A DNA stretch of 64,000 bases, taken from NCBI GenBank assembly GCA_963922205.1, contig CAWUHX010000232.1, positions 535,191 to 599,190 of the forward strand, read 5' to 3'. The notes under the pieces are model-generated. The model was given only the letters and a program-made list of their open reading frames with translations. It had not been told where the DNA came from and made no database searches. This DNA comes from Romanomermis culicivorax. Lineage: Eukaryota > Nematoda > Enoplea > Mermithida > Mermithidae. Of the stretch, positions 1 to 64,000 are shown piece by piece. The position numbers were made by a program, and so were the translations under genes. Every line of letters starts with the position of its first letter. Position 1 is the first letter of the stretch.

Positions 1-1
1 A

Positions 2-547
2 TGAGCGAAAAACTAAAGAAACATGTCCTTTTAAGGACATGTTTGGCTACAGCTGCAGCTTGGGTGGAGTTTCTCGGTGCTCAAGCTAACTTCTGCAGCT
101 AGACGCGATGCAGAAGATGCCTATGAGCACATAGACATTTTTCGTTCACATGCGTTTAGCGCTGAGGCCGACTGCAGTGCCTATGCTAAGCATATGAACG
201 TCTTTAGCTAAACTTCTTAGCTAGTCGTTTTTGCGTAACAAAAACGACGCTAATTTTTGGTGATAAGAGGTGCATGGAATGCACCAAAAATAGCCATGTG
301 CTCGTGGAGCACGACTGGCGGAAGTTTTTAGCTAAAGGGCCTACTGTAGCCCGCGTTTGTAAAGAAATAAAAATACAACAAAACGAAACATAGAAATGCA
401 TGAAAAATATAAAAACGAACGCAAAATGCATGTGTAAAAATGAAGTAACAAAACATGATCGAGTAATAAACGAAACATGAAAGAAATAACAAAAATGTCG
501 GCATGATCAGGATCACGTGACGTTGGAGAATTGAGCGGCACGTGACA
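2..547 (-). repeat. Element A 3' LTR
   Basis: This is the downstream LTR in element orientation. It matches 14716-15261 base for base at a constant offset of 14714, apart from two substitutions. It starts TG and ends CA on the plus strand. Minus-strand ORFs within it are AT-rich shadows and also occur in the other copy. Confidence 0.95.
224..312. other. Run of three perfect hairpins inside the element A LTR
   Basis: Three inverted repeats sit within 90 bp: 224-248 (arms GTCGTTTTTG and CAAAAACGAC, 5-nt loop), 269-285 (GGTGCAT and ATGCACC, 3-nt loop) and 298-312 (GTGCTC and GAGCAC, 3-nt loop). A fourth perfect palindrome with 12-bp arms lies near the LTR edge at about 22-47. The same structures recur in the other LTR at about 14938-15026. 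They could fold in the RNA or bind dimeric factors; function unknown. Confidence 0.8.
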
Positions 548-1065
548 CGGCGGTCCTTCGAAAAAGGGCGTCCTCGTCCTTGCAGTGGTCAGTAGTGAGG
601 TTTTGTACGGCGTGTCCATGGTCGTGGGTCATTCCAAGGTGTGACCGCGGGAGTGGTCGAATAGGTCCGTTGGGTTGTCGGCGGATGAAGCCTTCTTTGA
701 TCGTTATTCGTCCTGCGGTATGGTAACCGGGGGTTGTTGATGCGTGAAGTTGCCGACATTGAGTATCCTGTGCGACAGTCTAGAACACAGAAAAGAAAAA
801 TTTTCAGGGCAAGATGTAGGCTATCGCAGAGGATGCACCCAGTGAGGTACAGATTGTCGGGCTATCGCAGAGGATGCACCCAGTGAGGTGTAGGCTATCG
901 CATGAGGATGCGCCTAAAGCGTGACGCTTAGGTTGCTGATCGCTCTCTTCTATCCGCTAAGATCCAGCATGGACAAGAGTGGATACTTCGTGAGGGGCAT
1001 GGCAGTCCTTCGAAAAAGGACGTCGTCATCCGTAAGCGGGGACAATGAAGAGAATGCATCCTGAG
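548..1065 (-). other. Element A 3' untranslated region with a short tandem repeat
   Basis: Non-coding sequence lies between the integrase stop and the 3' LTR. A 30-bp unit containing GGCTATCGCAGAGGATGCAC is present at 819-848 and 860-889, with a shorter diverged third copy starting at 893. I do not see a convincing polypurine tract next to the LTR. Confidence 0.7.
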
Positions 1066-3357
1066 TTACGGGTCGGGGACCTCTGCATCAAGATGTGGGT
1101 CAATCAGATTCGGTGTAAAGTCCCGGCTTATTGAGGGATACAATAAGGGTGCCGAACCTGTTGCCTGTGAAGTGGGAGGTGTATCCTCTGCTTCACTCGG
1201 TTGTTCAGGGGACACGTAAAGTCGAAGCTGGTTGACATGTACAGTGTCTTCCTGATCCATCTCGAGACGAAGTGTGACATTGGGATATGCCACACTTGTT
1301 ACAAGGTAGGGCCCATCGTAGATGGGCAGTAATTTAGGAGTGAGTCCACGTTTGCTGGAGGTGCGCAGTTTGAGCACCTGATCCCCTACTTTGTACGAGA
1401 CATCATGTGCCCTCCGGTCGTACGACCGTGCATAGGCTTCCTGTGCTTTCTCAATCCGACTCTGGATTAAGGTTAACGCATTCGTGAAATGACGTTTGAC
1501 CTCCATATCATATGAGGAAACATTAATGATATGGGCCGGAGGGTTGAATGAGAGCGCGGCATCAACAGGGAGCATGGGTGTGCGACCGTACATGAGTTCA
1601 AAGGGCGAGTACCCTGTTGACTCATTCATGCTGATATTGACGGCAAACACAGCGTATGGTAGGTGTTCATCCCAATCGGTATGTCCTTGATGAACATACA
1701 TACGTAGCCGTGTGGCTAGCGTCTGATTAGCTCTTTCCACTTCGCCGTTGGTCATCGGATGATAGGCGGTAGAGTGGATTTTCTTCGTTGCGCAGATCGC
1801 AGTGATCTCAGTCATCAGTTTTGATGTGAAATCAGTGCCACGATCTGACTGAAGAATCTGCGGTGCCCCGTGCCGGCAGACAATTTGCGTTACAAACAGC
1901 CGGGCTATGGTGTGCGCAGTGATGTCCGGAGTAGCAAAAGCCTCGACCAATTTCGTAAAGTAGTCGATGAAGACTAGGATGAAACGGTTGCCAGCTTCGC
2001 TAGTGGTCATGGGTCCCATACAGTCGACACCTACCCGGTGAAACGGTCCCGTGATGGTGATAGGTTTCAGGGTCGCAGTGGTTTTCTGTCGAGCGGGCTT
2101 ATTCCGTTGGCAAAGATCACACCGCTGACAGAAGGACTTGACATCCCGACTGAGGGAAGGCCAGTGGTATCTGCGAGCAATGAGCCGCGCAGTACGTTTA
2201 GCACCAAAGTGTCCAGCTAAGATGTCATCATGATGGGCCCGGATAATGGTAGTAACCATGGATCGGGGTATGACAATCTTATTGGACTCGCCTGTCCATT
2301 TCTGAAGAACGTTAGCCAACAGATGGTAGCCGCGCACATCATTCTGGTCGCCCAGAGGCTTAAGGGAGCGAATGATGTTGGCTAAGTCCGGATCCTCCAG
2401 CTGAGCAGCGAAAAGGTCGGGGTGCTGCGCACCAACCGATATCTCGGCATAAGACTCTGATCGTACCGGGCGCTCCGCGCCAACAGTGATCGGTGCTGAA
2501 TTACTTGAACGCGCCAGATGCTGCACACCATCGGTCAAGGTTCTTGATCTCGCCAGGTGCTGCGCACCATCGGTGATCATCATAACATGCCCCTCAGGTC
2601 TGTGGAGGGGAGTATCATCAATACTCTGACCGGTGAGGGAGTTAGGATCCGGCAGGCGTGATAATGCGTCAGCATTACCATTAGACTGACCTTTTCGCGG
2701 CCTAATTGTCAGTTTGAATTCGGTGAGCGCGAGTCCCCACCGAGCGATCCGAGCAGAGGGGTTAGGCTTCTCCAACACTGCTTTGACCGTGGTATGGTCA
2801 GTCTGAACGACCACCTCATGCTGGAAGAGGTATGGCCGAAAATGCTTGACGTAATGGACAACAGCGAGAGTCTCCAGTTCTGTAATGGAGTAGTTTTTCT
2901 CGGCCGCTGTTAACCCTCGGCTGGCGTACGCGACAGGATGGTCGTATCAATGTTCGTCTAACTGGCTAAGAACCGCTCCTATCCCCGAAATACTCGCATC
3001 AGTTTGAAGGATAAAGGATTTCGAAAAGTCCGGATGGCGCAGGATAGGAGGGTTGGTCAGCAGGCGGCGGAGTTCATCGAACGCCTCCTGCTGAGGTTTT
3101 GACCACTGGAAAGTAGTTTCCTTCCGTAAGAGCTTGGTGAGTGGCTCGCTGAGCCGGGCACAACCAGGGATGAAAGGCCTGTAGTAAGACACGAGGCCTA
3201 GGAAGGACTTGATGTCTTTGGTGTTTTGTGGAATGGGTAGGTTTTGGACGGCAGCCAGCTTGGCTTGGTCAGGTTCTAGGCCGCTCTGTGAGATGCGATA
3301 GCCTAGGTACTCTACCTCTGAGTGCGAGAATTTGCACTTGCTCAGTCTGAGCTTCAT
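1066..3357 (-). pseudogene. Element A pol, 3' part: RT thumb, RNase H, integrase (one in-frame stop)
   Basis: This frame continues reverse transcriptase after the 3354-10205 ORF and overlaps its stop codon by 4 nt. The first 136 codons carry the thumb (KCKF, YLGY) and the start of RNase H (LQTDAS). A TGA at 2947-2949 interrupts it, after which the same frame stays open to 1066. The next part holds the rest of RNase H, an integrase zinc-binding H-H-C-C domain (cysteines in FCQRCDLC), the integrase catalytic core with D (VDCMGP), D (QSDRGTDF) and E (NGEVERANQ), and a C-terminal GPY/F-type segment (YDGPYLV). All catalytic residues that I can identify are present. The stop and the upstream frameshift would prevent a full-length Pol unless recoded. 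Confidence 0.9.
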
Positions 3358-6300
3358 TCCACCCCGGCGAAGACGGGGAACACATCTGCCAGGCGCTCAA
3401 GCATTTGGGTGTGAGAGTTCCCGAACACCAAAATGTCGTCGAGATAAGTCAGAACCGTGCGCCATTGGATTCCAGTAAGGAGGAGGTCCATAAGGCGTTG
3501 AAATGTCCCTGGCGCGTTGCATAAACCGAAAGGCAAATAATTGAATTCGTAAAGTCCAATAGGCGTATTAAATGCCGTCTTTTCCTTATCCGCCTCGGCA
3601 ATCGGGATTGACCAATAAGCGTTAGCCTGGTCAAGGGTAGTGAAATATTTCATACCCTTGAGTGTGTCGAGAATGTCATCTATCCGTGGGAGAGGGTAGA
3701 CATCCTTTTTCGTGACCTCGTTAAGACCACGAAAGTCAACACACATACGGTGAGAACCGTTTTTCTTGCGCACCAGGACAGTATTAGTAGCCCACGGAGA
3801 CGTGCTCGGCCGAATAATACCTTTCTCCTGGAGCGCCTTGACCTCCTGCATGATGAGATCCTTTTCCTTAGGTGAGGACCGGTAAGGGAAACGGCGGACT
3901 GGGCGGGCATCGCCCGTGCTGATTTCGTGCTGGACGAGATCAGTGGAACCTGTGTCCTTTTCATCAAGAGCATAAAGGTCGGTGTATGCAACCAGCAGAT
4001 CGAGTAAGGCTGCTCGGTCCCGATGGGAGATGTCCGGTGAGATTACAGCATTGGCCTCGACCCACTGACGATCGAGGACGGTGTCTGAGTCGACCGGTGA
4101 TTCCGGTGAGGGCTCACTATGCATCTGCACATGACCGATGGTCGTGTGAGGGTAGAGAACCACGGAATGAGTACTCGGGTTGACTACCTGAAGTGGTATG
4201 TGACCGTTGGTCACGCTACTCACGCTTCCAGCGAAATATACGTGTCTTTGAGATCCGGTGAGGTGCTTCGGAAAGAAGGCCACCTCAGGCACGTTCGTAT
4301 AGATTGGTGGGACAGGGACAGTGAATCGTGTCAGGGAGCGAGGCTCTAGAATTACCAAGTCCTTCAGGGGCAAAGCGCCGCGGGCAGAAGGTGGGCTGTG
4401 GATGAGACCGTCACAGGGGATTCTACTTTCTTTGAACTGGAGGAAGGATTTCTCCCAGTTCAAGCTGACACAATTGAACCAGCCGAGGAAGTTGGTTCCA
4501 AGGACCAGTTCAGCTGAACAGTTCTCCTGTATTTGGACCTGAATCCGTTCAGAGACATCAGCCACTGTAACTGTGATGTAGGCTGCTCCTAGCAGTGGGA
4601 TCGGGGACCCATTGGCTGCGATAGGGCGTGCCCTGGTTGGTGATAGTGACAAGTTGGGCAACTGGGCCGCTAACTTGTGGTCCAGGAGTGAGAAAACAGC
4701 TCCTGTGTCGACCAGTGCCTTCGCTTCTACCCAGTTGTTGAGGAGAACTTTGATATGGGGTGTCCGAATATCATTTGGGTAAAAAGCGGTGACCACATGA
4801 CCGGAATCAGGTGTGGTGGCACCACAAGCGTGTTTGGTCTTACCGGACCGCTTTGGAATCGGCAGTCCCGTACGACGTAGAAGACCTACTAGAGCATATC
4901 CGATGGAGGGTTCCGGGTCATTCAGAAGGGTGGACTCATCCTGCACCGTTAGTATGTGGTCTGAGTGATCCTTCGGACTCTGAGTAGCTCCTAGTGATTC
5001 AATCTTGGTGTCCGATAGCGGAGGCGCGTTTGGCACGGGTGATGCCGGAGCATCTGAATCACTTGGCTCACGGTATCGGCCCTTCTCTAGCGTGACTGGA
5101 GAGGTTCCAGGCGGAGGTCGAGGGCAACCTGACCCGTGCAAGGTCGACAGATGACGACTTGCCCGTCTAGAAGAGGCCCGGGATCCCCTAGTCGACCCAC
5201 GTGATGAGGCAACTGAGGAGGCCCGTGAGTGTGGCCGAGAGATGGACGAAGCCCTGGACCGCGATCGTGATCCCGACCTGTGTGAGTTTCGCGAGAGAGC
5301 ACGGGTGTTCTCCCACCAGGGGTCGATCTGGTCAATCTCCGGCGTGGTCAGTAGGAGGGGTAATTCTACTGTGTCCAGCCGACAAACATTACGTTGGTAG
5401 TCAAACATAATGTTCTTGAACTGTTCTAAGAAGTCCAGTCCGAGTATGAGGTCAACAGGTGCCCAGAAGGGAGACGTAGTCTTGCACACATGGAGATGTA
5501 TATCGATCCGTGTGTTCGGCTGGTGGTTTCCGGGCAACATGATTTCATATGGTCCCGAGAGGATGGTATGAACGGCTTTACCATTGATGCTCATCAATGG
5601 GTTAAAGTCGTGATGTTGCTGGAACGCCATGACCGCCTTCGGACTTTCTTTAGCCAAGGCTTTATGAAGGCGTTGGCTAATGATAGTGCGGGGGCAACCC
5701 GTGTCAAGGAAAGCAGGAGTTTCCTTGGTGTCCAGCAGCACGACGAAACACGGTGTGATTCGGTCAAGCTGGGAGGGCACATCGTTTTGCACGTAGTGAA
5801 AACCGACCCAGCGTTGGACTTTGCGGTAAAGACCCAACGGGGAGAAACGGCTAACAAACCTGACCTGTTTGCTCCGCAGACGGTAGCTGAGATAATAAGA
5901 TACACCGAGATAGGCAAGGTATCCGACACCGATCAGCACTGTCAGGGTAATTAGGATGTTAAAGATCAGCTGGACCAGCCCGCTCAGGACAGCATGCAAG
6001 CCCTGGGCGAGGGTGTGTTGTTGACCCGTAATAACATGGTTTGCTGCCAAACCGACACCTTCCAGAGAGGCCTTGATGTCGGTTCCTACCCCTGCAAAGG
6101 CCTGGTAGATGGCGTCTGGTTGCAGGGATAGGCCAGCGGTAAAGTTTACCAGCCGGTTGAGTTCCGCTTCAATTTGCTCAGTCTTGTAAACGTACTGTTT
6201 AAAGAAGGCAAAGTTTGAAGGGGTCATCGCCAACTGGTCATGGAAGAGCCCCGGTTCCTCAAAGTGAGTGATGTTGAAACGCTGCTTCCAGAAGAGTTCC

Positions 6301-9300
6301 AGTGGGATGTGGCTCACATGGACCGCGCCAGACTCAGTAAACCAGCCCGAGCGATTTCGGAAAATCCCTGTAAAGTGGTGATGGCACGGCACAATTGGGC
6401 TAGATTTAATGAGATCCGGACCACCGGGGGTGGCGAAGTAGATGGTGCCGCCAACCTGTACAGGTAAGTACTTGTAGCAAACGTTCCCCACCCGGTACGA
6501 GTGGTAAACGTAGGTGGCGTTGACCTTCTGACACGGCCATATTGTCAGCGCATCGCCGGTGAATTCCGCCGTCAGGTCATTCCTCTGGAGGAATGCCCGG
6601 GCACCCAAGGTAGGGTCGAAGCGAAGCAACTGCCAAGTCAGATCAAGATAGCGTTGAGCCTGAGAGCAGAGCTCAAGCCATGTGAACAAGAAACCGTTAA
6701 TTTCCGACTCTTTGATCTGCTGAGCCAGATAGTTCAACTTGGCATTGACAGGATCGTGACGGCTGTCCTTTGCCACTTTGAACAAGTTTTGGGTCAAATT
6801 GTATCTCCCGTGGATGCGAAGGAGAAGACCCTGATCCGTCTGGACTGTGGTGGAACGTAGTTCTGGGCACAGTTGGAAGACGCCGGAGTTTCCCGGGATC
6901 TTGAGGGCAACCTGTAGATCATCGATGATGACGTGGTTCCCTGACATGGACGCAGTGTAATTTCCCTTGGGGTGATAATGACACCGCGCTGTGAAGTTTT
7001 GTGCAGGCCAGACAATGACCCCGTCTAGAGTAGTGCACTGGCCTGCAGTGGGACTGCATCCACCTACATCGCCTAAGGTGCTTAGGGCCGTAGTGCCGTC
7101 CCACGAAGCCACTTGTCCCTCCTGGATGAAGAGGTTAGTCACTGTCTTGCAGACGTCGCTGCAGCACCATTCGTACATCACTTCCAATGTTTGGTTTGTG
7201 CTATAAAAGCCAGGGCGAACGCCGACCAGTTTTTGTGAACCAAACATCTTAGTGCGATGTGCTAGCGTGCATGCCGCAGGCGCTAAGTGCTGAGTGGTGA
7301 TGACGTCTGCAGTGATGCCCCTAGAGCCGAAGAAACCAGTGTTGGTGCAGACTTTGCGGGAGCGCAATGTGCATTTCCACGCTGTGGCTGTGATCGGGTC
7401 TGAACTAGGGACATACACCGTAACATTCATGCGCCGCGGGCTCCATGAAGATTGCGGTGGTTTACACTCTACACGCTGGGGTAACTCAAGTGGATGTCCG
7501 CTTCTTGAGAGACCGCAAAATTGATACTGAGCCGCCGGTGCTGACAAACTCACCCCTAGAAACAGTGATGCTACCAAGGTCAATTTTATTGTCAAAAACA
7601 ACTGTACAAACGTAATTTGTAAGTGTTCACTCAATTTCACAAATCTGGCCTGAGGGGCAGTGTCAGATTTCTTCTTCGTCGCTGTCGGACGAGATTGGTT
7701 CCTGGCCGGGGAAATCGAGGACCAATCCACCGCACGGGTGGATTTCCCGGAGGATACCGATTTTTGGCGACCGTGGGGCGACTGCCGTTGGGAACGGAGA
7801 TTCCTCAACGATGCTGACATCTTCGTTAACCGGACGTAAGGTCTCGTCGACGGCCATGTGTTCGACGACAGGCGACTTGGTCGCAGCGGTCGGAGATGTC
7901 GTTTGGGCTGGCGCCGGCGATTTGACTTGGGCTGTTGCCGACGATGTATCTTGGGCTGTTGCCGGCGGTGTAGGATCATTTGCGGGTTCCTTGGCCGGGG
8001 GTGAGGAAGCAGTAATGTCCATTTTTGTTGGCGATGTCGCGGCAACAGGTGGCGCTGCTGCCGGTGATGTAGCGGCGGCAGCAGGCAGGAGGATCCGACT
8101 GGCCTGTTCGACTGCTCGGCGGACGGCATCGACTGAAGGCGAGGATGGCTCCCCGTCCAATAAGAACTTCTCGACGGGCGAGATGGTGATAGTCCCATTG
8201 GCAATGAACTCGAGTGCCCGTCGGGCGACGTCGGGTCGTAAGAGTCGCATCGAGACGGGTGCTGCAAGCATGACATCGGCGGCCGTGAGCGCTTCGACAT
8301 GCGATGGCTCGTTGAGCAGAGTCCACGGCAAATGCGGGTATTTCTTGGCCAGGTCGACTGACCAGATGGCCAACATCGCGTCTTGGACGGGCGATGGCGC
8401 TGTGAACAAGAAATCGATAGAGTCGTGGACTGAGATAGATTTCTAGTTCCTACTCTAGGATCACCTGAAGAAGAAGGTAGTATACCTGACAAATTCATGG
8501 GCTCAACCTGGTCGAGGACTTCCGTAGCCGAATCCGTGGGGATCGAAGGCGGTGGTCCTGGAGGGACGATGCGGGCCGGTGGCGCCGAAGACGTCGTATT
8601 CGCGGCTGGAGCTGGCTCGGCAGTCTTAATTTTAGGAATGCGATAGGATGGGAGGATGTTAGCGTGGCCAACAAACTGCGGTGTCGTCGAGGGGTCCAGA
8701 GTGACCGGCATCGCATACTTTGGTGGTGGTGGTGGCAGCGGTATGTCCGATACATTTATCGGTATGGGTACCTGGGCTGCTTGGACCACTGAAAATCCAA
8801 TACTGATTACACAGACAGGATAACACTGTTGTGAAGAATCTGTCAGGTGTTCAGCGAGTGCCTCATCATCCAGGTCAAGAGGATCTGGATGAGGAGGGCC
8901 ATCGGTAGCCCCAACGGCGTTGTTGCGGCGTATGGGCTGCCGATATTGGTTTCCTATCCCGTTAGGAGGGTGATAACCATTTCTTTGATGATACACATTT
9001 GTCCCCTGGGAAGAATAACCAGTATCTTGGTAGACATTCTCACCCCTGTTTGCCGGATTGCGCTGCGGACAGGCAGTCGATCGGTGCACTCGCACTTGAC
9101 GACAATGAGGGCATGGCCTATCACATCGGTCCGTGGGGTGGGCACGTGTACGGCAAAAATAACAGCGACCACCGTTAGCGGCGTTGTTACCGGGAGCGGC
9201 ACCGGTGGGACGCTGGGCCCGGCAGTCGGCGTCGCTATGTGTACACAGTCCGTGGAAGGAGCACGTTTGAAGGTGTGCTCCCGACGAGCGTCGCCCGGCG

Positions 9301-10205
9301 GACTGATTTGGTGTCGACGGCTGTGGAGGCGGCGTCTGTTGGATTGGCGCGGGTGCACGTTGCTGGGCCGTGAGCTTCGCTACGTGGGCCATGAGCCTGG
9401 CCATTTCCTGTTTCAAGCGGCGAACCTCATCGGCGGACGATGACGACGTTGGAGCGTTGCTCTGACGACCGTTTGCGCTTCTGTTAGGCATATCGGGATT
9501 ATATCCGGCGTGTTTAGGTTCTGAAGAGAAAACGGGGTTAGATGGAGCAGTGTACCGGATCTCGTCCCGAAAGATTTGGGATTCTGCGTAACAGGCTGCC
9601 TTGAGTGTCTCTTCAAGAGTCGTGAACTCCCTAAACTTGATACTATCTCGGAGGACCGGCTTCAGTCCTCGCAGGAAGATAGGTTTGATGATAGAATCTC
9701 GGACATCCGTCGCGAGATCTGGATTTGCTACCCTGGATAGTCTCTTGAGGTGCTCAAGGTAGACTATCGCGGACTCTGTCGGCTTCTGCAGTCGATCTTG
9801 GATCAGCTGCTGATGCAGATCAGAGTCGCGCCCTACCGGAAAATCTCTCCGTAGAAAAGCCGTAAACTCTTCGTAGCGGGTAGGTATCGGAGTGCTACAG
9901 CTAAAGTCCCGGTAGGAGGCAAGAGCAGGACCCGTGAGGCATGACTCCAGAAAGGCGATTTTATACGCATGATCCGTTTCGCTTACACCCTGGAGTGTAC
10001 AGAAACCAGTAAGATGCGACATAAAATCGGTGATAGACTCACCAAAAGCACCGGAGAAGGTGGGAGGGGCCATAAAGCTGGACACGGGAGGGTGCCTCCG
10101 ACCATTCATGGCCTCTAACTTTTGGTTGAGGGGTCCAAGAGCATTCTCAAATGCTGCCTGGACTTTGTTCTCGATCTGTGAAGGGAGATCAGCTTCCGAC
10201 TTCAT
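3354..10205 (-). CDS. Element A polyprotein: Gag - Env - protease 1 - protease 2 - RT
   Basis: A 2283-codon ORF starts at an ATG at 10205. Domain order by residue: Gag capsid-like about 1-300; three zinc-knuckle motifs about 314-378; proline-rich linker to about 590; Arg/Ser/Pro-rich stretch about 590-850 overlapping another open frame; signal peptide and Env ectodomain about 855-1400; transmembrane segment about 1405-1437; retropepsin 1 with DTG at 1501-1503; RS-rich linker about 1640-1690; retropepsin 2 with DTG at 1833-1835; RT fingers and palm about 2105-2265 with YLDD starting at residue 2254. The frame ends early because of a 1-nt shift between palm and thumb near 3375. An env fused between gag and protease in one ORF is not the normal arrangement in Ty3/gypsy elements or retroviruses. 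Confidence 0.9.
3380..3930 (-). CDS. Element A reverse transcriptase, fingers and palm
   Basis: The RT domain shows the standard Ty3/gypsy blocks in order: [78 protein letters not shown] and the catalytic YLDD (3435-3446). The frame is lost after YLDD by a 1-nt shift near 3370-3385; thumb and connection continue in the overlapping frame that begins at 3357. Confidence 0.93.
4400..4770 (-). CDS. Element A aspartic protease domain 2 (retropepsin)
   Basis: A second retropepsin has [12 protein letters not shown] (DTG at residues 1833-1835, bases 4701-4709) and a C-terminal LVLGTNFL motif. It matches the single protease of element B (IIDTGAVYSLID) closely, so this is the ancestral protease of the lineage. 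It is followed by a conserved spacer (with VYFAGSVS) and then RT. Confidence 0.85.
5150..5330 (-). other. RS-dipeptide-rich linker between the two protease domains
   Basis: The polyprotein here is a run of Arg-Ser repeats (for example [20 protein letters not shown]) over about 50 residues. Such basic low-complexity stretches resemble SR-type regions that bind RNA or direct nuclear entry; role here unknown. It is in frame with both flanking proteases. Confidence 0.7.
5370..5790 (-). CDS. Element A aspartic protease domain 1 (retropepsin)
   Basis: This domain lies about 50 residues after the Env transmembrane segment. It has the retropepsin active-site motif [12 protein letters not shown] (DTG at residues 1501-1503, bases 5697-5705) and the matching C-terminal ILGLDFL motif. 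It would sit on the cytosolic side of the membrane if Env is inserted as predicted. Element B, which otherwise has the same order, lacks this copy, so it was gained in A or lost in B. Confidence 0.82.
5870..7650 (-). CDS. env: Element A Env-like glycoprotein domain, mononegavirus-type class III pattern
   Basis: Residues about 855-1445 of the polyprotein. A hydrophobic signal sequence ([20 protein letters not shown]) precedes a cysteine-rich ectodomain with many N-glycosylation sequons. Key features in order are a CGxSxSG motif, [10 protein letters not shown], a YEWCC-SDVC cluster, [15 protein letters not shown], an [12 protein letters not shown] block, an amphipathic pre-membrane segment and a transmembrane helix ([20 protein letters not shown]). 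The spacing of cysteines and the FFG and W-G-C motifs recall glycoproteins of rhabdovirus- and chuvirus-like negative-strand viruses more than retroviral Env. Capture of chuvirus-like glycoproteins by LTR elements is known in arthropods. The viral family is my inference; the signal peptide, cysteines and anchor are visible directly. The reading frame is intact here. Confidence 0.75.
7663..8446 (-). CDS. ORF X: second open frame overlapping the Gag-Env linker
   Basis: A second frame is open from just after a TAG near 8446 to a TGA at 7663-7665, about 260 codons, while the long polyprotein frame is also open through it. ORF X looks like the true protein frame here: it has alternating hydrophobic and polar residues ([28 protein letters not shown]), an Ala/Pro/Thr-rich middle and an acidic end (SSDSDEEEI). 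The polyprotein frame over the same bases is Arg/Ser/Pro/His-rich, as expected of a shadow frame. ORF X lies in the minus-1 frame relative to the polyprotein. It has no ATG near its 5' end, so it would need a frameshift or splicing. I do not recognise the product. Element B has no counterpart that I can see. Confidence 0.6.
8830..10205 (-). CDS. Element A Gag region (capsid and nucleocapsid) of the polyprotein
   Basis: Residues about 1-460 of the polyprotein. The central part matches the retrotransposon Gag (capsid) pattern, with segments such as [15 protein letters not shown] and [12 protein letters not shown]. The nucleocapsid holds three metal-binding motifs at about 9070-9263: a CX2HX4HX4C variant ([14 protein letters not shown]), a standard CCHC knuckle ([14 protein letters not shown]) and a CX2CX5HX4C variant. 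Elements B and C have the same capsid type (compare [10 protein letters not shown] here with IIKPLFMEGM in C), so the three elements form one lineage. The start is the first ATG of the long frame. Confidence 0.88.
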
Positions 10206-11668
10206 GTCCGAGGGTTCGTTTTCCCGTAAGGTGGTTAGAACAGACGTCCTTGCCCGTGAAGCAATTAAGTCAAATTGAATAGAGAGCGGCTCACTGGTCT
10301 GTACAGGCTGGGTACTGAGACAGCAGGAACGACGGGGTGTCTCTATTGTGTAAAATGAAAGTGAGTACTACTTTTGAATTCGCGGCGAAAGAGCGCGTGA
10401 ATTCGGGAAACGCGTGCGCGACGGCGTTTGTGACGTAACTTGATTTAGCTTAAGACTAGTGACCACGAAAAGGGGGCTAGAATGGAATAGGATTATAAGA
10501 TGTAAGATCAGAGTACATCAGGGTGACGCAGAAGGGAATTTATCTGGTCGCCCGTGATGGACAGAGGCATGGCCTGAGGTATGGGGGAATCGATCCCGAC
10601 CAAAAATGCAGAGTTGGGGCCTGGACCCGGCAATGGCAATAGCTGAAGTGGACGGAAGATCAGAGATAAGAGGGGAGAAGAGGCGGTTTTTCCTGCCGAA
10701 AAAAATAAGATGACGGATGAACCCGCCCAGGAGGGATTTTTCCTGGAGGTTCGACCGCTGTACTAGTTTACAAACCTTGGGGCGAGGCGGACTCGTAGCC
10801 GGCAAGATCCTACTCACCAGGAGTAGCGCATAAAGTGGCATAAGGTGAAAAGGATGGGGTCAACTGAAAGTGAACTTAAGAGGGAGCAATAAATAGGGAC
10901 AAAACTAATTTACAAACCCAGTTACGCAAAGGGGTCGCGCAGTTACGCAACGGGCCTCACTCGCCAGGAGCGATTGCGATCTCTGCATAGTGAGGTGGAC
11001 TATACAGGAGGTTCCGTGTTGGACGACATTCGCAAGTAACTTACAGCCGTGTCCGAAACGGGAGCCCGCATTCCGAACAGAACGGACACTCTCCAGGAGT
11101 ATTATATACAGCTGGTGGCCGGGTTTGCCGATCACTGCGATGAAGTGAGGTTCGCAGGTCACACAGTAGAAGAGGAAGGAGCACGGGTACCAAGGGTGCT
11201 ATTCTGACACACTCAGTCAGTTAAAATGAAATACTATGGATGTTTTGAGGGCGCACCCGAAAACATCTAAGGGATCACGGGTACAAGGTGTCCCTGGTTG
11301 AATATGAGTGTAAAATAACTGAGGCGGACGCAGTTATGTATCGAGGCGTACTCAATACCTTCGCTGAGGTGGACTCAACGGTGCCTATTATTTTACATGA
11401 CTAACAGGGGTGGACCGCGGAGGCGGACTCTGGGTCAGTGGCGACTCTAGCGCGGGCATCGTTAAGCCAGTTAACGAAGGCGTTCGAGTGAAAGAAGTAT
11501 GACAGGGGGTCCTATACACTCTAGGCCCAACCGGAGGCTGTGCCGCGGTCCCTTGGGAACCACTACGGCGGGGACACTAAAGAAGATCTATGTATGACAG
11601 CTCGATGAGATGAAAGAGAATGAGTGAATTTAGATAAGAAATTTACAAGAAGATTGCCGAACCCTTGC

Positions 11669-12703
11669 AGACGTCAGACACAGGCAGTACCGACTGCAAA
11701 TGCCTGCTGCCTGCCCGAGTTAGACAACCAACCCAGATGAGGCCGAGTGTAACTCGTTCAAACCTGCAGTTAAAGCTTGAAAACAGCCACGTGCTGATCA
11801 ACAGTGCCGCTACCCGGGCGGACAACCTGATCAGTACGCAGGCTAGCGAGCATCTCAGGTGGTGTATATATGTGGACTGATGTTTCCCAGGCATCAGCCC
11901 CCAGACACACACAAACCCTTGGACAAGAGAGGTAGGTGATAGGACCATGCGCCAGCGACCACCTACAACTCAAGTGGAATACTCATAGGGCCGACAGTAA
12001 CCTGGTGCGGACGTCAAAAGGTAGGGGTATGAACCAACACATGACCTTGGTGCTGACTGCAGGTGCCTGGGATAAGAGTATTCAAGTATCATGTCGCAGT
12101 TGCAGACGCCAGGGGTGCGTGCCTAAGGCCGACAGAACCCCTGCAGTAGCACGTAATGTTACCGTTGCGGACGTCAGGAATAGGATCATGTAGTCTCAAC
12201 TCCTACTGCGAGAACATGATACATTGTCATTGCTGACGTCAGCAATAGGGCCCTGAAGCCAGCTATCGGTATACAGCAGCACGTGATGGTGCCGTTGCTG
12301 ACGTCAAAAGGTGGAACCGAGGGTCTGATACCTTAAGTCAATGACATGAGATGCAGTTGTTGCGGACGTCAGATGTGGCACCCGTAAGACCTGCACATCT
12401 TCGAATAGCGACACGGTGCGTCACCATTGCTGACGTCACAGATGGGGTGCAGAGAACCAGCCGAATCTGTTGCAACAACGTTGGCTTCACCTGTTGCAGA
12501 CGTCAGAAGTCATTACTGCTGGAGTGTTAACTTAAACAAACAACACGTAATGTCGGTTGCTGACGTCAGGAGTAGAACCCGGAGGGCTACCCACCCCTCA
12601 AAGCAACAGCAAGTGAAGCGGCTGTTGCAGACGTCAGTGGTTGCATCCGTGAGGCTGAACCACACAACAACAACAACCTGTAACGTTGTCATTGCTGACG
12701 TCA
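11669..12703. repeat. Tandem array of about 65-bp units centred on TGACGTCA-like motifs
   Basis: The plus strand shows GTTGCTGACGTCA-type cores at a spacing of 63-68 bp. The full palindrome TGACGTCA occurs at 12234, 12299, 12431, 12561 and 12696. One-base variants (GGACGTCA or AGACGTCA) occur at 11669, 12009, 12169, 12364, 12498 and 12629. A weaker match lies at 12104. The sequence between cores is much less conserved, so the cores seem to be under selection. TGACGTCA is the consensus cAMP-response element bound by CREB/ATF bZIP factors in animals. Confidence 0.85.
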
Positions 12704-13320
12704 CAGAGCATGACCCGTAAAGTCTATGTTCGAGATGCAACAACCGGAAAGTAGGAGAAACAGACCTTACAGTAAGTAGAATTGAAGAAGAGAGAGAAAC
12801 CTACGTAAGAGTGTCATACTGTAGCAGTGGCATCCGAGAAAAGGGAAAGGAAATAACCAAAGACGGGGAATACGAGATTTGGACATACGCGTGTTAACTG
12901 TGTAAACAGTAGGTGTAAAATTTTTGGGGCTGGAAAAGTGAGCAATTCCGACAGTTTCCGCCGACAGACAAAAATACTGTACACAATTAACAAATCGCAG
13001 CCACGTATGACGTCCAGAATCATACGTGGAGGGTGTACGGTATCATGGGGTCACGGACCACCAACAGTCAGGAGAGGCCGTAAACCCCTACAGCTGTGAT
13101 ACCAGTACCCGCGTATGGGTATACTGTAGTTACAGTACGGGAATGGGCACAGGCGTACTGTAATGGCACCCACCCGGAGGGCTACAGTATACCACCCAGG
13201 ATTAGGGAAGAGGGGAGGAATAAGGGAAAAGAAAACAGATAAGGTAGTTTACAACACAGATTAAGTATGCGGAATGTACAGAATAAATCAGAGGAGAAAT
13301 ACAGAATACTCGATATATAA

Positions 13321-13381
13321 CTCAACTCTGGGACAAATAACTTGACTCTGAGGATAAATAACTCGACTCAGGGGGAATTTA
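13321..13381. repeat. Three 20-bp tandem units
   Basis: Units start at 13321, 13341 and 13361 with the pattern CTCAACTCTGGGACAAATAA and close variants. They lie inside the element A leader. No function is apparent. Confidence 0.7.
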
Positions 13382-13439
13382 TTACTCATAGGGGCAATAC
13401 ACACGCATGAGATAATTATTTACACATATAGATCACATT

Positions 13440-13800
13440 TAGATCACTCGTAAGGGCAAATCCCGTCTTACAGTAATTAAATTCGATGTTCAGGGGTAAA
13501 TTCCCGACCTACAGTAATAACTCTCGGTGGCACGGGAAAAAATTCCGACTTACAGTAATACTACGCGACGTGAGGGGAGGTATCCGACCTACAGTAGCGG
13601 TAATCCGAAATAAGGGACATTCCCGACCCATTAGGCAGTAAACCCGAATCTGGGGGGTCTCCGACTTATTGGATGGCTAGTACCCAATTTTAAGGGGGCT
13701 TGTCCGACTTAAAATGGGAGTTGACCCGACCTGGGGGTAGTTCCGACCCAAGGGTGAAGATTTTTGCACTTAAGGGCAGTGCCAGACTTAAGGTCGATTT
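13440..13800. repeat. Degenerate array with TCCGACYTACAGTA motifs
   Basis: A motif of the form CCGACYTACAGTAAT recurs near 13467, 13508, 13549 and 13589, then decays to CCGACTTA or CCGACCCA forms up to about 13800. Spacing is about 40-50 bp and units are separated by G-rich runs. Confidence 0.65.
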
Positions 13801-14439
13801 TCCAGCCTCGCCATGTCACATTTTACGCCATGTCACGTGTATGACATGTTTATTTGGGAGAGCTGGGGAGGTTTGGGTATCTCATCAGGTAATACCGTGT
13901 TTTAGACGTCACATTGATGGTGAACCATATCAGATTGATCCTATTACAGTGAGTAATAGGCTGTGACTCCTGATGGATACTGGCATTTTCCCCAGGCTTC
14001 CCAAATTGGCGTTGGGGCCTAACCTGGCAAATGGTGGCTATAGAGAGGTCTATAGTTGGTTCTCTTGTGTTGTCCTTGGGGTCTTGCTGTAGGGTAATGG
14101 ACAACGCTGCCAGGCTAGGTGCGACAATCCCCGAGTCCTACTCAGTGAGAGTGGGGACAGGGTCACCCGTAAAATGACCTAATTTGAGGGGCCCAATTAC
14201 GAACCAGACAGCCCCTTTTTAGCCCAAACCTGAGAGGTGGAGGCCCTACTTATCTGTGGAAACCTTGGGAAACCGACTCAGGAAGGATTTCCCAACAAAT
14301 AACCCACAAATAACAATAATCCCCTGAGAAGACTCACCTAGTCCTGTTTCTCAAGCAATTACGACGCAACGGGCGGCAAGTCCCTGGATGCTTTCGGTCT
14401 TCTGGCACTGGGAGCCGGGATGCGATCCTCAAAGCGTCC

Positions 14440-14690
14440 TAGCGGCGAGCGGCGGCGAGCGGGAGGGAGTGGGAGCGAGCGGGAAGCGAAACTCCAACGT
14501 TTAATTCACGAACCGGGGCGGTCGGACACCTGGCACTGATGGGCAGCGGGGGTACTGTAGGCGGTAAGCGGCGGACGCAGTGAACAAGGGTAAATTTATG
14601 CAAATTTATTGGTAGTAAGGCGGCGGACGCATGGGTGTACAATAAAATATGCTAATTCGACGAAGAGCGGCGGACGCGGAGTTACAACCG
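14440..14690. repeat. GCGGCGGACGC repeats next to the primer-binding site
   Basis: GCGGCGGACGC-type sequence occurs near 14568, 14620 and 14668 and follows a purine-rich GAGCGGG stretch at about 14440-14490. It forms the first part of the element A leader after the primer-binding site. Confidence 0.55.
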
Positions 14691-14697
14691 GACGAAA

Positions 14698-14711
14698 GCT
14701 TGGTGAACCCA
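14698..14711 (-). promoter_or_regulatory. Element A putative primer-binding site
   Basis: On the minus strand, TGGGTTCACCAAGC begins 4 nt after the 5' LTR. TGG at the start pairs with the CCA end of a tRNA, as in other LTR elements. I could not identify the tRNA. Confidence 0.6.
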
Positions 14712-14715
14712 AGAA

Positions 14716-15261
14716 TGAGCGAAAAACTAAAGAAACATGTCCTTTTAAGGACATGTTTGGCTACAGCTGCAGCTTGGGTGGAGTTTCTCGGCGCTCAAGC
14801 TAACTTCTGCAGCTAGACGCGATGCAGAAGATGCCTATGAGCACATAGACATTTTTCGTTCACATGCGTTTAGCGCTGAGGCCGACTGCAGTGCCTATGC
14901 TAAGCATATGAACGTCTTTAGCTAAACTTCTTAGCTAGTCGTTTTTGCGTAACAAAAACGACGCTAATTTTTGGTGATAAGAGGTGCATGGAATGCACCA
15001 AAAATAGCCATGTGCTCGTGGAGCACGACTGGCGGAAGTTTTTAGCTAAAGGGCCTATTGTAGCCCGCGTTTGTAAAGAAATAAAAATACAACAAAACGA
15101 AACATAGAAATGCATGAAAAATATAAAAACGAACGCAAAATGCATGTGTAAAAATGAAGTAACAAAACATGATCGAGTAATAAACGAAACATGAAAGAAA
15201 TAACAAAAATGTCGGCATGATCAGGATCACGTGACGTTGGAGAATTGAGCGGCACGTGACA
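14716..15261 (-). repeat. Element A 5' LTR
   Basis: This is the upstream LTR in element orientation and should hold the promoter. The copy at 2-547 has the same length and is about 99.6 percent identical by eye (two differences). It is followed on the plus-strand side by AT-rich unique sequence from 15262. Confidence 0.95.
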
Positions 15262-16440
15262 CAAGTAATTGAAGGCTTTCAAAAAAATTTCAGCTCGATC
15301 ATTTTCACTATGTAAAGCACAAAGTAAAATTCCAACTCGGCAAGGTGAACGCTTGGAAGCAGTGAACAATGATCGCCCCCCTATAACCATCCTACGGGCG
15401 ACGGATCAGATGGCATCCAGTAAATAAAGCCAGTAGTTAAGATCAGTCTATGTTGTGATAATTTTTTCTCTTTTTTTTGTAGGTTTACCATGTGACTTGG
15501 TGAACTTGATTTGTAAATGATATTTTCCGCCTCCCCGATAGACTTTGAGAGAATATTTTGAATATAACAACAAATAAATCCGATTGACGAAAATCTTCAG
15601 TTTCATTGTGCATCCGCTATGAATGTTTAATGAGTCCAATCTATTTCGAAATGGCAGATAAGTAAGGGCCCATATATACTTTTTTGTCGAAAATCTGTCG
15701 CAAGTGATTGCAAACATCAACATGGAACGAATATCATATTTCTGCTGTGCGCAAGCAAAATCTTGATGAGTTCTGTCCAGTGACATATATTTCACAGGAC
15801 AAATTTGCATAGTGTTGCAGATATCAGCTATTTTGTAAGCGTCGTGCGTTTCCTACGTATATCGCGTTTCCGGCGTCAAAGTTGGATTTAAAGCGCACAG
15901 TAGGTATTTGTTGAGCGTGTCGGGCATCTTTCGATCGGCAATATCGATAACTACCATGCGATGTATTATATACTGTAATATCTCTATTACGTCAAGAGCA
16001 AATCGTTTTCGTCTGTTTTTTTGCCAAAAAAGCTATAGGTGACCCTTAAGTTCAAGATGGAAAAATATCAAATAAACGAACGAGTAATGTCATTTCTGAT
16101 GGTCGCTTCGTTGCCATTGAGAAATTCAACGTTTTAGCTCCACTGAGATCATCTCTGAGAAAATTTAGCTTCTTATAAAGAGAGCTGTGATAAGTAAAAA
16201 ATTAACCCTATCTGAAAATCACATACTTGACGCGCTGGGAACGGAAATGATATTCATCTCGTCTGAAAATCAAAACTCGCATACCTACAGTAAGGCGAAA
16301 GTTGAAAATTTTCGATTTTTTCGATTTTTGACATACACTTCTTTCAACTTTTGTAGGTTTAGGCATGTCAGATATCGTGCTCTGAAAATTTACCCAATAT
16401 TAGACCAACGGATGAGTCACCATTTACTGTAGGATTCATT
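15262..16440. other. AT-rich flank with one dispersed repeat
   Basis: No gene is supported. A segment at about 15660-15850 is similar, in inverted orientation, to 46958-47155. A 120-codon minus-strand ORF at 15448-15810 overlaps that repeat but shows no recognisable domain, and the similar segment lacks a matching long frame. Confidence 0.5.
15660..15850 (+). repeat. Dispersed repeat, inverted partner at 46958-47155
   Basis: The stretch containing CTCGAAAATCTGTCG-like sequence, AAATCTTGATGAGTTCT and TCAGCTATTTTGTAAG aligns with the reverse complement of 46958-47155, with clear mismatches but no large gaps by eye. The copy near 47000 lies about 0.3 kb downstream of the mucolipin gene. Confidence 0.65.
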
Positions 16441-18700
16441 AGTGTGAAGTTCATATTCGGAATACAGTGGTGCTCGAAACATCAAATTTTGATAGCAAAA
16501 ATTGTGACTTTTTCCCAAAAATCGCCATATTATCTACTGCTAAAGCTCAGAAGCACCGAAAAATTTTCTATACAATAGGTAGTTTACGATATGTTCAACC
16601 TGCTGACAAAAGATTACGGAAATTCACGTACTGCTAGAGGGTCGCACAATCTGGAGTTTCAACACTTTCTTATAACTGTATTTTCTGATAATTCCAACCT
16701 CTACCGTGGAATTATTACAGCTTGATAAACTCCAAAAATGAGATACTAAGACAAGTTTTGTATGCTGAATATTAATAATTCCCAAATTGCACAAAAAGTA
16801 AAATTCACAGGGCTACAGTATCCCAAAGTATGGAATTTTATCATTTTCAGCCTTTTTCTGTCCCGTGAGATTTATTGGCCTAGCCATGAAGTAACTTTAT
16901 TTATCATCGATTTAATACTGAATACAAATCTCTATAATGAAGTATGAAAATATTTTCTGAATTTGGCATTTTACACTTTTTAGGTGGTTTAAAAATGTCA
17001 AAAATGAGACGGTAAAAACTGTGAAAAAGCAGACTTCTTCCACAAAAATGACTATATGCACTCCTAAATCCAAAAGCACCCAAAATTTCCCTATAGAGTA
17101 GATATACTACGATGTCTCGTAGTTGCCGACAAAAAATTACCCAAGTTCGTGTATTGCTAGGGTGTTTAATCTACAAAAAGCTATTTTAGTTCACAAGTTT
17201 TAATTTTCAATTCTTGATCAACAAAAGCAGCTTCCATCGAAAATTTGGATATTTTTCCTCGAGAATAAGAAAAAACCCATGCATGTGAAAATCGCATCAA
17301 TGAACTTCCATCACCCTCTTATTCTTCTGTAGGAAGACTGGTATTTGGGAACTTGAGCCTTATATCAATGTGTACTCGTACTATATCAAACGAAGGACAT
17401 TTTCTAGACTGGGCGTCATTTAAAGGAATCTTACAAGATTCGATATAGCAATAAATTATAGTTTTTAGATTATCAGGTCATACTAAATTAATTTTTTAAG
17501 GCAAGCGTGACGTCCTATTTCTACTGCGTACTTACCTGTTGTTAGAAAAAAAACTTGTGATGCTTTTTTCTATTCATGTCCAAACTTCGAATATTTTCCT
17601 ATCATCTAAACTCAAACGAGAAATTGAGAAATTTCGAGGAAAGTAATTTTGGTAATTTTTTGTAGGCAACTAGGAGACATAGTAATATATCTACTGCATA
17701 GGAGAATTTCCTGTGCTTTTGGTTTAGCAGTACGTTATAGTCATTTTATTGAAACAAGCCTGCTTTTTCACCATTTTTACGATCTCTTTTTTGAAATTTT
17801 TAAACCACCTAAAAAGTGTAAAATGCAAATATCAGGAAGCTTTTTCATACCACATTATAGAGCATTGTATTCTGTATCAAACATTTCGGGTAGTTTTGTG
17901 CACTGAGTTCCATGGTACAATTTATTTTGCTTGTAAACGAAAATTCGTGCCACTACAGTATGCTGAAGTTTGAAAATTGATGATTTTTTTGCATTTTTCA
18001 GTGGTCTTGCTAGCCAAGCAATATTTCAGAATTGGATTGATTTTATTTGATGAATGAATATTAATTTTACAAAGGAGCAAATAAGCTCTCTCCTGATGTA
18101 ATATTTACAGTAAATAATTGCATATTACACTTTTTCATGAAGTTTAGAGTCTCAAAAATGAGCCGTCAAAATTGAAAAAATTTTGTTTATGAGAACTCCC
18201 AAGCACCTTCCCATTGGAAGCCGTAGAATTTTATTTTCTTATATTGTAGCTCATCCATTTTTACTATATTGCTTAAATTTTCATTAAAATTTTTGCAAAG
18301 TTTTGGTAGCTGCAATGCTCTGACGAAGGTATACTTATGAAAAAATCATAGAAATCATTGTATTTGTCAGGGGCCCTTGTCTACTCCTTGTGATATATTT
18401 ATTACCTATACTGTAGAATTATCAAATAACTAACAGCCTATCGTTCGATGTATTAATTGCTTCACAAGCAAATATTTTACACTCTGCAAGAAAGTTTAAA
18501 CAGTCAAAAATTAAAAGCATAAATGAAGAAAAATCTTGCTTAGAGGCACTCCTGAGCACCTTCACCTACTATGCCACAGAATTTTATCTTTTTATTTTTT
18601 CATTCATACATTCCTACAGTAGCTGTGAAAGCAGCATCTCGATTTGAATTCTGCTTGAGTAGTGTCTGATACAGCCGGCAAATTGCAAAAGTATGTCTGT
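16440..18700. repeat. Decayed inverted and direct repeats, AT-rich
   Basis: The segment at 16900-17060 (with TTTTACACTTTTTAGGTGGT) is repeated in inverted orientation at about 17740-17900. Weaker direct copies of the same block (TTACACTTTTT, then CAAAAATGAG, then AAGCACC) lie near 18126 and 18478, and a related unit lies at 16490-16640. This is probably a foldback or tandem DNA element that has decayed. No coding sequence is visible. Confidence 0.6.
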
Positions 18701-19181
18701 AAAGAAGATACTTCAACTTGGCTGCAAGGAGAGAACTATAAGCTATGAAGAATAATGGAGAAAATATCAGAATGCTTCTGCAATGACCAGTCACCATCTA
18801 TCAGAAAATATTGCCTAGCAATGGTGGCACATTACATTTCTTTTGGTGAAATCGAAATGTATTTACCTGGCGTCAGTATACACTACCACAGAACATCCAA
18901 GCAAGGAACTATGAAAGTGCTACACTAGCAAAGCCTGAGGTAGAGTGAATCCATTATGAACCACAGAAAGTCAACAGCTTCGTTTCTTTTGTTACCTCAC
19001 CCGATATTTTGTCAGTGTTGCCATTTGGAACTTCAACTGCTACAGTTTCATCTGGAAAAAAGTTGATATTCTGAAAATGATGTGAAGCATGATGAATAAA
19101 AGAATTATAATATTATACAAAAAATTCCTTAACGAGAGGAATGAAGATCATTTAATCATGAGCTGAAGCTCTCTACTGCAT

Positions 19182-20570
19182 ATGCTGGGCTTTTGCACTG
19201 CCCTTACAAGGAAGTCTGTGTATGGCTTAGATTATATCACTTTTGGGGGAATGGAATCAATTGACAGGGTCATCAAGTTGATCACGACTTTTGGTGCACA
19301 ACTTGGCAAAGAATGGATCTCAGGCATTGTAGTCAAATTAGAAGATGCAAAGTTTTACCTCGAAGCTGACTATGGTTCACTCATAAAACAAAGTTCACAT
19401 ACCGCCAAACTGTGTTCTGTGTTTGCCCTGAATGATCTAATGGATAAGGACTTACAGAGTTTATGGGAAGATCAGAATCACGATCTCCAATGTGACAACT
19501 GTCAACACATTAATGCTGTCATTGGGGAAATTCAACTGAGGCCAAATGATATGGCTTCCAGTAATCATTGGGACAGAGTAGAAAATGGATAATTAACTCA
19601 AGAAGATGCAAAGAATGTGCTGAAATAGCAGTAACATCAATTGTGATCTGTGCATCAGGACCTGGCTCAAACAGAAATCATTGGGAATTTAAAAAATAAT
19701 GAAGTATATATCCAAGTAAATTGGGCCATGAAGTGGTTGCCAGCAAGTGAATCAGGTTTAGAAGATCACGTTTCTTGGTTTAGAAAATGAAGAATTCTCT
19801 GGCATATAACTTATGTTCTTATGTCAGTAGATGGATAGCTCTACTACTACATTTACTTACATGTCTTTCACCCTATGAAGTAGGACAGCAATGCAGTTCT
19901 TGGAATAGTTATGGAAACACTGAAGGGAATTTGATCTGAAAGGTCATTTATCAACACAGTCTTCTATCAATCCGACAATGCAGCCTGTTATCATAGTGCT
20001 TCAACCCTGCTTGCCTTGTCAGTTATTTCTAAACTGACTGGTATTATAATACAGTGATGGGATTTCAGTGAACCTCATCATGCCAAGGGTGCTTGTGATC
20101 AAATATCAGCATAAGTAAAATGTTAGGTATGCTTGTATGTAAATGAAAGAGACAAATCACAAATGCGGAAGAATTTGTGAGGTGTGCATCTTCTTATCAG
20201 GGAACTAACGGCACTGGATTGAGCTATAGAAAATTAACAACATCAAATGCTGTGCTTCAGAAGCTGCCTGGTGTAAATTCATATCCAAACTTTTTGTTCG
20301 AGTCAAATGATATATGTGCTTGGCATGCTTTTAAAATTGGCACTGGGAAGATTGTGTCAGATAATAAAGAGAACAAAAGAACCATTGTCCCAGGACTGGA
20401 AGCACTGCTTGTGTATCATAAAAATCAGCTAGCTACATCAGCTATGCTAGGAAGCAATTTTTGGATTGAACTGAAGATACCAATAAAAGGTACACAACAG
20501 AAAAGCAGCACTGAAATCCCGGAGAATGAAGATGTGCAGAACCAGCCCAGGCTGATTTAAACCAAGACAA
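19182..20570 (+). pseudogene. Decayed DDE-type transposase-like gene
   Basis: The first 136 codons are intact and carry GLDYITFGG and a cysteine pair DLQCDNCQH. Beyond 19590 the coding signal goes on through many stops and shifts: KWLPASESG near 19730, HITYVLMSVDG near 19800, FYQSDNAACYHSA near 19970 and FSEPHHAKGACDQ near 20070. The order of a conserved Asp near the LP motif, then QDNA-CYH, then F-GKGACD fits a family of uncharacterised transposase-like proteins common in cnidarians and molluscs, from my memory of such proteins. I see no terminal inverted repeats. It is certainly non-functional. Confidence 0.6.
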
Positions 20571-21763
20571 CATGTTCAGTTGACTAGAAAATGGTTGCAC
20601 TATGTCGTTTCCAAGGCATGGAAACCTATGCCATCTTCTAGCAGGCTGACATAAGTTAGCATCTCAATGTATTAGCCTCAAGGACATTACAATACAAAGC
20701 TGCAGCGACTATCTTGAATCAGTTTGATTAACACCTGAAATGCCTGAAATGCAAGAAGCACTGCATGGATTCTAAGAAAATGAAATATCTGAGCCAATGG
20801 CCAAAGGACAGGAATTGATAGAGAATCACTTTTGTTATCCATTAAAACCAAGTCAAAGATGCTTTCTCCTGTCAAAGTTTGAAGAGGGCATTGCTAGATG
20901 ACAGAAGTTTGATTCCAACATTATTGCCCGAGAAATGCGATGTGGTGATATTTTCAGCGAGGATGATTTCCTAATGCATCAACAGATATAAAGTTTCTGG
21001 TCTCGAGAAGCAGCCCACTGATGTTATTACATCGATACATAATATGTATTATGTTGAGAAAAATAATATTTCTATAATATTTTATGTATATTATTATGTT
21101 GAGAAAAATGTAGATAAAATTCACATTGGAAGACCCTACACTCTACAATTCTCATTGAGAGTTTGAACACAATTTAGGGGCTAGTGACTTTTTTGATAAG
21201 TGATCACACATTGGCAAGAAATATCAAAATGTTTTCCTGAAACATGTTGATATTTTTATTATGATTGTTATTAGTATTATAAATTTGAATTACAGCCTGA
21301 TGAATTTTGGCCAATTGCTCATCCGAGAGTGGTAACATAACTGGTGCTAGAAATTCTTGAACTGCGACTGTTTTCAAAGATGTGGGGCCGGGCGTTGATC
21401 GTAAAGACAGGCTAAAATGGTGTGGTATCTCATTTGGTCTTCTGCTTCCTTTTGCGCTTGAGCACTCATTCCTGGTCATTGGATAAGGGCCAATTGTTGA
21501 TCGATTTGGGCCTTTCTGGCTTTTGCCTCTTCATACTTTTGTTCGCCGCGTTTCTGAGTACATTACTGGAAAATCTCAAAAATAGTAAGTCTTATTATGA
21601 TTTAGATGTTAAAATCTTCATGGAGTTAGAGCAAATCTGTAAATTTATGCCCTTGGCCTATCATTTGGCATGGCCTCATTCTAGAGTGGAGTGTGATTAT
21701 GAAACGTCTCAATAATTATGCAATAGCTTTCTTTATAGCTATAGTAGAGACAGCCAGGAAGCA
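20571..21763. other. No gene seen
   Basis: AT-rich sequence with short fortuitous frames. A hydrophobic 97-codon plus-strand frame at 21422-21715 may be the start of the decayed coding region that follows, but I cannot support it alone. Confidence 0.4.
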
Positions 21764-23829
21764 TTGAAATGCATGTCTTGGATTTCAGGCAACAGCCTGG
21801 CTTATTATTTAGAACTCACTGCAATGTTACCTCCATCAGAACCCCAAAACCCATTGAAGATCAGGGTATATGCATGGCAAAATGGATTTGGATTCGTGCC
21901 CTTACCATTCAGAGAATCAGAGGCAAAAGTCAAAACTGGTGAATACAAATCCATTTTAAAGGATGAAGCCTATAAAGTAAACCCTTATTATTACGTAATT
22001 TTTTACTTTTTAGGCTTTGAGACCTTAACACCTGGAATGCTGTACCCCATGATGGTAGATGCTAATCCAATGGATTATTGAACGATGTATGCACTGCATA
22101 ACCCTCTAGAAATCAGACGTGAATTTATTACCAATAGTTTCTGGGAGAGAACATTACCCTCCAACATGCCTAGGTATACTTCAACATATACTCCAGCTAG
22201 TGAGTTAGTCCCAAAATGCCACTAAATCGTCCTTCCATGTCCGAAACAGTACAAGCTGGAGGGCTACAACAAGTTAAAACTCAGCTGCCAGTGGCTGCAC
22301 CATTGGATAAAACGCAACAACTAGTGGTTATCACTGTAGCCCCACAGGCAGCTGCAGTCATAGTGGTTGTGCTGCTACAAGTTCAGCCAGCAGTAGCACA
22401 ACAAGTTACAGTAAGTCAGCTGCAGACAGCTGTAAAAACAGAACCAGTAGCTGTCACCAAAATGCAATCTGTGCTTCAGGCTCCAGCTGTGTTACCAGCT
22501 AAAATTAAACAGCTGTTGCCCAAGATAGGTGCTTCAGACTCTGAGTCTAGTTCAGAGGAGGAAGAAGGTGAAATTTTGGAACCAGCAAGCCAAACATTGG
22601 AGGATAAGGACTCCATGGGGGCTAAAACACAGCAGGAAGAAATAGAGGAGGCAAAAGTTCAAACTCTAATTCATAAAACAGCTGCAAAAATGTGGGGAAT
22701 AGATGTTAGACTGGATAAAATGCAGGAAACATCGCAAAAAAATGATGTCCAGTCCAAGGACACTAAAGCCCAGGACCTTCAAGCAAAACGTGAGGCCCTT
22801 CTGGCAAAGACACGAGAGCAGAAACCCTGGAGCAGCAGGAATGCCTGCGCCAGAAGGCGATACAGAAAAATTTGAAGGAGCAGTCATAATCTGATGATGG
22901 CTCAGATTCAGCTGTTGCAGCTATGGACATAATGGAGAGGTGAAGAAGGAATCCCAGGAGTTTATTCTCCTGAAAGAGTTCAGCAAAAGTTGGCTGAAGG
23001 TATGTGGGAAAGGTTTATTTGACAATTGGCCAAGGAAAAGGTTGAGTGTCGTGTTCGACTTAGCAAAGCCCACAAGTGTAGACAAGAGGCCCATCAACAG
23101 CTGCAAGAAAGGAATGTAACTGGATCTGAGAATAGAGCCTATGATACAGCTGAAGAGACAATGACCCCAGATGCCATGATGATGCAAAGGTTGCAGTCGG
23201 AGACCTCCAGAAGTCAAACAGTATTGGATATGCCTACCACATCCCCAACAAGGTATGCTCACATGCAATCTGTATCCAAAACCAGTGGAGAGGTAAGTAG
23301 TAAATCTGGCAAATCTGAATCGGTCTCATCAAGCTACACTGCCACTTACAAAAAATTTAAAATGAACAGGTGGGAAGTGTGTTGGTAAAGCCTGATTTTC
23401 AATCAGATGAAAAGTTGATCAAAATGTCAAACTTAATGTAGATGCTAGACCAGTGAGGGAAGCAACTTAATATGTCACTTCTGGTCAATTAGCAGAGACC
23501 CTTATTGATTAATGGGAATGGCAAAGGGAACAGAGGTGAATGATTTGGCCTATCTCTTTTGAAAATCCCAAGGTGGCCAATTATTTTGCCTTTGAGCACC
23601 AAGAACAGCCGATAATTTATAGAATGGTCAACAATGCCATGGCCAAAATCTACCGTAATTATCACCAGCAATTTCAAATGCAAGGTGGTTTTGTTGTAGT
23701 TTATTTCCACCAATTTGTAGGATTATGATCAAGTTTGTCATTTTCTCGAAGAGGGGCGCAAGTACAAAGTGGAGCGAGCAACACGGACCATCGAGAGACG
23801 TCTTACTGATGCACAAATCAGCAGGTGTG
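21764..23829 (+). pseudogene. Decayed coding region, unrecognised product
   Basis: Protein-like frames follow each other with stops and shifts. 21764-22081 has a compact domain ([16 protein letters not shown]). The same frame continues after a TGA ([13 protein letters not shown]). 22216-22875 is Gln/Val/Ala-rich with an acidic [16 protein letters not shown] stretch and a long charged helix ([14 protein letters not shown]). 23026-23388 is charged and Ser/Thr-rich. 23540-23820 has [14 protein letters not shown] and a basic helix (YKVERATRTIERRL) cut off at the LTR at 23830. Overall this resembles a capsid- or coat-like gene of a mobile element, but I do not recognise the family. Confidence 0.4.
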
Positions 23830-24210
23830 TGTTGGGTTTGCTCTTTTATTATTAGTATGATATGTTTTGCATTGGTCCGCCTCCCCATGCACAAAGAATA
23901 TTCGTGTTTTCCCCCCAGCACATGGGAGTTGTATATTGTTCTCCCCTACTCACATTTTGTATGCATAAGTGTTATCTTGTGTTAGTTAAAGATTGGAGAA
24001 GAACATCTCCTCACTCTCATTACCTAATTGAGAGACAAGTTAAGGAACTAGGTTTTCTTAATTTGTGGGGTAATTGTTGTTGGGTTTAAGTACACTAATT
24101 AAGTAAGTAATCGGGTAAGCCTGGGTGTAGGAAATATGTGCATTAAGGACGATTTCTGGAACCCACTCCTGCCCTCACTCTCAAAACCCAGATGACACTA
24201 AAATACAACA
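23830..24210 (+). repeat. Putative 5' LTR of the gypsy element
   Basis: The segment starts TGTTG and ends CAACA, a 5-bp inverted terminus, and is followed at once by TTGGTGACTG, which suits a primer-binding site. There is no second copy in the window, so the boundaries rest on these termini only. Confidence 0.5.
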
Positions 24211-24655
24211 TTGGTGACTGTTTGGCTTGCATGCATCTTTTCCACACAGTTGCACTGCATCTGACACCAGTCCCCAAGTCTGGAAAACTGACTATGCCAC
24301 TCTTGCGCCCAGGGTTACCATTCAGGCTTCTACAATTTGCGTAATAAGATGCTAAAAGTAAATCATACGCCGCCTGACCAAACATGCCTTCGGTCGCAAT
24401 CAAGCTTGCCAAATGCTTCTACCACAGCGCACCATACCTTGAATTTTAAAGAGACAATGCTGCCACCCACCACAAATCCCACACAAAGGGCCACACCACC
24501 CTTGGTAAGTCTCCCGCCTCCTAACCCACCCTTGTCACTTTCCAGCAACTCCTCGTTAGACAGGACTACCCAGGTACAAGCGCTGCACTGCACTGTCCCA
24601 GTCAAATTCGCTCAAACCACCATCTTCAGGTCAAGGTTCAACTACCACTACCCCC

Positions 24656-26690
24656 ATGTATGCTAGCATGCCAGCTGTATCTCAGATACTGCTGCCCAGA
24701 TCTGCCACACATGCCAATACCAATCCTACCATCACCCAAACAAATTCTTCAGATTCTTTCATCAATATTGACCCGCTGCTGGCCTCAGCCACCAACCAAG
24801 CACCCCCAAATGATCACCACAGCAGCTTGGCTAAAGCTAATGCAAACGAAGTCCACAACTTTCAATTAGAAGTGTGTGAGACCCTTGAGCAACTTAGCGT
24901 CACTGCCACGCGGATTACCAAAAATGTCCTGACAGTTAAAACTACCAATCAAATAATTGGCACTGTTTTGGACCAATTTCAAGCCCAACAATTACGCGTC
25001 GAATGCGAAATCCAAGAGCAAGTTCAAGTCACCAATGCGCATTTCGCCACCCTCGCCCAATGGATGCAACAACTAATTTCTGCAACAACTGTCGCTGCGG
25101 TAGCGTGTAACAACCCACCGACACCTAGACCATGGCCAGTGACCTCACCGTTTCAAGGCAAGGAGCCTTGTGATATCTATATCCCTAACAAGACTTTCCA
25201 TGAAACTGAAGTGGCTTTAGTTTTTGGCCATCCCCCAGCATGAGTTAAACCAATGACATCATCAACAGACACCTTGTACAACAACAAATTTTCTCATACC
25301 ACCCCCAGGGAAAATGAAATTTCCCACGCCACGCCTCAAAGACACCCACCGCCCGCAGTCAACCCATTCCACTTCTCAGACTACCCACACAAAATTATGA
25401 TCACCCGCAACCTCGTTTGGAATTGCCACGCACATCTCACCAAGAAGAAGACAGCCGAATCAAAACCATTGTCGATAATATGCACCCGCTGGTAATCAAT
25501 GGCTACACAACCAATAAACACCCCCTACGTTTCTTTATTGGCCTCAAAAACAAATTTGGATAGGACTCATCAAATCACATCAAGATGAGAACACTCCACT
25601 GCCTTACCTGGAACACGCCGAGCCATATGATCCAAGATATGATGGGGTAGGAAGATGCAAAAAATCTCCTGATGTTCCAATTGGCCCCCAACTGCAATCA
25701 AATGACCCTCAAGTGCAAACTCCCATCCATCACTCTGGAAGCTGGAGAGGAACCCACCGCGTTTTTAAGTAAGGTAATGACGTATGTTCAGCTATTGTAT
25801 CAGGATGAGGACCAAACTTTTCAGCACAAACAAGTAATTGACACATTTTTAACTAAAATGCCCGTTTTCTATCAATTGACTATCAGGGAGCAAGCAAAAA
25901 ATTTCACAAACATTCAACAATTGGTCAATGCTGTTGCAAAAGCCCCCAGCATACTCAACACCATGAAAGCCGAAATCGGGACTGCGGACCGATCTATCCT
26001 TGTGAATCAAGCCAAACCAGATGCACCCTCACCAGGATCACCCCAACCTTTCAATCGTCATTTTGACTGGTACGGCAGCACGGATCGCTCACAGGAACAC
26101 TACGGCAACTGCACACCTTCCGCTGATCACTGACTGCAAAATAGGATGCTGGCACCTAATAAATTTGTTTCCTTTCAACCAGGGCAAGCAAATCCCTTGC
26201 CACAACCACAACTGCAAACCGAGATGCTATTAGAACAACTGATCCAACACTGGGACCATGACTGCAAAGAATGCCAATCCCAACAATGCCCAGAAGAATA
26301 TCAATCGAATGCCAGCCACCAGCCTCCCCAGCCTCCTCGCCAGCAATCCCAACCACACAACAACTACAACAACCCTTTCGACCATCTCACAAGCTGCGAC
26401 CGACAGAGCCCTACTCAGTACCAATCAACAGGTCTTTGGTGCGATGCCCACAAATCCCGAAAACACAACACTGAAGATTGTGTCTGGCTCAAATGGCAAA
26501 ATGCTCAGCTGAATAACTGTCATGGCCCAAGCGGACCACCTTATGCCGCCTCACCATTGACACTCGATTTTTGCTCTAATTCAAATGATATGGGGGGACA
26601 ACGCAAATGGAGAGCGCGTTGTGGAGCACCCCCTCAAAGAGGTATCCTCCCCTGCGCCCCAACAACTATTATCACAAAGTGAACTCTTTT
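24656..26690 (+). pseudogene. Gypsy element Gag
   Basis: Broken frames encode an N-terminal Asn/Thr/Pro-rich region with a coiled-coil-like stretch (QFQAQQLRVECEIQEQVQV), a capsid-like region near 25672-26133 ([20 protein letters not shown]) and a C-terminal metal-binding motif WCDAHKSRKHNTEDC (CX2HX4HX4C) near 26440. The order and motif identify Gag. Several stops and shifts break it. Confidence 0.7.
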
Positions 26691-27088
26691 TCTCATCCTA
26701 ATGATCTTGTTCAGAATACCTAAGCCATAGACCTGAACACAAATTGCACGCCACCATGGGAGAAGCACATTCACTATAACTTATGTAACCATGCCAACAG
26801 ATTCGTCCCTCGCCAGTTCGCAATCTTCCAAATTTCAGCTAGCCCTCCCGGCTTTACCCCCTACTTCCATCATTCCTGGCACGGAAGTGCACACCAGTAG
26901 TCAAACAACATCTACCGCCAATATGGTTATTCCTTCTAAAGAAATTGCTTCTGCAACCCCCATAATTAGCCCAGGAATCATCTGCTGGAATGGGACAACC
27001 CGCGCCTTTCATGACCCATGCCACATTTGTTCATCCATTTGTCGAATCGACAACCTAAGGCCATCAACCAAGACATTCATATGAAAAT

Positions 27089-27408
27089 ATGCCTCCATGC
27101 GAGCTTTCCAAATACCAATTAAGCTTGGCACTGCCGAGGCCCATGCACTTATCGACACTGGCACCCAATGTTCTGTGTTGTCCTCAGGCCTCGTCAAGCG
27201 TGCTTTGGACAAACAATCACTTCAGCTCCCTATATGCGGCAAAATCAAAGTTGCCAATGATGCCATTGTCAAGGCCCATGGCCTAGTCCTAGTTATCATG
27301 GAGTCCACTTTCGGCAAACATATGATCAAATGCATAATTCTGGACCACGACAATAATGATCAATGTATCATCAGCACCGATTTCTTAGCACATCCTGACA
27401 TTCAATAG
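27089..27408 (+). pseudogene. Gypsy element protease
   Basis: A retropepsin domain with the active site ALIDTGTQCSVLS and the C-terminal motif CIISTDFL. It ends at a TAG at 27406-27408, beyond which the same frame goes on towards RT. Confidence 0.82.
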
Positions 27409-28059
27409 ATTCCTAACTTCAAAGATAATTACATCGAAATACAAGATTTCAGTCTACGGCTCAAAGTAATTGCATCAGTTCGCCTTCAAACAGAGCTATT
27501 CCTCAACACTGCACATGACAACATTCTGGAAGAAATCCCCAAAACAGAAAGAGTAAGTTTTCCTGACCATAAATCGGATACTTTCAGCCAACCAGAAGAA
27601 ATTGAAGCAGAACAACCTATACGGCAAGCTCAACCTAGTCCACACCAACTGCCACCATGGCGGCTGGAGGTCACAGAGTTCACCAAACCTATATTTCTTG
27701 TTGCTCAAGCATACATCTCTATTTGGCCAAATTGCCAGCAATGGGTAACTGGCACCATTTTCCCGTCCACAATTGCTACCATTCCTGATGTGATTGTCCA
27801 ACCATTGACCACCACTAGCATCGCCGCAGAATTCCCAATCGAGACTGTGACTGTCAACATCATAAACCCTAAATGCCCACTGCTGTTTGTTAACAACACG
27901 TCAAACAGCTTCAAGCTTCACCCTAACCAGCTCATCGCCATGGCAAAACACACGCTAGAATATGCCGAAATCTCCACGTATTGTCAAGTAGCATCTGCCG
28001 CCGCAGACCTCAATTTAATTGATCATGAACCACCTGCCCTCGAAAAATTGCTTCCATGA

Positions 28060-29560
28060 TACACTGACCAACAAAAATTGGATTTCGCCTTGAATAAAAT
28101 GACCACCAAAATGTACATCAACACCACCCAAAAAAATAAGGCCCTCCATATGCTCCGGGCAAACCGCAATGTTTTTAGCCTTCCTGGTGACAAACCGACT
28201 TTTACGAATGAATTGACCATCGGCATCGACACTGGACCTGCAAAACTGGTATCCCGCCACTATTACCCCATCCTGATGGAGCAAAGACCCATCATCCGCC
28301 ACCATATCCAAGAGATGCTTGACAATGACTTTATTGAACCGTCCCACTTGTCCTGGGCCGTGCCCCTATTTCTCGTTAAAAAGAAAGAAGGCTCCTGGCG
28401 CCCCTTCATTGACTACCGTGGAATCAATGAAATTATGCCCAGCCACAAATTTATGATCCCACACATTGAGGACTACTTGGAGGTTATGGGACAAGCAAAA
28501 TTCTTCACCATGCTCGATCTCAAAGCTGGGTACTGGCAAGTACCACTTGACAATGACTCCCGTGATAAAACAACCTTCATCTGCCAAGAAGGTTTGTTTT
28601 GGTTCAAAGTCTTGCCATTCAGTTTGAAAAACATGCTTATCGAATTTCAAAGTCTAATCGAATGAATTCTCTGTCCGTATATTAAAACTTGCCTCCTTTA
28701 TATTGACAATACTATCGTTTTTTCCAATTCGTTTGAAGAACACCTAGAACATTTGCAAATTATTTTTGATGCCCTCAGCATGGCCAACTTAAAGTTTGGC
28801 CCCGATAAATGTGAATTCTTGCCACGGCAAGTGAAATTCCTGGGACATCTCCTTAATGCCGAAGGTATTGCCACCGATCCCAACAAAGTCAAAGCAATTA
28901 TGGAGTATGAATTTCCCTGAACAAAAAAAGGCATGCAAAGCTTTTTAGGACTGGTGCAATGGTGCAAACATTTCATCCTGCAATTGGCGACCCTATCAAA
29001 TCTGCTTCATGCGCTCTTCCACCATGATTCTAACTATCAATTTAATGACGATCACAAAATCCCTTTGGAAGGTATCAAGAATACTTTAACTTCCTCGCCT
29101 TTCCTCAGCTACCCAGTATACGATGGCAAAGCTCAATTCATCATACAAACTGACGCCAGTATGACTGCCATCAGAGCAATCTTGTACCAGGAAAACAGCC
29201 ATGATCAATGGGTTATCACCTACAACAGCCGAGCGCTCACTGACACAGAGACTCGATACAGTACAACGGAATGTGAATGCCTTGCCATTGTCTACGGTTT
29301 TCGGATGTATCGCCACTTCGTATATGGTCAAAAAGTCATATTTCGTACTGATCACAAGCTGCTGGAATGGCTCAAAGAAGAAAAACACCACAACTTGGGA
29401 CTCCAACGTTTCGCCACCAATCTTCAAGATTAGGATTACAAAGTCAAATATGTCATAGGTAAAGACAATGCGTGCGCTGATTTCTTGTCTCCAAAACATT
29501 ACCCCGAGAAACCACTGGCTCCACGTATCAAAGATTAAGCCACCAAAATTTTTCGCCCCA
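28060..29560 (+). pseudogene. Gypsy element RT and RNase H, inactive
   Basis: RT blocks run in order: [52 protein letters not shown], then YIDN at 28699-28710 in place of YIDD, then KCEFLPRQVKFLGH. RNase H follows with IIQTDAS, YSTTECECLAIV and FRTDHKLLEW. Stops lie at 28057-28059, 28663-28665, 28918-28920 and 29431-29433. The Asp to Asn change in the active site and the stops make it non-functional. Confidence 0.9.
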
Positions 29561-29649
29561 ATTTCCACCCTGCTGGTGCATTATCAGACACTGTCTGGAC
29601 GACCACTGATATACTCCCAGTAGCAGCCTGGCCACACAACAAAATTGAT

Positions 29650-30010
29650 GCAGACTTCAACACTGTCACCCATGCGATGACAAAGAAACCCATCAGTCAA
29701 CCCACACTCTCCAATCACATGCCATTGGCTGCCAACCAGGTGCCTCCCCTGGTTGAAGCCATAACCCTCGCCTCCCACGAAAAAGTCAAACAAGCACAAG
29801 CAACCGATCCCACCATTACCAAAATCATCGCCACTCTCCAAACCGGCAATGCCGCGAAACACCCTCCTGTTTTCTTCACCAACAGTCTCTTGTAGGGCCG
29901 TGTCAGAGACAACCACCAGCTTGTCCTCCCGGCATCTATGGTCGACCAAACACTCCACCAATTCCATAGTGCATAAAGATTCATTCATCACGGATAAATG
30001 GCCATGGCAC
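29650..30010 (+). pseudogene. Gypsy element integrase N-terminal fragment
   Basis: After the RNase H end comes a typical pre-integrase helix ([16 protein letters not shown]) and the segment LVLPASMVDQTLHQFHSA, which leads into the H-H-C-C domain. The sequence departs near 30010, before the two cysteines. This marks a 3' truncation. Confidence 0.65.
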
Positions 30011-30114
30011 CAAGCCTCAGAAGTAAGTTGTAGTTTATAAATTTCTTTCCGATTTTGTGTGTAAAAAAATTATGTATATTTGCAGTTATATTGTTTGCCT
30101 GATAAATTCGGTAG

Positions 30115-31560
30115 GAAAAAAACAGAGTATACTTGCTTGGATGTTGCCAAGCTAAAAAGAAAGGGGTGGAGTAGGTTTTTAGGAACTTGGGTGAGAGTTT
30201 CAAAAATCCAGTTTTTTAATGTTGGATTTTCATTCTTTTTCATTAAAAATTTTCCATGTTTGTGAGAAGGTATATTCTGCAGCTTTGCGCATTTGGTCCT
30301 CCCATAGAATTGTGTCAAGTACAATAAAATTTTTTTCAATGAAAATTATATGCAATCATGCTGATGACAGCTGACTTCACTCAAATGTACATATGGTAAA
30401 CCAATAGCATTCTAACTCCTGACCGATTCGAAACTCCTGTCTCTCACTCTAGCTAAAAAATAGCGAGGGAGGCATATTATAGCCATTCAAAGTGCTATAA
30501 AAAACCTGGGGTTGGTTGCACTAACCCAGCCTGAGGATAATGTCAGTATTGGGATTGAATTGCTGATCCTTAGTTTTAGCTAATCCCAATGACGAGATTA
30601 GTTTCTTGTAGTTGCACAAAAAGTTTCCACTTCAGGATTCCTTAATACTAGGGTTTATGCTCGAGTTCGGGAATTGCAGATATTTTTTTTATTTGCTTCT
30701 TCAGACATAAAAAATTATGAAAAGTTTTAGTGCAACCCGACATCTAGAGCTGGTGATAATCTTGACATTGAGCATGGGATTATCCTGATGACGTTGATTT
30801 TATACGAACTTGAGATAATCGTCATGTTAGTGTGGTCGCTGAAACTGAGATGGATCTTTTTTTGTTTGAAAATATCCTGAGCTCAAGCTTAGACCCATTT
30901 AGTGCAACTGGGTTCTGGTTACAGTCTGGGCATCATCTGCAAATGGACCAACAGGATAAAACATACAAAAATGATTGTCAAAAGCTTCTGATTCAAGCAA
31001 GCCTATAATATAATATATAGGCCCTATATCATGTTGACACAACTGCAAATTTTTCTTCATCTGCACAATTTGAATGCTTGGAATTGGTTCACACAATTGA
31101 CTTAGCTCCAAGACATTGTGCTGTAACTTTTTCTCAAAAATACTAAGCTGGATTTTGTGAGCTCACTTCCCATGGTGAATTACTGTTTTATGGACAATAT
31201 GCAAATTTAGTAAAAATGTCTATTCAGTTGCAAGCGCACATGTGTGCGAAGGAAGGAGGATATGGGAGTGCATACTTCAAGAGTTTTGAAATCGGAAAAT
31301 TTTCCACATGAAAAGAAAACGTCAAAAACCCAGCCCTTTACGCTACTCAAAATTTTGGAGCTGCACATGTATGGTTAGGTGTATTGATGCACTCAGCAAC
31401 AGAATATACTTTTCCACAGTCATGAAAAATTTTTTAATGAGAAAGAATGAAAATCCAATATTACAAAAGAAGGTTTTTTAAACCCTCACCCAAGTTCCCA
31501 AAAACCTAGTCCACCCCTTTTTCTAGCTTGGCCACTATCTCAGCAAGTATATTCTCTTTC
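30115..31560. mobile_element. Non-autonomous element with about 180-bp inverted repeats
   Basis: 30115-30295 and 31385-31560 are inverted copies, sharing AGTATACTTGCTTGG-like ends, an AAGGGGTGGAGTAGG block, AACTTGGGTGAGAG and a TTCATTCTTTTTCATTAAA stretch. The 1.1 kb between them has no ORF. This looks like a MITE or foldback derivative of a DNA transposon. I found no clear target duplication. Confidence 0.75.
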
Positions 31561-31773
31561 CTCTGCCCCATCGGGGCATTTTACAACAAACTAGTCCAAC
31601 CTTTTTTATTGGGCCTCAATCGCCCGTGAAATTCATCATAGAAGCACATAGAATTTTTAAATTTTGCCATCTTCACATCAAAGAAAACATAGAATCTTAA
31701 AGTCACAAATTCTCACTTTCGGTGAAAGTAAAAGATGTTTAAACTGTATAGGACTTGAAACATGTTGTAAACA

Positions 31774-32060
31774 GAGTGTAAAGTGACCATATCAATTGAA
31801 TTCCCCATGGTCAAGAACCCCTCAAACCAAAAAATCACTGAAATGTACACTCAAAATGATTTTCTGTGTAAAGTGATCACAGCCAGTGAATTTTCTGTGG
31901 TCGAAAACCCATGCCACCAAAAAATTATGAAAACACATCTGTTTACACTAAGGATAATTTTTTGTGTAAAGTGAACATGTCTATTGAATTCGACATGATG
32001 GAAAACACTTACATCCCGAAAATCCCAATAAGGTGGCTGGTTCAATTGAAACCTTAAAAA
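31774..32060. repeat. Three imperfect tandem units of about 90-98 bp
   Basis: Units start with GTGTAAAGTGA near 31774, 31866 and 31964. Each continues with a GAATT(C/T) segment, a GAAAACCC-like segment and an ACCAAAAAAT-like segment. No coding function. Confidence 0.7.
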
Positions 32061-32119
32061 ATTCTGGCATTGTAGTGCATTATGGGGCAAAAAAATTTTT
32101 TTGAAGCTATATGTATTAT

Positions 32120-32600
32120 ATTACAAATTGCTGGACTTGGCTTTTGGCAGGTGATACATATCCTACAGTATGATCACATTATGTGATGTGCAAGTACGAG
32201 TGATTCATACTTATCATCTAATATGATGTGCAAGTACGATGTAATGCATTCATTACAGTATGATCACATGACATGATGTACAGGTACATTTCATGTACCG
32301 CATTGTACAGGAAAGTTCTAGAACCTTCCACAATATTCTATAATATTCTTTTATATTTTACAAGGTTCTGGAACGTTCCGTGATCTTCTGTGACACTATA
32401 TAAGGTGTGTTGTTTTGTACATTCATTCATTTTATTTATTGTATTATTTAGTATTTGGATGTTATTTAGCACTTGGATATATTTATGTTGTGTTAGTTAG
32501 CCTTCTCAGCTATTTAACAGCTATTATTCCAGTTACATATTTACCAATTATCCTAAGGCTAATCTATTTTCAACTTAGTCCATGACACAACACTGGGACT
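32120..32600 (+). promoter_or_regulatory. Promoter-like block, perhaps a solo LTR, with heat-shock elements and TATA box
   Basis: Two perfect three-part heat-shock elements of the form nTTCnnGAAnnTTCn lie at 32315-32329 and 32365-32379. TATATAAG follows at 32397-32404, 17 bp after the second. Upstream, ATGATGTGCAAGTACGA-like and TACAGTATGATCACAT-like pairs are repeated. No ORF follows, which suits a solo LTR or an old promoter better than a host gene. The ends are not defined. Confidence 0.5.
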
Positions 32601-34100
32601 TTGGACCACAGTATAATTGAACTGAGACTCTATTACCCCCACAATGCTTAGGCTGAATTATGGAGCTTGGATATAACACACCCATTGTGGGGTATGGAAC
32701 TGGGGGCTCTTCAAAAAGAATTTTTGAGGTCCCACTGAGCACCACTTGCGTATAGAGGCGACATGATAACAGGCACTCCATAGTTTTCCCCTATACACGA
32801 AATTATGAAAAAAAAGTTCTAGCTCCTACCATTTTGGCTCTAAGAGGGGACCTGAATTTTGGGGGCCAAGTATATTATAGGTTGATGCTATCGCGCCACC
32901 TGTGATTCTGCATGAAGAAAAAGTCGAAAGTTTCATAGTAAACCATGTTTTGTAAATCAAAAATTGACAATTTTATTTTTTGACTAAATTATTATGTAGT
33001 TCTTTGTAGATTCCATCAATAAAATGAGTTTTGATCATTTTTGTTAAGCAACTAAAGGTTAATAAGCTTTCGGAGACATTATAAGCTTTCCAATGCAAAG
33101 CGAAGTTCTCCATTCATTTGAGCTTTAGTCATTTTTTGTAACCAATCGGTCTTCTCACCCTAAACCATCTCATTTTTGGCATTTAAATTTCATAATTGTG
33201 TAAAATAGAAAATAGGATCAGAAATTTTTGAGTCAGGTAATAGACCTTTGTGCTCCGTATCTAATTAGTGCTCAACAATAAATTAGCTTTGTTCCAGGTT
33301 CGATATATTTGTAGAGCTTGAGAGTTTGGCCAGGATTCGGATCCCGCTTGAATACGCTGCACTATGCCTGAAAACAGACTGATGAGGCGCAGTGGAGTAA
33401 AAGGACATAAGTCCAGGGAAGGGCTAAAAGGCAATTGCATGAATTCCGGGTTGCGACCATACATGCATGTGGGGGGTTGAGGGTTTTGACCACAGCAGAT
33501 TCTTGCTGACCTTCATCAGATTTGACCCTCCCAACCATGATTGAGATGATGAGGGAAAATGAACAAGAAAGAAGAGAAGGTCATCACAAAAATGCGGATG
33601 ATGCTGTAGTTTAACTTCTGAACAAAACATTACTTGATTCCACAGACGTAACATAAAACTTTAAAAAGTGCTGTCTAAGCAAATAATTTCATATATCTGA
33701 CCAATAAAGGTTGAAAAATATGCTGCTTGGATCTTAGAAGACCTTTCTTTTCATTATCAAAAACGAAAAAAAATTTCGATTGCACCCCTTGTCCTGACTG
33801 ACTCCCAGCAAAATTTCCATGCTGTGCATGTATGGTTGCAGCTACTATTCCCGCAGCTATGTCTGATGTCAAATGGCACTAATTGAAGTGCAACAAAAGT
33901 TTATTAATGAAGGATGACAATAAAATACTAAATGAGGCAAAAATAGACAACTGAGAGTTTTAGGGCTCATCGGGAACCTGAGTAGTGTCTAAAACGCACC
34001 AACATTGGACGGGCTGCACGTACACACGAGAGGCGAGATAGAATGCACAAAATGCAAAAGTTCTCAGAAAACGCTCTCGAACGAACACACTATATCCTGA
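32600..34100. other. No gene seen
   Basis: Mixed AT-rich sequence with short fortuitous frames on both strands. None has a recognisable domain or convincing exon structure. Confidence 0.45.
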
Positions 34101-34101
34101 G

Positions 34102-34338
34102 GGTCGTTTATACTTGCCTTTTCCGACTAAACGGAATGGAATGGATTGCCAACAGCTTGAAACGTTCAGCCTGAAAATCAACTTTATCGCAAAGGATGAC
34201 TGCAATTTTCTACAAAACGACCAACAGTAACTTCCAACTGGACTGGATGGAACGAACATTTCCCTTTCGTTCTGTAACGTTGGGTCGATTGCATTCCATT
34301 CCGTTCTGTTCTGCCGAAAAAGGCAAGTATAAATGACC
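34102..34338. mobile_element. Small MITE-like element
   Basis: About 45-bp terminal inverted repeats with GGTCRTTTATACTTGCCTTTT at each end enclose about 150 bp. The inner parts of the arms share CGGAATGGAATG. There is no ORF. It is a short non-autonomous DNA element. Confidence 0.7.
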
Positions 34339-34769
34339 TTTATCATACAGTTTTGGTCAAATTTCAACTACGAAAACAAGAAAAGATTTTTATGGAAACA
34401 TAAGTGATACAATTTGTATTTGATTTTATCGCGAAAAACATGAAAATGCAGGTAAACCAACACGCAAAACTGTAATATAAGCGATTAGAATTGATGTAAA
34501 TTAGTGATGTATAATATGTGGACCTTATTAATGTACATAATTTCATTTCTTCGTGAAGTACTTTCGAATATGTGTGGTTTTCCGTCTTGTAGCCGCTATG
34601 TACATTTTTCTCAAGTGTTAGATAAATATTTTGTTTTTTTTCCTGCATGACCAAATTATCACATAATAATAATCTCACATAATAATATCATACATCAGCA
34701 TCTTGTTTTGTAAGAAATCCTACTCGAGTCACATGAAAATGTATGTTCGCAAGAAATATAGTACACCTG

Positions 34770-35005
34770 GGCCCGGTTTCACCACAATTTTACGAGTCTA
34801 CGAGTACTACGAGTGATGAATTCTAGGAGTAAATGAGTTTCACCAGCTTCACTCGTGCTACAGGTGATGAGATGCAACTTATGGGCGACGGACAACAAGT
34901 TAGGAAGAACACAATTTGTGCTACGGCTGACGTGCTTTGAGTTACGAGTCCGTAGTAGGAGTGTTTCACCATGTTTTTCGTAGGACTCGTAAAATGATTA
35001 TTTTA
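34770..35005. mobile_element. Possible MITE starting with a GGCCCGGTTTCACCA-like end
   Basis: ATTTTACGAGTCTACGA near 34787 and the reverse complement of TCGTAGGACTCGTAAAAT near 34978 form inverted repeats. ACGAGT and TTTCACCA recur inside. Boundaries are approximate. Confidence 0.45.
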
Positions 35006-36402
35006 TGGGTGCTTTTTGGCACTCGTTATAATGGAATTCATAATCTTTTTATCATCGGATGTTGTAATTGGATTGGCAAATATTTGTTTGTTTGATTTGA
35101 TTATTCTGTCATGAGGTTGGAATTTCTTTTTAATTCGTTCGGTTGTTTAATTTTGCATCGATTCTGCTCAAATGATGTTGCTTGAGGCTAGATTGACTGT
35201 CTCGCATAGGTGGCCAAGTTACCCAAAAGCTGGCGGTATAGCTACAATAATGGTACCTAACTGATTCGACAGTACTATTTTTAAACAGTTGAGTACAGAT
35301 TTGCATGAAAAATTAATTTTGCATATTCTCTGATCAGTTTCTTTTCATTCTCTCTCAATATGAATATGCATCTTGAACCTAACAACAGCTTTTGCGAAAC
35401 GAAAATATTGTAACTTTACTGACAGCTCTTCAGAAACAGGCTGAAATCTTCATGCGCCAAACACTTGTGTGAATGACTACAAAAATACCAAGAGCTTTTC
35501 AATTTGTTCAAAAATTATTAATTTCTAAGTTATCTTGAAGTGTCATCAGATCTCTAACAAATTTTCTCAATTCTTGTAAAAATTTATTAGATTTTGTTGA
35601 AATACATATAACAATTTCGAAAAATTATTCAATCTCTACAGAAAACCATTTTCATCACATTTTTGAAAATTCGTCAATTTTGCAGAAACTTTCTAAATTT
35701 ATTGTGAAGATAATCTTATTAAAAACATCCAAAAAATGCAAAAAATTTCTAGATCTTTGCAGATTATTCATTTTTGTTAGTTATTTGTACGGAATGAAAG
35801 AAGGGGCACTTGAAAAAACTCATTAATACTTGAAAAAATGTGTTACAGCTTGAAAAAATTTGTTACCACCTGAAAAAATCTCTACCTTCGAACGTGACGC
35901 ATAACATTTTTTTCACGATGCATCGCAAAAATTTCAAGATGCTTCCCAAAATTTTCATGATGCATTGCAAAAATCAAGATGTGAGAGTTTTCCGTTGTTC
36001 GACTGTTTTTCAACTGCATCGAAATTTTTTGAAATGCATCGCATTTTTCTCCAGATTATCTTGGAAAAAGATCAAGATGGCATAATGGCGTCTCGAAAAA
36101 ATTAGAGGGTCTTCTAAACAATTTTATTCCCACCGTTTTTTTTTGTTTTCACGCTTTTCCTGTTCTTTGTGTACACTGAGAGTAATTGTAAACATTTTTT
36201 TGCTTTCATTCAGTTCATCATTGCTTTTTCAAATGGCATTACTGAGTTATTTTAATAATTTCGATTTTCATCGATTTCTGTGATTAGTGAGTAGGCATTT
36301 GTTTTTCCTTTAAAATTTTCCTTAGGCTTAAGCTTAGCGTACAGCAGCCGCGCCCGAAGGGCGCAGTGCTGTTGAGGCTCTTCCAAATGAAGTTGATAGT
36401 TT
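35006..36402. other. No gene seen
   Basis: Very AT-rich, with homopolymer runs and short ATGCATCGCAAAAATTT-like repeats at 35915-36045. A GC-rich hairpin (GCGCCCGAAGGGCGC) lies near 36348, just before the LTR at 36403. Confidence 0.4.
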
Positions 36403-37325
36403 TGTAACGTACCTGCTAACTTTTGCAACATACCTGCTAATGTACCTACTGTAAATATATAGAATACACTATGTGATATTCATTTATTAAATATTATTTC
36501 ATTTCGTAATTTATCGTCTCAAGCGTGTCTGGGATTCACATCCAAACATTCCTGTAAAATTATGTGAAGTACTTTATTTTGATCCTTCCACACCCCAGTA
36601 GCGGCTCCTGACCCAATTAAGACGCCCCAATTAATTTGCACAATGGCAGCTGGTCCCCTAGAATCTACACTAAAATACACATTCCATGGCTACATTAATT
36701 TCTCATAAAAATTGTAAACAACACCTGCACACAGTAAAAGCCCCGCCAGACAGTAGTCTCAAGTGCAACAGTAGCGATGGTCCCACAAAACATGTGTACA
36801 CAGAAGAAATAAATACAGAAGCATGCACAGAAGCAAAGAGGTGTGGCTAAGCCCACTGTAAGAAGCAAGCATAGAGAAGACAAGAAAAGCATACAGTACT
36901 AGGAAAGCGTTGGAAGGCATGACTAAATTAGCGAGAATAACGAAGCAAGGAGCAGCGATTGGCGGACGAAGATGGACAGAAGCAAGACCTCCCGCGACAC
37001 CCAGGGAGTGGCCACAGAAGCCGTATTTAAAGAGAAGCAAAGTATGATTTAGTTAGTTCGTGCAGAATTTTGATTTTTTGAATCCGTGTGTTATTTGCAA
37101 GCGACCGTCCTTTTATTTGCAAGTGATATTTTATTCGAAAGCAGTTAAACTGAGTCTGTTTTATTTGCAAGCAGAGTGCGTGTTTTCCTTTTTCCTTATC
37201 GACGACTGAAGTGACCGTCAATTGCCTTTTCGTATTACTGTTGTTACCGTATCCCACGCCCTTGCCGACTGTAACCACTGTTCGCTTTAGGATCAAGTAA
37301 AGTATCTCCAGAACTGGTCGTTACA
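36403..37325 (+). repeat. Element B 5' LTR
   Basis: The termini TGTAAC and GTTACA form a 6-bp inverted repeat. The end is followed after 5 nt by TGGTGACCATACC at 37331, the likely primer-binding site. It shares blocks with the LTRs at 42685 and 46029 (for example TTATCGTCTCAAG and GAACTGGTCGTTACA-like ends) but is diverged and longer. Confidence 0.85.
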
Positions 37326-37569
37326 TATTTTGGTGACCATACCATATCCTTAACCACTGGAACTCCCTGCCCCAATTAGGTGCATCCTTTATCTGAGCAT
37401 CCCGAAGCATTAATTACATACAGTAGTAATCGTTTCCTACAGTAAAACAGACATTTGTAGAAAGCAAACTGAAAATCCCCTCCAACAAAACATTAAGCGA
37501 TACATTTTTACAAATACAGCGTGAAGCAAAAATTGAAGTATTGAGCAGAAATCTCAGCATAAACAAAGA

Positions 37570-38784
37570 ATGACCCATCAAACTCAAGGTCATTTAGGAG
37601 AAATCATTAGAGAACAAATAAATGACTTATTTTCTGAGCACTTTCGTACTCTGCACACACAATTGAATCAAAATACAGTAAACCCTACCCTAATTGATGA
37701 TCTAAGAACAGCAAACATTCGTAATAACATGGCAAATAATTTCTACGAGAAACCCACAGTATTCACGGGGGCGTGACCCAACATTTTATTGAATGGAATA
37801 AACATTTAGAACAGTTCATGGCACTACAAGGCATGAAAGATACAGACATACAGTTAAAGTTAGCATGCTTAGAAATTCACTTAGGAGGAGTCACGTTAGC
37901 AAAATTCAAAAGTCTAGCCAATTCCGAAAACCCTCCCAACACATACGAGCAGTGTAAAATTGCATTGCAGCCTTTTTCCCCAATAATTGAGACAATGAGC
38001 TACATCAACAATTTTTGCAAGAAAGAAAACAAAAACGATCAGAAACAGTCATAAATTTTTGTTTGATCTAGAACACCTAGCAATCCACACCTACCCCAAC
38101 TTTAACATGGATGCAGGAGAAATGATCATAAAACCCCTTTTTGTTGAAGGCATGCAAAATGAAATCAGGGAAGCAATTGAGTACAGAAGGTTCCCAACCC
38201 TAAAAGAAATGTCGGACGAAGCAGCTTACATTGAACAGCAGATCCTTAAAAATGAGCTGAAATCCAACACCCTTCCATTTATATCTCCAAAACCCGAACC
38301 CATCTTTTCACTAACCATCAATACTGATAAACAGAACCTTTTGCATCAATTAGAACAACAAGTAAAAGATTTACAGTTGCAGATCAAACAAAAATCCCAA
38401 CCCCCACAACAGAGTAACTACAACAGTGTCAGCAACAACAACACTTTTAGCAGAAATAACAGTTACAGGAACAATACTACTCTCAGGCAACCCACATGCT
38501 TTCAGTGTGGACAACTCGGACATGTAGCTCGCAATTGTAATTCAGTAGGGACCTGGAAATAATGTGAAATTTGTTTTCGTAATAATCACATTATGCGCGA
38601 TTGTAAAAGACGATGCATTTACTGCTCCTGAACAGGACATAGATCCGATACCTGCCTTTCAAAACCTTACTCAAATTTTCAATGTTTTCTATGCAAGCAG
38701 AGAGGTCACACAAGTAGGTATTGCCCCTACCAACAAAGTCGTAATATTCAAAATTGCATTGAGTACAGGCAACCCCAACCCCTA
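37570..38784 (+). pseudogene. Element B Gag
   Basis: Capsid and nucleocapsid in three successive frames: 37570-37776, 37773-38054 and 38059-38562. The capsid is closely similar to that of element C. Nucleocapsid holds four CCHC knuckles (first CFQCGQLGHVARNC) but is broken by TAA at 38560-38562 and TGA at 38629-38631. The frame then stays open into the env region at 38785. Confidence 0.85.
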
Positions 38785-41050
38785 ATGGACATTGATGACC
38801 CCCCATTTTACTCAATGCTACCCACCATAACTAACAGCCCTCAGACTACTTTAGGGACTATAATGCGGACCACCCATTGCCCCAGTCTGGAGGAATATGT
38901 CCTCAACTTGGACATCCCCCATTGGTGTGCAATGTCACCACCCCCGATGCCTGAGGCCGAAAAAACTACGAAATTGCCACCCACCATCCCCACAAATTAT
39001 AAGATTCCACGAAATCTGACTGTTACTTCACCCACAGCCCCAGAGACACCCACAAAAACTGGCCGAAACCTGTTGTCCCTCTTACACAGCCTCACCCCTG
39101 AGCCCCACAAATTCCGCCCCAGACAAACATTACTGGGGACCCCCATGAGTAAGCAAATCCAAACCCCATCCCATAACTCAACTTCTAAAGTTTCACAGAC
39201 TGTTCAGATTACAAACCGGCCAACCCCTCAGCACAGAATGGAAAAACACCACCAATGGGCACACCAAACCAGCCAGAGACAAAAAACACAATGCCCCTTC
39301 GCCTCCAATAAGAAATCATGTTGGCCTTTGTGTTGTATTTTTCTATGCATAATAATCCCTACATCCTGTAGGGCCCAATTTCAGACATGTGGAACTTCAT
39401 TGAGCGGTCACTGGGTCAGCATACCAAATATTGTATCATGCATGCCCCCTTCCACAGTAGACAAACCAGTGCAGACATTCGGAAAAATCTATATTCCCTC
39501 CACTAAACCTCACATAACAGATGCATACAAATGCAGTGTTCCCAAACGCAAAATTTGTACTAATACAGGATTTTTTGGATCAAAAGGTATTGTCTTCGAC
39601 CAAACCAAAATGCAAAATCTAACCCCGCATGTTTGTAAGGCAATTGTTATAGACAAAGAACACAACGGTCAAAAATTATACGAAACCCAACCAGGATTTT
39701 GGTCAACAAACAACTCCCTAAGCGTAGAATACACATGGTGTTGTACAGACCACTGTACCTCGGTCACTGACATCATCATAGAGATAGGACAAATAGCATC
39801 TTGGAGTGGAAAATCAATGACAAGTACATTAGGTGACCTGGGGTCATGCAAACCGACATCAGGCCATTGCCTAATGATTGATGGGTCCATTATCTGGAAT
39901 GAAACAGCATTCAAAAATCTATGCCCTTTTGAATACAAAAATATGCATCCCATGAAACTAACACAAACCCACATGATAATAGAAGAACTACAAGGTGCTT
40001 TCTCTGTCAAAAATACACTCTTTTCGAACCCCAACTGCCCAGAAATCCAAGACAGTGTCCTAACCAAACAGGGCATTGTTGTGCAGTTGGACAAAAGAAC
40101 CCCACATTGTAATGCCTTTTTAACCCCACAAATCAACGAAACTCATACTACACTCTACGATTTTGATGATTTTGAAACCCATTAACCCAAAACTAAACTA
40201 TCTAGCGTATAAAATCCAGCAATTCCAGATTCAAAATTTCAAAAACATCTGGAGTGAATTATGCAGACAGGCACAGCGTCACCTTGATTTAGTATGGCAA
40301 ATTTTGCATCTTAATGCAACCCTTGGGGCGCATGCATTCCTAGAACGGATGGACATAATAGCAGAATTCACAGGAGATGCCCTCACAGTCTGGCCTTGTG
40401 AGCAGATAAATGCATCCAAAGTCTTTTACAACCATAAAATCAATGACACATGCTACAAACTTTTACCTATTCTCGTCCGAACTGACCTCATGTTTTCAAA
40501 TCCAGGAGGAAACAATTTGACCCCTTTCTCACAAACCATCGATTAACATCACATGCATGTAGCCCTTTACAAACAGAATAATACATGGGTCAGCGAAACA
40601 GGATCCCCGCATGTCACTGATCTACCCTTAGAAATCGACTGGAACCAAAATTTCTCCCTTTTTCATTTAAACACACCCGCAATTTTTCATGATCAACTCG
40701 CAATCATTTCAACCAAGTTACTCTTTTTAAAACAATACATTTACAAAACCCACACACTCGAAAACGTTGTTAAAAAACTTGTCAATTACACCACCCAAAT
40801 GTCTCTTAACTCAGATACAGTCTACAATATGATCTCAGGCAGTGGCCAAGCCATCGGAAATACCCTCTCCTGCGCAGGTCAAGGCATATATAGCACATGT
40901 AATAACTGGCACTACGCAAAGCCTCACGGACGGGTTAAATAATTTACTCAAGGGACCCTTACAAATCATTATTAACATGGCCATTATCACTGTAGTCATT
41001 GCAGGTGCCTTTTACTCTTTTCTCATTCTTCGAACATATTTCCCATCCCC
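38785..41050 (+). pseudogene. env: Element B Env-like glycoprotein
   Basis: The homologue of the element A Env lies in the same place, between nucleocapsid and protease. A Pro/Thr-rich linker leads to a signal-like hydrophobic stretch (CCIFLCIIIPTS). Then come [19 protein letters not shown] near 39553-39588, YTWCC, GQIASWSG, STLGDLGSC, an [12 protein letters not shown] block near 40370, and a membrane anchor (IIINMAIITVVIAGAFYSFL) near 40970. The coding frame shifts near 40165-40185 and near 40850-40940, and a TAA lies at 40544-40546, so it is broken. The motif series is shared with A. Confidence 0.78.
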
Positions 41051-41289
41051 AAAGCATCATGTTACTAATGAACATATGTATGAAATACCATCACACGACC
41101 GACATTTACATGAGAACATTACCCCATCATTCAGCCATGCTCTTTTAGAGTTGGCTAATCATCGTGCGGCTCAAACTCAGCAGAAATGCGTCCTTGTCAA
41201 TATTGATACCCCCAGAACTCCTGCAATCGAACTCATAAGTCAAATTTACCAATCTGAATCAAATAAGTCACCCCAAAACATATCAGAGA

Positions 41290-42570
41290 AACATACTCCT
41301 CACATTCCAATCACACTAAATGGCAAACTATTTACAAAAGGCATTATTGACACTGGTGCTGTATACTCACTCATTGATTCGCAAATTGCTCAAATCCTAC
41401 AGCTAGACATGAAACCACCACTAGTCCAAGCCAAAGCAGCAAACAACCTTCCAATTCACTTTTTAGGAACAACTTTTGTTACAGTAACAGCCCAAACTAT
41501 CCAGGAAACAATAATGGTGTATGTCCAAAAAGACTGCACAGCAGACATCCTCCTCAGCAAAAACTTTCTCAGTCGATTTTCGGAATACACCATCAACAAT
41601 CAGAAGTCCCAGGTCAAATTTGGCAATGTTATACTACCATGCAACAGCCTGGAATATAGCCTCCTTTCGACCCATGGTGGAACCTACTTGGATGAGAAAC
41701 TAGAATTACCACCCCATACAGTCACTGAATTTACTGTGCCCTTGTCCAAATCGTACCTACAAGTTAAACAGCTTGAATTTATTTCAAAACGCAAACAGAA
41801 TGCCAAAGTTCACTTCGCAGCTTGTGTTTCTGAAAACCAAAACAGTCGCATAGGCATCTCGGTCTTAAAGACACAAGACACTGTCCAAACTCTTTACCCT
41901 GGAACATGCATCGGTGCAGTCTCATGCTACATCCCAAAACAAATCTCTCCCACAACCCCTTCGACACAAAACCAGCCAAACTGTTTTGATACATTCACAT
42001 GGTTAAAAGAAAACATTAACTTGACCTCCAGTGACCTCACAGAAGCAGAAAAAAACCAACTCCTACACACTCTATCCAAGTATCCTATGTTGTATGCTAA
42101 ATCCAAAATGGATGTAGGTAGAACCACCCTTGTTTCACATACAATTGACACTGATGACTCCCAACCCGTAGGTAGACACCTTATTCGGACTGCCCCAAGG
42201 GAAAATCAAATCATACAAGCAGAAGTTGAGCAACTCGCAGCAGCAGGTGTCATAAGCCAGAGCAACTCTCCATGGTGCACCAATACAGTTTTAGTCCCCA
42301 AAAAAGATGGTGGCCATCATTTATGCATTGACTTTAGAGGCGTCAATAAAGTAACAAAAAAGATACCTATTCCTTGCCCCACATAGACGAAATTCTAGAC
42401 ACCCAGTGTGGAATGAAATATTTTACGTCTCTTGACCAATAAAATTCCTACTATTCCATTCCAATTGCAGAAGCAGACAGAGAAAAAACTGCATTTAATT
42501 GCTCAGCCAGACAATATCAGTTTAACTATCTCCCCTTTGGTCTCACCAACACCCCAGCCACATTCTAAAG
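41290..42570 (+). pseudogene. Element B protease and partial RT
   Basis: A single retropepsin (IIDTGAVYSLID near 41345-41380) corresponds to protease 2 of element A. A conserved spacer (KVHFAACVS) and the start of RT follow: SNSPWCTNTVLVPKKDGG, CIDFRGVNKV. A frameshift near 42365 and stops follow; RT is recognisable to YLPFGLTNTPATF near 42560 and is then deleted before the YLDD position. Sequence resumes about 110 bp before the 3' LTR. Confidence 0.85.
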
Positions 42571-42673
42571 GTTAATAGATGTTACAAAATTCCCATTCCC
42601 CCTATCCCTCCAAGTCCTCGACTCCAAAGCCCTCTCTCCCTCAACCCCCTTGAACGAGGATGTTCAACTTCAG

Positions 42674-42684
42674 AAGGAGGGAAA
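42674..42684 (+). promoter_or_regulatory. Polypurine tract AAGGAGGGAAA, element B
   Basis: A purine run ends exactly where the LTR TGTAAC begins. The same tract precedes the LTR of element C at 46018-46028. It would prime plus-strand DNA synthesis. Confidence 0.75.
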
Positions 42685-43524
42685 TGTAACATACATGCTG
42701 AAGCATTAATGTAAATACAGATTGTACAGTATGTGATACTCATTTATTATATATAATTTCATTTATTAATCTATCGTCTCAAGGGTGTCTGGAATTCACA
42801 CCCAAATATTCCCATCGATTTATGTGAAGCACTTTGTTTTGATCATCCCACACCCTATTGACCCAATTAAAGACGCACATATATATTTGCACATTGGCAC
42901 CTGGCCCTCGTAATGCACATGAATATACACATTCCATAAGTACAATAATTCCCCCCAGAGGCATAAACACACCTGTCCATGTAGAAAGTACAAAAATCCC
43001 GACCCAGATTGAAGATTTAGGAGGAATGCATGGAAAACCGAAAAACACATGAAAAACCAAAAACATAGAAGCCGCAAAGCATACTGTAGATTAAAAGGCA
43101 TGTGAGCGTGGAAATTAAGAATAAATTAAAGCAAGAGGCGTGGCGAAAGAAGCATACAGTAGGCGGAAACAGGTAAGCGAAGCAGCGATTGGTGGAAGAA
43201 GATCAACAGAAACAAGACCTCCCGCAACGTCAAAGGAGTGGCCACAGAAGTTGTATTTAAAAAGAAGCAAAGCATGATTTAATCAGAAGTGGCGGTTTTA
43301 ATTTTATTTGCAAACGCATTCTCGGTAAAAGCGAGATTTTTTGAAAGCAGTTAAACCGATTTGTGTTATTTGCAAGTGATAGTTTTGTATTTTATATTGA
43401 TGAGCAAGCGATCGTCGAGTCGGCGTTTAGCCGACCACCATTATACTTGTACCCCCCGTCCCAATTGTCTGTGGCACCATTATCCTTTGGATCAAGTAAA
43501 GTGTTTCTCAAACTGGTCGTTACA
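42685..43524 (+). repeat. LTR shared by elements B (3') and C (5')
   Basis: 840 bp, TGTAAC to GTTACA. It is preceded by the B polypurine tract and followed by the C primer-binding site TGGTGACCATACC. It matches 46029-46868 at most positions (same length, roughly nine in ten by eye). Confidence 0.9.
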
Positions 43525-43673
43525 TATTTTGGTGACCATACCGTACCGTTAACCACTGGAACTCCCTGCCCTATTAAGGTGCATCCTATATCCGGGCATC
43601 CCTAAGCAGTAATCGCATACGGTAATAATCGTCTCCTACAGTAGGACAGCTATTCTTAAAACACAAACTGAAA

Positions 43674-44510
43674 ATGACCCACCATACACGAGACCACTTA
43701 GGAGAAATTGTAAGAGAGCAAATCAATGAACTTTTTGCAGAACATTTTCGAACTTTACACACACAATTGAGCAAAAACACTATGAATCCCACCCTGATAG
43801 GTGATTTAAGAACCGCCAACATCCGTAACGACATGGCGAACAATTTTTATGCAAAACCTACAGTATTTACGGGAGAAGTAACCCAACATTTTGGCAAATG
43901 GAGCAAGCGACTAGAGCAGTTCATGATACTACAGGGCATGAAAGATACTGACGGGCAACTCAAATTAGCATGTTTTGAAATTCATTTGGGTGGTGCAGCA
44001 TTAGCAAAATTCAAAAGTTTAGAAAATTCTGAAAACCCACCCCAAACCTTTGAACAGTATAAAACTGCATTACAAGCATGTTTACCTGACCACAGAGACA
44101 CAGATTTACACCAACATTTTTTGCATGAACGGAAACAAAAAAGATCGGAAACTGTCATTGAATTTTTGTTTGACCTCGAGCATCTAGGGACCCTCGCCTA
44201 CCCCAATTTCAATTCGGAGGCACGAGAAATGATAATCAAACCCCTTTTCATGGAAGGCATGCAGACCGAAATTAGAGAGACACTCAAGTACAAACGATTC
44301 ACCTCCCCAACAGACATGTCTGATGAGGCAGCTTATGTTGAACAACAAATTTTCAGAAACAGATTGAAATCTAGCCCCATACCCCTCATATCCCCTGAAT
44401 CGGAACCCATCCTTTCATTAGGAAATTACACTGAACAGCAAGGAATCATACATAAATTAGAACAAGTCATGGAGTTGCAATTGCAAATACTGCAAAATTC
44501 TCAAACCTAA
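43674..44510 (+). CDS. Element C Gag, capsid part
   Basis: 278 codons from an ATG that aligns with the Gag start of B (MTHHTRDHLGEI). It has a retrotransposon capsid domain with DLHQHFLHERKQKRSETVIE and IIKPLFMEGM. It ends at TAA 44508-44510 and the same frame reopens 3' of it with the nucleocapsid. Cytosolic particle-forming protein by family. Confidence 0.82.
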   Translation: MTHHTRDHLGEIVREQINELFAEHFRTLHTQLSKNTMNPTLIGDLRTANIRNDMANNFYAKPTVFTGEVTQHFGKWSKRLEQFMILQGMKDTDGQLKLACFEIHLGGAALAKFKSLENSENPPQTFEQYKTALQACLPDHRDTDLHQHFLHERKQKRSETVIEFLFDLEHLGTLAYPNFNSEAREMIIKPLFMEGMQTEIRETLKYKRFTSPTDMSDEAAYVEQQIFRNRLKSSPIPLISPESEPILSLGNYTEQQGIIHKLEQVMELQLQILQNSQT

Positions 44511-44531
44511 CCCCAGCATGATAACAGTAAT

Positions 44532-46004
44532 TTGAGACAGATCACATGTTTTCAATGCAATCAAATCCGGCATTTTGCCAGAAATTGTAATTCGCCAGGC
44601 ACTCAGAAATCATGCGAAATTTGCTTTAGGAGTAATCACATGACTCGAGACTGTAAAAGCAGATGCATTCACTGTTCTCAGACTGGTCACAGATCCAGCC
44701 ATTGCATATCCAAAAGCTACTCAAATGTAGAGTGTTTTCTTTGTAAGCAGAGAGGTCACACGAGTAGATATTGCCCCAACCAAATGACCCCTAACGTCCA
44801 AAATTGCATTGAAGAGAGACTACCCCCACCACAAATGAATATTGATGTCCCAGTCATGTACTCCACATTGCCCACTGTCCAGCATGGACCTCAACATGCT
44901 TTAAATACAGTTCTGCCCAGCAGTCATAAGCAGTTTGACCCCAAGTACGTCCTTGACATACCCCTTCCTGATACAGGCAGCACTTCGAAAATTGCATCAC
45001 CAAAAAGCAGTGACATGTTGAAATCAAAACTCCCCCCGCCAGAAAACAATAAAATTGCACAGAAACATAAACAGCCTGGAACCAGTGAGACATCCAAATC
45101 TGAACCAGCATACAAAAAGGAACACCCAATGTTTTCACAATTGCAGGGCCTCCCCACAGACCCCTACACATTCCCCAGGCGACAAACTCTTCTTCCTACC
45201 CCCAAAACTCGAAAAAATCGTAAAATTCATTTTGCAGCTAGCATTTCCCAGAGTAAAAGTAGTGGTATCTGCAGTTCTAGCTCAAACGACGTCAGCAAGC
45301 CCCAAATCTCCTATTCTGATACATGCATCGACCCTGTTTCTTGTCCCTTCGCAGCGACAGACCCCAACACATACCCCAGGCCAAAAACTTCTCTTCTTAC
45401 CCCCAAAGCACGAAAAAATCGTAAAATTCATTTTGCAGCTAGCATTTCCCAGAGTAAAAGTAGTGGTATCTGCAGTTCTAGCTCAAACAACGTCAGCAAC
45501 CCCCAAATCTCTCATTCTGATACATGCATCGTCCCTGTTTCTTGTCCCCTCCCAGTGAAAAATTCACCCGCCCAATCTCATTTTCCCACCCAAGACAAAC
45601 AGAAACATGTTCATACATTCACATTTGTAAAAGGCAAAATAGATTTGACCAAGAGTGACCAGAATGAAATGGAAAAAGCTGAGTTAATCAATTTCCTATC
45701 CAAATATCAGCCCCTTCACACTGAATCGAAAACGCATGTGAGTCGCAGGCCACTTGTCTCCCACAGCATTGGTACAAGTAATTATAAACACAGACACAGA
45801 CCCCTTTTTCGAAAACCACCAAAAGCAAAACAAAGAATCAAGCAAAAAGTTGAGCAACTTGAAAAACCTGATGTTATCAGTCAAAGCACTTCCCCTTCAT
45901 GTAAAACTGACGGGTCAATCGTTCAGACAAACTCCCCTATTTCCCCTATCCCTCCAAGTCTTCGACCCCAAAACCCTCTCTCCCTCGACCCCCTTGAACA
46001 ATGA
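44532..46004 (+). CDS. Element C nucleocapsid with four zinc knuckles, fused to pol-spacer remnants
   Basis: A 490-codon ORF in frame with the upstream capsid ORF. Four CX2CX4HX4C knuckles come first: CFQCNQIRHFARNC, CEICFRSNHMTRDC, CIHCSQTGHRSSHC and CFLCKQRGHTSRYC. Then a Pro/Ser-rich region is followed by a 67-residue tandem duplication (units with RKNRKIHFAASISQSKSSG). That unit matches the spacer after the protease in element B, so env and protease were deleted. The tail resembles the RT amino end (QKVEQLEKPDVISQSTSP) and then jumps to the element 3' end. Confidence 0.78.
   Translation: MRQITCFQCNQIRHFARNCNSPGTQKSCEICFRSNHMTRDCKSRCIHCSQTGHRSSHCISKSYSNVECFLCKQRGHTSRYCPNQMTPNVQNCIEERLPPPQMNIDVPVMYSTLPTVQHGPQHALNTVLPSSHKQFDPKYVLDIPLPDTGSTSKIASPKSSDMLKSKLPPPENNKIAQKHKQPGTSETSKSEPAYKKEHPMFSQLQGLPTDPYTFPRRQTLLPTPKTRKNRKIHFAASISQSKSSGICSSSSNDVSKPQISYSDTCIDPVSCPFAATDPNTYPRPKTSLLTPKARKNRKIHFAASISQSKSSGICSSSSNNVSNPQISHSDTCIVPVSCPLPVKNSPAQSHFPTQDKQKHVHTFTFVKGKIDLTKSDQNEMEKAELINFLSKYQPLHTESKTHVSRRPLVSHSIGTSNYKHRHRPLFRKPPKAKQRIKQKVEQLEKPDVISQSTSPSCKTDGSIVQTNSPISPIPPSLRPQNPLSLDPLEQ
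45170..45570 (+). repeat. In-frame 201-bp tandem duplication in element C
   Basis: Two copies with a period of 201 bp (for example TTTGCAGCTA at 45231 and 45432). The period is a multiple of three and keeps the ORF open. The copies are nearly identical, so the duplication is younger than the element family. Confidence 0.85.
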
Positions 46005-46028
46005 CGTTCAACTTCAGAAGGAGGGAAA

Positions 46029-46868
46029 TGTAACATACATGCTGAAGCATTAATGTAAATACAAATTGTACAGTATGTGATATTCATTTATTAGATATAA
46101 TTTCATAATCTATCGTCTCAAGGGTGTCTAGAATTCACACCCAAACATTCTTATAAATTCATCTGAAGCACTTTATTTTGATCATCCCACACCCCATTGA
46201 CCCAATTAAAGATGGACATAATTATTTGCACATTGGCACCTGGCCCTCGTAATGCACATGAAAATACACATTCTGTGGGTACAATAATTCCCTCCAAACG
46301 CGTAAACACACCTGCCCATGTAGAAAGTACAGAAATCCCGACCCAGACAGAAGATTTAGGAGGAATGCATGGAAAACCGAAAAATACATGAAAAACTAAA
46401 AAACATAGAGGCGGCAAAGCATACTGTAGATTAAAAGGCATGTGAGCGTGGAAATTAAGAATAAAGTAAAGCAAGAGGCCTGGCGAAAGAAGCATACAGT
46501 AGGCGGAAACAGGTAAGCGAAGCAGCGATTGGTGGAAGAAGATCAACGGAAACAAGACCTCCCGCAACGTCAAAGGAGTGGCCACAGAAGTTGTATTTAA
46601 AAAGAAGCAAAGCATGATTTAATCACAAGTGGCGGTTTTAATTTTATTTGCAAACGCATTCTCCGTAAAAGCGAGATTTTTCGAAAGCAGTTAAACCGAT
46701 TTGTGTTATTTGCAAGCGATAGTTTTGTATTTTATATCGACGAGCAAGCGATCGTCGAGTCTGCGTTTAGCCGACCACCATTATACTCGTACCCCCCCCC
46801 CGTCCCAATTGTCTGTCGCACCGTTATCCTTTGGATCAAGTAAAGTGTTTCTCAAACTGGTCGTTACA
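46029..46868 (+). repeat. Element C 3' LTR
   Basis: 840 bp, TGTAAC to GTTACA. Preceded by polypurine tract 46018-46028. It is followed by unrelated sequence from 46869, not by a primer-binding site. Confidence 0.9.
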
Positions 46869-47493
46869 TATACATCGCAAGGTAGATATTGAAATTTCTG
46901 ATTGAAAGATACCCAACACCTTCAACAAGTATGTACTACGCGCTCTTCGAAGCAAGAAATGTAGAAAACGCAAGATATACTTACAAAATAGCTGATTTCT
47001 GCCACACTATGCAAATTTTTTTTGCAAATATACTTCACTGGATAGAACTCATCAAGATCTTTCTTGCGTACAGAGAAAGTGAGGGATTCGTTCGATTTTG
47101 ATCTTTGCAATCACTCACGACAGATTTTCGAGAAAAAAGTATAGATAAGCCTTAAGGGCACTGTTATGCTATCACGATAATCATGATAATCAATCATGGT
47201 TATCATTCATCATGATAAGGTGCCGTCACACTATCACGAATTCAAGGGTCATCACGTTCTGCCATTATACAGATCTTGCCAGCCATATTCAGGTATCATC
47301 TATGCAGATAATGACCAAAAAAACTTTGTTACACATTCAAAGGTTTCAGTCAATGCGACTGCGCTTAAACGACTGCTATTCACTCAACACGTACAGCTCA
47401 TCCAACCTGGCTATTACTTCTAAAGCCTTTTATCACTTTTCAATTTACAGTTACTCAAATCATTGTATGAAAAACTGTATTCATTTACTTAAA
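46869..47493. other. Intergenic flank with a dispersed repeat and a small palindrome
   Basis: 46958-47155 is the inverted partner of 15660-15850. Near 47175-47225 ATCATGATAATCAATCATGG and following bases form an imperfect palindrome. A 62-codon minus-strand frame (with DLDEFYPVKY) covers the repeat; I cannot assign it to a gene. Confidence 0.5.
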
Positions 47494-50400
47494 TCATTTT
47501 ACGAAAAACGGACTATATATGTAATCCTCTTCCGATTTTTGTTCTAACAAGACAATTTCATTCGCGTTTTCGTTTATTTTTAATAAACTGAAGATTATAA
47601 ATCGATATATCATTAAATTAAAAATCAACAATGCAAAAGAGATAAAAAGCGAAATCATACAAAATAATGGATAGGCGCTCCAACCCCAGAAAAAGTTTGT
47701 GGATACGCATTGAACGTGCTTTATTTTAGAGGATCGATTGGCCGGCAATTATGTACAGATCTAAAAGCAAGCGCTACAAGCCTTAGTAAATCTTGAACCG
47801 AAATACGCTTTTTTTCGAGCGCAGTCATTGGAGCACAAATCATATAAGGCGATAATTTTACAATGCCGATTGCACAAATTTGTGTTAGATGACCGACGCT
47901 GTTGGTTCCGATCGTCGTTGCTCGTCTATCATTTGCTCATATCGTTGAGCGCTACTATACAGGAAGCACCGCATAAATCATTTTCAAATACAGATTTTTG
48001 CGCAGAAGATTAGAAATAAAGGTTTTTGATCTAATTTTTGTGTAAATCCGACATACCGAATTTTTCCAACTCTCGAAATAATCTTTCGGCAAAATTCGCA
48101 GCATGAAAACGTTCCGCAAGGATCTTGGCCTGCAGAAATAGTTGAGACGTCGTCACACTCCGCGATAAAATCCTTCAAGATCGAACTCTGGGCTACAGGG
48201 CAGTATTTATCCTTCAAAAATGAAAAATTAACGTAAGCCGACATTCGAAGGAGCTACGAAATTCTCAACAAACACATGAGAGCATAACATAAATGTATTG
48301 TAGCTTCGAGCTTACAAGAATCGCTTTAGAATCAAAACTAGCAACACGGGTACACTTATTGGTACGAAAGCAATAAAAGATTGCATTGGAAAGTTAAGGA
48401 ATCACCGAGAATAAAATTTTCCCAGCAAATGCTGATTCCTGTTGCCAAACTGTCTTTTTCAAATTTGCAAACATTATATAGAAAAACATACTAAGAAGCA
48501 AACACAGCGATAATAAATCTTATTTTCTAGAAGATAATTCGTCTTTGTTATCGCGACAAGACAGTTATTTGATCATAATCGCAAAATTCACTCCAGCGAA
48601 ATTTTTAGTTGAATAATTCAAACACGACTATGTACTCGTAGAGCCCAAAGATTGAAAAATGAAATTTTGCTGACCAAACAAAAAATTTATTTGTACCTTA
48701 CGGACGAAATAGCAAGAAAAACCTAACCTTAATTATTTCGTAAGCGTCCATGATAATCGAAATGAAGAGCGACAAAACGATGTAGATGAACAAACTGATG
48801 AAAATGTAGAGATAAATCCTTGCGAACCAAACGACACTCGCGTTTTCCTCGGCCGTAGTCGTAAAAGTGGCGAACATGTCGTCGCCATTGATCAATGCAA
48901 ACAAACATTCAGAGGTGGTCATTAAATCTCGGAACTGGATGAAATGAAAAGACGAATACGTAGCGAGATGAATATTTTTAAAAAATAACGACATTCGCAC
49001 TAACTATTTTGGCGAAATGAGTGTTTTGGGTCATGCTTAAAGTGAACTATTGCCATAATTGTAGCTGTCAAAATAGTTATTTGGTTTCGACTTCGACGTT
49101 GAATGAGAAAATTGTTATTGTTCAATGTATTTTCTGTTGAGGCAACCTCTTTCCGTCACGACGTCAGTATGAGATAAGCCCGGTTCGGAGTCTGAACTCG
49201 AGACTAAATTTCGATTTCTCAACTGGCAAGAACCTGTGCTATTACGTAGCACTGTGTTTAAATCATTTCTTAAACGCAATAAATCTATGTCCAGAAAATT
49301 GAACATTTTCGAAAATTATGAGGAAACTCGCATCGTTTTTCGACTAACCATATTTGTAAGAAATTTTTTCAGAATGTGGAAAAAATTGGGGTTTTTGGAC
49401 AAATGCTGAACAAATTTTTGAGACTCTTGACGAACCTTTTTTAATTAAAAAAATGTAGATATATGGATCGGAAAAAAATGAAGGTTCATCACAAAATTTG
49501 TTTGCCAAATTAACGGTTATGTAGGATCATTGTCATTATCCTTATCATTACTGGCATTATCGGGTGCCTGCGCAGTATTAAAATACGATTATGTTGCTCA
49601 AGTGTTTCGAAGTGCTGAAATGATGCAAAATTGCAAAAAAAAAATTCACAAAGTTGCAAAATTTATGTTCTACGGACAATGCCTAAAGGTCTTACGACTA
49701 GAGTTGTTTTGTACTTTACAAACAAAACGGTCCAGAGTACAAAGGAAAATTTTAGTGCAAAAAAACTTTTCGTCACACGACAGCAGTCAGTATTCAATAT
49801 CAATGGACTTGTTAGGACTTGTTTGTTATGCGTCCGCGATAAACTAGCAGCTATGGCATGATAATAAAAGCTTTTTATAGAGTATTTTACTAGTGCATGT
49901 TCTGTGCCTCATGATCAACTCTTTTGTGTGTGTGCATTCGTAGTTTTTTTTATGTGTCTTGTGGAAATAGCCAACATTCATATTTCACATCATCTTTGTT
50001 GTATTACAATGAGAGCTTTTTCCAGCAAATTTCAGGAAATTTTCGCAAATTTTGGAGTACAAACGGTTTTTGAGAGGGTTTGTACCAGTACAAATGGACC
50101 AACCACAAATGTGGAAACAATGGAGGAAATTATCGAAGATAAGTTCTTCAAGAGTGGGACGAGACATTTTAGACGACGAAAACTCTTAAAGGTCAATCGA
50201 TTAATAAAGACGACATGCTAAAGACTGCGCCTGGGCTGGATTAATGCAAACAATGATTGCTATAAACAATTTAGAGGTTTGACTCGACTAAAATGCACCA
50301 GAATGCATATTTTGGATTAAGAAACCTCACAATTTCTTCGCCAATTGTCAAAAAAAAAAATTTCAAAAATTTTGATTACGAAAAACATCGGTTTGGTGAA

Positions 50401-53400
50401 AAAATAGTGCTAAGAAATACTTGAATTATGTCGCAATCTGTTACACCACCACTCAATAATGAGGTGCATATATCAAAAACCAAATTTAACAGTGCATGTG
50501 CCACATTCGCGCGAAGCGGCGTAAAATTTTGGAATTTTTCAAAGTCAAATATCTCAAAATTGTTTTAAAAAAGTACCTAAAATTTGACTTTCCCGCTTTT
50601 CCAAATTTCTAAAAAATACGAGTTATATTTTCCGGTTGATGACCATCCTGCTTGGCCTAATATTCACCTTCATGTGATAAGGTCCCATGATAATCCATCC
50701 GCAAAATAGAAAACCCATATAAACAAGACCCGCACAAACCGTGAATCGTAAAACGTTCGGCATAGCCCGTTTCATTGTGAGTATCAAAATCTAGAAAAAA
50801 TGAAAAAGTTCAACTTAGAGAGTGAAGTAAAACAGATGAATAATAAGAGTTTACGTTATAGTGCGAAAAGAATCCTAAGTAACGTAAAACACCAATCCAT
50901 ACGAACAATACTCCGAGGCCGAGGAGCATGCCAGTCAAATTGAACAAGGCTGAACCCAAAATCTGCGAACAATATAAAACCGAAGACAACATTGAAAAAC
51001 AAAACTATCGGTTTTTCCCATTTCCGTGTAGAATACACAATGTACAACGCTAATAGGTGTTTAAAAAATATGAGATTTGTAAGATTCATCAATATATTAA
51101 AGGCCGTAGTTACTATGGCGGATGTGATAAAACGCTGCAAACAGTAGTAAAACTCCAACAGATGTCAAAATATTAAATCGAAAAAGGTTTTGAAAAGTGC
51201 TTCCAAAACAAACAGTTAAAAAAAACATGGGGATACACCACGTTCCAGTTTTCATTATGTTAAAAGCTAGTGATGGGTGATTTTAGAATATATTTAGCCG
51301 AAATCATAAACTCTAAACTAATTTTATTTTGGTGAAATAACAGAAAATAATAAAGAATAAATGAAGTCAACTAAAACGTAGCTGTGCATATTTCGATTTG
51401 GAATGTTCACTTCCAGACAGTTTCCACAATATCGCACTAATATTTTCCATTCTTTTGAATAAATTCATAACGGTCAGTAGGTTTCTCCGCTTGCATCTGC
51501 TATTCTATCTGCTTACTTTATATTCGATGCTGAATTTACAAATAACTCCGATAATTAGGAAGACGTCGTTAACTATGATAAAAATGTACCAAGCATTCAG
51601 GAAGTATAACTCTTCGTCACGCGTTAACCGAACGTTGAAAGTATTAAGGAAGTAGCGTTTCGTCCTCTACAAATATTTTCGAAAATCAAGGAAGCTACGA
51701 AGCATAGAAAGACTATTCACTCGATGAAGTACGCACCAGCTTCAGTTGATTAGCTCTAATAAGGCATCGGGCGCACAATACGATTGATAAGTAGCATATC
51801 ATCGTAACGACTATATCCACTAGAACAGTACCGATTTTAAAGCCTTTGGTCATGTCTTGAATTTGAAAAAAGTCAAATGTTATAGAAAATGCGAAAAAAC
51901 AGTAACAGAAAAAAATTCAAATATTTGAAACATTAGAATTCGGAAATAATGTCACCTGCATATAAAACGTCACCGGAGCAAGTAGAATATTGTAACGCAT
52001 TCTTCAAATCAATCAGTACCTTGCCACTATGTTTTGAATTATCAAACAATATTTCGACTTGCATGAAAAAGCAATCAGGCAAATAATTAGTGGCCTGATT
52101 ATAACGCACGTGGATGCATTTCAGCCCAAAAGATAACGAAGCATCGATGAAACTAAAAATATGTGGAATATTAAAATCAGAACAAAGACCAAAAGAGAGA
52201 AAATATTACCGTGTGTGATTAATATGTAAATGTTGAGATGATAGGAAATCGTTCATAGAAAAATTATCAGCTTTTGTCGATCCGTCCCAAGGAATATTAC
52301 GGCAATCTAGAAGGTAAAAAAGAAAATTTTATCTAGACGTTGGGAGTTAAACTTTTAGCGCGATTTTTTCGAGTACGTTTCGGAATTTTGAACCTGTGAA
52401 CGAGAGAGTTACAAAGTATAGTTGGAAAATGGAATGCGCAAGTACATCAAGACACTAGACATCTAGCAATGAGAGCGATGTTACATAGATTTTTTCGAGT
52501 AATCCGAAAAAAATACCAGTAGAGTAACTTGAAATTTTTTCCTTCTAACTCACTCGACTTCACGGCAGTATTCAGACGATAAGTATCGCTCGAAGTATTT
52601 AATTCCACGGCAGCTAACTCTCGAATGCAAAACTTAATATTCGGTTCATCGCCTTTTTGATTCACTCCATACATCCAGAGACCGAAAGTCGTAGTGTTTA
52701 GTTTAAAATACTAAAAAATTGACCAGTTTTTATGGAAAATTCGACAAAAATAGCGGAACTTTACTTGTTGAACCGCGTGATCCAAGTGTTCATAAAGCGA
52801 AGATATGTCGTACAAGGAATAAGGGGGCAAACTGGGCGGATAGGCCCTAACATCACGGCTATCTTCCCAATTAGCCAACATAAGATGACGCAGAGAAGAA
52901 ATGGAGTGATCGATGAATTCCACGTGAGACATTCTCATGTCACCAAATAATATAACCTGGAAAATAACATGAGGGATGCTAATAGACACACCTAGACAAA
53001 CAATATTGGTTAATCCGGTTATATCTAATCCAAAAGCTCAGCTTGTTTCCGAATCTTTTCACTGATTGCACAGATTAACAGGAGTAGAACGCATAAATAT
53101 AATTAGGCTTGTGATGCACTGTTTTTTGTACGAGCCTCCTAGTACATGTACAAAGATCGGCCAAAAAATCTTTGTGCAAAAAAACCCATGATTTTGCTTG
53201 TATTTTTGTGCAAACCTTCTTCCTGTTGAGTTCATGTGCTTCATATATCGCACAAAAGTACACGGTATTGAAGAATTATAACTTATCCAAGAAACATGAG
53301 GTTCAAATTATCTTTCAAAAAACGTACCTTTATCATTTACAAATTTAAAAAAATACGCATGCCTTCATAAATTTAAATTTAAACTTGAAATTTCTGAAAA

Positions 53401-56400
53401 TTACTTCCTGATGATTCTGAATTCAGATTCGGCTTCATGTTGAAAAGTAGTTACAAAAATTGGGATATTGACCTTCTAAAATGCTCTTTTTTCATGTCGA
53501 ACCCCCCAATATTTTTTCCTTTTCTGAAAATTATTTCCAGAAGAGTACGATTTGGGAAAAAACAGTGGAGAAGCGTTTTAAAACTCGACAAAATCATTTT
53601 GTAATTTGTACAAAAATACCAAAAAATCTTTGTACGGAGCCAGAAATGTTTTTCTCGTGCAAAAAAAACAATGGTGTGAAGTGAAGAAACTCCTAGCCAA
53701 GGGCAGGGTTTTTTCAGCACAGTGCACACTTTTTTGCTGTGCGAAAAAATTTTTAAGCATTTTTCGCACAGAGAACCGAATTTTTTTGGCGTTTCTACTG
53801 CTGGCATTGATGAAAAGATCAATTTTGATGCAATTTAAGAGGTGAAAATTACAAATTTTTTCCGCGCTTCTGGCCGGTAATGACAATGACCTATAATATT
53901 CATTATAGTCATACATGTAATTGGTGGGAAGTGCTATGGGAACCCCCCCCCCAGAAATCTTCGACCATATGGCTAACCATTGGGCGATCGCCCCCCCCCC
54001 AGGAGTTTACAATCCTATGGCTAGCCATATGGTAGCCGTAGGGACCCCCATACTTTTTGTCTGAAAAATACTGAAAAATGTTAATTTTTTGATGAAAAAT
54101 ATCAATTTTTGAGCAAAAAATGGTCAAAAATGTGAATTTTCTGAGCGCTCCGCGCCAGTAACAAATTTTTTCGGTCTTTTTTTGAAAAAAATTACTATTT
54201 TTCAACTATTTTCTGGACCCTTTTCGTGAAAAAATCGTTTTTTGCGTGAGAGACCCCTCCCCCCATAATTTTAGGAATTACTGGCCCCCGGCCCAAAAAA
54301 AGTCGTCGGACCCCCCTTCCAGACCTCGCGGCTCGTAACATGTACGATTAGAGTAAAGCTGCAGCACAACCAACATGAAGTTTAGTTTCACTTGTCAACT
54401 ATTCTTGATTGCTTCATGAATCCGCTATGCCCCATCTCATATTAAAGTGAGAGAGACTCAACACTTCCTTTGAAAATACAGTGACAATTGGAATTTTCGA
54501 AATGAATATGGAATTGTTGATTTTTCTCACATTTCTTCATACAGGAATTTAATACCATCATTGTTCCACTGAAAATCTAAACCGAGAATATATAAAATTA
54601 TTTCTAGAATACACTTCGGACATTTCATAGACTTATATGTCCTAAAATACTTCGGTGCTACGTGAAAGTTACGTTCAAAGTTTATATACATGAATGATTT
54701 AAAGTTCCTCATCTCATTTATCAATCGGTAATTTTCAGTATTCGATTTGGATTTTGTTAGAAATTGAAATTTTTTATTGATCCTCATACATTCTTTCTCT
54801 TGCTTGAAGTTTTCTGGACATGATGAACACAAATTTTTACATTGGGAAGGAATGAGTACACAGTTACGAGTGAAAATGTAAAGCTTTTGTTTTATAGATA
54901 AGGATTGAAAACTTTCATTTCCCAGCGTTTAGAATATTAAAATCCAGAAACTGAATCAATTGGAATCTATACATTTTCATCTCTAATGACGGAAATGCCA
55001 GCAGCAACTATTTTTTTGCTCGATCATTCTAAAATAATGTTATCGAGTTAGAAAAACGAATACATTTGAAAATTTTCTTGACAATCTACAACTTTCACCC
55101 ATTTCCAGCATGTTTCAAATAATTTTAACTTGCAATGAAAAAAAAATTTCGCGGGTGGAGAAATTTTTGAGTCATTTTCGCACAGTGAATATGAAGGCGT
55201 GCGGAAAAATCCCTGGCCGAGAGTCACCGCATCACGTACCATGGTGTCGGTGACTATCCTAGAATGAGCAGACAGCGACAGGATACCTGAATTCAGGGAA
55301 ATCAGGGCATCTGTCCGACCAAACCCTCACTTTTATCACAGCACAACCTAAAAAAATATAAATTTTCAGGCTTCAAGTGGCTAATATGATCAACAAGTTT
55401 GGAGCAAGTCGTTTTTTTGCTTGCTTCACACTTGTTGACTTGATCAAATTATACATACTATGTTTATACATACTTGATCAAATTATACGTACTATGTAAA
55501 TGATCGTCGAAAAAAATTCAGCATAAAAAAACTGTTTCAATAAAATCAGTTCTTCCATAAAACATGACTTGGCGTTGAAAAACAGGTCGTCTGGTATTGG
55601 AAGCGACATCATCAGGTTATTGAGTTGCATCTAGTTGAATACATTGTCTTCATAGGCATGTTTTTCATTAGAAATAGAGTGCATTTTCAGAACAGTTCGA
55701 GCCAACAACACTAAAAACGATAAAAATACACTTTTCAAATCAAACCAAATCAAATACTATAAATTTCAAAAATTATTCCTGGACGTTAACAGCAAACCAA
55801 TTTTCGTTCAACAGGGTATTGAACGGGCAAAGATTTGCAACAGATCAATTTTCTAAAAGTGAAATAAACGTTTATGACCAACCAGAATAATACTCGATGA
55901 GAAAAACAGTCAATCAATCAAGGTATGAACTAGCCTTGACATAATGTCTCACTATCTTCAAAAAAATATACAAAATAAGCCGTTTGTCATGTACTGAGAG
56001 CACTGAGGCATTCTAACTTCAAAAGTAATAGTTAAGATATTTAAAAAAATCTTAAATAAATTTTGCTATATTTAGTTTTTAGAACATTCCAATTAGGCAT
56101 ATAGATCTATATCGCCATTATTAAAAAGGTCGAAGAAAAGAAGCCGAAGAAAGCCTTCAAATTTACTGTCGCATAGTGTGCACAGGCACGAAACAAATTT
56201 CCATCCACTCCTTACTTGAAGAGTTACGGCAAAGATTTTGAGAAGTTGTAATGAAAATTTCCACGGAAACCTGCGCCTAACGCGACACTTTTCTACTGGA
56301 TCCATAAAGAAGAATTTCAAGTCCTTCCGTAAAGTCTCGTCCGTAACGCTCTGTCTGAAAAATGTTACGGTTAATCCAGAAAAAGGTAAGCAGCGAAATG

Positions 56401-57189
56401 ATACAAGTTCATTTTTTTGATTTTCAAATTTGTTTGGAATTCCTATCTTTTTGATTGAGGTAAGGTTGAAGAAATAGATCAATATTAAACAATATCTCTT
56501 GATGATTCTTCGGTTTGAACATATAAAATATCCTTCACTTAGATGCTTGAATCAAAACTTGTTTTGAAAATTTTCTCAAAAATGAACGGTATTCTAAAAA
56601 GTTACACGAACTATTCTTTCCATATGTATACATGGGGATTGAGGGGGGACCTCCTTCCGAGAACCATACGTATACCCAAATGTTGAGATATACCCGACTC
56701 AACGGTTTTACTCCGACCGTCTACGGTACACGTTTGAAACAGTAAAAATGTAGATTTTGTTTGTCTTGAACACTGTTCATGTTTCGAGGAATCCGAATTC
56801 AAAAAATGCCCGTTTCGTTATTGAAGCAGAATTCAAACGGATTAACATTCTAAATACTTCAGATTTCGGCGATCAAAATGCAACGAATCGTTGGACGCCG
56901 ATGACGAAAGTCGACCCGAATTAGCACGTCGAGCGCTACGTATTTTGTGGCTAGTTGATTCTTCAACAGTCGATTGACGCCGCAAAACTGTCGCATTACG
57001 AGACGTTCCATCCGAAAACGATCGTAAATCGTCAGCAGCAACTGCGGTGTCGCTTTCCGTCGCTAAACATCCATGGCGATCGGATCTTTCTAGATCACCG
57101 TCACCGTCGCTTTCGCCGGTCTGCAGTTCGACTTCGGCAGCGTCCTGTGTGCTGCGCAATGTTGCATGAGCGACTTGTACAGTTTGCAT
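47494..57189 (-). CDS. Trpml: Mucolipin / TRPML cation channel, 13 coding exons
   Basis: Endolysosomal cation channel of the TRPML family. Coding exons in transcript order: 57189-56858, 56354-56216, 52956-52765, 52710-52554, 52306-52210, 52152-51956, 51855-51737, 51666-51517, 50962-50855, 50790-50668, 48934-48728, 48211-48057, 47587-47494. All introns are GT-AG, phases agree and the sum is 2070 nt. Exon 2 has the conserved amino-terminal block ([13 protein letters not shown], then the first membrane helix). Exons 3-6 form the luminal domain between helices 1 and 2, with [15 protein letters not shown] and HSG. Exons 7-10 hold helices 2-5 ([28 protein letters not shown]). Exon 11 holds the pore [11 protein letters not shown] and helix 6. 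Exon 12 ends in a Cys-rich segment and exon 13 carries a dileucine-like tail (NEIVLLEQ). The exon 1 product is Ser- and acid-rich; its start is the least certain part. No break seen. Confidence 0.93.
48935..50667 (-). other. Mucolipin intron 10
   Basis: 1.7 kb between the GT after MGPYHMK and the polypyrimidine-AG before FRDLMTT. AT-rich with short fortuitous frames; no gene seen inside. Confidence 0.8.
52957..56215 (-). other. Mucolipin intron 2, contains a foldback-half repeat
   Basis: 3.26 kb between donor GTAAGG (after VTLQ) and acceptor TTTTCCAG (before VILFGD). It holds the repeat at 53915-54345 and otherwise AT-rich sequence. A stretch at 53160-53860 has repeated TTTGTGCAAAAAAA-like motifs. 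No nested gene seen. Confidence 0.8.
53915..54345 (+). repeat. Foldback-family repeat, single arm
   Basis: Begins near TACATGTAATTGGTGGG, continues with CTATGGGAACCCCCCCC, GGCTAGCCATATGGTAGCC, a GAAAAATACTGAAAAATG segment and a CCCCTCCCCCCATAATTTTA-like segment, and ends near CTCGTAACATGTA. Matching single arms lie at 57710-58115 and 60127-60533, and an inverted arm at 57325-57710. Confidence 0.8.
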
Positions 57190-57324
57190 CGTGTGTTTTC
57201 TAGCTTGATAATTTTTTGCGCATTTGGAAGAATCTAAAATATGTAAGGGTGTACCTACATACGTACAGAAAACGATAAAAATGTAATTTACAAAAATATG
57301 ACGAGACCTATTTTGTAGATTATA

Positions 57325-58115
57325 ATATACTTTTAGCGGGACCCGAGGTCTGGGGGGTCGGTCCACTTTTTTGGGCCGGGTGCCAGTTACATCTAAAATT
57401 TTGGGGGGGAGTGGTTTCTGAAGGAAAAAAATGGATTTTTTCACCAAAAAAGTCCGAAAAATAGATCAAAAAATAGTAAATTTTTCTAAAAAGACCGAAA
57501 AAATGTGTTCATGACGCGAAGAGCCGAGAAAATTGACGTTTTTGACCATTCTTTGTTCAAAAAATTGACATTTTTGAGTATTTTTTCGACCAAAAATATG
57601 GGGGGTCGCCACGGCTACTATATGGCTAGCCGTAGGATTGGAAAACCCTGGGGGAGGCGATTTTTGACGATTTATGGGTGGAAGATTCCCATAGCATCCA
57701 TACATGTAATTGGGGGGGAGTGCTATGGGACCCCCCCAGAAATCGTCGACCATATGGCTAGCCATTGGGCGACATCCCCCAGGATTTTCCAATCCTAAGG
57801 CTAGCCATATGGTAGCCCTAGGGACCCCCATAGTTTTAGTCGGAATCATACTGAAAAATGTCATTTTTTCCATGAAAAATGTCAATTTTTGAACAAAAAA
57901 TGGTCAAAAACGCGCTATAAGTACATATTTTATCATTTTTTAGACAAAAATTACTACTCTTTAAACCGTTTTTCGGACATTTTTCATGGAAAAAATCGAA
58001 TTTTTTTTCCTTCCGGGACCCCTCCACCCAAAATTTTGGGAATTACTGACCCCCGGCTCCAAAAAAGTGCTCCAATCCCCCCCGGACCTCGGAGCTCCGT
58101 TACATGTATGATAGC
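57325..58115. mobile_element. Foldback element with two arms of about 390 bp
   Basis: 57325-57710 and 57710-58115 are inverted copies of the same repeat arm, meeting near CATACATGTAATTGG. The outer ends are GGTCTGG and GGACCTCGGAGCTC-like. The arrangement would fold into a large hairpin. It lies about 140 bp upstream of the mucolipin start codon. Confidence 0.78.
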
Positions 58116-58942
58116 ATCGTTCCAATTATATGTATGCTGGGTCATTCCATGTCAAGTGGTCAAGGGGTCCCCGCGCGACCACCTCAGATTTTGCTGAAAT
58201 TTTGTGTGAAGGACTCTACATGTCCTGAAGGAACATTCCCAAAATATTAGCTTCTGATGTGCAATATTAATGGAGCTATGGTCACCTAATTGACCTCATA
58301 CCCAAACTTGTAACCATATGCATGTGAAATTATGTTGATTTCATATCTTTATAATTCTGAAGATTTTTTTCCAAAAATGGTATAAATTCATTTTCTTATA
58401 GCTTGCAATATTCTCTTTCTCATGAAATCAATACCGAATTTTACATCCAGCATCCAAGAAGTGTAAAGTGTTTAAAAAATGACAAAAAATTTGTGTGCTC
58501 CGAAAAATGTCAACTTTGCTCAGTTATGACAAGCAAAGAAAAGAAGATGTGAACCTGTAACTTTACTCACATGACCTATTGGTGATTGTGTTTAAACTCA
58601 ATTAGTTTCGACTGGCTAGTCATTTGGTTAGTTTACAATTTGAGGACACAGTTTCAATTTTGTGTAAACTAGCAAAAAGTAAGGTATGTTTAAACCAATT
58701 TTGCAAAAAAGAATCACCAATTTTTTTTTAAACTGGTTCGATCGGAAAGAGCATAGTTTAAGCTCGTTAGACAACCAAGGTCGATCTACTAAAGCTCTGG
58801 TATAAGGCCCGAAAAATCATGATGAAGTTGCTGTCCTTGCCATGGTAACAATATAATGTTATAACATGTAAGTCGACATTGAAACTAGTGCTACTTTGCA
58901 AATTTATTATTTTGGCTTGAGGTAGTACCATAGCGTAACAAT

Positions 58943-59164
58943 CTACACATTTCCACATTTTCTAATCACATTCTTTAGCACTTTCTCATCAAATCTGTCC
59001 TGTCGACCAGAAGAGGTAACAGACGGTGGCAGCAAAATGCACAATAAATGCTGCTCAAGGATCCAGCAGATATCTTGTCTTTCAGGCCAATGAAATGACA
59101 CAGCTGGACCATGGGAATGCATAAATTTGACTAGCGCATCATTTTGCAGGGCCGAAATTTCCAA
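58943..59164 (-). pseudogene. Transposase carboxy-terminal fragment
   Basis: It has VKFMHSHGPAVSFHWP and ILLPPSVTSSGRQDRFDE, consistent in type with the end of the same transposase as 59603-60004. It lies just inside the left inverted repeat. Confidence 0.55.
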
Positions 59165-59602
59165 AACATTGCCCGTCCACTATTTATTGTCATAAATACA
59201 GGCAACATAACAACCTGCAATTATTCAGTTGATTGCATGAATGTGTAAATAAGGAAAGTAAATAATTTCAGATCAACAACATTGCTCGAAATTTTAGCAA
59301 TAAAACTTGTTGTATCATTAAAAACTCGTCGAACGCAAAGAGAACTTGAATCAATTGGGATAAACTGATGATGGTCTCTTGTTCCTGCCCCAGTGCTGCT
59401 GGTTTGTTATCTGTAAAAATGTTCTATGTATTTTCACCATAACTGTATGAGCTTATTTGAACTGAAGACAACAAACTATGCCCTATAAATATTAATTTCT
59501 CAATTATAAACCTGCCTTTCTTCTTGTATTTTGGAGCTCACTCCGACCTCTTCTTTTGCGACAAATGTATACTTGATTCCATGTACATTTTGGTTGCAAA
59601 AA

Positions 59603-60004
59603 TCAAACAAATTCCTCGGCGTCAAAATTTGTTCTGATGATGAAATTCTTGTAGTTTTTATACTGAGCAGCTGAACCATCACTGAAATAATGTATTTTTG
59701 AAATGGTTGTTTGAGTCAACAAGTATTTGATCATTTTTTGAATGAAAACATGAACAGTTACTGTATCATGCTGCATATGATCACTAATAATGCAAAAATT
59801 GACCACATGAAGTTCAGCCAATAAGTCGACATAATAGACAACAAACGGATGTATGGTTGCCTGGGAGTTCTCCCAATGGAAGCCTTGAGCCCCATCTTGG
59901 ACAACAAAAGAATAGTTCTCGACAAAATCCATTAGTACTATCAATTGTGTTTCTTTCAAGCCTTCCTTTAGCGAACTTAAATACTGGCTTTGATGCTTGG
60001 ACAC
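59603..60004 (-). pseudogene. Transposase catalytic-core fragment
   Basis: It contains LIVLMDFVENYSFVVQD, FHWENSQATIHPF, a VISDHMQHDTVTVH segment and YFSDGSAAQYKNYKNF. Acidic residues in MDF and SDG at strand-like ends suit an RNase H-fold DDE/D transposase. Similar uncharacterised proteins are common in hydrozoan and arthropod genomes, from memory. The frame ends in a stop soon after. Confidence 0.62.
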
Positions 60005-60126
60005 AAAATTATGAGTAGTGAGCTTCCAAATCTTGCCTGCCAGCTATTGAACATAATTTTCCACAGTTAATGTGCAAGTATCGAGCGTTTCACGTCCATT
60101 GTTTGAATTCAATCTGCTCATCCAAA

Positions 60127-60533
60127 TCAAACCCCCCCAGAAATCGTCGACCATATGGCTAGCCATTGGGCGACCGCCCCCCCCCCCAGGATTTTCCAAT
60201 CCAATGGCTAGCCATATGGTAGCTGCAGGGACCCCATACTTTTGGTCGGAAAAATACTGAAAAATGTCAATTTTGTGATTAAAAATGTCAGTTTTTGAAC
60301 AAAAAATGGTAAAAAATGTGAATTTTCTTGGCGCTGCGCGCCATGGATACATTTTTCCGATCTTTTTAGGGAAGAATTACTATTTTTTGAACTATTTTTC
60401 GGAGTTTCTTTTGTGAAAAAATCAAATTTTTTCCCCTGAGAGACCCCTCCCCCCAAAATTTTGGAATTGTTGACCCCCAGCCCCAAAAAAGTCGCCCAAC
60501 CACCCTCCAGACCTCAGGGCTCCGTCACATGTA
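60127..60533 (+). repeat. Foldback-family arm nested in the 5.6 kb transposon
   Basis: A single arm, very similar to 57710-58115 and 53915-54345, from the ACCCCCCCAGAAATCGTCGA segment to CTCCGTCACATGTA. It interrupts the transposase interior. Confidence 0.8.
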
Positions 60534-60543
60534 TGTATGCTAC

Positions 60544-61526
60544 CATGGCCGTGCGCAAGGGGGGGGCGGGGGGCGGCCGCCCCCCCCCCCCATTGAGACA
60601 GTAACTCTAAACCGAAAACATGCGTTTTGGTGGACTTTAAAAGGTTAAAATCTCAAAATTTTCCGGTGCTTCGCGCCGGTCATGGGTATAATTATAACTA
60701 TATTCTATCAGGCGCGGCCGTTAGCATATCTACTTCGACTTACTAATTAATGATCAACAGTTTCTATCAATCAAGTTAGCTCGTTTCATTTTCTAATCGT
60801 TTACAGTCAATTATGTCACCGAAAATAGAGATTTTTCATCAAGTCTCTCAATTTTTTCTCTCGATGATTGGAATTTTTTTAACGTTTGCAATCTGAACTT
60901 TTGCGTTTATTGAATGTGGAAATTGAAGACATTAATCTAGAACGCGCTTTCAAAACATCTGTTCACGAATTATCTGATGGAGAGATTTATTTTTCAGCGT
61001 TTTAGAATACAAAAACCCGAAAATTTTTTCGGCGCTGCGCGCCGGAATGGGAGGCCAATTACGCTTCATCAGTCTGATTTTAATTTATTTCCCAACGTTA
61101 TGAAGGTTCATTTTCCAGCGTTTTAGAAAGTGAAAATCAAAAAATTTTTCCGGCGCTCGGCGCCGGACCATTCTACAGAACACCAATATATTCTTCATGA
61201 GCTCATTTTGACTAACATAACCAGAATTTTCTCAATTTTTTTCCTCATTTTTGCAGGTTTCTGACTTTAAATACAATAAAATTCTTGGGTATGCTCCTAA
61301 AATGCATAAAAAAGGATCCGTAGCCACATTATAAGCGTTTTTAAAAATGTGGAAAATTTTTGGAAAATGAGGAAAAAAATTTTAGGTCCGGTTCTCATGT
61401 GGAAAAAATCTTAGAGGAAAAAAACGGTGATGCACACAGTATATCCGCGTAAGATCAACATTTTCTGGGGCTATTCAGTGAAAAAATCTAGTCCGCCCCC
61501 CCATGAAAAAATCCTGCGCACGGCCC
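60544..61526. mobile_element. Nested non-autonomous element with 10-bp target duplication
   Basis: The ends carry GGCCGTGCGCA in inverted orientation followed by C- or G-rich runs. The direct repeat TGTATGCTAC flanks it exactly (60534-60543 and 61527-61536). Inside, GGCGC(T/C)(G/T)CGCGCCGG-like motifs recur near 60670, 61030 and 61155. A 9-10 bp duplication is typical of Mutator-like elements. No ORF. Confidence 0.75.
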
Positions 61527-61945
61527 TGTATGCTACATATAGTTCCTTTAAATTGCTTAATAATAGACGCTTTTGTTTTTGAATTTTTATGCCATCCAAC
61601 TGCTATATAATTTTTTTTGCCTGGACACATTCTGCTATGTTCCTCATCTTCGTAATATTGTTGAACTTTCTGTGGAACTGATTCAGGCAGCTGTTTTCCA
61701 ATTTTGTTGTTGGGAACAGCGAAAATGCCCCTTTCGTTTTTCAATTTTTTAGCTATTCGAACCATACGTTGTGAAACACCAAACTCTTCAGCTACTTTTT
61801 TGATTGACCAACTATCTGGAGCAATAGTTAGCAATTGGATCTCCTCTGATCGGTCAGAAACGGTTATTTTAGCTTTCAATTGTTCAATCAAATTTTCATA
61901 AGCAGGATGGGCATTCTGTTGGTTCAGATGTTTGGTGAATATCAA
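61475..61945 (-). pseudogene. Transposase amino-terminal part with helix-turn-helix
   Basis: The frame has a helix-turn-helix-like segment (SIKKVAEEFGVSQRMVRIAKKL) and a conserved-looking DEEHSRMCPGKKNY block with YIAVGWHKN. It is cut after about 130 residues where the nested element at 60544-61526 begins. It belongs with the fragments at 59603-60004 and 58943-59164. Confidence 0.6.
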
Positions 61946-63749
61946 TAGTTGGAAGTCCCGAATTTGTCTTTATTTTATCTGCTATGAGTTGCTGCACACC
62001 ATCGATTTTATGTGCCACATATCCGGTTTTGTCACGACCACTTAATCACTTGGTGAAGCATCTAACACCTGCAAGCTTTGGTTGCATGTTCGATAATTGG
62101 TGTTTCAAGCTCATCTGATGATGAAGATTCTGCAACATCTTCTGCTTCAGCCAGTAGCACTACATATTGAGCTTTGCATGGCGCACACACTTTCTGACCT
62201 GGACAGAAAGAAATCAAGTTTAAACTGTAAACCTTCATGAAGGCATAGTGTTTAAAAGATAAAACATTATGTATATATTCAAAATATAAAACATTTATGT
62301 ATATGTATATCAGTATTGCATACCTGGCTTCACATATCTTCAAAATTTCCTTTAATTTGTTCGACATTTCCAAATCAACTTTTCACAATGCACTCTTGAT
62401 AGTGTGATTAGCTTTTCTAAACAGGTTGCCGCAATACTTTTGTGACATTTCCTATTTTTCAAGGTACTTTGCTTTGTCGTCAAAACAAATTTCATCGTTA
62501 TCAATAAAATGTGCATTCAATTTACGATTAATCAGAACTTTTTCTTCAGTGTAAAGGCTTCCAAACAACAAATGTCCATTTTTTAAAATAAAATTGACTG
62601 TTGCATTTCGACAAAACTATACGACCTATAGCGCATTGAGAACCATTTGACATAAATTGATCGTCCATTAGTAGAGGTATTACAAATTTGTAAAGTGGTA
62701 GCAATATTGCTCAATTATTTTTATAGAATATTTACGCTAAAACTGAAATTCGAAACAATAAGACTAGCCATATAAATCCTCCTTGAATTTATAAAATTTG
62801 TATTTGTAGTAATGCACAGTGTAAACCTGTCCGTTTTACATTTTACAACAGATAATACGTATTCACATCTTTTTCTGTGTTTAGGAACATCATTGTAGCT
62901 ACAGTAAGACACTCCATATGTCACCACTCCGTTTCATTCATTTTTGCTAGTAAAACCCTCTGTGTGTCACACTGTTCTTTTTCAACCATGATAATCTTGT
63001 GGCTTTTTTAAATATAATTTTACATGTTACAACATTATATTTTTACCATGGCAACGACAGCAACTTCATCATGATTTTTCGGGCCTTATACCGGAGATTT
63101 AGTAGATCAACCTTGGTTATCTAACGAGCTTAAACTATGCTCTTTCCGATCAAACCAGTTTAAGAAAAAATTTGGTGACTCTTTTTTTGCAAAATTGGTT
63201 TAAACATTACCTTACTTTTTGCTAGTTTACACAAAATTGAAACTGTGTCCTCGAATTGTAAACTAACCATCATGACTAGCCAGTCGAAACTAATTGAGTT
63301 TAAACACAATCACCAATAGGTCAAGTGAGTAAAGTTACAGGTTCACACCCTCCTTTCTTTGCTTGCCATAACTGAGCAAAGTTGACACAAATTTTTTGTC
63401 ATTTTTAAAACACTTTACACTTCTTAGGTGCTGGATGTAAAATTCGGTTTTGATATCATGAGAAAGAGAATATTGCAAACTAAAAGAAAACGAATTTATA
63501 CCATTTTTGAAAAAAAATCTTCAGAATTATAAAGATCTGAAATCAACCAAATTTCACATGGTTACAAGTTTGGGTATGAGGTCAATTAGGTGACCGTAGC
63601 TCCGTGAATATTGCACATCAGAAGCTAACATTTTGGGGGTGTCCGTTTGGGGCATGTGGGGTCCTCCATACAAAATTTCAGCAAAATCTGAGGTGGTCAT
63701 GCAGGTCGATTTTCTGAAACTCGATCATTTGACATGGAATGACCCTGCT

Positions 63750-64000
63750 TTAAGCGAGAAATCATTAAATTAATTGAATATACAGATAGAACGGATCCAA
63801 GATGTTCAATCTTCCGGATCCGGGAAATCAACTTGCCTCCATCCGGTTCCGGATAGTTCGAAATGAGTGTCATGGATCCGGATCCGGGTAATCAGGTCCA
63901 CAACATACGGATCCGGGTAGTAATAATCTATTATACAGCTGCTATGATAGTGCAGGCATTTTAATTCATGCGTCCTTCAATGATCCTGTTTAAGTGTTTA
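63750..64000. other. Flank with repeated GGATCCGG motifs
   Basis: CGGATCC or GGATCCGG occurs at least five times between 63790 and 63920. No gene seen before the window ends. Confidence 0.5.

What the first reader, a model, noticed from the sequence alone, without database searches (positions are those of the whole stretch)
3354..10205. Env-like glycoprotein placed between Gag and protease in one retrotransposon ORF
Seen: one 2283-codon frame encodes zinc-knuckle Gag, then a signal peptide, Cys-rich ectodomain and membrane helix, then retropepsin and RT. Known: env normally lies after pol and is made from its own mRNA. Inference: the polyprotein could thread the membrane so that Gag and Pro-RT are cytosolic and the ectodomain is luminal, which removes the need for a spliced env message.
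Basis: partly seen in the sequence, partly recalled or inferred. Interest (0 to 1): 0.92.

Follow-up and report, generated by a model that had tools for sequence, protein, structure and literature searches.

The report
Retrotransposon with envelope inside its polyprotein
A family of virus-like jumping genes carries its envelope-type protein in the middle of one giant protein, between the shell protein and the enzymes, instead of as a separate gene at the end, and a tiny optional intron seems to decide whether the shell protein is made alone.

Summary
The window copy is a ~16 kb Ty3/gypsy-type LTR element on the minus strand with a 4-bp target duplication; its envelope segment matches the Monjiviricetes (chuvirus-like) fusion model (E 5.9e-14) and lies between zinc-knuckle Gag and protease. 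In the same genome 74 env matches were scored; 44 lie in open frames of at least 3,090 codons. Six of these, chosen for long frames, run open from Env to the integrase stop with no 3' env. A second family (Env N part 39% alike) keeps gag-env-protease order (91 scored, 54 in frames of at least 2,480 codons); other database records show Gag-Env and Env-PR-RT fusions. The window copy is broken in RT. Best model: unspliced RNA gives Gag-Env-Pol, spliced RNA gives Gag alone (as in plant BARE1). Translation, topology and fusion function are inferred. Ten searches of an open-access library showed no description of this order; most subscription papers were out of reach.

The parts
13814..15261 (-). 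5' LTR (1,448 bp; TGTCAC...GTGACA)
   Evidence: 99.5% identical to the 3' LTR over 1,311 aligned bases
1..547 (-). inner part of the 3' LTR; the rest lies on the contig before the window (to C232:534291)
15262..15265 (.). target-site duplication CAAG (other copy at the outer edge of the 3' LTR, locus L049)
13802..13813 (-). primer-binding-site-like stretch directly after the 5' LTR (TGGCGAGGCTGG); tRNA not identified
10206..13801 (-). long 5' leader; longest stop-to-stop frame wholly inside it 113 codons
8486..10205 (-). Gag: Ty3-type capsid, two CCHC-type motifs; main frame under purifying selection (pN/pS 0.36)
8400..8485 (-). 86-base facultative intron, GT...AG; exactly these bases are missing in five other genomic copies
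7663..8397 (-). segment selected in the alternative (-1) frame, pN/pS 0.35, ending in UGA before the Env piece; main frame open too
5871..7640 (-). Env: signal peptide core ~7601-7557, ectodomain with 16 Cys, membrane helix ~6002-5895; PF24664
5301..5783 (-). weak first retropepsin-like domain (DTG ... LGLDFL), below every Pfam cut-off
4470..4760 (-). main aspartic protease (PF13975)
3354..3773 (-). reverse transcriptase, cut by frame loss in this copy
2950..3396 (-). RT end and start of RNase H in another frame
1066..2946 (-). RNase H end and integrase (H2C2, rve)
36496..43451 (+). degraded copy of the second family (B): LTR-like repeats ~36.5-37.3 and ~42.6-43.4 kb, Gag knuckle, Env N part in 38785-40185, Env C part + protease (below cut-off) + RT start (by eye) in 40842-42386

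Best explanation
This is a Ty3/gypsy-type LTR retroelement lineage that took a chuvirus-like (Monjiviricetes) fusion glycoprotein into its polyprotein between Gag and protease. Unspliced RNA is read as one Gag-Env-PR-RT-RH-IN chain; the internal signal peptide and membrane helix would leave Gag and Pol in the cytosol and the ectodomain in the lumen; signal peptidase and the element's protease would cut the parts apart. Removal of an 86-base intron at the end of Gag switches the frame and ends translation just before the signal peptide, so spliced RNA gives Gag alone. Shown: order, open frames, recurrence, selected frames, and genomic copies that lack exactly the intron. Inferred: translation of the main frame through the linker, topology, processing, fusion function.
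For: Order: window copy; 44 of 74 scored env matches in frames of at least 3,090 codons; 6 of 6 chosen copies: 1,601 codons from Env to the same stop, then 518-520 bases to the LTR; domains in order in one of them; family B: Gag knuckles, linker, signal peptide, Env in one frame; 54 of 91 in frames of at least 2,480 codons; P0014 Gag-Env; P0013 Gag below cut-off-Env-PR; P0012 weak zinc finger-Env-PR-RT-RH-IN in 2,327 aa; P0010, P0011 Env-PR-RT. Selection: Env 1-200 pN/pS 0.12, Gag 0.36. Intron: L025 lacks exactly 86 bases, 8485-8400; the exact intron-less junction occurs 5 times in the genome, reversed-pattern control 0; all five lack 86 bases there and none in the compared flanks; they are not one lineage, e.g. 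L025 differs from the intron-bearing L024 at 2 of 787 sites and from the intron-less L089, L090, L091 at 23, 94, 20; a junction with the alternative acceptor 8430 occurs 0 times. Selected frame changes between ~8510 and ~8376 and back at 7640. Main frame kept open: 3 stop-making changes against 8.5 expected, P 0.03, control frame 11 against 12.9; permutation 534 of 20,000 open. Precedent: BARE1, donor CAG/GTAT (PMC3735527, passages).
Against: No RNA, ribosome or protein data. The two tests for a kept-open main frame reach only P about 0.03 each, and copies were ranked by Env score, which may favour intact ones. In family B a 50-base GT...AG segment stands at the matching place (27 of 27), but a search for its spliced junction found 0 (no positive control for that pattern), and the alternative-frame signal is weak (pN/pS 0.63, main 0.94, third 2.12). 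By a simple recalled matrix the family A sites are mediocre (donor rank 8 of 129, acceptor 10 of 142). Env fold not confirmed (pLDDT 38). Relatives outside A and B are single proteins without contig or host. The invariant stretch 7674-7638 is not explained.
Confidence: 0.7

Rival explanations
1. Env-Pol is reached from spliced RNA by +1 frameshifting at the UGA that ends the alternative frame (AUC UGA C), as at many gag-pol borders. Order and fusion to Pol stay the same; only the switch differs.
For: The Env frame is +1 to the alternative frame, the UGA lies just before it, and no site varies between 7674 and 7638 in 40 sequences; the intron is spliced.
Against: In family B the main frame runs from Gag into Env without any shift (27 of 27 open over the linker); P0013 and P0014 are continuous Gag-Env frames; fewer stop-making changes than expected in the A main frame.
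Confidence: 0.14
2. Env-Pol is made from its own spliced message, with a leader exon joined to an acceptor just before the signal peptide (7650), as foamy viruses make Pol (recalled).
For: CTGACACTGCCCCTCAG stands directly before the Env piece and the stretch is invariant; a 3.6 kb leader could hold a donor.
Against: Would not need Gag and Env in one frame, yet families A and B and the records P0012, P0013, P0014 keep it.
Confidence: 0.11
3. Ordinary gypsy element with a late insertion or an assembly error in this copy.
For: The window copy is broken in pol.
Against: Clean target duplication, 74 and 91 scored family matches, selection on Env, other records.
Confidence: 0.02

Closest known systems
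Anakin (BEL/Pao element with chuvirus glycoprotein, mosquitoes; PMC7642597, passages seen)
   Same: LTR retroelement that captured a chuvirus-type glycoprotein
   Different: BEL/Pao, not gypsy; the passages place the envelope of other BEL/Pao elements (Roo, Tas, Cer-7) downstream of the polyprotein (Anakin's own position not seen); here Env is inside, before protease
Errantivirus / gypsy of Drosophila (recalled)
   Same: Ty3/gypsy pol with an envelope gene
   Different: env is 3' of pol, of baculovirus type, made from a spliced mRNA
BARE1 (copia-type, barley; PMC3735527, passages seen)
   Same: one ORF, small facultative intron (104 nt, donor CAG/GTAT) that makes a Gag-only message
   Different: no envelope; there the spliced frame stops three residues beyond Gag, here after a selected extension
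Cer1 (C. elegans; PMC10309623, passages seen)
   Same: genomic RNA without a stop between gag and pol, plus a spliced message
   Different: the spliced message makes CERV; no envelope in the polyprotein in the passages seen
Alphavirus and flavivirus polyproteins (recalled)
   Same: cytosolic capsid, internal signal peptide, luminal glycoprotein in one chain
   Different: positive-strand RNA viruses, no reverse transcription

Membership tests
Ty3/gypsy (Metaviridae) | order PR-RT-RH-IN with gypsy-type RT | tested here: met
   order in the C69 copy; its RT is 61% identical to that of P0010; a profile whose RT columns come from P0010 and P0011 matches Ty3 Gag-Pol 7q5b best, E 6.4e-31
Ty3/gypsy (Metaviridae) | Ty3-type capsid | tested here: met
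   PF19259, 31.2 bits against cut-off 29.1
Ty3/gypsy (Metaviridae) | LTRs with TG...CA and 4-6 bp target duplication | tested here: met
   2 of 3 copies checked: CAAG (window), AAAT (C112); C69 shows none
Ty3/gypsy (Metaviridae) | GPY/F motif in integrase | not tested
   not examined
Errantivirus | env 3' of integrase | tested here: not met
   6 of 6 copies, chosen for long frames: 518-520 bases, longest open frame 77-91 codons
Belpaoviridae (Anakin) | BEL/Pao-type pol domains | tested here: not met
   no BEL/Pao model among the Pfam matches
Monjiviricetes fusion glycoprotein | PF24664 above curated cut-off | tested here: met
   51.4 bits, cut-off 27, profile positions 311-449 of 653 only; also P0010-P0014, not P0009; family B N part alone has no match
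Monjiviricetes fusion glycoprotein | class III fold, fusion activity | tested here: inconclusive
   model pLDDT 38; one PDB hit, envelope glycoprotein B, E 0.0082; activity not testable here
BARE1-like facultative Gag intron | short GT-AG intron whose removal ends translation after Gag | tested here: met
   family A: five copies lack exactly the 86 bases, spliced frame ends before Env; RNA itself not testable. Family B: sites kept in 27 of 27 but no spliced copy found

The most novel reading that the evidence does not exclude
A lineage of enveloped Ty3/gypsy retroelements makes its whole virion from one membrane-threaded Gag-Env-Pol polyprotein, flavivirus-like in layout, and replaces the usual spliced env message and gag-pol frameshift by one optional micro-intron that decides between Gag alone and Gag-Env-Pol; the DNA after that intron is read in two frames.
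Probability: 0.57. Interest if true: 0.92.

Novelty: new variant of a known kind. Interest (0 to 1): 0.82.

Why it matters
Retroviruses and their relatives are taught as gag-pol-env, with env from a separate message. An amplified lineage with gag-env-pol in one frame shows another way to become an enveloped retroelement, one that may settle Gag excess and Env expression together. It gives clear predictions for RNA, topology and particle make-up, and screens that look for env only after pol would miss such elements.

Tried and rejected
Rejected: late rearrangement or assembly join; -1 slippery heptamer at the Gag border (none in the right phase); a second intron from the end of the alternative frame into Env (no GT there; the 8485-7650 pairing gives the wrong frame; by reading). 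Led nowhere: AlphaFold models of Env (pLDDT 38) and of the protease region (pLDDT 32), so no fold search was made; viral contigs and genome-contig scans gave no relative; an RT tree of 13 rows groups family A with P0010 (99/98) but leaves P0012 unplaced, so one origin is neither shown nor excluded; P0005 (the alternative frame) has no BLASTP relative in P0009 or the family B piece, and no database search was made with it; the host was not identified.

Papers: search listings (no paper). PMC12440569: abstract, one section, passages. Passages only: PMC10084718, PMC7642597, PMC3735527, PMC5408684, PMC10309623, PMC7264820.

For that reason I raised the best explanation from 0.60 to 0.70 and the novel case from 0.50 to 0.57 and lowered two rivals.

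Full report
What is there. On the minus strand lies an LTR element: 5' LTR 13814-15261, 3' LTR at 547-1 and beyond the window, 99.5% alike over 1,311 bases, ends TGTCAC...GTGACA, 4-bp duplication CAAG, and a TGG-starting stretch after the 5' LTR that looks like a primer binding site. A copy on C112 has the duplication AAAT; one on C69 has none. The element is about 16 kb with a 3.6 kb leader.

The ORF. The frame 10205..3354 is open. Read in pieces it gives a Ty3-type capsid and two CCHC-type motifs, then a signal peptide, a Cys-rich ectodomain matching the Monjiviricetes fusion model, a membrane helix, a weak retropepsin-like domain, a clear retropepsin, and the start of RT. In this copy pol is broken: the frame ends in RT; RNase H and integrase follow in another frame with a stop between them.

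Other copies. A search with the Env piece scored 74 matches (4,200 candidates, so a lower bound), 97-100% alike, 71 without a stop inside; 44 of 74 lie in open frames of at least 3,090 codons. 54 codons before the Gag ATG + 855 + 590 + 1,601 make 3,100. In 6 of 6 copies read there, chosen for long frames, the frame runs 1,601 codons from Env to one stop, and 518-520 bases without a long ORF precede the 3' LTR. One was checked for domains: protease, RT, RNase H, integrase in order.

A second family and other records. On the plus strand of the window a degraded element at 36.5-43.5 kb shows Gag knuckle, Env, membrane helix, protease (25.4 bits, cut-off 28.2) and, by eye, the start of RT. Its Env N part is 39% identical to that of family A. 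91 matches of this family B were scored (3,865 candidates), 54 in frames of at least 2,480 codons; six 1.5 kb pieces were aligned, and in L062, the one translated, knuckles, linker, signal peptide and Env follow each other in one frame. Pol of intact B copies was not read. Protein searches found P0009 to P0014 in other records, hosts not given, so they may or may not be other species. Pfam order: P0014 Gag-Env; P0013 Gag (below cut-off)-Env-PR; P0012, 2,327 aa, a zinc-finger match below cut-off, no capsid match, then Env-PR-RT-RH-IN; P0010 Env-PR-RT-RH; P0011 Env-PR-RT; P0009 no match (41% identical to Env over 45% of the query). The other 13 of 18 hits bear no PF24664 label; they match through pol or weakly. 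In P0012, P0013 and P0014 long hydrophobic stretches flank Env; P0012 and P0013 have one short further stretch each.

The frame between Gag and Env. Variable sites among 40 family A sequences fall on third positions of the main frame in Gag and Env, but between about 8376 and 7663 on third positions of the -1 frame. pN/pS is 0.36 (Gag), 0.35 (this segment, -1 frame), 1.53 (same segment, main frame), 1.85 (third frame) and 0.12 (Env 1-200). The -1 frame ends in UGA just before the Env piece. Between 8465 and 8421 no frame is favoured.

The intron. A GT...AG segment, 8485-8400, is 86 bases long, and its removal joins the two selected frames. CAGGTATAC stands in 39 of 40 sequences; the fortieth, L025, lacks exactly the 86 bases. 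The intron-less junction occurs 5 times in the genome with 0 for the reversed pattern. All five copies lack 86 bases there and none in the flanks compared, and they differ from one another at 9 to 96 of 787 sites; L025 is nearest to the intron-bearing L024 (2 of 787), L089 and L091 are nearer to the intron-bearing L009 than to any intron-less copy, and L090 is far from all. This is what reverse transcription of spliced RNA on several occasions would leave; L025 and L092 may share one event, and exchange between copies is not excluded. A junction to the other candidate acceptor (8430) occurs 0 times; the junction from the other donor (8464) and the count of unspliced junctions did not complete.

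Family B. A 50-base GT...AG segment stands at the matching place and in the same codon phase; 50 bases and both sites in 27 of 27; the resulting frame ends after 37 or 39 residues (TAA in L062) just before the signal peptide, and the main frame is open in 27 of 27. The tail shows the pattern of two frames read at once (variable sites 7, 13, 12), but weakly, and no spliced B copy was found (0, pattern without positive control).

Is the main frame used? In family A it is open across the segment in 37 of 40 sequences, the -1 frame in 38 of 40; synonymous permutation of the -1 frame leaves the main frame open in 534 of 20,000 trials, Gag codon usage in 1 of 20,000. Stop-making changes in it are 3 against 8.5 expected (Poisson 0.03), in the control frame 11 against 12.9. 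From Gag to Env residue 200, 32 of 40 keep the frame without a stop. No in-frame Met lies within 60 residues of the Env signal core in 5 of 6 elements, which speaks against a start of its own.

Mechanism. Best supported: unspliced RNA gives Gag-Env-Pol; optional removal of a tiny intron gives Gag with a C-terminal extension. BARE1 does this with a 104-nt intron and the donor CAG/GTAT (PMC3735527, passages). Membrane threading follows from signal peptide and helix as in alphavirus and flavivirus polyproteins (recalled), and is inference. Rivals are a +1 shift at the UGA and a separate Env-Pol message; the invariant stretch 7674-7638 would fit either.

Known or new. The parts are known: gypsy pol, a chuvirus-like glycoprotein (Anakin, a BEL/Pao element, took one up: PMC7642597; PMC10084718 reports no clear gypsy case; passages), optional Gag introns. 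The order is not described in what ten library searches showed; most subscription papers and repeat databases were not searchable. I class it as a new variant of a known kind.

Noticed in passing
window 5301-5783 (-): A second retropepsin-like domain (DTG, LGLDFL) between Env and the main protease in family A; two collinear stretches resemble Ddi1 protease (E 0.0018), but no Pfam model reaches its cut-off. P0010 to P0013 show one protease each in Pfam.
   Followed up: partly
window 7674-7638 (-): 37 bases without a variable site in 40 sequences, spanning the alternative-frame stop and a CCCCTCAG before Env.
   Followed up: partly
window 8397-7663 (-): The selected alternative-frame Gag extension (~245 aa, P0005) has no Pfam match; no database search was made with it.
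   Followed up: partly
window 43452-46871 (+): Short element with LTR-like repeats ~3.34 kb apart; its two ORFs scanned match a Gag model (below cut-off) and zinc knuckles, not Env or RT; perhaps a non-autonomous derivative of family B.
   Followed up: no
window 24656-29433 (+): Another degraded gypsy-type element; two of its five ORFs were scanned (RT, RNase H), no Env looked for in the rest.
   Followed up: no
L052 1-4782 against L053 1015-5788: 4.8 kb repeat between the two flank pieces of the C125 copy, longer than an LTR; perhaps neighbouring elements.
   Followed up: no
window 58170-63705: Inverted repeat arms of ~0.7 kb, 87-96% alike, around 4 kb; looks like a DNA transposon.
   Followed up: no
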